From assembly GCF_021134715.1 (NCBI RefSeq), contig NC_060028.1:332501-396500 (forward strand): DNA of 64,000 nucleotides, given 5' to 3'. Shown here one piece after another: positions 1-64,000 of the stretch. The translations under genes were made by a program, and so were the position numbers. Under the pieces are notes generated by a model. It saw only the letters and a list, made by a program, of their open reading frames with translations, was not told the DNA's origin and did no database searches. Numbering within the stretch: position 1 is the stretch's first letter; each line of letters starts with the position of its first letter. Source of the DNA: Daphnia pulex. Lineage: Eukaryota; Arthropoda; Branchiopoda; Diplostraca; Daphniidae.

Positions 1-362
1 CGAATTATAAATCAATTAAAACAAACGACAAACACTTGAAACAAACTGTTCGGGAGATGCACGAACGGTTGAAACTCACCTTTATTCTTGGGCATGTTGA
101 ATTTCTCTGAGTAAACTAATAAAAAGCTGAGATTTCAACACACACATATGTCTCACCACGCCAGATACTCTCAATGGACGTGCTGAAAGGAAAGAAACAC
201 CAACTTCTGTTTAGCCCCTGGACGTCAACAACGTTGCCATTTTAATCAAATCGAATTAATTTCTTTTTATGGTGATTTTTACTTTTTTTTTTTATTTTTG
301 ACACATTCAGGTTGTTAAAAATGAAAAAAAAAGAAGAAGAAAAAGAATGTATGTATATATGA

Positions 363-2136
363 TTAGAGAATACGATCCCAACGCCAGACGGTAGCGTCAT
401 CACAGACGCAAAGTAATACATGGCCATTACGGCTCAACGCAGTCTGACGAATAGCCGAGATGCATTTGGGATGTGTCAAAACTAAATGGCGAGATGCCAT
501 GGGGTCGTCAGTGTCGAGATCCCACACAAAAGTCTTGCCAACTTGATTGCCCAGCGCCATAACCTGTTTCCAAACGACCAATAAAAGTTAACAGAATTGA
601 AATAAATTTAAATAAACACATGGTGCACTACAAAGTTCAGATGGTATCTGGCTTAAATTTCTTTGAAAAATCAAGACCCACCTTGTTCCAGGAATCCAGT
701 GAGAATCGCATGAACCAGATGTCACATTCGCGATAGTCGAATCGGTGTAGTACCGTTACGGCGTTATTGTTCATGACTCGTATGCCATTGTTCGCCAAAC
801 GGCCAGGTCGCCAACAAACTATGGTATTCTCACACGACTAGACGATTAACACATAAAATAAAACAAAACATTAATTGCTTGAGAACGTACGAAAGAGGAA
901 ATAAAATTGAGAATTTATGCCTTTGACAGCACGAAATCGCCCAGCCAGCGGACACAGTCGACGTAATTGCGGTGAATGTCACGCGTCGAAAAGTTGGGGA
1001 AATTTTCTTGAACGGTAGCGAATGGCCTGGAACTTTTGCTCGGTGCAAACGTGTAGGAATCGCCAATGGCTTTTTCAATGGCGTCCGTGTCAAGTCGCCA
1101 CAGTTTCAGCGAGTGATCCATTCCGCACGAGATAACCCGACGACCCTCCAGATCGAAATCGGCGCTGAGAACTTCGTCCCGATGGCCCTCGACACCGCCA
1201 AAAATTGCGATGCATTGATCGGTTCTTATGTTCCAGAGCCGAAGGGCGTGATCCTTGGAAACGGACAGAAGTAGATTGGGATCGGACGGGTGAAACTTTA
1301 ATTCGTTGATGGCGTGTCCATGACCTATTAATTTTTATTTCAAAATAAAATTTTTATCTCAATTTTAGTACAAAGAGTTTCATTATTCCAATAAACGTCA
1401 TCTGCTTACCGACGTAATGTTTGATGCTATTCATGGTAGCTGGGCTAATTATGCGAACAATTCCCCTGGATCCAGCAGCTGCCAGAATGGGTTTGCCAGT
1501 TTCTTCATCATAGGACCATGCACATGTGTAAAAGTTTTCTTCTATCTGTATTAGATAAATGGTGATTGATAAAATGATGTTATACAGGATGAGATAATTA
1601 AATAGTTACATCAGGGTCTGCGTACGTCTGGAGAAGCTTGATCCCTCCAGTATCTGGGCACTCGTACACTGATATCCTGTGACTGCCAACAGTTGCAAAA
1701 ACCAGAGGTTGGCCATCCCTCAGCAAGTGATTGAATTGGACACCGAAAAGTGGTTGGCCATGATCTTCTTTGATAAAGGAGCTAAAAAAATTAACATTAA
1801 TACAATTTAAAAGGAATTCAACAACACGAAAATCAAATTACCCAAATTTGTAGTTGATTTTTGGTATTTTGATGCCCTTCTTTCTGCCGGGCTTTCCCCG
1901 TTTTTTGGGTTTCAAAGTTGGAGTGTCACTCCTTGAGGCAGTATCCAAAGTTGAAGAACTGCCAATACTGCTAGCAGTATCCTCCTTTTCACGTGCCAAT
2001 CGAGAAAAAACATTTTAAACCCAAGAATTCTATAGTTATAAACAGAAAGCAGTATCAAGCTGATTACCATGTCATCCCCTGAAAGTTCCACAGTTTCAGT
2101 GATATCCATTTGCTCGACTGATCGTTTTGACGCCAT
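363..2136 (-). CDS. esc: Polycomb protein EED / extra sex combs (WD40 subunit of PRC2)
   Basis: Seven exons (2136-2068, 1984-1842, 1781-1610, 1545-1410, 1324-921, 837-682, 563-363) join in phase to about 426 aa, close to human EED (441 aa). EED is the beta-propeller subunit of nuclear PRC2 that binds H3K27me3 and stimulates EZH2. Visible hallmarks are a basic N-terminal stretch [12 protein letters not shown] (about residues 49-60), then WD repeats containing [57 protein letters not shown] and the C-terminal [11 protein letters not shown]. Aromatic-cage positions are kept: F of LFGVQF, Y of NFYTC and W of DIWF. The start is the ATG at 2136; an in-frame TTG lies 15 nt upstream. Intron 5 (920-838) begins GC rather than GT. 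The family assignment is very secure. Confidence 0.96.
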
Positions 2137-2159
2137 ATTTAACTTGATCAAATACAGAT

Positions 2160-3881
2160 AGTTAAAACAGATTTCAAGTATCCAAACTTTGGTTATTGTC
2201 TAAAAATGTGCTTGTTTTATTTCTGGCAGTTTCGAAAAGAATCCATAAACAAAGCCGACGACGCCGTTCCCGCCGATGGAAGCCTCTTCTGACCAATTTC
2301 GGAACTATTTGCAATTTCGCTTTTTTCTTTTTAAAAAAATATGAACGAACGTGAACGTGCGTGATAAAAAAAACTTTCAAGCGGAACAAATACTCGGGTA
2401 CTCGAGTTACAAAGGATTTGGTCAAATAACATTTCGTTGTTTTTTAGAAAACTTTTGCTGGTGCGTTATTGGCGCTTGACGATATTTGATATTTTTATTA
2501 TTAAAAGTTTGTCATTGATGGCTGGCAAAATATTTCCAGTGTTGAAATACTTTTTACGCTTTCCAAAAGGGTTTTCGGTGGAGGGTGAAAATCTAAAAAT
2601 AGTAAAACTTCGTGGAAAAATCGAACGTAGCGGAACAGAAAAGATTTTCGCATCAGCGATTTCCCAATGTCTTGGAAGAAAAATGAGTGTGCATCACTTG
2701 ACAACTGAATCTCCTGTTCTTTTTTCTTAGTAAAAAAAAAAAGAATTATATTAATTTCAAGAGAAAATTCCGACATCTTGTGCTGCCACCTAGCGGATTC
2801 CGCATTTTGCACACGCAACCACCTTGCCGGAGGGGAGGTGAAACCACAAACAACAAGAAGAAGAACCGCTTTTTATTTTTCTTATATATTTATAGAAAAA
2901 CGTGCAAGCCCAATTTTTGTCCATCGTGACCGTCTTTTTAATTTTTCTTCAAGGTCAAAAATGTCAAACAGATTTTTTCAAAATTTTTCATATGAAAATA
3001 TTAAGAAATTCTCAATTTTATTGTTCCACCAAAGAAAAATAATAAAACACAGAGCACATACGAGAAATTTATTTTCTGTGGTTATTAATAAACATTGACG
3101 ACAATTAATAATATTTCAAAAAAGCCTGTTGATCTAGCTTTTTATACTTGAGTTGTCTAAATGTTTGTTTTAATCCCATCTTATTTTTCTCTCTAAGGAC
3201 TTTTTTTATTCAATATATCATTATTATTTTAGCTAGAAAAAAAAAGGGAGAGGAATTTCATTCAGCTGCTTTGGCTGTCAGAATTCACGTGAAAACTAAA
3301 AAAAAAAGACGAAAAAACAGGTTTGTACTTGGTCCGTAGCGCCAACTCAACTAGAGACCCCGCCCTTTCCAGTTTATTTACCGGAGAAAACGGCGGATGG
3401 TCCTTGTTCACAACACACAACATTCTGCTGCTGCACAGCAAAAATTCTCACTAGTTCTTTTCTCTCTCTCGTGACATTCAAACGAACTTGAAAATACACA
3501 TCCTCTTGCTTCACCAAGGACAAACACTTGATCGCTATTTATAATAAGAAAATTATGGGGTTCGTCAGAAGAAGAAGCTCTATCATTTTTTTGTAGTTTT
3601 TTGTGTAAAGTTATTAGCAAATATGTGATTGGTCGCCTATTCTTTCTCAAATGCCGCACCGAGTGTTTCCACACATACCAAAAAAAGCCGGCAGTTATAT
3701 CGAAAATATGTAGCTAAATTATTATCCATTATTTAATTTTTTTTTTTCATTTTTTTTAATTCACTTTTGGATTTGGGGGGTTAGGTGTAAAATTATCAAC
3801 CTAATTGTATCCTAACTCTCATCTCTCGATGTGTGGCCTATTCTTTTTTTTTTATTATTTTAATTTTTTTTTAAGTTTGTT
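2160..3881. other. Intergenic region between esc and headcase
   Basis: AT-rich with many homopolymers. It holds the upstream region of esc and the downstream region of headcase. Apart from the CTCF-like motif at 2783-2796 I see no gene; the short open frames have no recognisable motif. Confidence 0.6.
2783..2796 (-). promoter_or_regulatory. CTCF-like insulator motif
   Basis: The minus strand reads CCGCTAGGTGGCAG, which fits the CTCF core consensus CCASYAGRKGGCRS at all but one position. It lies between two oppositely regulated developmental genes. Binding is inferred from sequence only. Confidence 0.4.
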
Positions 3882-6550
3882 TTAAATAGTCGGAGGTGTG
3901 GCGATTGCGTGTTGATCCCGACCGGATGATCGGAAGAGCTGGAACACGCTAGGCAGTGGCTTGACAAAATGGTGATCGTGACTGGCGCAGTGGGGACACG
4001 ACAAATCGCGACTGTACTGCGAAAAGTTTTGAAACCTTTGCTCCGGCTGCACCACTAATCCGTTGCACTGATTACACTGGAGGTGCGAAAAATCAAACAA
4101 AGGAAATCATTAAAATTAATACAATTACAAATTATTTGCGAAATAATTATAATGTAATGAGTAATTACAATTTAATTAATCGAAGAATAAAAAATAAAAT
4201 TGAACATGAAACAAAACTGAATCAAAATTAATTTAATTACAATTAAATTAGAAATTGTGGCTTTTAATACATTTTTCAAGTGCAATTAAATTTAAAAATG
4301 ATTTTAAAATAAATATGAAAAAACTGAATTAAAATTAATTTAATTACAATTAAATTAAAAATGGCGGATATTAATAATTTCTCAAGTGCAATTAAATTTT
4401 AAAAAAGGGACTCACCCTGAGGCGTTCTGGACAACACGGAGTGCCAGCAAATACGTCGTAAGAGTACAGTGTGCCGAGAATAAACGAGCCGCCGTTCCAC
4501 GGCGTCCGGCACGACCGGCATCTCAACGTGCACGTCCAACCCTCCAGACACGACTGCAAAACACACCGACAAATAGATCGTATGAATTATTATATTTCGT
4601 GTGTGTGTCTCGGGTTGAACGTTAAGTCAAAATGGCTAGAAATCACCACTCACCATGCACACGGCGCTCAAATATTGTTGACGTCCTTCCGAAGTCACCT
4701 GTTTAAATATATTAAAATAAATCAAAATTAAAACCCCCAAATTGTCAATTGAATGTCCGTGAGAGAAAACTGGTTCAAAGCGGATTGGCGGAAAAAAAAA
4801 ACCTTGGGCTACGCAACAAACCAAATCCGCGCCATTACTACACGTGCCGACTACTATCGTTCAGATCGATATCCAGTTTTTTTCAAGGTCACATTGAACA
4901 CTACCTGTGTATGTCTAGCCAGGACGATAAATATTTGCAAAAAGTAAAAAAAAAATTGACGTAATATTCTTACGGGAATGCAGGCCTTGGAGTACTGCTT
5001 TGGAGCCAGGAAGAAGGTGCCGTCAATGAGCGGATACCTGTCGTAGATTTGCATGGCGTTCTGGCAGACGACGCAAAATGTCTTGGACATTTTCGCCGTG
5101 GCCAAATTAGACAAAATGAAACAACGAATGTCATCATTCCCGTAGCTGCCCTCGTCTTCCATCTGTTATTTTTTTAAATAAAATAAAAACCAACATTTTA
5201 AATTAGAAATGTTGCACCTATTTAATTTGCATCTATTTAATGATAAATAATTGAATTCTTTACTATTTTTCGTCTTCCATCTTTTTTAAAAAATCAACAT
5301 AGTAAATGTTGATTCAGCAGTTTGTTCTTATCATTTAACTATTTATATTTATTAAAATCCCAGTTCATTCACTTGGTATCAATTTCGAACTTTGCCCATA
5401 GGCGATAACCTTTTGAGTAAACGCGAAAATAAAAGATGGAAAAATTTCTGAAATATTTTTCCAGCCGAAAGATGGGAAGCAGGTAACGTTGCCATGGCGA
5501 CCGTCTCCACGTGCAGCCGGTTATCTGCTTTCCCCCCTCAACACACATATGACCTTGATACACAAAGAGAAGAACCACTCCTCCTGCCTATTACGACCTA
5601 GAGTAGTAGGGGACTTACTTTAATGTGATAAGAGTTGAGCTTGTGGCGTGGTAACGCATTGAATGAACTAAAGTTGGCCCGATGGACAAACAGGCCACTG
5701 TTTCCCGATCCTCGCCTGATAACAAAATGTGTCCAAAATATTTAATTCATATTCATTTAATAAAACGTGAAATTAAGAATTTTACCTTTCCCGATCGTTG
5801 GAAGTTCGTTTATTCTTGTTATTGCTGAGAACAAAGACGGGAGCGGAAGAGGCTCCGGCTGAAGAAGAAGATGAAGAGTTGACGGCTTCAGGTGGTGAAC
5901 TGGAGCCGGAAGATGAAGTCGTCGATCCGGTAGACGACAGACTATTGGCCCGGTGACGAATTTGATTGTTCATCATCATTTGGGCTGCACTACTACTACT
6001 GGGTTTAACATTAACGGCTTGTTGCTGTTGCTGTGGGCCGACCTTAACTATTGTTGTTGCCGATTTACGCCGTTGTTGTTTATTCTTTTGCTCATTTTCG
6101 CCAACAACAGCTGCTGCTACTTCCAACGGTTTCTTGGGCTGCCATTCGCAATCTTTGCGCAAATGGCCACGTCCGCACAGACACCCGCAGGCCTAACACA
6201 CCAAACACAATCAACTATACAGTTTCAATTTAATTTGAAATGAAATTAAATTTTACCTTGAAGGCCAAATCGTATCCTTTTTTGGTCCACAGATTTTGAC
6301 TTCGTTGACGCTCGGACCAACTACGGGCGCGGCCGCAACTACGCAAATAGTGCAGGACCGAGGCCTCCCACTGATCGAAGCACTGGCGATGCATCAGGCC
6401 GCTGGTCGGGCAATGCTCGTTGTTACACAACACCTTAACAATTTCACCACCATCTTCATTACTGCTGCCTTCAGATGATGTTATTCCGTCGACGATCGTC
6501 ATGCAGCCGGCCGGTGTGCAACATTCTCCATTTTGAATGTTGTTGGGCAT
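3882..6550 (-). CDS. hdc: Headcase protein (HECA family)
   Basis: Seven exons (6550-6257, 6192-5786, 5715-5619, 5162-4974, 4698-4654, 4553-4416, 4076-3882) join in phase to about 454 aa. Headcase is a cytoplasmic, zinc-finger-like regulator of imaginal and branching cells in flies and a candidate tumour suppressor (HECA) in humans. The N-terminal domain shows CCTPAGC, VLCNNEHCP, MHRQCFDQWE and RSWSERQRSQNLWTKKGYDLAFK, followed by ACGCLCGRGHLRKDCEWQP. A low-complexity Ser-rich middle follows, then the C-terminal Cys-rich domain with FNALPRHKLNSYHIK, GNDDIRCFILSNLA, YDRYPLIDGTFFL, SYDVFAGTPCC and CNQCNGLVVQPEQRF. The ATG at 6550 (MPNNIQNG) is used; a longer in-frame reading would need TTG. Both domains lie in one uninterrupted frame, with no internal stop needing readthrough as reported for fly hdc. 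Confidence 0.95.
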
Positions 6551-6562
6551 TTTTTCTTCCAA

Positions 6563-7924
6563 GATACTTTTTCAAAAGATATTCAACAATTGTAACTAAT
6601 TCAACATTAACAACACGATGATTGTCAGTGATCTGCGCATGATCACCAACAAAAACAAAATTTTTTCAAAAGAAAAAAGGTGGAAGAGGGGGGGATATTA
6701 AATTGTTTCCAGTGTCTGTGGCGTGTGGCGTTGTTGACTCGACAGCCGACCGACAGAGACTGAAGAACATGCGACTCATCACGTTCGCCATCATAGTATA
6801 ACTTGTCCTTCTCGCCACGCCGTCTGGCGGAATTCTCCGACAACCTATTTTTTAAATAATTCTTTTTATTTCTCTCGAGAAATTTCGATGAATTTGAATG
6901 TCTAAATTCTATTGAATTTATTTGACGATTTTTTAATTTAAAATTAAATTTGAGATGCTGAAAAACGTGTTGTCACGACACAAAGAAAATGGGAACCGAC
7001 AGGAAATGGCGAAAAGAAACAAAAGTTTCAGCATGTCCAGACGTTCTATTCTTTTATTACGGCATTATTAATATTATCCCTGAGAGATTTTTAAAATTCT
7101 TATTTTAAAAAGCCGAAGGCTTACCGCCTTTTAAGGGTGAGAGATTTGAAGAAACAAAAGTTCCGACAGCGCTCCAAATAGTCTTAACTGTGAGAGGTCC
7201 CTGGGGAATTGGGGCAATTCGTGATTGGTCGAAGTGGTTTTCGGGACCGTGACACGTTCGTGCTGCTCCGATCGCGACGCGACTAATCCCATTCGATGTA
7301 GAATGACTTTTAACACAGGTAATGACTAAATTTTTTAAGTATTAACGAAATTAACGAGAGATTGGGAGCAAAAAGGGGAAAAAAAGGGGAAACTTCTAAA
7401 ATATAGGAAAAAAATGTCTTCTAAAATTAGAGGATGCAACCACCTCTAATTGAAAGATGAACCTATCATTTAACGGAAAAGACTAAATTTGCATTACGTT
7501 ATTTGTGGTTCGCGAGATATTTGACCAAGAAAAAGACACACAGATTGACTTTCAGTTGATTGTGTGCTGACTAGCAGACGACGTTAATTTGCAACAGCCA
7601 GTCTGCTTGTGGAATGTGGCATGGCCTACTGTGGGTATTTTAATTTGATCGTTTGAATGTTTGTGATTGATTTCATCTTGTGAAGCACTATGTTTATATT
7701 TCAAATTTTAACTATTGCAGCATTATAATAAGGAAAGAAAAACATGCCTATTGTGTCACAACTGATGGTTCCTTTACCTATCAAATCTGAACCACATTGG
7801 CAGATGGTTCACATGTAGGTGCTGAATCAACTGGAAAACGTTCAAAAAAAGGGAATTGAGAGTATGTGTTCATTTTTTTCGCTTATCTTTCTGTGTGATG
7901 AACACTAATCAACAAAATTATTTG
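6563..7924. other. Region upstream of headcase
   Basis: AT-rich, with frequent poly-A and poly-T. The short open frames on the minus strand (around 6643-6843 and 7131-7316) could belong to 5' untranslated exons of headcase, but nothing in them is recognisable. Confidence 0.4.
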
Positions 7925-9050
7925 CAGATTACATTTATCATCAGACATACCTCCATTTCAGAAAATTTTATCGTTAAGATGACAAGTTGGAAATTGATTT
8001 ACTGTTTACATGTCACCTTAAGTGATATCATTGCATACCAGACTTTATTTGGATGCAAAACAAATTTCCCTCATTTAAAAGGCATGCATGATTTAATGGT
8101 TGAAATTTTGTAACGAAGAAAAAAGAAAGCTGCAGCTGTGGAAAATAGAATTGACAGGTTGTATTGATTATTCATTAATCTTTCTGTATGATGAAAACTA
8201 AACCACAAAATTATTTGCAGATTACATACATCATCAGACGCATGTCAGTTTCAGAAAGATTTGTCTTGAAGATGACAAAAGTTGCCAGTCGATTTACAAG
8301 TCACCTTAAGTGATGTCATAGCAGGAGCTTGTCATTTAGAATTTAGATAGTTTGTTACCATACTTTATTTGACATGATTGTTTTAGAGTTATTTCATTTT
8401 TTTTTTTTCAGGCATACTTCTATTTCAGAAAATTTTGTCTTGAAGATGACAAGTTGCCAGACAATTTACATAACACCCTAAGTGATATCATAACAGGAGC
8501 TTGTCATTTAGATAGTTTGTTTCCATAATTTATTTCACATGATTGTTTATAGAGTAATTTCATTTTGGTTGTTTTTATATTTGTAGGTACTCTAAAGCAA
8601 GAGCCTTGACAAGCAAAATTGTATTTCATTCTGGCCCAACAAATAGTGGGAAAACATATCATGTTCATGAATGGTTTTTTAATTCAAATAAGAAGTTTAT
8701 TGTAATCCTTTAATTTCTTTATTAAAAATCAGAAGTTTATTGTGGTCCCTTAAAACTTTTGACATCTAAGTAATACAATTAAGGAAATGAGTGTGGTGTC
8801 CAATGTGATTTACTATTTGGAGAATAAAGACATTTTCATGCTAATATTACTGATTAATCACCTTCTTCCCATGTATCCTGCACTATTTAAATAGTTCCAG
8901 TGAACAATTCATAAGAATAAATATGTATAATTTGCCAATATAATAAAATTATTTATTCAACCGCCTGATTATGATATTGTTGATGAAAACTTGAATTTTC
9001 ATAGGCTGCTGTTATTGATGCAATTCAGATATCAAGGGACCCTTTAAACG
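7925..9050 (+). pseudogene. Fragment of ATP-dependent RNA helicase SUV3 (SUPV3L1) with a triplicated exon
   Basis: SUPV3L1 is the mitochondrial degradosome helicase. Three diverged copies of one exon lie in tandem (about 7929-8040, 8218-8330 and 8411-8520). The best preserved, at 8411, reads FRKFCLEDDKLPDNLHNTL then SDIITGA, matching the SUV3 segment just before the helicase core. Copy 1 has a stop after the FRKF-like start, and copy 2 has an extra A in GATGACAAAAG that shifts frame. At 8587-8680 the next exon reads [20 protein letters not shown] with an intact Walker A. A further piece (EVYCGPLKLL) lies at about 8731-8762. At 9003-9045 the Walker B block reads AAVIDAIQISRDP, so the DEIQ box has become DAIQ. 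There is no continuous frame, so this is a non-processed, rearranged fossil. Confidence 0.85.
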
Positions 9051-12000
9051 GGTCAAATTTCAGTTCAATTTTGCGAGACCACGGGCACACGAACAACTAG
9101 CGTCATATAGTATAGTCGTATCAGAAAAAATTTTTGACCCACCCTAATTTGAAAGACAAAAGACGGAGATTTTATTCCACACAAAAGGTGCAACAGTGAG
9201 AGTATAAGATGACGAACAGAGAAAAGAATACGAAAACTAAATTTTTAAATTTCCTAATCAAGAAAAAAAACGAAAGGAGACGTTTAAAATCTCGAAGGTG
9301 CCACAGAGGGGCTTGTTACAAGTTTTTTTTTCCTCCCCACCAGCACGTTTCCGGCAGTCGCCATTTTTAACTTTTCTTTGTTTCGGTCGCGATTATTATT
9401 TTTTGGCGACGGTCCTCACGTTGCGTGAAATATTCCACTACGTTTATTATATTCAGATGAAAACGGTCTTGACCTAGATCAATGTCGGTGAACGTGTAAA
9501 AGTTCATTGGACTACTTTTACTTCAGAGTCTCCACGTGTTGATGCGGTTTGGATTATTCTTTCCAGAAAAATCGACAAGAAGATATTATGTCTATAATAT
9601 TATTATTATAGATACAAACAAACATGCAACCGTTCGTGTTGTTTTGTTTCCGTGCGGACGCCATCTGCTGAACGTTCTTCGTGTCGGTCTAATTTGCATA
9701 ACCAATGGCGCCGGCTACAAATGCTGAATATAATATACCCCCAAAAACATAATCCCGTTCGTAGTAAGTTTTGGAAAGAAAAAGTTAATTTAGTTTCCCC
9801 CCTTCTCTAAGTTTGACAGGGACCGAATTAAGTCACGGTGGCTACTAATTTATAATCAAAAGTTGTCTGGTTGTTGGCTGGGGGGGTGAGAGTGGACGTG
9901 AGTCGAATGGCGATTGGTTGGCAACATATGACATCATTGGCGAAACAGAAATATATATAAGAAGTTTACGTTTCTGTTTTAAAAAAGAAACGTACTTTTA
10001 ACTGTTGTTATCTCAAGAGATTAAATCGGTACGAGATGTTAAAGGTGTACATTTGTGTACCTTTGAAGAGATAAGAGGAATTTTATTTTAATTGATTCAA
10101 AACCACTCATTTTCGTTGTTATCGGTCAAACAAGTTTTGTCCAACATTTTTCTTACGACGCCCAGCAAAGGTGGTAACTTTTTCAGTCGAGAAAAATGTG
10201 AAATTAACCGTGAAATAATTGGAAATTCAGACAATTGGAATAATGAACTTTGCGGAGAATTCTCTTGCGGATCGAGCTCATTGAATCAATTTCTCGGTTG
10301 GATTTGCATAACGAAAAAAGCAACGAAATAGAACCGAAAATAAATTAAATTCTTGAAACCGTTTTTACCCACTGTATGCGCTGTGCGTTGTGTTCCAACG
10401 GGAGGGGGGGGAGACTAGACATAGACTCGAGCCCCCTTGGGCTAAAAGACCCCGATGATGAGGAGAGGAGGAGGAGAAGTAAGAAAAAAAAAACGCCACG
10501 TGGAAAGGACCGCCCACTTTTGGGGCTCTCCCCAACCTCCTCCCGTCGCATGTGTGTGTGTATGTGCGTCGTAGTATATTTCTCTCTCCGCCGGTTCATT
10601 TATAGCCCGTGAAAAAAAAAAGAAGAGGGGGGAGATGGTGGCGCCACGCTGCGGCCAATGTTGCCAACTTTCTTTTTATTTTTCTCCCATTCTTTGTTGG
10701 GGTGTGTGTGTGTATATATATTTTACGCCTTTTCCCGACGACACGATATTCCCCCCCAACGAAAAAAAGTTCGGCACGTGGAGAGAGTCCTCACAATAAC
10801 CAAATGACGTCACTTTGATTACCATATGTGTATCACAAATGCATCAGCTGATCAACATGTGGAGTAATCGCCATTTTTTCTTCTCGGTTTAAAATGCCAA
10901 GCTGGAATGCGGAAACTGCGGAAAAATTGAAATAAATATTTCAAAGTGATGTTTCCGATTTTTATCGCAAAAGGCCGAAAAATTTTTCCTTTTCCAAAGG
11001 GGAGACGGTGTCATGGCCGCCAACTCCCCTGCCTATAACGGACGTCTCTCCCCTACTACAAGCTATGGAAAATAAAATACGATGGGGCCTATATATTCTA
11101 TTGAGAATTTTTCTAAATTGTAGTACGTACTAGGGTGTGTTCTCATTGTATCCGGAATCTCCTCTATTCATTTGCTATGGCGACCCACAGTCTTGTTTAA
11201 AATTTTATCACAAATACTTGGAGCCCCTCTGGGCACGTGTAAAACCTTAAATACTGATACCCTCGGCTGTAATTATTTTCCACAAAGAAAAATATTCAAT
11301 TGAATGAAAACCTACAGTGGTTGATTAGTTTCTCTAGTACAATTTGTTAAAAAGAACGTGAAATTTCTTTGGGAAAAATTGTTCGCTCTTGAATATGTAA
11401 TGACTATTTGACTTTGACTGGGGGTTGGAGCGCTAGATACTTTTGTGTGTGTGTGTAAAATACCGGGGCTCGCTGGGAAAGTTTACAAGAAAACTCCTTT
11501 CCACAGCACACACACACCCCACTAGCACTATTACCGTCTAGCGAGGGCAGACTTCTTCTTCTTCCCCCTTTTGTCGTAATAAAAAGAAAGAAAATAGTTT
11601 GGCATTTGGCCCACAAGAAGAAGAAACTGCCTCGGGGAAATTTTTCAGGCATGACATGTGCCTTTTGCTGTGTGTGTGTGTAAGCCGTTTTGGTTAACTT
11701 GTTAACTTGTACTACCGACCCTTTTTCGTATTTTCCGGGGTTTTTTTAAATGCCCAGACAACTGACCGCTAGATGGACAATTAATAGTTGTAAATTTCGT
11801 ACACAGATGGCGCCAAATTTTTGCAATTCGCGAATTTCTTCTGCTTGGAATTTTTCTATTTTTAATTTCAATTCATTTCGATTAGAATTGAAATGTAAAC
11901 AATAAAATGTGAGTGGCACTCGTGTCGAGAGACGATAAACAGAATGTCATTTCGATTCTAATTTATTCTTTCATAAATTCCTGCCCGCGTGTCCAGATGG

Positions 12001-14269
12001 CCAAGACAACACACGACTGTAAAAAGTCAAGGCATTATCTTTTTAAAAAAATAAGAAATGGACAAGCCATGGAAATAATTCGTCGAGGGGGAAGAATTCT
12101 TTCTTGGTCTTTTTTCTTTTCAAGTTTTCCACAATAACAGCTGGCGGTTGTGTACGTCACGCAATGGTCGATCGGTGTCAGTTTACGATATGGCCCCCCT
12201 TATAGTTCTGTCTATAACGGACGTTTCCGTTTGTTCCCCCCTTTCGTCTTTTAGTTTAAAAGGCCTCTGAATGAAGAGGGGGGAAAAAAAACCAAATGTA
12301 GGGGTGAATTGTTGTAAAAATAAGCCCTACCCATTTCCCATACCAGAGATAGAAACATCACGTTTACACCAATTGACTGGTGAAGTTGAAACAGCGAACC
12401 CCTCTTCCTAGAGTGAATGAGAAAAAAGTTTGGCATGAATCGTTGATGAGTTGCATTCACAAGTGGGTTGGGCCAACCAGACACTTTGACAGTTTGACGT
12501 AAGAAGTTGGGCTCAAGATTCTGTGGCAGATAGACGAGACACAAGTAAGTTTGGAGGGACTCTGTTTGACTCTTGAATAGAAACTCGCATACAGAAGACG
12601 TAAGTCTGGGAAAGTTACAATCATAAAATGGGCACCCCACTACTAAGAGTCTAAGACTTACTACCAGACAATCTATTAAGCAGTCCAGCCGGCGTCTGGC
12701 GAAGCAATTGGCAATTAAAAGTTTGCCATCCAAAGTCAATTTGATCCACGAGGTAGGTTCTTCTAAGTACAAACACTAAATAGATTGACATTTTACGTAA
12801 TATTTTTGTTACTTGAATTAAGAGTAGAAACAAACAACAAAGCAATCAGCAATCAGAATCTTCATATTTGTTTCCGTTTTTCAATCTTTCTTAAAAATAG
12901 CAAAAATGATCGCTAGATGGCGAATGTAGTTGTTAAAATTTCTATCTCTAGATGGCGATATTATCCAAGTTCCCAAATTTCTTTTTATGCGCGATGTATA
13001 AAAACCCACATTAAAAACTACGATGACATCAAAATCAATTAACATCAAGGGGAAAAAATAAGTACACAATGCACCGTCATAAATTTATTAATTGGAGATA
13101 AGGAAATTACGTTATTATCCATCGCCATTAGAAAAATGAGAAAACATTTAAGAATTATAAGGATAGGTTAGCGAAATGCTACAGAAAAAGGGGCGTTACA
13201 TAATCTCCGACAATGTTACGTAAGGTCAACGAACTATCATGGCCTTGATTGTCATTTTCATCGACTCAGTTGTCGTTCTGTCGTTCTGGTTTCAGTGGTT
13301 CACAGTGCGTAGGTTAGTGGCAAAATGATTTGCATACCGGTGCTAAATAAAATTCTCGAATTTTTTCGTTTCTTTGTCAATCTGCAAATGGATGTGGATA
13401 ACCAATTTCTAAGGTTATTAGACCATTTACTAAAGAATCAATTGTTTCCACTGGGTTTGATGGTTTGATCCGCCCGTGACAATCCAACCGTTTGGTTAAC
13501 TGCAACTGTCGAGTTGTGTAAAGGTTTGATGGCCGCAAATCCTCTTAACCGGTTCTTAGATAATTTAAAACTATATTGTAAAGGTTCCAATACTACCACC
13601 GCAATGGCGGGTACGTGTTGATTCAAAAGCGTTTCTCCTTTCTCACCTGGATCAATTAGTTCCGCTAGGATATTCTCATTATAACCCCCACATCTGCTTT
13701 CACTTTTGTTTTCGTTAACAGATTCCAGTTCAAACGCCACATTTTACTGGCTAATTCCATTGTCAAATTATCTATAGTTTTCTATAAGCGCCAATTTCAA
13801 ACGCGATAAGCAAAAACGCTATATTAAGCAAATCTAATCATGTATGTAAGATTCGATTTCAGTTGTACTTATACAATCTCCTTTGTCTTCGGAACAACAC
13901 TAGCTGGCAATCTGTTGGGAACAGAAATAACAAACAAAGGCATTTTGGATATAACCTCAATTTTTCTGGGAAGCCAGCATGCACCCTAAAAGTAGCATTT
14001 TTCCTTTCACTTCCTACAAAGAACAAGTGCACCGAGAGTCGTTGGCCAGTCGTCTGTTCCAAGGTCTTTGACCTACATCCCTACAAAAGCCCTAGCTATA
14101 TGTTAACACCCCCTACACTTGATCTTCTTCATTCGACTCGAGTCTACGCACAAGAATTAACGCGTTTGATTTTTCGCTCTCCTCTGCCATCTTATACCGT
14201 GAGATTCATTTGACTTGGTATTCATTTGTTTCAATTATTGAATTTGTTTGCTTGATTTAAAAATTATTA
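9051..14269. other. Long intergenic region rich in simple sequence
   Basis: Contains GT/TA microsatellites (near 10547-10560, 10701-10722, 11440-11457, 11503-11517, 11670-11682), G-runs and poly-A. It also carries a TATA-like ATATATATAA at 9950-9960 and CTCF-like motifs at 11764 and 12909-12959. Open frames at 12251-12772 and 13438-13740 on the minus strand lack an ATG and recognisable domains. A short stretch at 12668-12752 has exon-like borders on either strand (plus-strand donor GAG|GTAGGT), but I cannot assign it. Confidence 0.45.
12909..12960 (+). promoter_or_regulatory. Pair of CTCF-like motifs
   Basis: Two copies 38 bp apart: TCGCTAGATGGCGA at 12910-12923 and CTCTAGATGGCGAT at 12947-12960, both in the same orientation. 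Each has the AGATGGCG core seen elsewhere in this window. Protein binding is inferred. Confidence 0.4.
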
Positions 14270-14317
14270 GGAGAATTCACTCACGCAAACTGGACGATAT
14301 AAGGCGAGTACCGAAAA

Positions 14318-14773
14318 ATGCTGGACATCAGGCAGAACGAACAACTTCGGAAGCAGGGCGAGGATTTGATCTCCGAGTTCGATCGGACGTTTTTCTCAAA
14401 GGATGAGAAACCGTTTGACGCCGGCGGCTCGGCCATCGTCGCCGATGCAGATCAAAACAAGATCGTCGTCCAGGAGGTATTTGTTCAAGACGGCAAACAC
14501 TGGATCAAACTGGAATTGCTCCTATCCATCTTCTGCATGTTGCCCGGGCCGAGTTCCAGCATCGGTGAGACATATCTTAACATATCCATTTTACAACATT
14601 TATCATTTTTGGATGAAATTAAAAAATTAATATTTGAAATTATTTCTTTCCCAATCCTTCCAGCCACCGTCATCCTGGAAGCCGGAACCGAATTTCCAGT
14701 CGACCTGATTCGACGAGCTTTCGTCATCAGCATGACCGAGTGCGTCTACGTTTGGCTCAATCAAAATGATTAG
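14318..14773 (+). CDS. Unknown small protein, two exons
   Basis: Exons 14318-14564 and 14664-14773 join in phase (G|GTGAGA ... TTCCAG|CC) to 118 aa. The ATG at 14318 has a good context (CGAAAAATG), an in-frame stop upstream, and a preceding acceptor-like TTATTAG at 14264-14270, which suggests a spliced 5' untranslated exon. The protein has an acidic, charged N-terminal part (FDRTFFSKDEKPFDAGG) and a hydrophobic middle (WIKLELLLSIFCMLPG). It ends in a conserved-looking block EAGTEFPVDLIRRAFVI then CVYVWLNQ. An AATAAA lies at 14981-14986. I do not recognise the family. The raised GC content and clean splice phase argue that it is real. Confidence 0.55.
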   Translation: MLDIRQNEQLRKQGEDLISEFDRTFFSKDEKPFDAGGSAIVADADQNKIVVQEVFVQDGKHWIKLELLLSIFCMLPGPSSSIGETYLNISILQHLSFLDEIKKLIFEIISFPILPATVILEAGTEFPVDLIRRAFVISMTECVYVWLNQND

Positions 14774-14980
14774 GCCAAGGGTATCGCGGCAACTCATTTT
14801 GTGGTTTAATTTTTTAAATTTTTTTAAAATTTCCACAAATTGAATCAATGCAAATTGTATCGCCCTGTTTTTTAACTGTTTCGACGATTAAACAGCCGTG
14901 CTGATTTTATATGAAACTCATTCGTCCAAAATATATAATCGATTGTACCTGAATATTCATGACATGCACCTGTACGTCTG

Positions 14981-14986
14981 AATAAA
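14981..14986 (+). terminator. Polyadenylation signal AATAAA
   Basis: Canonical hexamer about 210 bp after the stop of the two-exon gene ending at 14773. Confidence 0.5.
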
Positions 14987-15224
14987 CATAATTAGTATGT
15001 AGATAGAATTAATTATATACCTAGTTAAGCAAATACGCTTAGAATTTGTTGCTGCAGAGCTTCAACTTGTTGTCGTGTGGGGATATTTGCATATGGTTGA
15101 CCTTGCAACATCTCCCACTAGTCCTATGATAGAAACCCATCAGTCGTAACAACTGTGTCTAATATTTAAACAGATTTTTATGGGATCCATGGCCATTGTG
15201 AAAATCTGGATAGACATCCAGGGG

Positions 15225-15250
15225 TTTAAATAGCCCGCCGTTTCAGTAAT
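15225..15250 (+). promoter_or_regulatory. Core promoter of small secreted protein gene
   Basis: TATA-like TTTAAATAG at 15225-15233, with an initiator TTCAGTA at 15242-15248. The ATG follows at 15307. The same block recurs, diverged, at 16805-16830 in front of the dead copy. Confidence 0.5.
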
Positions 15251-15306
15251 CAAATCGTCCAGCTAACAACTGCTATACTCCTGTCAACTTGTCGCCGATT
15301 TTCACG

Positions 15307-16004
15307 ATGCGTCGTTCACTTTACGGGTAAATAACTCAGTTAATTTCTAATTAGTTTGACTAAGATGACCACTTTTGTTTCTGTTATCTGTTAGAATTTT
15401 GTTGTTGGTCTGCTGTGCGATTTCTGCTATCTGCGCAGCTCCGAGTTCCGCTGTTATCGGCAACGAACTCAACGGACTGGCCCGGAATAGTAATGGCACT
15501 AGTACAGACTTAGAAGATACTGACGAGAACCCCTTGGCCGTCGCTTGGTTGGTTGCAGTAAGTTGAAACTTATCGATTATTTTTTAAGGCTATTTTTCGC
15601 TGGTTTTAAATTGTCATTTGTCAATTCAGAGATACGGATGTGTTTTTGCGAGAGCGACCGCAGTGGTCTGCAATTTTCTACGCACTGGAGATATTGGTGA
15701 AAGTATAATTTTCAAATAGTTTTGATTAAATTGGCCGGAGATGAGACTTTAGAGTTTGATTTTTTTTTAAATTGATTCATTCAAGTGATGTTGGTGGGAC
15801 GTTCGGACGACGAAGAGTTGGACCAAATAGACTGGAACGAAGTCCGCTATACAGTCAAGGTAAAATCCAACAGCATACGTTGTTCATTTAGAAATACGAT
15901 GGATTATAGTTGTTTTAACTAAGTCATGTTTCTTTTATTATTTTCAGAAATATGGCTGCCCTGTTATTAAAGCTTTCGCATTTGCTTGTAAATTGATTGG
16001 GTAA
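15307..16004 (+). CDS. Small secreted protein with two Tyr-Gly-Cys modules
   Basis: Five exons (15307-15326, 15395-15557, 15630-15696, 15786-15859, 15948-16004) join in phase to about 126 aa. The N-terminus MRRSLYGILLLVCCAISAIC is a clear signal peptide, with likely cleavage before APSS. An acidic stretch (STDLEDTDENPLA) follows, then exon 3 starting RYGCVFARATAVVCNFL, an acidic spacer (GRSDDEELDQIDWNEVRYTV) and exon 5 reading KYGCPVIKAFAFACKLIG. Exons 3 and 5 both begin with a basic residue plus YGC and contain a second Cys 9-10 residues later, so the peptide looks internally duplicated. I recognise no family. A secreted, disulphide-bonded peptide is likely; a host-defence or signalling role would be speculation. 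Confidence 0.6.
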
Positions 16005-16186
16005 TTGATTTTGACGTTAAATTTCAACAAATCACTTTTGATGGTGATGAGCAAATTTATCGTTGAATAATAAAATTATTTCTCAAAATTGATTATCTAA
16101 AAGTGAATATTGGGTTAACGTGGAACATGGTTGAAAGACATGACTGCTGTTAGATCTTTCATATTTAATTAGATTATGTGGTTTCG

Positions 16187-16500
16187 TAGGGCGATTTCTG
16201 AACGCATCCGGATCCTTCCGGAATTACCGAAGGAGTTTCCCATCAGGGAAGGGTGTTTGTTCTCTGACTATACTAAGGGTATTTCACCTGAGAGAGCCGG
16301 TCTTTAGCAAACCTAACTCCGAGATTAGGGGGGACAGAACACAGCCGGATTCCATCAGGTTGCGCAAGCCAATAATCATTTGAATTATTAATGAAGTGGA
16401 TGGAAGACGGGATTACCGTCTGATAAGAGATTGATATCCACGTTATCAAGACCGTGTTGACATGATCACAATAATTTTTAGGTAATTGCATAAATTGTCT
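16187..16500 (-). repeat. Dispersed SINE-like repeat, fragment A
   Basis: Starts with GTAGGGCGATTTCTGAACGC and CCGGATCCTTCCGGAATTACCG. The same block is found at 23940, 25604, 33866 and, inverted, at 53035. The rest is truncated and continues with ACCGTCTGATAAGAGATTGAT and TTATCAAGACCGTGTTGACA, shared with the copy at 33.8-34.56 kb. The tRNA-like head is missing here. Strand follows the head in complete copies. Confidence 0.6.
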
Positions 16501-16804
16501 TTAATTAAGGGCATTCATTGTTTTTCTCCATTCTCTCCATCAGTGGGTAATTACACCCCCCACTGGCCAATGGTAAAAATTTTTTAGTGTAGTAGTGGGC
16601 CTATCGGAAACAGGAAAATGGATCCTAGGTACTAATTTAATGGTGTACCCTTCTTATTCATTTCTTAGACACAATCTGCTACCGGAAACATTTCCTTTCT
16701 AATAACGTATAACCCATCAAGCCAAAAGCGGAACTATTCGGAACTGTTGGACACGAAGGTACAAAAATGAATGAATGAATGAAATCTGGATTGCCATCCA
16801 GCGA

Positions 16805-17290
16805 TATAAATAGCGCGCCGTTCCAGCCGTCAACTGCTACTCCTTTTATAGCCACTTGCCGCCGATTTTCACGATGCGTCGTTCACTCTACTGCGGGTAT
16901 GTCCCTCTCTATTAATTTTCATTAAGTCATCATCAGTTGACAAATGAATATGTCCGGTTAGAGTTTTTGTTGCTGGTCTGCTGATGTGCGCGATTTCTGC
17001 GGTCTGAGCAACTCTCCGATTTCAGTTGTTATTTCCGGCCAACGTACTGGATGCCATCACGATGCATAATGGCACTCCGGGGTTTTCACACTAGAGACAC
17101 TGCTGCTGACGAGAACCCCATAGCCTCGGCTTTGTCAACTGTAGTATGTTAAACTAATCGATTATTTTTTAAATTATGCTTCGTTGGTTTCAAGTGTCAT
17201 TTGTCGTCAATTCAGAAATAGCCTACGGAGAGCGACCGAAATAGCCTGCAATCTTCTACGCAGTGAAGCTTTTCGTCTAATTTGAATAAT
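16805..17290 (+). pseudogene. Dead copy of the small secreted protein gene (promoter plus exons 1-3)
   Basis: Its TATA region (GATATAAATAGCGCGCCGTT), leader and ATGCGTCGTTCACTCTAC (16874 on) match the gene at 15307. The exon-2-like stretch (16962-17143) retains GTTGCTGGTCTGCTG, TTTCTGCGGTCTGAGC and GACGAGAACCCCAT. It carries a TGA in the signal peptide, frame changes and a TAG in CACACTAGAGAC. An exon-3-like stretch at 17212-17265 reads AGAGCGACCGAAATAGCCTG, with another stop. Exons 4 and 5 are missing. Confidence 0.75.
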
Positions 17291-17344
17291 TAATTCAAAT
17301 TAGACAACCCTTTAACGCTCCGTCAGTGCTGTACCGCCTGTAAC

Positions 17345-17385
17345 TACAAATAGACGACAAACACAGAAAACTGGCGATAGTCAAC
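17345..17385 (+). promoter_or_regulatory. Putative core promoter of four-module gene A
   Basis: TACAAATA at 17345-17352 and an initiator-like GATAGTCAAC about 30 bp downstream are kept at the same spacing before paralogue B (27554-27590). The surrounding non-coding sequence has diverged. Confidence 0.4.
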
Positions 17386-17448
17386 TCTTTGGTACCCGCA
17401 CGAAAAGTTGGTCTGATTGAACGGTAGAACTATAGAACCTTAGGCATA

Positions 17449-20400
17449 ATGGATATTACGTACGATCCCAGAATTTTAATTTGTATTCTCTTGCTGTTTC
17501 CATTGACCTTTATTACCAAAATCACTAGTGATCCCATTCGAATCCATCACCGTCCATCCGAAGGATCATTAACATTATCTACCAAAGTTATCGACAATCC
17601 TTGGAAAAAGCAACTGGGAAAGATATCAACACCTCATCAATTAAAAGTGCGGAAATCAAGTGTAGACAAAATCTTACCTCCGTTGGAAAGTTCGATCGTT
17701 ATTCCATCATCCGAAAGCAAATTCAAAACTCTACCACAGAAACTGTGGCAGAGTTTATTTAAGAATTTACAAGTAGCGACAACTAACACGGAATGCACCT
17801 GCACTGATCCCAACCCGCAAAAAGAAATATTTGGACGCGTTTGCTCTACGACTTGCTTGACATCGGAGACATTGTGTTATGGCCAGACTTGTACCCGAAC
17901 AACGACATTTTCGGCTCTTTATTCTCTCTTTACTGGATCACAAATTGTAGAACAAACGACAACAGATGTTTCATTTGTAAGTACCATCCAGAGGGTACAA
18001 ATTGATGAATTGGATTGTGAATTGCTCGAAAGCAAATGCATCCTTTCAACCGCATTAACGCAGGCCAAAGTAACGGGCGCAATAGGTGCAGGGGCTGCCA
18101 TCGCTTTGTCGGTTGGTATTGCAGTGGACAAGAAAACGAAACCAAATGAAGAGGAAGAAGAAGAAGAGGAATATGATTATCCGGAAATAGAATATTCGCA
18201 GAAGATTGGTCGAAAATCCAGAAATTATTTCGAAAATTTGAAAAGTTCGATGGTTCCAATCGACGAGCAATTCGATGCGATGCCACGTGGTTTGTTGGGT
18301 CTTGCACTGAGAAGAGTAGCACAACCAGCAGAAGGAACATGTAGCTGTAGCGTCAGCATTCCGTTATTCTTCATTCAAGAATGTTCAACGACTTGCCTAT
18401 CATCCAAACGACTTTGCGGCAATCATTTTTGCACCCAGACATCCGTTTTCAATGCCTTTTTGTATCCAACCGGAAGCAATAGCGAACTAACAACACAAAC
18501 ATTTCTGTCCGTCAATAACAAAGATTGTGAGAAGCTGAGAGCCGATTGCATCGCATCGTCTGCCATCGGCGCAGTGGCCAAGATTGGCGCTGCAACTGGA
18601 CTGGCCGCTGCGGCTTTATCGTCTGGAATGGGAGCAGCCGCTAAACTTTTCATAACCGCAAGTAATAAAAGTAACGGAACAGCGAAGGAAAATGAACGTT
18701 TGCATTTTAATTATACCAGACGCACAGTAAAGAAATTAAAGTATTTTGATTCTCTGCTGAATTCAAATTCTTTGTTTGATGAAATTGGACCATTTTTAGA
18801 AAGTTCAATCGTCGAAGAAAAGAATTTGAAAAAGTTCTCCATAATTGATCTGTTTGGTCTATTCGGTGGTCAACAAGGGGTTACAAGTGTGACAACTAAA
18901 TGTACTTGCGATGATCCAAGTCCATCAGCGGGGACGATAGGACGAGCTTGTAGCACAACTTGCAGAAACATCGAGACGTTGTGTTCCGGCTCTCGATCCT
19001 GTTACCGGACCACCACTTTCATGGCTGTTTATTCGCTTTTTACTGGTTCAAAGTTCGATTTTCTACTTGGTTCATCATATTCTATAATCGATTCAACCAA
19101 CAAAAAGTATTCTACCATTTTAAAAAGGACATACTCACAAATTGACGAAGAAAGATGTGAAATACTCGAAAGCCAATGCAATGCAGTTGATACTTTGGCC
19201 AAGGCAAGACAACCGGCGGCAGATGTGGCTGCCTTGTCGGTCGGATTGGCCGCTGGAGCTGTTGGAATTGCCATAATTAAGGCTAAACATAGCCAAACTG
19301 TGGACAATGCAACATACGAAGAATATGGCGATTACCCCTACGTACGAAGTCTTTATGCCAGACGAAAACGAAGCAAGAGAATGTCATTTACTCAAGAAAG
19401 AAATCAGAGTGAAATTGAAACAAAATTGAGCGACGTTCCGACAATTGAATTCGACCAACACCCTTCGAATGGCCCACCTAGCATTGAAAGTTCGATGGAA
19501 GAAATATTCAATGTCCCGACATTTTTAAAATTATCCGGGAGACAAGCGGCTGTATGCGCGTGTAATATTTTAGGGGTTTTTTCCGACTCTTGTTTAACAA
19601 CCTGCTTGGCATCTGAGCAATCGTGTGCTCTTGGTGGTTGCAGTTGTACTCGAACTTCCGTTTACGAGGCTAGCAAATATTTAACAGGTTCAACAACATC
19701 CTATGATTTTTTTGCAAATGCATATATAACTATAGGGGTTTATGGCACTTATTCATTTCTGTCTGTCGATAACAAAGATTGCGAAAAGTTACTAGTCGAT
19801 TGCAGCATCGCCTCGTCGACTATTTTGGCGGCGGGAAGAGTTGCCGCAATCGCCGTTGGAGTTGGCGGAGGTTTAGCGGCCGGAATTGCAGTCGCAGCTG
19901 TGGTCGTTGCCAGCAACAACCAGACAAATAACATCAACAACAATACTGAAAAACAACAATCGGCCCAAAACTCTAATCAGACCCCCGCAAATAATTTACC
20001 GATTCCAGTTGTCGGATTAAGTTTTCCGGATGACGGAAGTGGTGACAGTTCCATTCGATTTCCTGACGGAAGTAGTCATCCTATTTTCAGCAGAGGACCT
20101 TGTAATCAAACTCATTGGGTTACAGTCAACCCCATTTCATTACAGGTCAGTTGAGTATTTCTAATATTTGTTCAAAGTTCACATGAATTTTTAAATAAAT
20201 TTATAACAGGGTGGATGCACTTTGCGTCTCTGTGAGGAGGAACGAGTTTTCGTTGGCCGGACTGGCCTCTGCCATGACGTCAACGATCCACTTGAATGTC
20301 AAGGAGGCCGACGTCTTTATTACACGGCCTATGGAGATCCAATATGCGATTGTCCCATCGGACAATATCCGTTTCCAGACAGCACCAAAGACGATTGCGT

Positions 20401-21217
20401 TTCATTATTCTCTCGAGGTAATCAGAATACTTTTCTATGAGAATTTATTTTTCTAATATTCAATTTATTTTTAGGTTCCTGCCCAAATCGCCAAGTGTTG
20501 GTTATAACTGAGGACGGTCGACTGAATTGCGAACCCCTCGAATGTCAGTTGATTAATGGAGGAGATGACGGACGATTCCAGCAATTAGTTCCGGATGAGA
20601 AAGGAACTTGTTTCGCTCTGGGTTCACGCGGACCTTGTTCATCCACTCAATTGTTGGGTTACGACATATTCAAACGGCGATTGCAGTGTGTTGTCGATCC
20701 CTTCTCTCCCGAATCTTCTCCATCTCAACAAAACGAACTGGTCGATGTTGCAGAAAACAAGGAATTGTTTTCACAGGATTACATCAGTGAGCGGATTAAT
20801 TGGATCGAGTATTTAATCACCCTCAGTTTAATGCAAAGAAGCAAATTAATGGAGCCAATTGAGAGACAAGACACTGCAGGAATTCTTCAATTACCCAGTT
20901 CATCACCCGATTCTCTTCTTCAACCGTGTCGATCTGGAGCTCGGAGTGACAATAATTTCAAATGCGCCAATCCTTTAGTGTAAGTTGTATCTTCTTGAAT
21001 TTAATTAGGTTTATTTTGTTTCATTTAAATTTTTCATGGATTTAGGTCTGATTCCGGTTCTGGAGGGTCTCTTCCTCCGTTGCCTCCATTAGTCACTTGT
21101 CCGGCTGACAGTTTCTTGACAGCATCGGGTTCGTGCGTTGATGACAGACGAGCGGCGAAATGCGGACCTTCGACTCGTTTTAACGAAGCAACTGGGCAAT
21201 GTCGATCTTTATTTTAG
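17449..21217 (+). CDS. Large secreted four-module Cys-rich protein, paralogue A
   Basis: Four exons (17449-20145, 20210-20417, 20475-20979, 21046-21217) give about 1193 aa. A signal peptide (ILICILLLFPLTFITKITS) is followed by four related modules starting near Cys116, Cys298, Cys485 and Cys703. Each has CxC, then CSTTC or CLTTC, LCxxxxCxRT, a Phe/Tyr-rich stretch with TGS, and a pair DCExLxxxC or RCEILESQC. Each ends in an Ala/Gly-rich hydrophobic segment (about 205-226, 374-404, 590-612, 793-823). Modules 1 and 3 resemble each other, as do 2 and 4. Linkers carry a Glu run, basic sites (RRKRSKR at 638-644) and repeated ESSI/ESSM/KSSM boxes. The last ~340 aa are a Cys-rich region with GTCFALGSRGPCSSTQLLGY, resembling the arthropod DUF4789 type. 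Function is unknown; extracellular or membrane location is inferred. Confidence 0.85.
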
Positions 21218-21378
21218 TCGGTTTTATTATTTATTCTGATTCGTACTCACGGAGGTGGTGGGAGTTAATTTATTTTTATATTCTCTGATGAGGATTGTTT
21301 AATTGGATGAACGGAATGTGTTGATTACTCGGTTGTGGTGTCCCTGGATCCTTTTTCACACAATCAACAAATCATGGA

Positions 21379-21384
21379 AATAAA
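21379..21384 (+). terminator. Polyadenylation signal of paralogue A
   Basis: AATAAA about 160 bp downstream of the stop codon at 21217. Confidence 0.6.
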
Positions 21385-21523
21385 AGGATGAGAAATCAAA
21401 CTTTCATTTCCATTCTTCATTTTTATTTATCAAGAAATTTAAACTAATTTAATTTGTTTAAAGTTTCCTCTGGCACAACGTAAATCGCCAACTGGTAGCC
21501 CACATTTGTAAAAGATGTCGTGA

Positions 21524-23250
21524 CGTAATACTGGCGAATGAAGGGTATCCTAAAATTGGGGGTAGGGGGGAGGAAATAATCCAAAATGGCTGCCGTTTCT
21601 TTTCCTTTCGTCTTTGTCAGTAGTCGTCTGTCGTGTGGACTCCGAGCAAAATTCGGAAAATTCAAGTGGTTTTCGATACAAAGCTTCAAATACTTTTCGA
21701 TCTGTTGAAGGTCAAATCGTGAGTTGTTATCGTAATTATTATCTGTGTAACAGTCAGTTTGATATAGGTTTTGTTTGTGCTTCCATAGGTGGAAATCCAT
21801 TCTATTCTACAATTTTTTCTGATAAAATTTGATGTACATCCGATACAGATTCAACACGTGTGTTGAATCTTGAAAGATCCAAAGATAGTTAAGATACCCT
21901 TTTTTATCAGTAGTTCTCTTTTGCATCTTATTGGCTGTAACAGTGTGCTTTTATTATTTTACAACTAGTGTCAGTAAATCACCTGATCGAGAGCACACTA
22001 GGCCCTAATCTTGTAGAAAAAGGTGCACAGTGAAAGATTGGACATATTTTCACTTGTTTATTTCAGACAATATGCAGACACTGGAATGATACAGAATGAC
22101 ATTATTTCACTTGATTGGATTTAACTTATTTAATATTGTATTTGCATGTGTAGGTACTTGTTTCCAGTGAAGAAGAGAAGCCGACCCAAAACTTACTAGT
22201 ACTACAACCTATGTCCAACTCTGATCCCAAACTATTTCTGTCGACTCAAACAGCTGGTAGCTGCCATCATGTAGTGTTGTTTCTATCTGGTAAGACTGCA
22301 CTAATACAGTTTTTTTTTAATATTTGCATTATTATCTTGTGAATGAATTAATCTTTTATTTTGGTTTAAACAGATTCAAGTATTGTTATTATACACTTCA
22401 AATCTGGACTTTGGAAGACGCTTGGCATGGTCCTAAATTTTTCACTGGATCAAAATTGGATAAGGAAAGTTTTCGACATGTGAACATCACTTCCCTCAGG
22501 TCTGTGAGCATGTGCTTCCTATTGCTTGAGAAATTATTTCCTTAAGAAAATTTCCTTAAATTAAGAGGTCGCTTGTGAAACTCAACGATATTTTATTCAA
22601 TTTACGTGTTGCGAAATCTTCCTGAATTTTACCGATTTTGTACCAATTAAAAAGTTTTTTATTGCCCATTTACACTAAAATAACTGTAAAAACCACACCG
22701 GATACTCAAACACCGCACAGTAATTTTATCCTTCATAATAGCTTTAGGCAGATTTATTTGAGAATACAGCAGTAGGGGGGAGTTGTTTAGACAACTGCTA
22801 GTTGCTGAGAAGACAGTTAACGGGCGTGTAAAGTGAACCAGAAAGCCATTCATACTCAGTTATTGCTTATTCTTTCACGTAGTATACCACATTTCACCAC
22901 TTGAATGACTTTGATCATTATTTCTTAACTTTTCAACCACATTATTGAACCTCTTTCGATCGGAATTTTTCTGTTCAGGTTATAGTTTGTTTTCGAGTAC
23001 TAATGCGCTTGATTTTTTACCGCATAACTTAATACCGGTGTTAATAATTTTCATTGAGGTAATTTTTGGAAATGGATGGAAAAAATATTTGCAGTTAAAT
23101 CTTGGACATATTTTTTCCCCACTGTTTCTGAAAGAAATAATTTGATTATTTTTCCATTTCTTTTTTGTTGTTGTCTGTGTTTGAATTTTAAAATACTGTT
23201 AGTCACAGTGATCAGATATTTCCCCCCGATTCCCTGCAAAATGGTAGGCT
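21524..23250. repeat. Downstream duplicated block, copy 1
   Basis: 21524-21610 (GTAATACTGGCGAATGAAGG, AAAATGGCTGCCGTTTCTTT) is repeated at 31647-31733 after paralogue B. A second stretch at 22657-22880 (ATTGCCCATTTACAC, CACCGGATACTCAAACACCG, ACGGGCGTGTAAAGTGAAC) recurs at 24723-24945 and 32672-32880. No coding potential is seen, although 21.6-22.5 kb may hold decayed exons. Confidence 0.6.
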
Positions 23251-23917
23251 ACAGCAATTTTCTAGTTATTTTATTCCAAATGAAATTTGTGATTGCCCAG
23301 TTTCACAAGGTTAACTGTAATTTCATTTCGAATACTCAAATACCCCAGGTTTTTTGTTCTATTACTTACAGGAAAGATTTATTATCGAAAGCTAGTAGTA
23401 TCCTCGGTCGGCTGTTCTAGAAGACACCTGTTTGCCGCTAAAGCGGTTAACGGGCTTTTAAACTGTTATGTGGAAAAGGAAACCATTCGTACTAAAGCTA
23501 TTGCCCGTTCTTTCTCTTGCCATCTAGAATTACTTAAACGATTATTTTTTGTTTACTTCTCACGCTCGTTGTTGCACCTCTTTCAAACGGAAAGTTACTT
23601 CGAATTTGTTTGTTTTGCGAGTGATCCAGATAGATTCATTCAGTTCTTAAACTTCGCTACTCTCAAAATTTTTCGTTTAAATTTTGTGTGTGAATGATAG
23701 CTGCTCTCCAAAAATATCAATTAAACCTAGTACGTTTTTTTTAGTTTGTGTTTAAACGAATTTTAGAAGTCTGGATTATATCGGCTCTGCGCTCTGCTGT
23801 TTACTCATTCTTTGCAAAATTTCCATCTTTTAGCAGAACTTACGAGAATATATTTCGAATTAAATCAAAGTCGGTTTCCTTCGACAGCTTAACAATTTTG
23901 ATTTTTTAAAATAAGAA

Positions 23918-24410
23918 AATAACGTCTTACATTTGGCTAGTGTAGGGCGATTTCTGAACGAATCTGGATCCTTCCGGAATTACCGAAGGAATTTCGGTGG
24001 ATTTTCCCTTTGCCATCAGGGAGGGGTATTTTCACTGATTTCTCAGGGTATTTCACCTGAAATTGTTGGATTTTCTGTATTCAGGTTTGCTTGCAAACCT
24101 GACGGACCCGCCTCCGAGGACAGGGGGTCCAAGCACAATTAGATTTTCATCAGACTGTACCAAATCAACATACAGCTAGTCTGGCCGTGATTATTTTGAG
24201 ATCGCAATCTCAGTTAAATCAAGCCCCCTAGACACTCGGTAGTTTTGTGACGCAGGTTTGGGCTTTTTACACAATTTCCGTGGCGCCGCCTGATGGTTGG
24301 GTGGTAAATCAACTTTGTTCTTTTTGGGAATCGAACTCAGGCCACGATGTGTTCTGATGTTAAAGCCACGCCCTTTCCGAATCACCCACTCTGTTCACAT
24401 TAAAGTTTGT
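23918..24410 (-). mobile_element. tRNA-derived SINE-like element, copy B
   Basis: On the minus strand the head (about 24396-24326) contains an A-box-like GTGGGTGATTCGG and a B-box GAGTTCGATTCCC, the internal RNA polymerase III promoter of tRNA-derived SINEs. A ~400 bp body follows, with the shared tail ending at the CCGGAAGGATCC and CGCCCTACA blocks. Very similar to copy C at 25.58-26.07 kb. Confidence 0.6.
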
Positions 24411-24699
24411 TTTATTTGCCGCCAGAATTTTGACATGTTTGGCAGTTATTTCCGAAGTATTTTTGTTTGAAGTAAATGAAATCCAGGATATCAAAATTAA
24501 ATAAAACAATTGCACAAATTATGATCATTGTGCAATTGTGCAAAAATTTTGGGGCGATCTTGATGATTTCACTTGAAGATCGCGGTCGCAATCTCTTTTG
24601 CGATCATCCATGGACTGAAGAGTTCAGCAAACTTGGGCCTTTTTGTGGTAAACTGGTTTTCTCTTCATCCGATTTTTCAATTAAATTTCCTTCGTGTTG

Positions 24700-25575
24700 A
24701 TTTATACCAATTATTAAGTTTTTTAATTGCCCATTTACACGAAATAACTGTGAAATCACACGGGATACTCAAATACCGCACAGAAATTTCATCCTTCATA
24801 ATAGCCTTAGGTAGATTTATTTGAGAAATCAACAGTCCGGTTGTTCTAGACCACTGGTAGTTGTAAAGAAGACAGTTAACGGGCGTGTAAAGTGAAACAG
24901 AAATCCATTCATACTCAGTTATTGCTTATTCTTTCACGTAGTTTTTACCACATTTTACGACTCGAATTTCCTTTGACGATTATTTTTTATCTTTCAACCA
25001 CATTGTTGAACCTCTTTCGATCGGAACTTTCTGTTCGGGTTACTTTTGTTTTCGAGTGAACCAATTCGCTTGGTTTTTGACCGAAAACGCACTTTTTCTA
25101 AATTTTATTGAAGTCATTTTTTATAAATGGGAGGAAGAATTTTCAGTTAAATCTTGGAAATTTTGTTTCTGTGTCTGCAAGAGATTATTTGGTTATATTC
25201 TTTCCTTTTTCGTGTTTTAATTTGAAAATATTGTCAGTCACGACAAAATAGTAGGCTGTAACTACGGGCGTTAGGAGTTTATTGTGGGACGAAGACTATA
25301 ATTAAACATAAATTTCAACTTGACGTACTCGCCAGCATCAATGCGTGTGATTAGCGGCTATAATTTTTTTTTAAACAAAGAATAGAAAATCAAAAGAATG
25401 AAACTCAGTTTAATATTAGTGCATTGACTCGACTTTTAGCAGAACTTACTTGCCGAAATATTTTTCGAACTAAATCACAGTCTGTCTCCTTCGACAGCTC
25501 TAAACTTGAATGATAAAACTTGATTAATTGATTTAATTTAATTTGAATTAATTTTACATTTTGGATTTTAAATAA
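24700..25575. repeat. Tandem repeat unit preceding SINE copy C
   Basis: 24723-25260 repeats 22657-23200 (for example TTGAACCTCTTTCGATCGGA), and 25438-25500 repeats 23836-23890 (AGCAGAACTTAC, TCCTTCGACAGCT). With SINE copies B and C it forms two diverged, roughly 1.2-1.4 kb tandem units. No gene is seen. Confidence 0.55.
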
Positions 25576-26075
25576 GAAAATAACGTCCTACATTTGGCTG
25601 TTGTAGGGCGATTTCTGAACGCATCCGGATCCTTCCGGAATTACCGATGGGTAGATCGGTGGATTTTCCCTTTGCCATCAGGGAAGGGTATTCACTGTAT
25701 CTCAGGGTATTGCACTTGAGCCTGTTGATTTTCTATTCAGATTTGCAAGCAAACCTGAAAGGGACCCACCTCCGAGGACAGGGGATCTAAATACATTCCG
25801 ACTTCCATCGGATGTACCAAATCAACATACAGCTAGTCTGGACTAGATTACTACGAGATTATCCCCTCCTCAATCTCAGTTTCATCAAGCCCCCTAGACT
25901 CTCGGTCATTTTGTGAGGTAGATTTGCAGGGTTTTCAATTTCAGTGGCGCCGTCTGATGGATGGATGGTGAACCAACCATGTTATCTTTGAGAGTCGAAC
26001 TCAGGCCACGATGTGGTCTGATGATAGAGACACGCTCTATCCGACTCACCCACTCTGTTCACATTAAAATTTGTT
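25575..26075 (-). mobile_element. tRNA-derived SINE-like element, copy C
   Basis: The head on the minus strand (26060-25989) reads GTGGGTGAGTCGG (A-box-like) and GAGTTCGACTC (B box). Body and tail align with copy B along their length. The tail includes GCGATTTCTGAACGCATCCG at 25608. Confidence 0.6.
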
Positions 26076-26211
26076 TTATTTGCCGCCATAATTTTGGCAT
26101 GTGACATCTAATTTAAAAATCTTGGCAGATATTATTTGCCCACGGTAAAGATGTTTTTAGGCTAAGTTAGGTTCAATAATTGCGTCATGAAATTTAATGG
26201 AGTATTTCTTT

Positions 26212-27540
26212 TCTTTTCTTAGACACGATTTTCTAACGGAAACATTTCGTTTCTAGAGTCGCCTGCTAATGCAAAATGCGGAACTATTGTACGAGAAGGT
26301 ATAAAATGAATTAAATGGCTGCCGACCGTGCATTTTGAGCTAATAACTATATCTTTTGTCGGTTATTTATCTTTTCTAGGAACTAAACGACTCCACAACG
26401 AACGAGTTGAACAAACTTACGTGCACAGCAACTGAATGGACCTAGTTCGTTTTCATTAGATCAGCGTATAGCAGTGGGCAAAAGTAAAGTAAGTGGTCTT
26501 ATTCATTTCTCGTAAATGACGGCGGATGCCTAAGAAAGCGGCCGACCCTGGCGGTGCAGTTGCAAGGAATTTAATTTTCTCGTTTTAATTGGGGCAGCTA
26601 TAAATTTACGATGCCACATTTTTTCCAACTCCCTATTCCTTTGAAACTCTATTCGAGATTTATGGGCCGTCTTCTTCCGGTTTTACTCGTAACTTCTCAA
26701 CGTAAAAATGGTCTAGGTCTATTTTTAGCCAACGTGATATTTTGATATTCTTTCAAAGAAAATAGGACATCGCAAATAGCAGTAGAGGTGGGGCGAGTCT
26801 TTGTTCATCCCTCCAGTCAAATCACAGCATAGTGCATAGAAACAAAGCTATGATTACTAGAAAAAAGTGGTGAGACAGAAAATGCCGTGTGCCATAAAGC
26901 GGACGTTGTCCACATCGTTTCTTTTTAAAATTAAACAAAAGGTAACAGGGTGTAACAGGGGTGGCGCGTATGGTCATTTTTGTTGCAGCATACTTCCGAA
27001 ACCGTAGACTCCCGAGGGCACACTCACCTGCTGGTGGCGCGGAGTGATTTACGCCAACAATAGGGGTGCACGCACGCATTTAAAAAAAAAACAGTTTGGC
27101 CTTCTTATTTTAACGAGAAATGGGAATGGTTTGTAGCCTATACGAGATGTTTACTCCAGCAAGTTACGTAAAAAAAAAGAAAAAACTCATTGAGGTTGAC
27201 CATTTCAAACAGATTTCAATATGACTACCCATCGGTTCGATAGTAAAACTAAAATTACAACACCTCTACATACAGACCTTGTTGCGTAATTTTAGTTTTA
27301 CTGTTTTAGCGCATTAAATACGAATGCTTTTTCTGCTATAGGATAAGATCGTTTGGGCTGGATGGACTAACACATTTTTTTTCTATTTGATGTACTGTAG
27401 TCATGTGTTTTACTCGTCCAATTTTCTTTTTCGACTGATAATAACTTTAATAAGGCATCCCGAAAAAAAAGGCCTTAAGGGTGAGACAGCATAAGTAATG
27501 GCTCGCAGGCATAAGGTATCTTAAACGCGTCGTAACTACT
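26212..27540. other. Upstream flank of paralogue B with a duplicated 90 bp block
   Basis: 26219-26305 (AGACACGATTTTCTAACGGA, AACATTTCGTTTCTA) matches 16667-16765 upstream of paralogue A, which helps define the segmental duplication. The rest is AT-rich without a recognisable gene. Confidence 0.5.
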
Positions 27541-27553
27541 GTATACCGCCAAC

Positions 27554-27590
27554 TACAAATAGGCGCCAAACAAGGACAACTTGCGATAGT
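27554..27590 (+). promoter_or_regulatory. Putative core promoter of four-module gene B
   Basis: TACAAATA at 27554-27561 and GATAGTCATC near 27585, matching the block before paralogue A. Confidence 0.4.
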
Positions 27591-27685
27591 CATCTGTCTG
27601 TAACCGACACGAAGAGTTGAGCGGAGATTGCGTAACGTGTTGGATTCCATTTCAGTCGAACGGTAGAACTAGAGTCTTAGGCAAA

Positions 27686-30600
27686 ATGGATATCACCTGC
27701 TACCCCAGACTTTTGATTTGTATTCTGTTGCTGTTTCCATTGACCTTTATTACCAAAATCACTAGTGAACCTTTTCAGAGCGATCACCGTCCATCCGAAA
27801 GATCATTAACCCTTGAAAAATTTTCATGGAAACAGCGACTAGGAAAGGTATTCTCGCATAATTGGAGAAAAAATGGGAAATTGAGTGTAGACAAAGTGTT
27901 GCCTCCATTAGAAAGTTCGATTGCCCCACCATCCGGAAGCGAATTGAAAATCTTCCCACCGAAACTGTGGCTGAGTTTACTCAATAATCTTGCCGTAGAG
28001 ATAACTAACACGGGACAAACGGGATGCACTTGCTCAGATCCCAATCCGCAAGGAGTAACAATAGGACGCATTTGCTCCACGACTTGCTTGACGTCGGAGA
28101 CATTGTGTTATGGCCAGACTTGTACCCGAACAACGACTTTTTCGGCTCTTTATTTCCTTTTTACTGGAGAACAATTTCTAGGACAAGAGACATTTCCCAT
28201 ATCATTTGTAAGTACCACCCAGAAGATAGAAATTGATGAATTAAATTGTGAATTACTCGAAAGCAATTGCATCGCAAAATCCGCATCGACGCAAGCAAAA
28301 GTAATCGGCGCATTAGGGACAGGGGGCGCCATCGCCTTGTCGGTTGGGATTTCAAAGGACAAGAAGAGTAAACCAAATGAAGAAGAGGAAGAAGAAGAGG
28401 AAGAATATGACGAATATTATCAAGAACCAGAATATTCAAAAAAGTTTGGTCGGAAATCCAAAAGTTATTTCGAAAATTTGAAAAGTTCGATGGTTCCAAT
28501 CGATGAGCAATTCGATGCGATGCCCCGTAGTTTGTTTGGTTTTGCACTGAGAAGAGTAGCACAACCAGCAGAAGGAACATGCAGCTGTAGCGTCAGCATT
28601 CCGTTATTCTTCGTTCAAGAATGTACAACCACTTGCCTGTCATCCAAACAACTTTGCGGCAATCATTTTTGTACCCGCACATCCGTTTTCAATGCATTTT
28701 TGTATCCGACCGGAAGCAATAGCGAACTAACAACACAAACATTTCTGTCCGTCAATAACAAAGATTGTGAGAAGTTGAGAGCTGATTGCATCGCATCGTC
28801 CGCTATCGTCGCTGTAGCCAAGATCGGTGCCGCTGCTGGACTGGCCGCTGCGGCTTTATCGTCTGGAATGGGAGCAGCCGCTAAACTTTTCATAACCGCT
28901 AATTATATAAATGATAGAACTAAAAATGAAGATGAGCGTTTGCATCAAACTTATACAGGACGCACAGCAAAGAGATTAAAATATTTTGATTCCCAGATGA
29001 ATTCAAAATCTTACTTTGATGAAATCGAATCATTCTTGGAAAGTTCAATCGTTGAAGAAAAGAATTTGAAAAGATTTCCCAAAAATAATCTCTTTAGTTT
29101 ATTTAGTGGACGACAAGATGAGGGTATCACTGGTTGTACTTGCGATGATCCAAGTCCATCAGCGGAGACGATAGGACGAGCTTGTAGCACAACTTGTACA
29201 AATAGCGAGACGTTGTGTTCCGGCTCTCGATCCTGCTACCGAACCACCACTTTCATGGCCGTTTATTCCTTTTTATCTGGTTCACGGTTCTATTGTTCTT
29301 ATAATGGTATAGAGGATTCACAACTTCTTTCCACCATTTTAACCAGAACTTTTTCGCAAATCGACGAAGAAAGATGTGAAATACTCGAGAGCCAATGCAA
29401 TGCAGTTGATACTTTGGCCAAGGCAAGGCAACCGGCGGCAGATGTGGCTGCCTTGTCGGTCGGATTGGCCGCTGGAGCTGTTGGAATTGCCATAATTAAG
29501 GCTAAACATAGCCAAGCTATGGACAGTGCAACATACGAAGAATATGGTAATTATCCATACGTGCAAGATCCGTATGCCAGGCGAAAACGAAGAAAGAGAA
29601 TGTCATTTACCAAAGAAAGAAAACAGAATGAATTTGAAACAAAATTAAGCGACAATCAGACAATTGAATTCGAACAACACCCTTCGCTGACCCCACCTAG
29701 CATTGAAAGTTCTATGGAAGAAATATTAAATGTCCCGACATTTTTAAAATTATCCGGGAGACAAGCGGCTGTATGCGCGTGTAATATTTTAGGGGTTTTT
29801 TCCGACTCTTGTTTAACAACCTGCTTGGCATCTGAGCAACCATGTGCTGGTGGTGGTTGCAGTTACTGCACTCGAACTTCCGTTTTCGAAGCCAGCCAAT
29901 ATTTAATAGGTCCCGATTCATTGGACTGGGGCACTTTTTCAGTACTGTCAGTCAATAACAAAGATTGTGAAAAGTTACTAGTCGATTGCAGCGTCGCCTC
30001 GTCGACTATTTTGGCGGCTGGAAGAGTGGCCGCAATTGGTGCTGGAGTTGGCGGAGGTGTAGCGGCCGGAATTGCAGTGGCAGCTGTGGTCGTCGCCAAT
30101 GACAACCAACAAAACAACAATGACAACAACAACAATAATAATAACAATAATAATCAACAATTGGCACAAATCTCTAATCAAACCCCCGCAAATAATTTAC
30201 CGATTCCAGTTGTCGGATTAAGTTTTCCGGATGACGGAAGTGGTGACAGTTCCATTCGATTTCCTGACGGAAGTAGTCATCCTATTTTCAGCAGAGGACC
30301 TTGTAATCAAACTCAGTGGGTTACAGTCAACCCCATTTCATTACAGGTCAGTTGAGTATTTCTAATATTTGTTCAAAGTTCAAATGAATTTTTCGTCTTT
30401 TAATTACAGGGTGGATGCACTTTGCGTCTCTGTGAGGAAGAAAGAGTTTTCGTTGGCCGGACTGGCCTCTGCCATGACGTCAACGATCCACTTGAATGTC
30501 AAGGAGGTCGACGTCTTTATTACACGGCCTATGGAGATCCGATATGCGATTGTCCCATCGGACAATATCCGTTTCCCGACAGCACTAAAGACGATTGCGT

Positions 30601-31420
30601 TTCATTATTCTCTCAAGGTAATTTCTAATTCTATTGAATCCATTTTGCCTTAATTACAATATAAATTGATTTTTAGGTTCCTGCCCAAATCGTCAAGTGT
30701 TGGTTATAACTGAGGACGGTCGACTGAGTTGCGAACCCCTTGAATGTCAGTCGATTAATGGAGGAGATGACGGACGATTCCAGCAGTTGATTCCGGATGA
30801 GAAAGGAACTTGTTTCGCTTTGGGTTCACGCGGACCTTGTTCTTCCACTCAATTGTTGGGTTACGACATATTCAAACGGCAATTGCAGTGTGTTGTCGAT
30901 CCCTTCTCTCCCGAATCTTCTTCATCTCAACAAAATGAATTGGTCCAAGGAGCAGAAAACAAGGAATTGTATTCGCAGGATTACATCAGTGAACGAATTG
31001 AGTGGATTGAATATTTAATCAGCATCGGTTTATTGCAAAAAAGCAAATTAATGGAACCAATCGAGAGACAAGACAATGCTGGAATTCTTCAATTGCCCAG
31101 TTCCTTACCTGATTCACTCCTTCATCCTTGTCGCACTGGAACGCGACCAGGCAATAATTTCAAATGCGCCAATCCTTTAGTGTAAGTTATATCTTCTTAG
31201 AGTTAATTAAGTTTATTCTGTTTCATCATCAATTTTTTTTTATGGATTCAGGTCTGGTTCCGGTGGAGGGACACGTCCTCCGGTGCGTCCGTTAGTTTCT
31301 TGCCCAGCTGGCACTTTCTTGACGGCCTCGGGCTCGTGTGTTGGTGACAGTCGAGCGGCGAAATGTGGACCTTCGACTCGTTTTAACGAAGCAACTGGAC
31401 AATGCCGACCTTTATTTTGA
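27686..31420 (+). CDS. Large secreted four-module Cys-rich protein, paralogue B
   Basis: Exons 27686-30346, 30410-30617, 30677-31181 and 31252-31420 give about 1180 aa with the same exon phases as paralogue A. The ATG at 27686 (MDITCYPRLLICILLLFPLT) is preferred because it aligns with A and starts the signal peptide; 23 further in-frame codons upstream do not begin with ATG. All four modules, their Cys patterns and hydrophobic Ala/Gly segments are kept. Differences cluster in linkers: a longer Glu run near residue 235, an Asn run near 810-820, and RRKRRKR in place of RRKRSKR. Module 2, module 4 and the C-terminal exons are nearly identical to A, while module 1 and the linkers differ more. Function is unknown. 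Confidence 0.85.
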
Positions 31421-31504
31421 TTTTTCAATGCGTCAGTAGCTGTTTTGATTTTGGTTTCATCTACCATATAAAAATTTGTCTGATTGGATGTAAAAAATTT
31501 GTGT

Positions 31505-31510
31505 AATAAA
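31505..31510 (+). terminator. Polyadenylation signal of paralogue B
   Basis: AATAAA 85 bp downstream of the stop codon at 31420. Confidence 0.6.
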
Positions 31511-31646
31511 GTGTCAGTTTCTCTATTTTGCAATATGTATTTATTTTTATTAAATTGGTTTATTTTTACTTTAGTGACTTAGTGTTCGATCCTTATTCGC
31601 AGAATCAGGTGTTTCCTTTTTCCAAACAAAAGAAAACAAATATTGG

Positions 31647-32880
31647 CGTAATACTGTCGAAGGAAGGGTGCCCTAAATTGCGGGACTATGGGGACGGAAT
31701 AATTCAAGATGGCCGCCATTTCTTTTTCCTTTATCACCTCACGTTCTCAGGCTTCTGTTAGGTGTTAAGTTAAGTTAAGTTAAGAGTCTGCGACTCGCCG
31801 ACTCTAGACTTGAAATCAAATTTGATTCTGTCGAAGGTGTTATTGTAAGTTAAAAATGAACTGTGATTAGTATTGTACGTCGTCAGTTTGTCATTGTTAC
31901 TGTGTACATGTGTGTGCATATTTGATTAGTGATAACCAGTCTTGGAGTTCAGTTGAATGGTTGTAGCATGGTTGTAGAGTAAAAAATTCTTGTGAAAGAA
32001 AGTTCACATAGATGTTTATACATGTTTGCTAATTATTTGGTTTGTTTCTTTTGTTTCTAGAAGCTTTGCAGATACTGCGGAAGGATCCAGAAAGCCTGCA
32101 GGTTGTTTGTATGTTACTTTGATTTTGGTCTGGTTATTTTACTTAGTTTCATTTCATTAAGCACATTTGTTTGCATGTTCTTGTGCAGGTAGGATTTACA
32201 TTTGTTCTCTGGTGAAGAAGGATTGTCAAGATAGTGTGCTCTACCCGAACGTTGTTAGCTGCCATCATGTTGGTTTCTATCTATAATTGTCTGTAGACTG
32301 CTTATTATAAAGTTGTTTTGAGGAAATGCCTTACTGCCTTGTGAAAGAATTAATCTAGTTTTTTTGTTTTTACAGATTAAATGAGGATACCACACACTGA
32401 GTTGACTTCGCTGTAGCTATGCAACTAGGCTTGGCAGTGTCTTCATCGGTTTAAATTTGGCAAAACAAATTCATGTCATATTTGAGCATCTATTCTGTAT
32501 TCTCCAAGGTTAGTGAACATATGTTTCTCTTTGGTTTAAAATTTTCGTGCGATAATATCGCCTTATACTTTTTCTCTTTTAATTAAGAATATTCTTTTGT
32601 ATAACTGTGTTGCGGATTCTCCCCGATTTTTACCGAACCTATAATAATTTTATTCAGAATCAAGGTTTGATCGCCCATTAACATAACACGAGGATAACTG
32701 TGGTTGAAGCCACACCGCATACTCAAATAGCTCGCAGTAATTTTGCCCTTCATTAGCTTCAGTCAGATTTTATTTGAGAAGCTAGTAGCAGCGTCAGCGG
32801 CTCTAGACGACTCCTAATTGCTAAGAAGACAGTTAATGGGCGTGTATAGTGAACAAGATAACGATTCATGCTCAGTTTTA
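31647..32880. repeat. Downstream duplicated block, copy 2
   Basis: 31647-31733 and 32672-32880 correspond to 21524-21610 and 22657-22880 after paralogue A, in the same order and orientation. A short (GTTAA)n run lies at 31760-31783. No gene is seen. Confidence 0.6.
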
Positions 32881-32991
32881 CTACTGAAATTGTTATTCGG
32901 ACGACTATTTCTTAACTTTTTATCCACGTTGCTGGTAACTTAAAATAACACTCAGTTATTTGTGCATTCACCCGATGCAGCAAAGTTATTT

Positions 32992-33030
32992 ATGTAAGGT
33001 ACGTCAACGTGTCCGTGATGTACCTTACAT
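32992..33030. other. Short hairpin (inverted repeat)
   Basis: ATGTAAGGTACGTCA and TGATGTACCTTACAT form a 15 bp stem with one mismatch around a 9 nt loop. It is too short on its own for a microRNA precursor; it may be a cruciform or repeat edge. Confidence 0.4.
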
Positions 33031-33839
33031 GTGAATTCGAAAAGTTTATTCAAAAATGCCTTAGGTTATTCTTTTCGTTCAAGTTTTCTTGTAACAAACC
33101 TAGAAAGAAATTTAATCGACGAAGTTGAAAGATTTTGAAGTAAGGAAGGAGCAATATCGCTTGCAGCTACTTTATTTCTTCCCGTATAACTGCAGGGATA
33201 TTAATCAACCGTATCAATTGGGCGTTACCCGCAAGGCGTTTATTGGGTAGAACCCTGCAGCAGTGTTATTTATTTCACCATTTCTTACAATCAAGCGTCG
33301 TGAAAATCATGTAAAAATGCCCACTTAAATATGGAGCGCATGGCAACCTGTAGGTTCTTAACAAAACGGTGATGAATCCTCTTTATTTAAGAATTCCCTA
33401 CCATTGCTCTTTTGAAGTAGCTGTATAATTGGCATTAGTAGGAAACTTTTGGGCTCTATCGGGGGCCAGTCTTGATCCTTTACGGTTCTTGAGATCAGTC
33501 GTCTATGGCGGCAAGATTAAAAAATGGAAGACAAACTAGAACTCGGTTAAAGCTACTCCATTAAAATTATTATTACCGCAAAGTTGACAAGTTTCGTCGT
33601 TCTGTCAGGATCAGTTGTGGGAAATTAAAAAAATTTACCACCCAATATTTCTTATATTTCCATTATTTACGGTTGACCAACGCTGATCCGAATTCCGAAC
33701 GTGTAAGGCTGTAAGTAATTATGTAGCCTATAGTTGATAAGAAAAGGCTGTATTACAAGATGTTAATTTTTCAATTTATTATTTATTATTTCGAAAAATA
33801 AATATGCTCCACCCAGGTGGAGTTTGCATTATGTGATGA

Positions 33840-34560
33840 CAATAACGTTCTACATTTGGCTTATGTAGGGCGATTTCTGTAGACATACCCGGATCCTTCC
33901 GGATTACCGAATGGGTTTCGGTGGATTTTCCCCTTGCCATCAGGGATGGGCGTTGTCACTGTTCTCAAGGACTGTCACTTTCGCTTGAGTCTGTCGGATT
34001 TTACAACAAGTTTGCAAGCAAACCTGAAGGTCCCACCGCCGAGTCCATGAGACGAAACACAAACAATATATTTCAACTACTTGTACCAAACCAACACCAG
34101 TGTGCAGACTGTGATTACTTGAGATTATCCTCCCGAATCTCCAAGTGAATCTACAGACCCCTGACTCTCGGTACTAATATTATGCAGATTTGAGCCTTTT
34201 AAACAGGTGGAAACGGGATTAATTCAACGTCTATGCTAGCCTCTATTTGTTTTTGGCCGGGACATCCAGGGGAATCCTTCTGTAAATTTAAGTAGTTAAT
34301 TTTCCGCTCAACGTTCATTGTTCAATTGTTTGATTTAATTTTGATTGGATTTAATTATTAATGAAGTGCATGGAATACCGGATTATCGTCCAATAGAGAT
34401 TGATACCCTGGCGGCAGATGATGGCGACGACTCATCCTTTGGAGTTTGCATCACTTTGGAGATGGCACGCTAAGTGAGAATCCGTTTGAAAGTTTAACCC
34501 ACGTTATTTTAAGACCATGTTGACATGATCACAGTAATATCCAGGCAATTTCCTAATTGA
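33840..34560 (-). mobile_element. Dispersed repeat, copy D (long form)
   Basis: The left part (33866 on) shares the GCGATTTCTG and GGATCCTTCCGG block with copies A-C. From 34180 it continues with GAGCCTTTTAAACAGGTGG, CAGGGGAATCCTTCTGTAAA, GATTGATACCCTGGCGGCAG and AAGACCATGTTGACATGATC. That extension is shared with fragment A and the inverted copy at 52.48-53.05 kb, but not with B and C. Confidence 0.6.
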
Positions 34561-35446
34561 TCTCCATTCCCTCTAGACACGACACGTTGTTAAGACCGTG
34601 CCGACGTGACCAAATTAAAGGTAATTTTCTAATATTTCTTTGATTGAATATATATATTTTTTTGCGATCATTCACATCCATCAGGTAAAATCCATTTACA
34701 AATTTAATTTCTTTAGCTAATTGTAGAAAAATAGAAACTAGTCTTTGGTCTGGTCATCTAACGGATTTCGTAAAATTTAACATTTAAATTCATACCTATT
34801 CAATCTCGATAAAGATTTAACCGGTAACTTCCCCCAGTGGCCAAGCCCATGCTCCTTTTTTGGTCCGTAGACCTGAGGCGGGAAGTTAGTTCCCCCTTTT
34901 TTTAAAATAATTTTTAAAATAATTTTTTAAAATAAGGGCATATTTGCAAAGCAGCGCAGAGCGGAAGTTTCTATCAAGCATGTACTATCTCTTAATATCT
35001 ACATGTAGGCTACAAGCCCAACTCATTCAGAACGGCCGTTGGGAAGGATTAATGAGAGTAGTCAGCTTGTGCACCTAATGCATAGCCCACAGCTGCTCAT
35101 AAATACGCTACTATAAATATGCGATAGCATTAAAAAATCTTCCGTTGACTATTTTTATCGTCACTTAACCGCAATTGAATAATTATTCCTTTCGCACTCA
35201 CCATTCAATAATTGTTGTATTTCACATTTCCGGCTGTTTTAAAACATTGGATCAAGATTGAGTACAGAATTTAAACAATTAAATTATTCCTAATGTCTGC
35301 ATTTTCGTTTTCTAGGAAGGGGACAACGAAATGCGAATGCGACATTATACTAGGATTACCCTACTGCACGGAAACGGGATTGAAATCAACATTGCAGAGA
35401 AACTTAGTAAAACCCCCAGTACGTTCAATTTCTTTTTCCACAGATG
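34561..35446. other. Intergenic region 3' of TBP
   Basis: AT-rich; begins with a second, partial copy of the GACCGTGCCGACGTGACC motif. No gene is recognised. Confidence 0.4.
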
Positions 35447-36672
35447 TTATTTCTTCTTAAAATTCCTTAAGATTGGATAAATGTTGGTAAATCCATCGTA
35501 GATGTCTTGGCGAACTTTGGCGCCTAGTAGAAGCGAATTTTGAATTCAATTTTTAAACAAAAATCGGTTACTTCGTTAACTTACCAGTAAGAACGATTTT
35601 TCCTGAACAGAAAATGAGCAACACGAGTTTAGGTTGTTTCATTTTGTAAATTAGACCTGGGAAAATTTCAGCTTCGTAACTATTAAAAGAATTAGAAATT
35701 TTAATTGCATAGTCTTTTCAACTTAACATTGTTAATCTCTCACACCTGCAAAACCTATCCCCATGAGCTAAACTGATGGCTTCTAGACGAATAGGAAACT
35801 TGACGTCACAGCTGCCAACTATATTTTGAATTTTGAATTCCGTAAATTTTGCCTGCAATAATTTAAAAACAAATTAGTTCATATATGATTCTGTTATTTA
35901 CGTGGGTGGGTCTTAGTACGGGAAAGTTAAGTTTTTGGATGATTCTAGCGTATTTTCTAGATGCTAATCTTGATTCTTCTTCAGATTTGGCTCCCGTGCA
36001 CACCATTTTCCCGGAACTGAAGATGAGAGCTGTCGTCCTAGGCTCACGGATTCGCATAATCACGGCCGCGAATCGTTTGGGGTTGTACTCTGCATTGCGT
36101 GCGTGCAATGCAATTTGTTTCAGGTCCAACTTGCATCCCAGATTGACGGTAGAAACAATGTTCCTTAAAAATCTTGTTTAATTAACTTTTCCTTATTCAT
36201 GAAATGGTTTTGCTTTACTGTAACGTAGGAACAATTCCGGAACCAGCAGACGCTGGTGTGTAGGGTGTCGCTGGAGCGATTGTTCTAGGACCAAATATTC
36301 CACCTTCCGGGGTTCCTTGTGACATGGGCGAACCTGCATTAACTGCACTTGATCTTCGATTTGGAGCAGGTGACATTAACGCTTGTTGTAGAACCTGATC
36401 AATACTGTTTAATATGTTAAGTGGTCGACTCGTAGTGCTAAATTGATTACCGAAGTAGAAGGAGGTTGTAACATGTGCTGGGGTGTGAATCCTTGCAAAC
36501 TGTAAACGTTTTGTGACCCAGTGCTGATCTGTTGGTGGGGTGGAACGAAAGCATTTTGCTGTTGTTGGGTCGTTGGAACGGGACTGTTAGTAATTAAAAA
36601 CTGCTGGTCTTCTTCCGGTTGATGAAGTGGAGTGCCAATGGAAGGAATGCTGAACCCAGGGCTTGATTCCAT
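35447..36672 (-). CDS. Tbp: TATA-binding protein (diverged second repeat)
   Basis: Six exons (36672-36451, 36394-36219, 36163-35920, 35852-35746, 35679-35585, 35523-35447) join in phase to 306 aa. The N-terminus carries [12 protein letters not shown] as in fly TBP, then a Gln/Ser/Pro-rich region and [20 protein letters not shown]. The first saddle repeat is almost invariant ([37 protein letters not shown]). The second repeat keeps [20 protein letters not shown] and the minor-groove phenylalanines ([22 protein letters not shown]). It differs around [15 protein letters not shown], including a one-residue insertion, and at KMKQPKLV and the C-terminal tail. It recognises the TATA box in TFIID, SL1 and TFIIIB. 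It could be the sole TBP or a lineage-specific paralogue. Confidence 0.93.
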
Positions 36673-37783
36673 CTTATCGCCTTGCTTACAATTGAAACAA
36701 CACAGAAACAAAATTGGAGCGAGTAGAATTCTATCTGCTGCCTACGGGTCACTGCGAACAACTGGCCTTTTTTCTTTCGCAACTGCAATCGCTTACACGG
36801 AATTCTCGTTATCCATTTTTCTCGAGAAAAGGATTTTGTGGCCAAGAGGGGGTGGGATCTATTCGCCGTTCAAGTTCAAGAAGGGCCTTTCAAAATTTGG
36901 GAAGAAGGGAAAATAAGGTCATTTCTTTTTTTTTTTCTTTTTTTGTAACGAGTTTTTAATTACAGCCGCCATCTCATGGGTCGTTTCTAGGAATTGTATT
37001 TGACAAGTGACCAAATATTTCCATTAAATGTTTGATTTTGTTATCTAACTTATTCCTGATACGTCAAGATTTCATTTCTTTTGTTTAGTTTTAACACAAA
37101 ACTGCCAAAACAAAAGAAAAAAAAGGCTCTGAGAAAATTTTAATTGTTTTTACCATTCACCCCTTTTTGTGAACATACGGTGTCTTCGTTTATTTTGCCC
37201 TTTTGGATGTTTCGCACACGTTAATTGATAAAATTTTCATTCGTTAATCAGAGACTACCAATTGGACCGACCCCTAGCACGTGCGCGCCCTTTTCCTCTG
37301 AAGCTATCGACAGTGGAACGTCATCAATCGGCATGCGGTCGTCGACAGGCCGACATCATCAATATTTCCTGTTTTATTTAATAGTAGGTAAGTGCCAATT
37401 AAATTTTTTACGTACGGCAATCGACACTTGAAAACGAGTGGTGACTTGTAAAAGTGACGCCTAATAGCTAAGAATGTGTTACCTGGCACTGCACACCAAA
37501 TGCCATACGTAGTCTTCTTTATTCTCTCTCTTTTTTTAATTGATGGTGGAGTTAGTCACAAGTCAAGTCACAAAAGTCACTCTTAAATTCACTTTTTAAA
37601 TTCATATATTTCTTGTTACATTCAAAGTTTCAACATGTAATATTGATTTAGGTGTTTATAAATCATTTTCAATTACTGTTGTAGAGTTCAGTTGTCGTAG
37701 ATCAGCATAACGGTTGTGGAAACACAATTTTTATCAACTATTTAACAACAAATAGGAAATTAGAAAATAAGCGATCAATATTA
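36673..37783. other. Intergenic region 5' of TBP
   Basis: Contains the TBP upstream region. The open frames on either strand show no recognisable motif. Confidence 0.4.
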
Positions 37784-38036
37784 TTTCCTATGAATTTTGT
37801 TGAAGGTCATAGGAGGTAGGGACAGGGAAGTAAAATCGGAAATTATCGACAAGTACCTTTTCCTATGAATTTGGTTGAAGGTCACAGCGAAAAATACGTA
37901 AAACTGTCATGCGACGGAGGTTGGGTGAGAAAGAAACGTGTTACACCATTATCAAGTAGGTAGAATTTCCGCAAGGCTTGAGAAAGGGTGAGAAAAAGTT
38001 GTATAAAAGGAGAGAGGAAAGGCCTCAGACATCAGT
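37784..38036 (+). promoter_or_regulatory. Promoter with two nuclear-receptor half sites, TATA box and initiator
   Basis: A 28 bp direct repeat (TTCCTATGAATTTTGTTGAA; TCCTATGAATTTGGTTGAAG) ends in AAGGTCA at 37803-37809 and 37878-37884, the half site of FTZ-F1/HR3-type receptors. TATAAAAG lies at 38002-38009 and an arthropod initiator ATCAGT at 38031-38036, 30 bp apart. It precedes the Tyr-rich repeat cluster. Confidence 0.5.
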
Positions 38037-38106
38037 CGAGTGAGCATCTCCCACACGGTAACAACTGCACCAACTGTATTCTTCGTCGTAATACCAATTC
38101 GCAAAT

Positions 38107-40102
38107 ATGGGTAATTACTCTTGCTTTGTTTTTTAAACATAGAATTGTGATTCATTCCACATTTTTTCTATTGATCAATGTGCCAGTTATTATTGAATAA
38201 CGTTTAATTTTCAAATCGTTTACCGTCTAGTTAACTATGGCGTCGTGCTGCTGCTGGATGTTGTATCTGCCTGTGATGTGCCAGGATTCAGTCGATGGTC
38301 CTCTGATGACAGGGTCTTTGAGCTGAGTCTCTACCAGCCACAACTCTACGACCATTTACTTCACCGAGACTCCCCAGTACTACACCGAAAAGGCCGAATA
38401 TTAAACCACCACGTTCGCTGCCCTAGTTTACTACACCGAGGGACCCAAGTATGACTCTACTCCGAGCTACTACCTGACAGAGGCTTCTGTTAACTACACC
38501 ACCAACGCACCCGAGTGCTACACGACAACCTAAGCTGCCCCCAAGTACAACACTGAAGCTCCGACGTACTACACCATCAAGTCACAACCAGTTCGCAATC
38601 ATGGGTAAATATGCTGTGTTTTCCATGGTTTGAATATTCTACATTTTTTATGATTGTTAATTAATCATTTATAACTGAAATTTTTAATTCTATTTATTTT
38701 TAGTTAATTTTGGTGTCGTGTTGCTGTTGAGGGTCCTATCGCTTATAGCGGGTCGACCACTGTGTTCTTCCAATTCTTAATCAAAGGTAAATATTCGGTT
38801 GTTCTACACGGAGTTTTGTGTCAGTTAAAATTTTTCCAAGTAATATCCTAGATATAATTCAATATTTATGTTCCCATTATTTGTTGTGTAGTGAGTTATG
38901 GCGTCGTGCTCCTGTCGACTGTTGTATCGTTTATGGCTGAGTCAACCACTTGTGTACCGATGTCTCCTGGGTATGGCGGGTACCTAATTGCAACGCCGCC
39001 GTCTCACTACACACAACATTAACATACGCAACGACCTGTTAGGCTCCGAGGCCCCCAAGTACTACACCGAAAGACGGAATATTACACATTCACGTTCGCT
39101 GCCCCAGTTTTCTACACCGAGGAACCAAAGTATTACTCTGCTTCAAGCTACTATCAAACTGAGGCTCCTGTGCACTTCACCACCAGCAACGCCACTGATT
39201 ATTACACGACAACTAAGGCTGCCCTCCACTACTCCACTGGTGCTCCGAAGTACTACATCATCAAGTCACTTAGCTATCAAGGCCTGATTGCAATCATGGG
39301 TAAATATGCCGTGTTTTACATAGATATTCTTTATTTACATAGTTAGTCAAATAATCATTTATAACTCAAATGATAATTTTTAATTATTGTTAGTCAATTT
39401 AGGCGTCGTGTTGCTGTGGGGGTTTAATCGTTGATTGCGTGTTGTATCGTTGCTGGCTGAGTCCACCACTGGTCTACTGATGTCTCCTGAGGATGGTGGA
39501 GGCGAAATCGCAGCGCCGTCGCCTAACCACAAGACAACGTGGATGACAACCAGTTACTACACCAAGGCTTTGGACGACTAGTCGACTACCCTACAACCTA
39601 CGCTGCTCCAATTTACTACCTCGAGGCCAAATAATGTTACTCCACTCCCAGTTACTACACCGAGGCTCCAGTTTATTACATCACCGAGTAACACGCAGAG
39701 GATCCCAAGCACTACACAAACACATCACCAGAGTACTACACGACTACGTATGCTGCTCAAGCTGACTACACCAAGGCTTCCAAGTTTTCTCTGCTACCAG
39801 CTACTACACCGAGGCCCCACCCTGCCCCTAGCTACACACTCGCAGCTGAGCCGGTCAAGTACTACCCAGCACCTACTTACTGCGCAGAGGCTGCCCTAAC
39901 TACTACACCATGATCTACGCTGCTCCAGGCTACTACACTGAAGCTCTGTTAACTACAAGGCACTCGAGTATGAAACCACTGCTTCCGCTTCTCCGACCTA
40001 CTGCACCGAAGTATTACTCTGCCCCGAATTACTGCAACATTAAGGCACTTGCATATTACATCACAACCTACGCTTCCTGCCTACTACAAGAAAGCCTTTA
40101 AT
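38107..40102 (+). pseudogene. Degenerate cluster of Tyr-rich (YYTEAP-type) secreted/cuticle-like protein genes
   Basis: Three or four head-to-tail copies are visible. Exon-1-like ATGG|GTAAATATG occurs at 38601 and 39296 (a variant at 38105). Each is followed after about 90 bp by an exon starting AGTTAA-TTTGGCGTCGTG (38232, 38703, 38892, 39393), encoding a hydrophobic GVVLL-type signal and then repeats such as YYLTEAS, APECYTTT, YNTEAPTYYTIK and YYTEA. Stops and frameshifts interrupt every copy. Daphnia genomes carry many intact genes with tandem YYTEAP/YYTTTYAAP repeats. An AATAAA lies near 40205. The strong promoter at 38002 may still drive a non-coding transcript. Confidence 0.7.
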
Positions 40103-40370
40103 GTGAGATTTAAAATGTTGTTTTATGTTCAGATTTTGTTACATCTTAATAATTATTGTTAATTGAAATTGATCGTTAGTTTTAAATGAGCAAACCGGAG
40201 AAAATAAAATTTTTAATGCGAGCAATCATCTCTTATATTCTGTTGGATAATTTAAGACACAATGAACAAACACATTAACAGGAATTGTTTTGTTGTCCCA
40301 CCTCCACCCACAATTCCACCACATTTTAAAGTCACATACACATATACATACATACATACACTTAAGTTAA

Positions 40371-40645
40371 CCCGTTGGCTGCCACACCATACAACCCGTA
40401 GGTTGTACTCTCTACTACTCTACGCGCCACGTCTTAAGGATCTATGACCAAGGTTGGACTTGCCATTGCAGACAAGTCCGTGCTGAAAAGGGGGAACTAC
40501 TGGTGCATTGCCTAATAGGCGCCTTGCGGCAGATTTTGGGCTGGTGCGACTTTCCAACCCCGCGGCATGAAAACCACGAGGCCGAACAGCGCACGCAGCC
40601 CGTGCTAAGGAGCTAGGGGAGAACAAAGGCGTGGCAGACAACGGG
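40371..40645. mobile_element. piggyBac-type MITE (275 bp)
   Basis: Ends are CCCGTTGGCTGCCAC and GTGGCAGACAACGGG, an inverted repeat with one mismatch over 15 bp. They are flanked on both sides by TTAA (40367-40370 and 40646-40649). TTAA target duplication with CCC...GGG termini is diagnostic of piggyBac elements. The GC-rich interior has no transposase; its open frames are incidental. Confidence 0.8.
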
Positions 40646-40911
40646 TTAACTAACACTCACAGACATATTACCAACAACAAATGATGATCTGCGCCGACAT
40701 TTTGGAGATACCGGCGACGTTTTGGTGTCCATCTTCTCGACGTTTCCTCTGCACTACCTGAATAAAGAGAAAACAATTCTTATTTAGTGACATGTCAATA
40801 TAAGTTACATAATACAGATAGAAACAATAAACAGGTTTTTTAGCTTAAAGATTTAAAGATGCAATTTTTTTAACTTAAAATCAAGCTTACAATATTGAGA
40901 ACTATACACAG

Positions 40912-41302
40912 AACAAAGCTCACTTGCTAGTTTGTCGAAAATTTTCCGGAAGTATACCGGAAGTAGCAATAGCTCCTCAACTGTTGACCTGTCGTCAAAA
41001 TAAACCAGATATTCGTGATCCCCATGAAATTTGGGGTCGATCTGATATGTTTTAAACGAAATCCAATTTTTGGCCAAAATCGAGAATTTTCCTGAACTAT
41101 ATAGTTCAGGAAAATTTTCGAAACCGGAAGTACGAAATCGTACAAAAAATTACATGAGCTTTACCACAAATTTCACGAGGATCACGAATATGTGATTCTT
41201 TTGTACGTAGAATGAATATTTACTAAACTACTGACTGAAATGAGAAAACCGGAAGTAGAAAAAAAATGCAATTTTCGAAAATCTAACAAGTGAGCTTTGT
41301 TG
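40912..41302. mobile_element. Foldback/MITE-like element with central palindrome
   Basis: The left end AACAAAGCTCACTTG (40912) is inverted at the right end as CAAGTGAGCTTTGTT (41287-41301), with homology continuing inward through TCGAAAAT. At the centre, 41085-41116 is a perfect 32 bp palindrome (AATTTTCCTGAACTAT and its complement). CCGGAAGTA occurs repeatedly inside. No target duplication could be fixed with certainty. Confidence 0.6.
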
Positions 41303-41617
41303 CTCAAATAGTAATCGTCAGTTATCCCTAATTATTTCAACAAAATAACTGCCAATAAATGTTTAAAGAGATGTGCAAAGCAACTGAAACTGACTGTTTT
41401 GACAGCTGCAAATTATCAAAAAGCCATCTAGCGTTAGAAAAAAGAAACGTCCAAGTAAAACTTCGTTTGCGCGTAAGAAGGGCCTGATTTTGGAAACTAT
41501 TACAGTTTACACAGACAGAGTTTAACGCAACTAGACTATTAGTAGATAACCTACTACGAAAATAAGTCAATTGTTGGGTACCTGGGCATAATCCCGTGGT
41601 GAATGATTACAGGTGTG

Positions 41618-41789
41618 TCACAGCGGGCGAAAGCGAACACTGAAGTGATCCAACTCATCAATGAAGAAAGACAAGTTGTGTAGCAGTTCATACAAAGCAG
41701 TGAAGCTAGATGAGCGGACCTCGCGAAGATAAGGATGGAGAAGACATTGGTGGAAGTCACTCTTCTCATAGATGGGGATCTTGCGAGCT
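41618..41789 (-). pseudogene. Unidentified exon-like fragment
   Basis: After an acceptor (TTTTTACAG at 41790-41798 on the minus strand), one frame reads ARKIPIYEKSDFHQCLLHPY and continues LREVRSSSFTALYELLHN and FFIDELDHFSVRFRPL to a TGA at 41618-41620. Composition is protein-like, but no upstream exon joins in phase and I cannot name the family. It is probably a fossil or an isolated exon. Confidence 0.35.
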
Positions 41790-42077
41790 CTGTAAAAACA
41801 AAATGTATTACATTAATGAAAAATAAAAATGAATAAAACATATCAATCTTTACCTTTTCTAAGAAGCGCACTGAAATGTTCATGATGAAAAAGCAGTAAA
41901 AATGGCATTCACAGCAACCAACAGCATTATTCCTCAAGTTGAGATAAATTTCCTGACGCTAAAGAAATTGTCATGAAGTATTGCAGAAGTGTGGTGATCA
42001 GTGATATGGATGCTTACCTTTATCACATGGGTGATGAATATAGTAAGGCATAATTTGACTTTCATCCAGCAGATCTG

Positions 42078-42480
42078 GTATGTGGTTGGTTCCTGCTGAA
42101 TCAGAAACGGAACAAGAACTCCCTTGGCTCTGTCGAGGGAAGTGTTTGAATGATGTTTAAAACAAGAAAATATCTTAGGAATTGTTGATGCAAAAGAAAT
42201 ACCGTCACAGAAAAAGTCAACTGCCAATTATATATGGCGCTGTTAGATTTATTGCTGGCAGCTGATTGAAAGTCGATGTCCAAACTGTTGGTTGTTGTGG
42301 CGACTGCGGTAGGAATTACGTTATTCCGGTTATTGGAAGTATATAAATTTGATCATTGTAAACCTGAGAAGTCAAAACAAATTTGGATCACATCAACGAA
42401 CACTGAAATTCGATTTCTTTTCCTAACTTCAACATAACCGATGTTTGTCTGAGAAACAGCCGCCATTACAAACAGCAGCG
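42078..42480 (-). pseudogene. Decayed CUB-domain gene
   Basis: On the minus strand the pieces parallel the living gene at 44.4-46.0 kb. An exon at about 42365-42203 reads VYNDQIYILPITGI, then after a +2 nt shift VIPTAVATTTNSLDIDFQ and NSAIYNWQLTFSVT. The linker exon (42128-42080) reads SQGSSCSVSDSAGT, almost the same as SQGSSCSVFNP at 45060. A fragment FNITDVCL lies near 42420-42450. The frameshift and missing partners indicate a pseudogene. Confidence 0.65.
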
Positions 42481-42885
42481 GCATCTAGTAATAGGATTTA
42501 AAATTGATTACAGAAACTGGCATTCAGTTTTAACCAAATTCGAACGTGAATACAAAGCATAGACAAGTAATTAAGACACACTTTTTATTTAAAACTTTGG
42601 CAATACAGAGACTTAAAATTGGGAAAAAGTTGACTATGACATATCTCATTCGGTATTTGAACGTTCCTAACTCACGACTCACGAGCAAGTTCTGGTGGAT
42701 CGGTAACGTCGCCAGTCACTTCCTAAAATATTCTCCCTTTTTTTAAATAAAAAAAAAGAAAACGATTACGAACAAATCCACATATAACACATAAATGGAA
42801 ACATTGGCAAATAAATAAATCGCATCAATTTTAAAATCTTTTAAAATGTCTATTTAATTTATTTTCCTCTAATGATGGTATGTTT

Positions 42886-42967
42886 CGACGTGGATGAGAT
42901 TCGAACTCATGCGTGCAGAGCACAACAGATTAGCAGTCTGTCGCCTTAACCACTCGGCCACCACGTC
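42886..42967 (-). tRNA. tRNA-Ser (anticodon GCT)
   Basis: The acceptor stem GACGTGG pairs perfectly with CCACGTC, followed by discriminator G. The D-arm is GGCCGAGTGGTTAAGGC (A box TGGCCGAGTGG). The anticodon arm CAGACTGCTAATCTG has GCT at the anticodon position. A variable arm typical of serine tRNAs and the T-arm GAGTTCGAATCTC (B box) follow. No intron. Length is 82 nt including the discriminator. Confidence 0.96.
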
Positions 42968-43337
42968 TGCCACCCAGTAATCGATATCAATATGAAATTA
43001 CTTCAAAACAACTCGATCAAGTAATGATCGCTGAACAAGTTTTTCTGATTTCAAGTGAACATCGGTGACTTCATCCAAATCGTGGGACCTCGTTGTCAGC
43101 GGTTTGATTTAATTAATTTAGCGCCAAGATGGAAAGAAATGATTAGATTTAAACCTAATTTTGCATGACTCTTATTATAGCTCCCACATTTCAATGTGAA
43201 TTTATACAATAAATAAATTTCAATTTTTTGCCATAAAATGTGGGGAAATACAAATAGTACTGACCTCTCGGTGACTAAATGAGGAACCAACTGCTCGACG
43301 CCAGTCAACAGCCTTCGCAACTCCACGCCGACACAGG

Positions 43338-43640
43338 ATGGAACGTACAGTTGCCACTGTAGAACTGTTGAACGCCTACAGGATCGTCCTCCGTCCAGTT
43401 AGGCACTTCTCCGAGAATGCAAGAGGGACGAACATCCTGTCATTTGCAGCAGCAAATTTTCTTCCGCCAGCGTACAGTGTGCCAGTCCATCACGATAAAG
43501 ATTTAAGTGGAGGACCGGTTGAACCCAAGCGAAAAAAGCAACCACTTGCCAATCCTCTCGACAAGTTGTTCTGTCACGTTGACTTCGCGCTTCCATTTAA
43601 ATTCCACCTAAAACAAATAATGGAAAAATTATTTAAGTAA
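43338..43640 (+). CDS. Possible small protein, unrecognised
   Basis: An ATG-initiated frame of 100 aa with noticeably higher GC than its flanks. It includes RHFSENARGTNILSFAAANF and a basic GGPVEPKRKKQPL. No family is recognised. An antisense frame (43596-43399) is also open, so strand and reality are uncertain. Confidence 0.25.
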   Translation: MERTVATVELLNAYRIVLRPVRHFSENARGTNILSFAAANFLPPAYSVPVHHDKDLSGGPVEPKRKKQPLANPLDKLFCHVDFALPFKFHLKQIMEKLFK

Positions 43641-44395
43641 AAAAAGAGCATTCATCGCACATATATCGTTTTCTCCCGAATTGTCACATTTTTGGCTGCC
43701 AGGGAACACAAAGATTGCTGCTCGCCAGTCGCCATTAAAATCGAAACACTTTCCAACTACCAAAACTCCACTCGGGCAGCAGATCTTGCACGAACGTAAA
43801 GCAACACGTGTCTCAAGTGTCTAACGACGCAACAACGGCAAGGAAAGAAGGGGAGCTTAAACGACAAGATTAACACAATTATAATCTGTTTCTTTCAAAT
43901 AATTTTATATGGGATAAAAAACGGGTCCTTGGAAGGATCTCGAAATATTTTACTGTTCGTTACTAGACCGTCAGCACAACTTGACGGACGAGCGGAACTG
44001 CGTCGCCTCACGTAGTTTAATGGAGTACCTAAAGTGCTAACAGTTTGGGACTAAATCAATTTATTTATTTTTTCCAATGAATAATTATAATAAAATAAAG
44101 AGATGAATTTGAATATAATTTGAAATTACGGCGCTGTGTCCAAATGTGTTAAGGCACATGGAGTGTCAATGGTATGCTGATTGTTGTTGTAAATGCTGCT
44201 GGAAGTTTGTTGTATCTTCAAAGATTCGTTGAATCACGACTAAATAGATTTGCTTCCATAAAAAGAAAAGTGAAGCGATTTATTTCATCGGTCGTTCGAG
44301 GTGTTGTACTTGTTGCATCTACACCTGTTCAAGAATAAAAACAATGGAAACGTCGTTTGAATTCATCATGTTAAATTATATGATACTGTGAGATC

Positions 44396-46008
44396 CTATA
44401 CCGCCACAGCAGTGTAAGTTGCCTGCCAATTATATGTTGCGGTGTTGGGTTTAGTACTGGCACGGTTATCAAACTGCAAATAAACTATGTTGGCTGATGT
44501 TGCGACTACTGCAGGAATTGCACTTCCGGTTACACCGAACATATAAATCTTGCCACTTTCGAGAACCTGAGAAGTCAAACAAGATTTGTGGTCATTCCAC
44601 CGAATGTGGTAAAATAAAATCATAAATTTAAACAGAAATATAAAGAACAGTAAAAATGGGCTTTCAGTTTAATTAATAAAATACCATCGATATGATTCGA
44701 TGCATTACTTACATTAATAGAACTGTAGCCAGCCTCCAAATTGAAGGTAGTGAATGTCAACTGGATTCTCTTTCCTGCTGGCACGACAATAGAGACTTGG
44801 CATTGCCTGTCCTCATTCCCGTAGTCACCGGGGAAGTTGGAAGACTGGACAACACCGGTACCCTCTGACGTCACGTTGGTGCACATACTTCCACAAGCTT
44901 GTCCCGCAAATGAAATCCACAGACGCGTAGATTCACGTGACAAATAAACAAAATAAAATTTCGTTCCTTAGACCTTTTTAAAATTTGGATTTTAAATAAT
45001 TTCATCGAATGAAGAATGGAAGTTACCAGGATTGAAAACGGAACAAGAACTCCCTTGGCTCTGTCGAAGTTAGAAGAAAATAAGAGCGTTACAACACAAG
45101 AAAAATTTCACGGGAATTGTTGATGCAAATGAAATACCGTCACAGAAAAAGTCGCCTGCCAATTGTAGGTTGCGCTGCTGGGTTTATTACTGCGATTGAA
45201 GGTAAAGAGGATGACCAATTTTTTTGTTGTTGCGGGGACTAGGGCAGGAATTGTGTTTCCGGTCGGATGCGATAGAATTGTTACACCATCGCTAACCTGA
45301 GAAAGTCAAATGAAATTTGAATCACTGCATCGAACACTGAAATGTTTCATTTTCTTTTCCTTACATAGAGAAAAGCATTGCCCGTCTCCACATTGAAGGT
45401 TGTGAATTTCAATTGGATCATCAAATCTGCTTGTGCGGTAATGCTGACTTCGCATCTCATATCGTTATTCCCGTAGTCGCCGGGGAAGTTGGGAGATTGG
45501 ACAACACCTCCCGATGACGTCAAATTGGTGCACATGTTTCCGCACGCTTCGCTCCCGCAACGGATTGGTAGAGGCGTGCAGATTCGTGAGAATTAAAGAG
45601 AGAGATTTCAATTCATTCGGTCGTAATTTCAACATAAATTTTGTATGGCAATCAGATTATTTTACCTGGATTATGAACGGAGCAATTAAAAAGAATCGGC
45701 AAAGGAGTTGTTGTTGCCATGGTTGTTGTAGTTGTGGCAGTAGTTGGTGCTGTCGTCGTCGATGGGTTTACGGTTGTCGGTTTGGCCGTCGTCGTGGCAA
45801 TTTGACTGGGCCAGGTTCTTCTCGCTATCAACTTGGTTGGCGTCTTCTGGGAATTGCACATTTCGTCACGGGCTTCCTGTTTTGGACATCGGAATGAGCG
45901 CAATAGGTAAGAAATTGAAACTAAAACGAGAAATGTCAAACAACTTACCCCAGCGGCGACAGCCAGGCAGACGACAGCCAAAATGAGAACAATCGGAAAG
46001 AACTTCAT
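44396..46008 (-). CDS. Secreted protein with two CUB domains
   Basis: Seven exons (46008-45949, 45876-45666, 45546-45365, 45296-45138, 45060-45027, 44897-44713, 44566-44396) join in phase to 333 aa. MKFFPIVLILAVVCLAVAAG is a signal peptide occupying exactly exon 1. A Thr-rich stalk follows (about residues 45-75). CUB1 (about 91-206) has CGNMCTN, GGVVQSPNFPGDYGNNDMRC and FTTFNVETGNAFLYV. A linker exon SQGSSCSVFNP leads to CUB2 (about 218-333) with CGSMCTN, VVQSSNFPGDYGNEDRQC and LTFTTFNLEAGYSSINV. CUB domains are extracellular interaction modules, here without a protease or lectin partner. The two-exon CUB plus linker cassette looks duplicated, and a dead cassette lies at 42.1-42.5 kb. Expression outside the cell is inferred. 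Confidence 0.85.
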
Positions 46009-46029
46009 TTTCTACGAAGGATTGGGAGG

Positions 46030-46038
46030 CTTATAAAT
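46030..46038 (-). promoter_or_regulatory. Candidate TATA box of the CUB gene
   Basis: The minus strand reads GGATTTATAAGCC, only about 28 bp before the ATG at 46008. A second candidate, CTATAAACG, lies at 46135-46143. Confidence 0.35.
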
Positions 46039-46049
46039 CCAACGACGAA

Positions 46050-49000
46050 ATGAGTCGTCTTTTAAACGCCCGCCGTCAGTGTTCCTATCGATTGAAACTG
46101 GAAAAAAGGAGGGACGTTAGAAACAGAGAGCCACGTTTATAGAAAATGGCAACCCAAACGCAAAACGTAGCCGAAAAAACAAAAAAACACTGGTTCCGAT
46201 TGGCGGACAAGGGAATCCACAGCGACAGAGTTACACCCAACAGCAGGTCTGCAATGAGCATCTGCGTTCTGTTTTGCTGGTCGGACGAGATAAGCCCCAT
46301 GCTGATTCACCGGCTGCTCTTTGTAGTTGAACAGGAAAAAAATCCACAGGTGTGCAGCTCTCGCAGTTGTTTTTTCTTCTATAGAAACCTGCTATACATT
46401 GCTTGTGAAAATATGCTAAGCCAACCAACGACTTAAACCTGAAATTCTACCCAGGATTTTCACCGACGACACAACAGCAGCAGCAAATGGCACAAGAGAA
46501 GCCACGAATGGCTGGCGCGTGACTGAAAAATGTTAACAAAAATTACACGACGAAGAGGGGAAAGAGTACAAGAAGAACTAATTTTAGTTTTAAGTCTTGC
46601 CTTCAAATGACTTCGAATTGGTTTCTCTTTTTCTTAATTACCGGGCATTGGGTTCGGGGTCGTCTTAATCTACGTGGCTTTTTACGGAAAAACGACCGGG
46701 CACTCGGCAGCAATATAAGCTACCAAAGATTAGTATTTTATAATACATTTATTATTCCATTTCAGTTGACATAATTCCCCCTCGTCTTCCATACATTTTC
46801 ATCAATGTGACTATGAAACATCTCCCTCTACTGAAACAAATTTAAACTTGCCGCCAAATCGATCGAATTTAAAAACAAAACAAATAGAAATAGTGATCCA
46901 TTCCAGTGTTCTACCGAGTCAACCTACAAATAGGTTTCCCAATTCAGTAAATACACGGAGCTCTTCCTAATTGACGTTATTGAAAAATGTTATTCAAGGA
47001 AGAATTGAAGGATGCGAAATAAAAAAATTGGGAGCACTGCGCTTCAGTTCGCCGACGATTTAACACACGTAGGTGCTGTAGCTACAACATTTGGTTGGAA
47101 CAAGATGCAACGCAATAAATCGACGAAGTATTTGACACCTTTCCTGTTTGACTATTTGCATTCAAAACGCTATGATTGATCGCATACTTACTACGATTAC
47201 TATCGCATAATTTTTTTACAACGAATTATTTTTGTGGCTGAGTAGTTAACTTTAATAATTGCAAACCATAGGAGTCTATCAGGTAAAAAAGGAAAACAAA
47301 CAACTTACTTGCTTCTGCTATGTCCACCTCGGAGGATCATCCATTCGCACTGGACTTAAATGTAAATCCAACTTTTTCACAATCGGCAAACAGGGACGGA
47401 GACATCCCTTCCGTCTCCGAGATTTCCTGTCGATGACAAATAATCATTCATCTAATTGACGATCAAACAATAACAACTTTATTAGTAATTGTTTGCTCTC
47501 CAGTCGGCCGAGATCCAAGACTCACCGATTTTATAGTCTCCGCTTTGTCGATTTTGCTCGGGATTCACGTTGTTGTTGGCTTGCAGGGAAGTGTCGGCTG
47601 GGTGGGTTTTGACGGACGCGTTGGTGCGTCCACCACTGCTGAGGATACCGATGTGATGTAACGGAGGGCACAAGGATGATTAGGTGTGGCGGCAAAAATT
47701 CCCGAATTCTCTTGACTCGTTCACAACCTGAAATTAAAAAGTTAAATTCAATTATTTCGTCACAATCAAAGGAAATGTAAAGTGGTATGTGCAGTTGAAA
47801 GACTAATGAGACTAACATCCTCATTCAAAATTTCTTGAACCATTAGGCACCCGCCTACTAGAGTAGGGGTAAAACTTTGAGATTAAGTTCTTCAAGGAAC
47901 TATTTAAGGCTTCTAGTATTAAGAATGATGACAGAAGTAAAGTGACGATAGAGAAAGTGTTCAAAGGAATTACAAATGTTATAGCATGATCTCAAGCCAT
48001 TTTCCTGCGCCATGAAACAAGTTATCCAGGTGTTTATTTTTTTTTACTAATTCTTAAGGTGAACCCAGTTCTTGCAACACAAGTCTTTTCAATTCCATTT
48101 AACTGGTTGTGCATTTCATACCATCTGCAAAAGAGAAACAGAAATGTGAATACTTTTATCACTGACTTTCATAATGAAAGCGAGTTACAATAATCACCTA
48201 GCTAGGCACTTCGACATCGACAACTGATTTGAGTTAACGATATTGAAGCAAGGAAAGTATCAGTTGAGGCAGGAAATGGTGGATGTCTTTTCATAAGTAA
48301 AATTTAAATTTAGCAATATTGCCTTGGCCTTGGCAAATCAAACTGAGATAAGCTCTGGCATGTGGACTATGAATATTGAATAATTTTTCCGAAACACGTG
48401 CAAATTAATGAATAACGAAAATGGCGTCGTCTGAAATAAAGTGGTAACTAGGCAACCACGCCATCTTGCGCTGTGAGCCTACACTACTACGGACTAAAAT
48501 CAAATCCAATCCGCACACCTCATTCATTACCTCATTTTACGTTTAATCCAGGTAACGTGATACGACGAAGGTATAATAGTGTCTGGCAATATTAGGCGTA
48601 TCTTGTCTACCTTGTTGTACCTTCGCTGGAACGCAGTCTGTTGTAGAATTTGAGGTAGGCTATACAGGTGACTCTTTTCAAACCAATAATCTGAAGAATA
48701 AAATCCCAAAACTTTTCTTTTAAAAAGAATTATAAGAGAAAAATAATTACTGTTTCTATCTATAGTTAAAGAGCGAAGGTATTAACTACTTATGCACTTA
48801 ATTTGAAAAACTAAACGTAAGTATAAAGAGCTACGAACAGACATAAGTGGTGATACTTACAATACACAAACAACGAATACACCAATTTTTCCCATACGAC
48901 TTATATAAGTGTCGGTACCTTAAAACCAACACCTTTTCTATCATATAAATTACGCTGTATCTGGGATAAAACTCATAAAAGGAAGTAAGGAACCCATGTC

Positions 49001-49930
49001 TTAGAAATACAACAGGTAAGGAGAAGAGAGTTCGTTGCTGTGTGAAGTTCACATAATTTTGACGCACAAAGAAAAACTTGGATTTAAATTTATGATCAAC
49101 AGAGCGGATTGGCGATCTTAAAGTCAACCTGAAAACTTGTTCCAAACATCTTCAAATGTACATATACGGTACGAGTCGTATAGGCGGTTGATTACTATAA
49201 CGGCGATATTCATAAATGCCAATAAACAGTTATTGGAACGTGCAACGTCGTTAACAACCCAAACCGTCAAACTCTTGCCAACGATTTAGTAATCGACCTT
49301 TTAACTGATCGTAAATCAGAAACTTCCTTTTTCGATCCTTGACTGGTTTGAGCATGTACTAAAGTTGCGCGCTGTTGTCAAGAGAACTCTGAAAAATAAA
49401 ACAACCCCACAACAGGTTTTTTTAGTCTCCAGCATTTCGGAACAATTAATTCCAAACGGTTTTAAAGCGCCGTACTTCTTCCAGGTATATCCAAGTTATA
49501 CAACGTTTGAAAGTCAACGCAAGGACGTTCCCAGTCAACTCGAGATATGGGAGTATACCGCTCCTCCGCACTTGACACACGTCGAGAAAGACAAACAAAA
49601 AGTTGATGCATCGAAAAGGCGACGGTTGCGCAGGAAACCAAAGACACGCAAAGACTTTAAAAGAAAACCTGACATTTCAGTTGCAAAATAAGAGCGTCGG
49701 TGATGCGCTGATGGTTCAACTCTTTTGAAAGAATAAAAAATCTGGCCAAGGCTACACATACGCCCGTTATAGGAGCCTATGGCGGATAAAACAAACACAT
49801 TTCGACTGGGATTGAAATTTGCTGTGCACGAAGAATAAGAACAGCAACAACATCCAACACTGGGAGAGAATGGAGCCATTCGGTGCCTTGGCAACAAATG
49901 AAAACTGATGTTACCAAAAGAGAGATCGTG
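46050..49930. other. Long region without a confident gene
   Basis: AT-rich. Exon-like stretches with splice sites on the minus strand lie at 47517-47735 (several open frames, donor ATCG|GTGAGT at 47521) and 47342-47430, but no family is recognised and the frame is ambiguous. The plus-strand open frame 49365-49691 ends in a Lys/Arg-rich tail but has no ATG. Confidence 0.35.
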
Positions 49931-49940
49931 AACAACAACT

Positions 49941-50240
49941 TCATCTTGCAAGGACGACGACCACCAGCATCATAACAACAATGTCATAGCCGCAGAGCAG
50001 CACGTCGAACTTTAGCCGGAAGCAGTAGGGTTTCCTCCTAAAAGAATAAAAAAGTGAAAGTTGTAGATAATTCACTTCTTTCACATTCGCCATATACTTC
50101 ATTAAATCTTCCCAACAGCCAACGGCGACTGCAGCAAATGAGGAATTAAAAAAAATAACGACCGCGACTTGATTGGAATTATTCCCCACCGAAAAAGGAT
50201 TTGCTCCAACAATTTTCGCATCGTCTGCCCCAAGGGCCAT
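49941..50240 (-). CDS. Possible small hydrophobic protein
   Basis: An ATG-initiated frame of 99 aa beginning MALGADDAKIVGANPFSVG and ending in a hydrophobic tail (YDIVVMMLVVVVLAR). A 41 nt segment inside it begins GTGAAT and ends TTTTAG, and could be a very short intron of uncertain phase. No family is recognised. Confidence 0.25.
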   Translation of the reverse strand: MALGADDAKIVGANPFSVGNNSNQVAVVIFFNSSFAAVAVGCWEDLMKYMANVKEVNYLQLSLFYSFRRKPYCFRLKFDVLLCGYDIVVMMLVVVVLAR

Positions 50241-50728
50241 TTAAACTTTACCGCAATTCTTTTTAAAAAAGGAAAGAAAAATAACAAAAGACAAAATTAT
50301 TCAGACAATGAAAACGAGTTTGTTACCTGAGGCGTGTGGGGGTAATGGGGCAAACGTGCCTACCACAATAAAACAATCCCAGAAATGAAAGCGCAGCAAC
50401 AGAGCAGAGAAATGCACTCCATCTGCATAACCTAATAATAATCAGACATTTATCATTTTTCGGCCAGTCCAACCACCGAAAAAACCTGCTGGAAGAATAT
50501 TAAGGCAATAATTGAAAGAAAAAAAATGAATCCACCAATCTATCATTGTCCCAATATTATGTACCTTTTTAGTGGACCTTATAAAGTCACAAGACCTTGC
50601 CCCACCCAGCCACATAAGGAGGATAAGACCTGTTTTTTTCGTTCGTGTGGGCCAGAAGCAGGGCAAAAGGCACGTGAAGGGATTCCCGTCTCCTTTTGGT
50701 TGGCTGGAACGCTCGCCTCCTGTCCATG

Positions 50729-50777
50729 TATACAAAAAGTTGCGCTCCAACTTATCACAACGGCAGAGTCAGTCGAG
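50729..50777 (+). promoter_or_regulatory. Core promoter of small membrane protein gene
   Basis: TATACAAAA at 50729-50737 and an initiator GTCAGTCGAGA near 50768-50778. The first ATG downstream is at 50838. The initiator closely resembles ATCAGTCGAG at 38031. Confidence 0.4.
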
Positions 50778-50837
50778 ACATTTTGACGTGTGTGCAGCAC
50801 AGCAGTCAGCAGTCAGCTGGACAACTTGGCTGGACCC

Positions 50838-51110
50838 ATGCAGGCTCTGGTTGTTTTATTCCCGTCCAAGACAGACAACAATCAAATGAGTTTGCGCTTG
50901 GGAGGGCTGGTTTTCTTGACGCTTTCCATGGCCGTCATCCTCAGCAGCGGAGTCCAGAATCAGCACGGATCGGTGGCTGTCAATCGTCCAGAGGCTTTGT
51001 TTCAATCGCTTTTCCTGTGGGCTTCGGCCCTCCTGTGCTTCTACGACTGCCTGGCCATGATCGCCGTCTACCGCAACTTTGAAGTGAAACTGGACGTGAA
51101 CCACAGGTAG
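50838..51110 (+). CDS. Small membrane or secreted protein, single exon
   Basis: The first ATG after a plausible promoter opens a 90-codon frame. There are two hydrophobic segments: LGGLVFLTLSMAVILSSG (about residues 22-39) and LFQSLFLWASALLCFYDCLA (about 57-76). A polar extracellular-like loop QNQHGSVAVNRPEA separates them, and the tail is YRNFEVKLDVNHR. An alternative start is the ATG at 50886. AATAAAA at 51211 could serve as the polyadenylation signal. GC content is clearly above that of the flanks. I recognise no family; a two-pass membrane protein is the best description. Confidence 0.5.
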   Translation: MQALVVLFPSKTDNNQMSLRLGGLVFLTLSMAVILSSGVQNQHGSVAVNRPEALFQSLFLWASALLCFYDCLAMIAVYRNFEVKLDVNHR

Positions 51111-51879
51111 CAACTGCTGCACCTCAATCTTGTCGAGTGTTTTATTGTGTTGTTCAAACTGGTGCGTGAAAACTCCCCCGGAGGCGCGACCAATTAACAC
51201 TTCATCTGTAATAAAAATAAAAGATTGGAAAATCTATTCCAGGAGCCAATGTAAGAATGCATTCCATCACGTTATTTGATTATTTAAATCTAAAATTATC
51301 CTTTTTGAAATAGGCAAATCATAAAATGATATTGTCGGCCAATGTCAACTTTTGGCAAGCGAGAGAGTTGAAATGTGTACATAATCAGATGTTTAAGTTT
51401 AAATGATTTGGATCACTCTCGAAATAAACAATTCAAAGGGGGAAAGAACCTGTCATATTGCAAACGTTGTGTGTGAAAGGTAATATGGTTCGACCCAGAC
51501 GAGCAGGTGACCCTCGCAGCCAATCAGCTAAACTTTCTGAATCTGCTCGCCCCATTTCCCATTTCTGTATAGTTGTAGTCGCACAAGGAAAAATAAAGAA
51601 AAAAAAGGTAACAGTTAGAAAATGTTACCCAGCGTTCACTCCTTATTAGATCACATGAAAAAAAATAAGAGAGATTACCAACACCCTTTTATAGACGCGC
51701 TCAATGATGGAAAACTAAATGTGTCGAAATTTAATTATATAAAAGGGCATTAGATTAAATTAAAAATTCAAATTAGCTTTGCTCTGATTGTTGCCGTATT
51801 TCTGGTGGGTCGGGTATTAAAAATTAAATTTAAAAAATTTAAATAAAAATCAGGATGTACGTGAGATTAGAGAAGGGGG

Positions 51880-52240
51880 GTGCTCCCCACGAAGGTGTAC
51901 CCCAGACCGCTATCAGATACAAGATCTACGATCCTTGAGGGGGATACACCCCGTGAGGCGTCGTCCACGAATGCAATGGTGTTACTTGGTGCTTAATACC
52001 GTCCGTATTACCCATGAACCGTGCAGTGTCGTCTTGGCTGCCCCACAGAGCCCGTATCCGACTCTAATCTCCGTTGCAACCACATCAGTACTGGGGCGCC
52101 ACCTGACGGTTTAATGGTGAACTACCCATGTTCCTTTGGGGAGTCGAACTCGGGCCTCAATGTGCTCTGATGGTTAAGACACGGCCCGACTCGCACGCCT
52201 CCTATCCGACTCACCCACTCTGCCCCGTTGTCATTTGTTT
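51880..52240 (-). mobile_element. tRNA-derived SINE-like element, copy E (different body)
   Basis: The head on the minus strand (52227-52139) contains GTGGGTGAGTCGG and GAGTTCGACTCCC, as in copies B and C. The 250 bp body (GTACCCC, GGGGGATACACCCC, CCGTCCGTATTACCC) differs from theirs, so it is a related family with a shared head. Confidence 0.5.
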
Positions 52241-52479
52241 TAATTTGTCGCCAGGATTTTGACTTGTGACATCTAATTAGACATTTGGCATGCGGTTATT
52301 TCGGAAGGATTTTTGTTTGACTTTTACAATTAAATTTAATCATAATTAATATTAAACAATTAAATAAATAATGAACATTGTGGAAAAAAAAATTAAAAGA
52401 TTTTTTAAAAGATTACCCGGATGTTTTTCTTCGTGTGATTTACCCGACAAAAAAAAGGTCCAGTAGATTAGAATAGACA

Positions 52480-53060
52480 CGCCCAATCCCCGACGTTGCC
52501 AACATCTGCCGCCAGGGTATCAATCTCTATCGGACGATAATCCGGTATTCCATCCACTTCATTAATAATTAAATCCAATCAAAATTAAATAAAACAATTG
52601 AACAATGAACGTTGTGGCGAAAATTAACTACTTAAATTTACAGAAGGATTCCCCTGGATGCCTTTCCTCCTGTGGTCTAGCCAGCCAAAAACAAATAGAG
52701 GCTATATAGCATAGGCGTTGAATTAATCCCGTTCCCACCTGTTTAAAAGGCTCAAATCTGCATATTAATAGTGCCAAGAGTCAGGGGTCTGTAGATTCCT
52801 TGGAGGTTCAGGAGGATAATCTCAAGTAATCACAGTCTGCACGCTATATGTTGGTTTGGCTCAAGCAATTGAAATATACGGTAACTTGTGCTCCGTCCCG
52901 AGACTTGGAGGTAGGACACGTTAGTGTTTGCTTGCAAAACTAACGTGATAACACCCATCCCTGATGGCAAAGGGAAAATCCACCGAAAACCTTCGGTAAT
53001 TCCGGAAGGATCCGGATTCGTCTTCAGAAATCGTCCTGCACTGGCCAAATGTAAGACGTT
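52480..53060 (+). mobile_element. Dispersed repeat, copy F (long form, inverted)
   Basis: The reverse complement of the copy D type: GCGATTTCTG-like block at 53020-53035, GATCCGGATTCG at 53008, then AAAGGCTCAAATCTGCATAT, CCCCTGGATGCC and CTATCGGACGATAATCCGGT. Oriented opposite to copies A-D. Confidence 0.6.
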
Positions 53061-53612
53061 ATTAAAATCACATAATCTAATGAATTAACCTTTTAGTTAA
53101 AAGTTCCACCTAAGAGAAACTTGACATTATTACGCACTATTACAATTTAAATAACTATCGCCTGAAACGGATAGCACTAAACCTACACCTACGATCAAAA
53201 ACAGTAGCCAACCTAAAATAATTAAAAGAAAACTTTTAAAAAATAAAAGAAAGGTAAACAAACCACTTGATTTGAAACAGGAAGATTTTCTTTTATGAGT
53301 GACGAGGCAACTGTGAATATAAAGCGGCAATCAGCAACAGTTTTCAAAGGAAAAAACATCGCGTGTAGCCATTAAAGGAAACGGGCTTTAAAAAAAGCCA
53401 ACGAATAGTAAACAAACCTAGAGAAAAAGGCGAATATTTTTGTACAATAAAGACATCAGCTTCAAAATAGTAATTGGCGATTAGATTCTATGGGAATTGC
53501 GTGCGTGACAGAGAGAAAGAAATGAAACAATTATTATGTAAAAAAGGAAAGAAATACATTTTCGCAAAAGAGGTAGACGATATTCGATTTAAACAGCTCA
53601 AACGATGATGAA

Positions 53613-56600
53613 TTAAATGGCCCTCAACAACAAACTTTTATTGCGTAAAGTCGACGACGAGGCGGCCGAAAGAATCTCGCGGGGTCGTTTGGTGGCTCGC
53701 AAAAATTCTTGGAAACTATTTTCAGACTGAAAATAAAGGATCCAATCACCGGCTCCTTCGCTGGCTTCTCGATAATCAAGCTCCTAAATAAGTACGGACA
53801 GGTTCAAAGGTTTCCAACGCTATAGAAAAAAGCAGTACGTTCAACTTACAATCAAGCAAAACGTGTCCGTCAGGCTGATCATGATGACGGAAATCAAATC
53901 GAGCGGAGCCGAAGCGACGGGCAGTTGATCCATTTGGGCGGATTGAAATAAAAAGATTTGCTGGCGAGTGACGAGGACGCCGCAAGCGATGGGACTCCTG
54001 TGCTGCTGGACTGAGGAAGGCGAGGCGACAGTGTCCATCATGTTGTCCCAGACGAACGACGACTGCGACAGGGACGTCAGCCATTCAGTGGCTTCCGTTT
54101 CAGAAGCGGCGGCCAAGAGTAAAGACTTTTCCTCACGGAATTGAAGCTCGATAGTGTGCGGTCGACGAGAATGGAAATTCCGGCCGTATCCTTTGCATTC
54201 CTCTTCGCTGAGAGACATTTTCATCACTGGGACACGGTCGGATTGATGACTAAACTGGTACAACACTCCACCTCTGATGTAAGCCCGCCAAAATTCAAAT
54301 TAGACAATTATTAAAAGATAATTTTTAGTGAATTTACTTGATGATGAAATAACCGGCGTGCCAGGATCTGCTGTTGGACCAACGGAACATTAAATGGCCA
54401 CTTTTGTTTGGTCCCGCACCGGAAGTGGGAGACGCCTGATGGTTCTGCAACACGAACGATTCTTCAAAGTACAACAGCCCGATGTACTCGATATCTATCG
54501 TGCACTTGGTGCCCTGTTGAAGTTTTAAATCAAATTAAATAACCTCATTTAATACTCGAGTAAAATTGTAAAGTTACAGCTGAAAGATCGTCTTGATCGA
54601 TCCACCGGAGAACCCGCGATTGCCAATAACTTTGGCACTGTGACAGCGATTCCACGTAGACACACTGGAAATCCTTGCGGATCCTTCGAAGGTTGACGTC
54701 TATTAAACTGTTGGCCACAGAGTAAGTTAAGAGTAAACTGATAATTAAAGTTCATTTTCGCACCTGGCGGCCGTTTGCAAATCTGCTGGATCGGCGAAAT
54801 CCAGAAAATAGTGACCGGCATCTCCCATCGATGTTGAACACAAAACCAAGACGGAATAATTCCAGTTTACCTTAAAAAAAAAAGGTATCATCATTAATTA
54901 ATTTGGCGATGAATGTATCAGTGATATTTTAATTATACCTTGACGTCTATCAAATCAATCAATTGGCTTTTCCACACGACAGACGGGCTGTTATCGGGGC
55001 TAGTGCTGATGCTGGACACGATGTAGACCATCGTCTGGCTGATGACGAGTTGACTTGAGCGAGGACTTCCCGAATAAAAATTCGTGAAACATTTGAAACT
55101 CTGCAACGATCAAATCAAACTCGTTCAAATCGATAAAAATATTAAGTCACCGGTGCAATACCTTGTAACGTTCGTTGGGATTCATTTCGATGGGAACAAG
55201 AAGAGTTTGAAGAGATTCTTCAGTTTGTGGAACGTCAACCTCCAGCGGTTCGTTTTCCGGGAGATTGGACGAAAGATTCGTTCGACTCAAATGTGGCAGG
55301 AAAGGAAAGAGATTCAAATCCTCCCATTTCTGTTTGGCCCAGTCCAAATAGTGGCGTTTATCTTTCGTTGCAGGGAAAGGAGGAGTTTTGGGTTGGTCGA
55401 CCATCAACAATTTCCGCCGGAGGACAGCCTTCTGCAGGAACTGCTCCGGTGGTGGTCGTTCTTTGGGACCTTCGGGATCTTCTTGGCCTTCAGGAACACC
55501 CCTCTCGGCAATCGTTGGATACTTGGCCAGGCTGCTGGAGCCGCCGGCCTGGTCGATGGCCAATTCGCTGTGATAGCGACGCAGATTCATCAGATTCGTC
55601 CTATCGTCCACGTAGCTGCTAATGTTGAGATAATTCTGGCTAGTTGCGTGCTGGAGCTGCGTAGGGTCGTAGGGTCGCTGCATCAGCTCCTGATGGAACG
55701 ACACCCTCTTGTGCGTCGACGAGCGGACGTGTTGGCTCCGATTGGAGCTGCGTCGTTTGACTAGTGGACTCTTCATCACGGGCGCCGGCATGGCTGTCGT
55801 CTCTCCTGAAATTGAAACGTCCATCTTATTCGTCGAGTCTCCACCAACAATTCCGTCCTCCGCCTCCTGTCGGGATTCCGTCGAGATTTCAAATCGTTCC
55901 AAAGGAGACTCGCATCGTTCGTAATCAATCACAAATGGGCCGCCATTCGATTGCGGTTGATTGGCGTTGAGAAATGCGCTATCCTACACAAAGCCAAAGT
56001 AAATAAGCCAATGGGTGTAAATCAAAGCCGCAAGGTATAAAACGGTTTTCTTACTAGCAGGAAATCAAAGCCAACATGTTCCAAGCCGGAAACCAGGGTG
56101 ATCAACACCTGCAAAGATGTCGGATCTCTAAGCAGAGCGTCGGGCAGGTAATAGTCGGACAAGAGCGACGGCCTATCTTCCAAAGTGGCGAGGAAAGCCT
56201 CGAGGACGGCCTCGTTCAGTGAAAGCAAAAGCCAAGCTCTCCCTGATGAACAACAACAACCACACAAGTCGAGAAATTTCAATAACCAACGAAATTTTCA
56301 ATGTAAAAAGCGTGAAAAAGTGAGCGTGAAAGAATAGGAAAAACAAAAAAAGTGGTTTGATTCGGGAGTGGGTTATTTTTACCTTTGCCGATACTGTTAG
56401 TGACGGAAGAAAGTTGGTTAACGAAAGAAAGAGCAGAAGGAGGAAGAATGGCCGAAAAGACGGGCCAATAGCCGTGCTTCGGATTGCGCAAGCCATCGAG
56501 AAGCGCGTGATCGAGAGCGTGAATGAGACGAGCCGCAACGTTACTTTCGTAGCGTTTGCAGCCACCGGGACATGAAATACACAGCTGAACCTAATACACA

Positions 56601-56830
56601 CACACACACAACAGCAACGACAACAACAATAACGGGGTCTCCGCTCCAGTTATTAGAAAGAGAAATTACACCCCCCTCGTTTATCCGAGCTATCAAATTT
56701 ACCAAACTAGATAAGACGGAAATGATTCACAAGTACAAATAGAGAAATAAACAAAACGGCTAACTCTCACCTCCTTGACGGCGTCTCCCAAAATCACTAG
56801 CAACCGACTGTTGTTGGCCAACGGACTCAT
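53613..56830 (-). CDS. PLEKHM2: PLEKHM2 / SKIP (RUN and PH domain lysosome adaptor)
   Basis: Ten exons (56830-56771, 56590-56383, 56242-56055, 55983-55162, 55100-54939, 54870-54764, 54707-54578, 54513-54338, 54273-53850, 53783-53613) join in phase to about 815 aa (human 1019). SKIP is the ARL8 effector that recruits kinesin-1 to lysosomes. The RUN domain (about 20-150) shows RLIHALDHALLDGL, HGYWPVFS, GRAWLLLSLNEAVLEAFLA and LVSGLEHVGFDFLLD. The long middle exon is disordered and basic, with an acidic-Trp motif KWEDL at about 371-375. The C-terminal half carries a predicted PH-like region, then a second PH domain (GGVLYQFSHQSDRVPVMKMS, LAAASETEATEWLTSLSQS) and a third (CGVLVTRQQIFLFQ, GDWILYFQSENSFQEFL). 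The start MSPLANNSRLLVILGDAVKE follows a 5' acceptor. Confidence 0.9.
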
Positions 56831-56955
56831 ATCATTTCTCTCTGTCGTGTGTGGGTGGGAGGAAGAAACCTGCGTGAGAAATATGCGAAACACAAAAATC
56901 CGCCAGTTAGATACAGGTGTGTCGTCTCATTTGAATAAATTAGGCATTCTACGAC

Positions 56956-56970
56956 TACCATCTAGCGGCG
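56956..56970 (-). promoter_or_regulatory. CTCF-like motif upstream of PLEKHM2
   Basis: ACTACCATCTAGCGGCG on the plus strand; the minus strand reads CGCCGCTAGATGGTAG, close to the CTCF core. It lies about 130 bp upstream of the PLEKHM2 start codon. Confidence 0.35.
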
Positions 56971-56984
56971 AGAGAATTTAGTTA

Positions 56985-58480
56985 ACGGTCAGAAGGGGGG
57001 AAATAAAAATAATAACAGCCACCACAAAACTTTTCTTTTGAAAAGATTTGTTTTTCTTTTCCAATCGTCCTTGAAGGTTCCTTACCTGGATCAGGTGAAA
57101 TCGTAAGTGACGGTTAATGCCTGGTGGCCAATGGCCTGGTGGCAGCGTTATCTACGACCTAAATAAAGGTCAGAAATAGACAGTGTACAAAACAGATCAA
57201 GTATATAAACAGATGCCCAGCATTTACACATCCACACATTGTTACGCATCACTTGAAAATTGGGCACTTTTTTTTCGAGGCATTCATGAAAATGCATTTA
57301 ACCCTTAATGCAGTATTTTTAAGTGTATGAAATTACGTAACTGGCTTCATTTTTCTAAGGGGAGAACATGACCAAGCGTATAGTTTACTTGGCTAACCAA
57401 CTGGAACATCTCTCGGAAACTGATATGCAAATGAGTCAGGCAACTCCTGTATTAAGGCTAGAGCAAACCATTCAGAAAACTAATTCCAGTAAGATGAATG
57501 ACACTGCAACATTATAATTCGATTAAACCATCAATAAAAATGTTTAACTTTATACTTGCAGCCCTTATTGAACTCTGCTGACTCTTACACAACGACTAAA
57601 TGAGTAGAACAATTGGGATCAAGTTACTTGACGAGAAATAGACTCACGTGTAATTCTAGTTGGCTAGACGGTAGAAATGTAGCACCTAGCTGAAGACACT
57701 TTTGTCGAGTAAATGTTGTGTGTTGACGTCCTTGACGATGATCAGTGATCTCGCCATGTTTTTCTCCCATCAAGGGGTGTGGAAACGAACGGACCTCCCA
57801 GCCTTTGAAATAAAGCGTGGCGTTGGATAATCGACCGCTAGATGTCTCGCGCTTGGCGGGAAACTATTTTAAAACGTGACATCATTCAATTAAAAAGACT
57901 TGGCACGCATACAAAGTAAGTAAAGGACAAAAAACTCGTTGCTTGTGAATTTGGCATTTATATTATGAAAACACACATACACTATCCGAGTGGTTGTACA
58001 CAGAAAGTGTCACGTTGCACACAGGATCGCTGTAGACGAAACAGGGTGAGGTGGGGTTTGGGACAAAAAAAATGTTTAAAAAATTTCACGAAAAAAAAGT
58101 TGGCGAATCATCAAAATGTGGATCGAATTCGAACGAGAAATTTATAGCTTAATTCATCGTAGGGTCATATAACCATCATTGCAAAGAGCCGAACGGATGG
58201 GGGAAGATACGACTGAACCCCCCATGCACATTCCAATCTCTCTCTCTCCACGTGCGGGCAGGAGATAATTTATTCAGAAACAAAAAGAAAAGTTCATGAT
58301 TTTTTGTTTCCACACGATTATGTGTACCACGGTCCGACGGGAATAGGTCGGACAAAATCACCACAAACGCATGTTTTGAGTTGATGATTCAATGAGGTTA
58401 AGGGAAAGCCCGTTTTAAATTTCAACTATGTACATCATTGATGGGGAGTTGATCAAGTCAATCACTTTGAAAAATTTTGT
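56985..58480. other. Intergenic region between SCAF and PLEKHM2
   Basis: AT-rich. A CTCF-like CGACCGCTAGATGTC lies at 57832-57846. AATAAA-like hexamers occur on both strands. No gene is recognised. Confidence 0.4.
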
Positions 58481-58601
58481 TAAGCAAAATTGAGAAGAAA
58501 AAAACCCACAGCTTTGGACAAACAAATTGTGGTTTTTTCCTTTTTTGTTTTCTTAATTAATAATAACAATCCCAGCGTTCTTCTTTTCTTTTTGTCTTGT
58601 T

Positions 58602-61600
58602 TCAATCAGCTGAAGGCGGTTCTTCTTCCTCTGTTCCGGGCGCCGTCAAATCCGCATCGGAGGAGGCCAACGTCGGCGGCGGAGGTGTCGGAGAAGAGGC
58701 TGGCGGAGCAGCGGGAGGAGAACGAGACACGGAGGTAGCAGGAGTAGCATTGTCAACAACGGAAGGATCGGCACTCTGGGACTCGCAAACTGACGACGCC
58801 GAGGGATCGGCGTCGTGCGTTGGAGCTGGCGGATCTTGTGCATCACCAGGGATTGGCACAGTGTCATTGTTTTCCACTGGTGGTGGCGGCGGCGCCGGAA
58901 CCGGCGGAGGAACTGGAACAGTCGAGCTGCTGCTACTGGAAGGTACTGGTGCTGCTGGATCGGGACTCTTGCGATCACTCCACCGCCCACTGCTGCGACG
59001 CTCGCTGGTCCGACGTTCTCGATCTCGCGGTGGCGGAGGATCGCGATCCCTGTCGCCACTTCGCCTCCGATCGCTGCCGCGATCCCCTCCGCCACGACTT
59101 CCGCCTCCGTAGCGATCCCGGTTGGAAGATCCCCGATCGTTACTGCGCGGTGGCAGAGGAGGAAGCGGAGGTCTCCTGGGACTCGACCAATCAGCACCTC
59201 CCCGACCTCCCCGACTGCCAGAATGATCTCGATCACGATCACGATCGCGATCCCAGCGGGAAGGTGGTGGTGGCTCACGATCGGACCAATCCTCTTGCTG
59301 CCTCCACCTCGGAGGTGGTAAAGGCTCTTCATCCCAAGCGGGTTCCACCATATCCCCTCGAAATCCTCCTCCTCCTCCTCCGCCCCCTCGACCTCCTCGA
59401 CTGTCATGACCAAAGTGTCTGCCTCTCATCGGGCCGAAATTGTCCGGAACTGGACCGAAAGAAGATCCACCTGTAGTGGGGAAATAGGAATCTTAATCAA
59501 AACTTGTTGGTATAAAACTATAACCAAATCATTTTGTTTTTCTTACCGAGGTGCGGCTGTCTGGGCATGAAAGGATCGTCACCGCCAATTCCTCTGCCGG
59601 GTGTTCCAAACGCATCCGGTGGGCCGCCTCTGAGGAGACGAATTCCCATTTCAGCTGCGGCTGCAGTGAGCGGAACGCCACGAAGGGAAGAAGCCAAGTT
59701 GGGAGAGAGGCCGTACTGGTCCGGTACGGAAGATCCTGGGCCGGCCATGTCGGTGCGAAGATGCAACGGTCCACCGCCGCCTCGTTCCGCCAATTCCGAG
59801 CCATTATTGTTGTGGTGGTGGTGATGGTGGTCGAGCGATCCAGCCTCGTGATTAGCCAGACTTCTCAATCGATCCAGCAATCCAGGGCCGTTATTGCTCT
59901 TGTCGGGCGTTCGATGCTGCAGCGGCTGGCGGAGCTGCAACATATCAGAGCGATCATCCATCTGCTCGTTCCAGCCTCCACCACTTCTGTTGCGGCCATC
60001 CATTTCTTTGTGATGCTGCTGCTGCTGGTGGACGTCATCGTCGGCTTCCTCCAGTTCCATGTCGTCCGCATCGTCGTGAGATGGAATTTGCGGAGGCGGC
60101 TGCTGTTGCTGCTGATGCGGATGGCCGGGTAAATGCGGATTGAAAACGTTGAAGAAGCCGGAAGGACCAGCCGGCTGACCCATGGAAGGCCCTAATCCTT
60201 GAGCTGCGGCAGCTGCCCCGAGTCCGGCCAAAATCGATTGCCCGAGCAGATGAGTGGCCATTGCGGCGTTGGTGCCAGCACCGGCCGCTTGACTCATGAG
60301 AAGATGGGCGGCAGTACCGGGCGGAGGCAGTCTGAGTCCAGGTGGCATTCCCAGGGGCACTGGTAAGAGTCCAAGTGAATGAGGAGCCATGGCTGCATAA
60401 GTGGGCAGATTGGCCGGCAGTGTCGTTGTGGCAGTATTCAGTGAAGATGGACCCGAGGCAGTCGACATAGCCTGTCCACCTCCGCTGGATGGTTCATTCA
60501 TTTCGGGAGTAGGAGGACCCGCTTCCGGAATGGGAATGAAGCCAGTAGGAGCCATTGGAATCCTTTGCTGCCCAATCTTATCGTCCTTTAAATACAAACA
60601 GAGATGTTAAGAATAAAATTCCGGAATTGAATTCTGTTGAATTACCTGATTTAAATGATGACGCAACCAAGGAGGAAGTGTTTCTTCATCAAAGGATCCA
60701 CCTTCTTCCAGAGCTTCCAAGTCCGTCATTTGGCTCAATCTTTGCCATGGAACGTAAGACACTCCCTGGTCCACCTCCCAAAAGTCTTTCCACTCTTTAG
60801 CCTTGACTCCTTTGCCCGGTGCCCACGCCAGCTGTTTTTAATTTAAAAAATATTAAAACCTTGTCAAATCTAGAAAATTAAACTAAGAAAAATGCCAGTC
60901 AATCAATTACCGTGATGGCTTTGCCTTGCAATTTGTGTCCAGCCAATTTAGTCAGTGCCCGGTAAGCGTCCTGTCGTCGGTGCATGCAAACGAAAGCGCA
61001 TCCTCGTGGTGGGATCAGGTCAATCGACAAAATCTCGCCGTACTGGCCGAACGTATCCGACAGCTCCTCTTGTTGGACCAGTTTGCTGAGGTGACCCACC
61101 CACAGGGTGGTGCTGCAAACGCTCAGCGCCTCTTTCTTTGTAGGTGGCAGACCTCGCCGCTTCCTGTCGCGTTCCTTTTCACGTTCCAGACGTTCCTTTT
61201 CCCTCTCTTGGTCTCGAGACCGAGATCGAGGCCTAGCACGAGTGTTGCGACTCCTGGAACGACTCCTGGAACGTCTTCGTACACCACCCCGATCACGAGA
61301 TCTCGATCGCGATCGGCTCGACCTTCTACCCCCGTGACGGCCACCACTTCGGGCTCGTCTACCACGTGATCCCGATCGACTTCTCCGTCTCTCTCGTTCT
61401 CTGAGTTGGTTTAAAAATTGGTAACTCGCCAGTATAGTTAAATGAAATGTAATTCTTACTTTGATCGTGGAGGATCGATTTCAATGACTTCACCGTTGCC
61501 TGGTTGAAACAAGTCCTCCCTGATGGTCGGAGGTTGATGGTGCTGTTGGAACTGAGCTGCGGCGTTCGGCGGATGCGGAGGATGGTGATGAGGGAAGCCC

Positions 61601-63148
61601 ACTGGAGGTTGACTCAAACCGGCGGCTCCCATCGGCATGAATCCGGGTGGCGGTTGAGTAAAATCAATTTGACCGTATTGGCCGTGGTTGTTGGCCGGCT
61701 CCCAAATCGGTTGCTCTTCGTGTTGCTGTTGTTGTTGATGGTGGTGGTGTTGTTGCTGCTGCTGGTGATGGTGGTGGTGATTCGTGCTGATTGAAGCCGA
61801 CTGGACCGCTGGCTGTGCAATTTGTTGCTGGAGGCTTTGAAGATGTCGCAGAATGTCGGGATTAGTCAGCAAACTGCAAATCGATTGGAAAACAAGGTTT
61901 AGCATTTTAGTTTTGTTTTATCCAATAGGTTTGTAAGCACTTACGTTCCAAGTGATTCGGAAGTGGAATTTGATGTAAGAGCAGGTTGAACTGGTTGTTG
62001 TGGCGGAGGCGGTTGTGGTTTGGCTTGCTGTTGGCCAGTTTCCCTAGCGGTTTTGTCCGGCTCTTCGTCTTCTTCATCGTAGTCAAAGTCCAAGAGCTTC
62101 TTGTTGAATCGAATTTGCCCCGTATCGTTGGCATTCGCAGGGACTTTGGCTGGCGTTAAAGGCTGAGCCGCTAATGGATTGCTCGAGTTATTGGGAGGTT
62201 CTTGTCCAAATAGATGTTGCAGGTGCTGCAGCCTGGTAGCTAGACTCATTTCTGTGCTACTCAGGTTGGGAAGATTTCCCATTACCAAAGACTGACTCTG
62301 CAAAGGACAATCTTTATTAACAATGTGCATCTTTGGGCACAACTGACGGTAAGTTACCTGCACCTGATTTCCATCATTGGATGTTTCTTCAAAACTAACT
62401 GCTGCCTCATTGTTGCCATTAAGATTAGTAGTATTGTCCTGAGAATTGCTTTTGCCTGCAGATATCCCTGAACTGGAGGCCCCTTTTGAGTTTACATATT
62501 GCGCTACTTCCTTGAACTTTGGATGACTGGAATCAGCCATATCAAATAGTGGCTGGATGACTTCAGGAGGGAACACTGCATTTTTCTGCCACAAGTTGAG
62601 CACCCTGATGACTTTACTCTGTGTAGCAGTACAATGTTATTTAGATCAAATGATGTCAAGTTGTTAAATAAGTTGGTTACCTTTTCTTCGCCAGTGCACT
62701 GATAAATGAAGTAGAAGGTGTATGTTACGTTTTTTGAGAACCGAGGAGCAAACACATCTTTATCTGCTCCGAATTGATGCCTAGATTGTCGAACTATAGA
62801 GTCAATCACATATAATCCAGGGATTTTGTATTCAGGTCGACACTGAAATCAAGAAAAAAGTTTAATGTCATTATGTCAACTAAAAGCGTGTTTGACAACT
62901 GGTGGCCAAAATTACTGACTTTTTGCAAAAATTTTTCGACAGACTGAACAACATGTTTGTAAAACTTGACTGCTTTGATGGCGCCTTTTGTGATTGCAGT
63001 CATTTTTGCCTTGGATATAGGTGGTTTCATGTCGTAGAGCGACGAGAGCTGTAAAATTTTGATAATATTTTGAAAAATACATCCCCCTAGTCACAAGTTG
63101 AAAGATTCGAGCGTTTACCTCCGCATTAAAAGCCTTAACAGTATCCAT
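58602..63148 (-). CDS. SCAF8: SCAF4/SCAF8-type SR-related CTD-associated factor
   Basis: Ten exons (63148-63119, 63048-62920, 62842-62681, 62618-62358, 62297-61945, 61873-61460, 61400-60911, 60831-60646, 60585-59547, 59470-58602) join in phase to about 1310 aa (human SCAF8 1271). These nuclear proteins bind the phosphorylated RNA polymerase II C-terminal domain and stop premature polyadenylation. The CTD-interacting domain (1 to about 135) shows MDTVKAFNAE, PPISKAKMTAITKGAIKAVK, YVIDSIVRQSRHQFG and RVLNLWQKN. A His/Gln-rich stretch follows. An Arg/Ser region (about 450-530) precedes the RRM (about 547-622) with LWVGHL and IPPRGCAFVCMHRRQDA. Then come WKDFWEVDQGVSYVPW and a Pro/Gly/Asp-Arg-rich tail. 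The assignment between SCAF4 and SCAF8 is open; arthropods usually have one gene. Confidence 0.93.
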
Positions 63149-63643
63149 GGTGGTGGCCTGCAATTATCCAATAACGCGTTTAATAATCCTTGAGTTGAAG
63201 ATCGATGCAAAAACACTAGTTCCGGCAAGAAATTCACAATGTTTTCAAGTCCATTTCCCACACAAAATTTTCGACGCCAAAATTTTTAACGAAAAAAAAT
63301 TCTCAATGGTGGACGCCCGGAAATATGTGGCATTGCCACGTTTACATTGAAAACTTTATATTGAATATTTAATTCGGTGATTTTTATTATTAATGACGAA
63401 TTCAGATTTTTAAAATTATTCTTTCCTCTTCTTTAAAAATAAAAACTACTTTAAAAATTCTTTACTTTTTTAAAAATCTTAAATGTTAGAAACTGACTGA
63501 TAAATTATGCTTCAGCAAGATGTTCATGCTTTCAAGAAAACAATATTTTTCAGTTTGGGGATTCTTTCAGATTTATTTATGGTTCAATTGCCAGGGAACA
63601 TGAATGAATTCATACAAAAATATCACATAACAACATTTTCATA

Positions 63644-64000
63644 TCATGATTTCAGCTGATCCACCTTACTGCTTGTCAATCGGACAGGAGGTAGGACATG
63701 GAGTTGGCACTGACACTTCTGTCCAGATAGGAAATCAAAGGTACCAAGCCTGGCATCACAAGAAGGGCAAACAATTTTACCCTTGGTCCAGGAAGACTTT
63801 AATACAGAAGAAAAGGGATTTTGGTCATTCTTCATGAGTTTGTAAAATATTATTGAGCGTACTTACTGTCTGAACTAGGGTTTCAAGCCAGACTGGCAGT
63901 TTCTCATCCTTAACATATAATATTGACTTATCCAAGAGACACTCTGAATTATCCTCTCCCTGAGAATCAGAAGGTCCATGACAAGTTGTCAGGCAATCTT
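63644..64000 (-). CDS. RNF180/DUSP12-like zinc-binding protein (3' part, cut by window edge)
   Basis: The last exon is 63796-63644, and the preceding exon runs from 63867 to beyond position 64000; they join in phase across an intron with GTAAGT and TTAAAG. The protein reads DEKLPVWLETLVQT, then SSWTKGKIVCPSCDARLGTF, GQKCQCQ and the stop after DQLKS. CPxCxxRLGxF...KCxC is the zinc ribbon shared by RNF180 (N-terminal part) and DUSP12 (C-terminal part). The preceding LPxWLxxLVQ resembles RNF180 better. Here the domain is followed directly by a stop, so no RING domain follows it. Confidence 0.65.

What the first reader, a model, noticed from the sequence alone, without database searches (positions are those of the whole stretch)
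17449..31420. Undescribed four-module secreted protein family
Each 1.2 kDa-scale codon block aside, the protein shows a clear internal period: four modules with CxC, C(S/L)TTC, (E/K)xLCxxxxC, RTxxF, TGS and DCExLxxxC, each closed by an Ala/Gly-rich hydrophobic stretch, arranged A-B-A'-B'. It ends in a separate Cys-rich region resembling DUF4789. I know of no named protein with this layout, and two paralogues sit side by side.
Basis: partly seen in the sequence, partly recalled or inferred. Interest (0 to 1): 0.8.

Follow-up and report, generated by a model that had tools for sequence, protein, structure and literature searches.

The report
Twin secreted cysteine-module repeat genes
Two neighbouring animal genes each encode a large, probably secreted protein made of four related eight-cysteine units followed by a known but uncharacterised DUF4789 domain; the units match no family convincingly in the libraries searched, and their function is still a guess.

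Summary
Two intact four-exon + strand genes (A 17449-21217, 1193 aa; B 27686-31420, 1180 aa) encode paralogues identical at 951 of 1168 aligned codons. Each has a hydrophobic, signal-like N terminus, four homologous modules in A-B-A'-B' order, and a C-terminal region that is DUF4789 itself (PF16033, E 9e-21 and 1.5e-22). All 8 modules share one eight-cysteine plan and run into an Ala/Gly-rich hydrophobic stretch. In A, all 6 module pairs beat all of 500 shuffles (B not tested). Both genes look constrained (dN/dS 0.38 overall, 0.15 around DUF4789). The modules reach no curated cut-off in Pfam or NCBIfam, and only weak PHROGs and PDB hits; three viral-contig scans and one prokaryote scan found no relative. 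One strong furin-like site is kept between modules 3 and 4. Structure predictions were poor (mean pLDDT 37 and 47). No animal proteome could be searched, so 'undescribed' holds only for these libraries. Most likely an extracellular structural protein cut once into two chains; that role is inferred from composition alone. Modest interest.

The parts
17449..21217 (+). Gene A, 4 exons (17449-20145, 20210-20417, 20475-20979, 21046-21217), 1193 aa
   Evidence: open frame, GT-AG introns; AATAAA at 21379
27686..31420 (+). Gene B, 4 exons (27686-30346, 30410-30617, 30677-31181, 31252-31420), 1180 aa
   Evidence: open frame, GT-AG introns; AATAAA at 31505
17449..17529 (+). A: hydrophobic N terminus, probable signal peptide (end approximate)
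   Evidence: hydropathy; below zero on the recalled insertion scale, unlike the four tails tested with it; no signal-peptide predictor was available
27686..27766 (+). B: hydrophobic N terminus, probable signal peptide (end approximate)
17770..18144 (+). A module M1 (type A)
18322..18678 (+). A module M2 (type B)
18880..19302 (+). A module M3 (type A)
19534..19926 (+). A module M4 (type B), one extra Cys
28001..28375 (+). B module M1 (type A)
28562..28918 (+). B module M2 (type B)
29114..29521 (+). B module M3 (type A), one extra Cys
29753..30112 (+). B module M4 (type B), one extra Cys
19360..19380 (+). A: RRKRSKR, furin-like site between M3 and M4
29579..29599 (+). B: RRKRRKR, the same site
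20294..20638 (+). A: DUF4789 best stretch (residues 928-1023; crosses the second intron)
   Evidence: PF16033 E 9e-21; DNA coordinates worked out from the exon table
30494..30840 (+). B: DUF4789 best stretch (residues 916-1011; crosses the second intron)
   Evidence: PF16033 E 1.5e-22; DNA coordinates worked out from the exon table

Best explanation
A secreted, heavily disulphide-bonded extracellular structural protein (matrix, cuticle, gut-lining or egg-coat type) of an arthropod, perhaps a crustacean. Shown: two intact, constrained paralogous genes; four homologous 8-Cys modules, each followed by a hydrophobic Ala/Gly stretch; a C-terminal DUF4789 domain. Inferred: entry into the secretory pathway; disulphides within modules; one cut by a furin-like protease between M3 and M4, giving an M1-M2-M3 chain and an M4-DUF4789 chain; the Ala/Gly stretches act as packing or self-association segments rather than membrane spans, so that the chains assemble into an insoluble layer. 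The host and the structural role are the weakest steps.
Against: No expression, tissue or protein evidence. No fold: both models are poor. The structural role rests on composition alone. The Ala/Gly stretches reach Kyte-Doolittle means of 1.54-2.24 over 19 residues, and two of them give weak hits to phage holins, which are membrane proteins (E 0.16 and 0.27), so membrane spans are not ruled out. The linkers other than M3/M4 have only weak basic sites.
Confidence: 0.4

Rival explanations
1. Secreted defence or lumen-active precursor: the 8-Cys modules with a hydrophobic tail bind or disturb membranes, or inhibit proteases, of microbes or parasites, and are released by cutting.
For: Cys-rich repeats, hydrophobic tails, a basic cleavage site, tandem duplication, and fast change in the loop between the sixth and seventh Cys of M1 and M4 (dN/dS 1.34 and 0.95).
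Against: Overall purifying selection (0.38); the loop values rest on 28 and 20 codons, untested for significance, and the M3 loop gives 0.36; only one strong cleavage site, so the four modules are not freed one by one; no match above cut-off to a known peptide or inhibitor family in Pfam.
Confidence: 0.2
2. Multi-pass membrane protein: the four Ala/Gly stretches are transmembrane helices.
For: Kyte-Doolittle maxima 1.54-2.24 over 19 residues in 8 of 8 tails; weak holin hits to two tail regions of A, E 0.16 and 0.27.
Against: With a span after each module, M2 and M4, which share the Cys plan, would lie in the cytosol, and so would the furin-like site; all 8 tails are above zero on the recalled insertion scale, though that sum ignores position in the membrane.
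Confidence: 0.15
3. The second half of each module is a remote relative of the Notch heterodimerisation (NOD/NODP) domain: a strand, a short turn with a Cys, then a helix with C-x6-C.
For: The module profile hits Notch1 chain 3i08_B, E 0.41; NODP hits M2 of A alone, E 0.16, and M2 of B, E 4.1, at the same place; both poor models put a strand and then a helix there.
Against: None of these values is significant and they are not independent; among the 4 modules of A scanned alone only M2 gave the hit; no Notch chain is among the 50 rows shown of the 317 fold matches.
Confidence: 0.07

Closest known systems
PF16033, DUF4789
   Same: The C-terminal region matches the whole 101-position profile above its cut-off in both proteins, with further partial stretches.
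   Different: No stretch of the four N-terminal 8-Cys modules was reported as DUF4789. That DUF4789 is mainly an arthropod family is recalled, not tested.
Notch NOD/NODP domain (PF07684)
   Same: Local likeness around C-E-x-L-x3-C to the Notch strand, C-x6-C and helix.
   Different: Not significant (E 0.16 to 4.1); the eight-Cys plan, the repeats and the Ala/Gly tails have no Notch counterpart known to me (recalled).
Furin-processed multi-domain matrix or egg-coat proteins (a general kind, recalled)
   Same: Signal-like N terminus, Cys-rich repeats, hydrophobic Ala/Gly stretches, basic cleavage site.
   Different: No sequence relationship was found.

Membership tests
DUF4789 (PF16033) | Profile match above Pfam's gathering score (27 bits) | tested here: met
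   74.7 and 80.5 bits
DUF4789 (PF16033) | Match over the whole profile | tested here: met
   Positions 1-101 of 101 in both
Notch NODP (PF07684) | Profile match above Pfam's gathering score (25 bits) | tested here: not met
   8 bits for B, 12.5 bits for M2 of A
Any family in Pfam-A or NCBIfam, for the modules | Match above the curated cut-off within the modules | tested here: not met
   None above cut-off; one search scanned the first-exon products, which hold all eight modules
Furin-processed secreted precursor | R-X-[KR]-R site in a linker, kept in both paralogues | tested here: met
   M3/M4 linker only
Furin-processed secreted precursor | Cleavage in the animal | not testable with these tools
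   Needs protein
Multi-pass membrane protein | Segments favourable for membrane insertion | tested here: inconclusive

The most novel reading that the evidence does not exclude
The repeat is a new disulphide-stabilised domain (a short beta meander followed by a helix that runs into a membrane-active Ala/Gly tail), used in a furin-split, two-chain secreted protein that inserts into or bridges membranes or coats.
Probability: 0.08. Interest if true: 0.6.

Novelty: new variant of a known kind. Interest (0 to 1): 0.3.

Why it matters
If the modules are a true new domain, a model built from these eight copies could annotate further secreted proteins and give a first handle on DUF4789, a name found in none of the 5.39 million held papers (its accession likewise). 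Otherwise it is one more lineage-restricted, duplicated secreted gene pair.

Tried and rejected
Four separately released modules: rejected, since RX[KR]R occurs only in the M3/M4 linker. An acidic, tyrosine-rich tail shared by M1 and M3: seen by eye but not clearly above chance (126 of 2000 shuffles for A and 54 of 2000 for B reach the score). The (L/I)(E/K)SS region as part of one common unit: above chance for M1/M3 and M3/M4 of A (0 and 2 of 500 shuffles), not for the other 4 pairs (37 to 211 of 500). Gene conversion over the whole DUF4789 part: not borne out as such, because the second intron, which lies inside it, is only 55% identical. Fold search with the better model: 317 matches at E 10 or less, none at 0.001 or less; in the 50 rows shown the TM-score by query length is 0.11 to 0.30, with phage coat proteins at the top; judged meaningless at this model quality. 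Relatives in viral contigs (three scans: first exon of A, module alignment, DUF4789 part of A) and GTDB genomes (one scan with the module alignment): none confirmed; these scans depend on short peptide patterns. Weak hits set aside: PDB orf22 E 0.043, NK-tumor recognition protein, DMIP11; Pfam ribosomal 60s, EED insertion E 0.011, DUF3824, DUF3915; NCBIfam TrbK_Ti E 0.44; PHROGs 37896 of unknown function, E 0.018 for A and 0.0036 for B, over the M2 tail, with no stretch passing on its own in B; PHROGs 1148 and 4506, and two holins. A third copy in the window: none (tblastn hits outside the two genes all have E 0.6 or more). Paper searches (searches returned no paper; some searches were seen as listings with the start of abstracts): no paper was opened and none is used as evidence.

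Full report
What is there. The window looks animal: it holds genes with short GT-AG introns and exons of headcase, CUB and PH domain proteins; no whole genome is held for it. Two + strand genes lie at 17449-21217 (A) and 27686-31420 (B). Each has one long first exon of about 2.7 kb and three short exons, with introns of 57-70 nt. They encode 1193 and 1180 aa, identical at 951 of 1168 aligned codons. tblastn of both against the window found no third copy. That the host is an arthropod, perhaps Daphnia, is my guess from DUF4789 (recalled as an arthropod family) and gene style; no call shows it.

Modules. Eight modules (four per protein) align with 17 invariant columns, seven of them cysteines; with the upstream part included, the alignment shifts and eight cysteines are invariant among 20 columns. 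The plan is C-x-C-x(9-13)-C-x3-C-x6-C-x(4-5)-C-x(n)-C-x6-C in 8 of 8, with one extra cysteine in 3 of 8. Within A, all six module pairs exceed all of 500 shuffles, with the Ala/Gly tail (Z 8.8 to 39.0) and without (Z 6.2 to 35.6); pairs within B were not tested. The tree splits M1+M3 from M2+M4 (100/99) and pairs A with B for M3 (100/100) and M4 (99/99); the branches that would pair A with B for M1 and M2 are open, though A and B modules of one position are the most alike by identity there (70% for M1; 90% for M2). The simplest order of events is one module doubled, then the pair, then the gene.

Duplication and selection. The homology between the genes runs in one piece from 17310-21215 to 27520-31418 at 83.7% identity, with smaller matches at a like offset further downstream (21521-21608 and 22606-22861). 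Nei-Gojobori estimates are dS 0.283, dN 0.109, ratio 0.38 overall; over the 11 regions they run from 0.15 (residues 881-1044, DUF4789) to 0.61 (M1); three short loops give 1.34, 0.36 and 0.95. Synonymous change in residues 881-1044 is low, 12 of 120 sites against about 185 of 713 elsewhere (Fisher p 7e-5; sites treated as independent, region chosen after seeing the table). Two introns lie in that region: the first is 87% identical, the second only 55% (the third, outside it, 82%). So a conversion tract, if any, would cover about 20000-20400, where identity is 0.92 to 1.0 per 100 bases, and stop before the second intron (0.72 in the 20400-20499 step); coding constraint is the other reading.

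Families. DUF4789 (PF16033) matches both proteins over its whole length; of three fragments of the C-terminal region of A, two match above the cut-off and one below it. The modules give no match above a cut-off in Pfam or NCBIfam (first-exon products only). PHROGs gave weak hits only (best E 0.0036, unknown function; two holins at E 0.16 and 0.27 over Ala/Gly tails of A). PDB sequences gave none for the first-exon product of A or for the C-terminal region of A, and four unconvincing ones for the module profile (E 0.043 to 1.6). Three scans of viral contigs and one of GTDB genomes found no relative. No animal sequence collection was open to me; this is the main limit.

Structure. AlphaFold2 with eight rows gave mean pLDDT 37.3 for M2 and 46.7 for M1 with its upstream part. 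In the second, block means for residues 41-130 are 50 to 70, and the model shows three strands and then a helix that leads into the Ala/Gly stretch. This is a hint, not a fold; the PDB search with it gave nothing usable.

How it probably works. The N termini are hydrophobic and signal-like. All modules carry the same cysteine plan, so I place all of them outside the cell (inference). The only RX[KR]R site, RRKRSKR in A and RRKRRKR in B, lies between M3 and M4 and would split the protein into an M1-M3 chain and an M4-DUF4789 chain. A matrix or coat role is inferred from composition alone.

Neighbourhood. Of the 145 stop-to-stop frames of 80 aa or more, 40 outside the two genes were scanned against Pfam. 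Their genes (headcase, WD40, CUB, PH, CID+RRM, all on the - strand) give no clue to the function of this pair.

Literature. DUF4789 and PF16033 are in none of the papers of the held library (one search asked for DUF4789 together with a phrase and also found none; one search found none). Three wider searches (10 of 15, 10 of 12 and 8 of 8 papers listed) were read as listings only and showed nothing on this protein.

Noticed in passing
20000-20400 against the matching part of gene B (about 30201-30600): Very high identity between A and B (0.92 to 1.0 per 100 bases, first intron 87% included), ending before the second intron (55%): a short gene-conversion tract or strong constraint.
   Followed up: partly
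17662-17700, 18214-18260, 18772-18830, 19459-19500 (and B equivalents): An (L/I)(E/K)SS motif stands before every module, S-S invariant in 8 of 8, in otherwise poorly conserved sequence.
   Followed up: partly
16186-16291, 22606-26113, 32607-34429, 52095-53076: Dispersed repeats, several copies on both strands, 67-98% alike; perhaps a transposable element.
   Followed up: no
42105-42427 -, 44398-45592 -: Repeated stretches; two frames there (44623-44967 and 45350-45592) match the CUB domain (E 3.4e-08 and 2.5e-08).
   Followed up: partly
5785-6571 -: Headcase N-terminal domain in two frames (PF15353, E 9e-39 and 0.0016).
   Followed up: no
918-1334 -: WD40 frame, best match WDR3 first propeller (E 4.2e-20, below that model's own cut-off; WD40 itself E 8.6e-14).
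   Followed up: no
60902-62636 -: RRM (E 2.2e-12) and the end of a CID domain (E 0.0005, below cut-off): looks like an SCAF4/8-type gene (name recalled).
   Followed up: no
53844-54299 -: PH domain frame (E 2.6e-06).
   Followed up: no
42886-42967 -: tRNA-Ser(gct).
   Followed up: no
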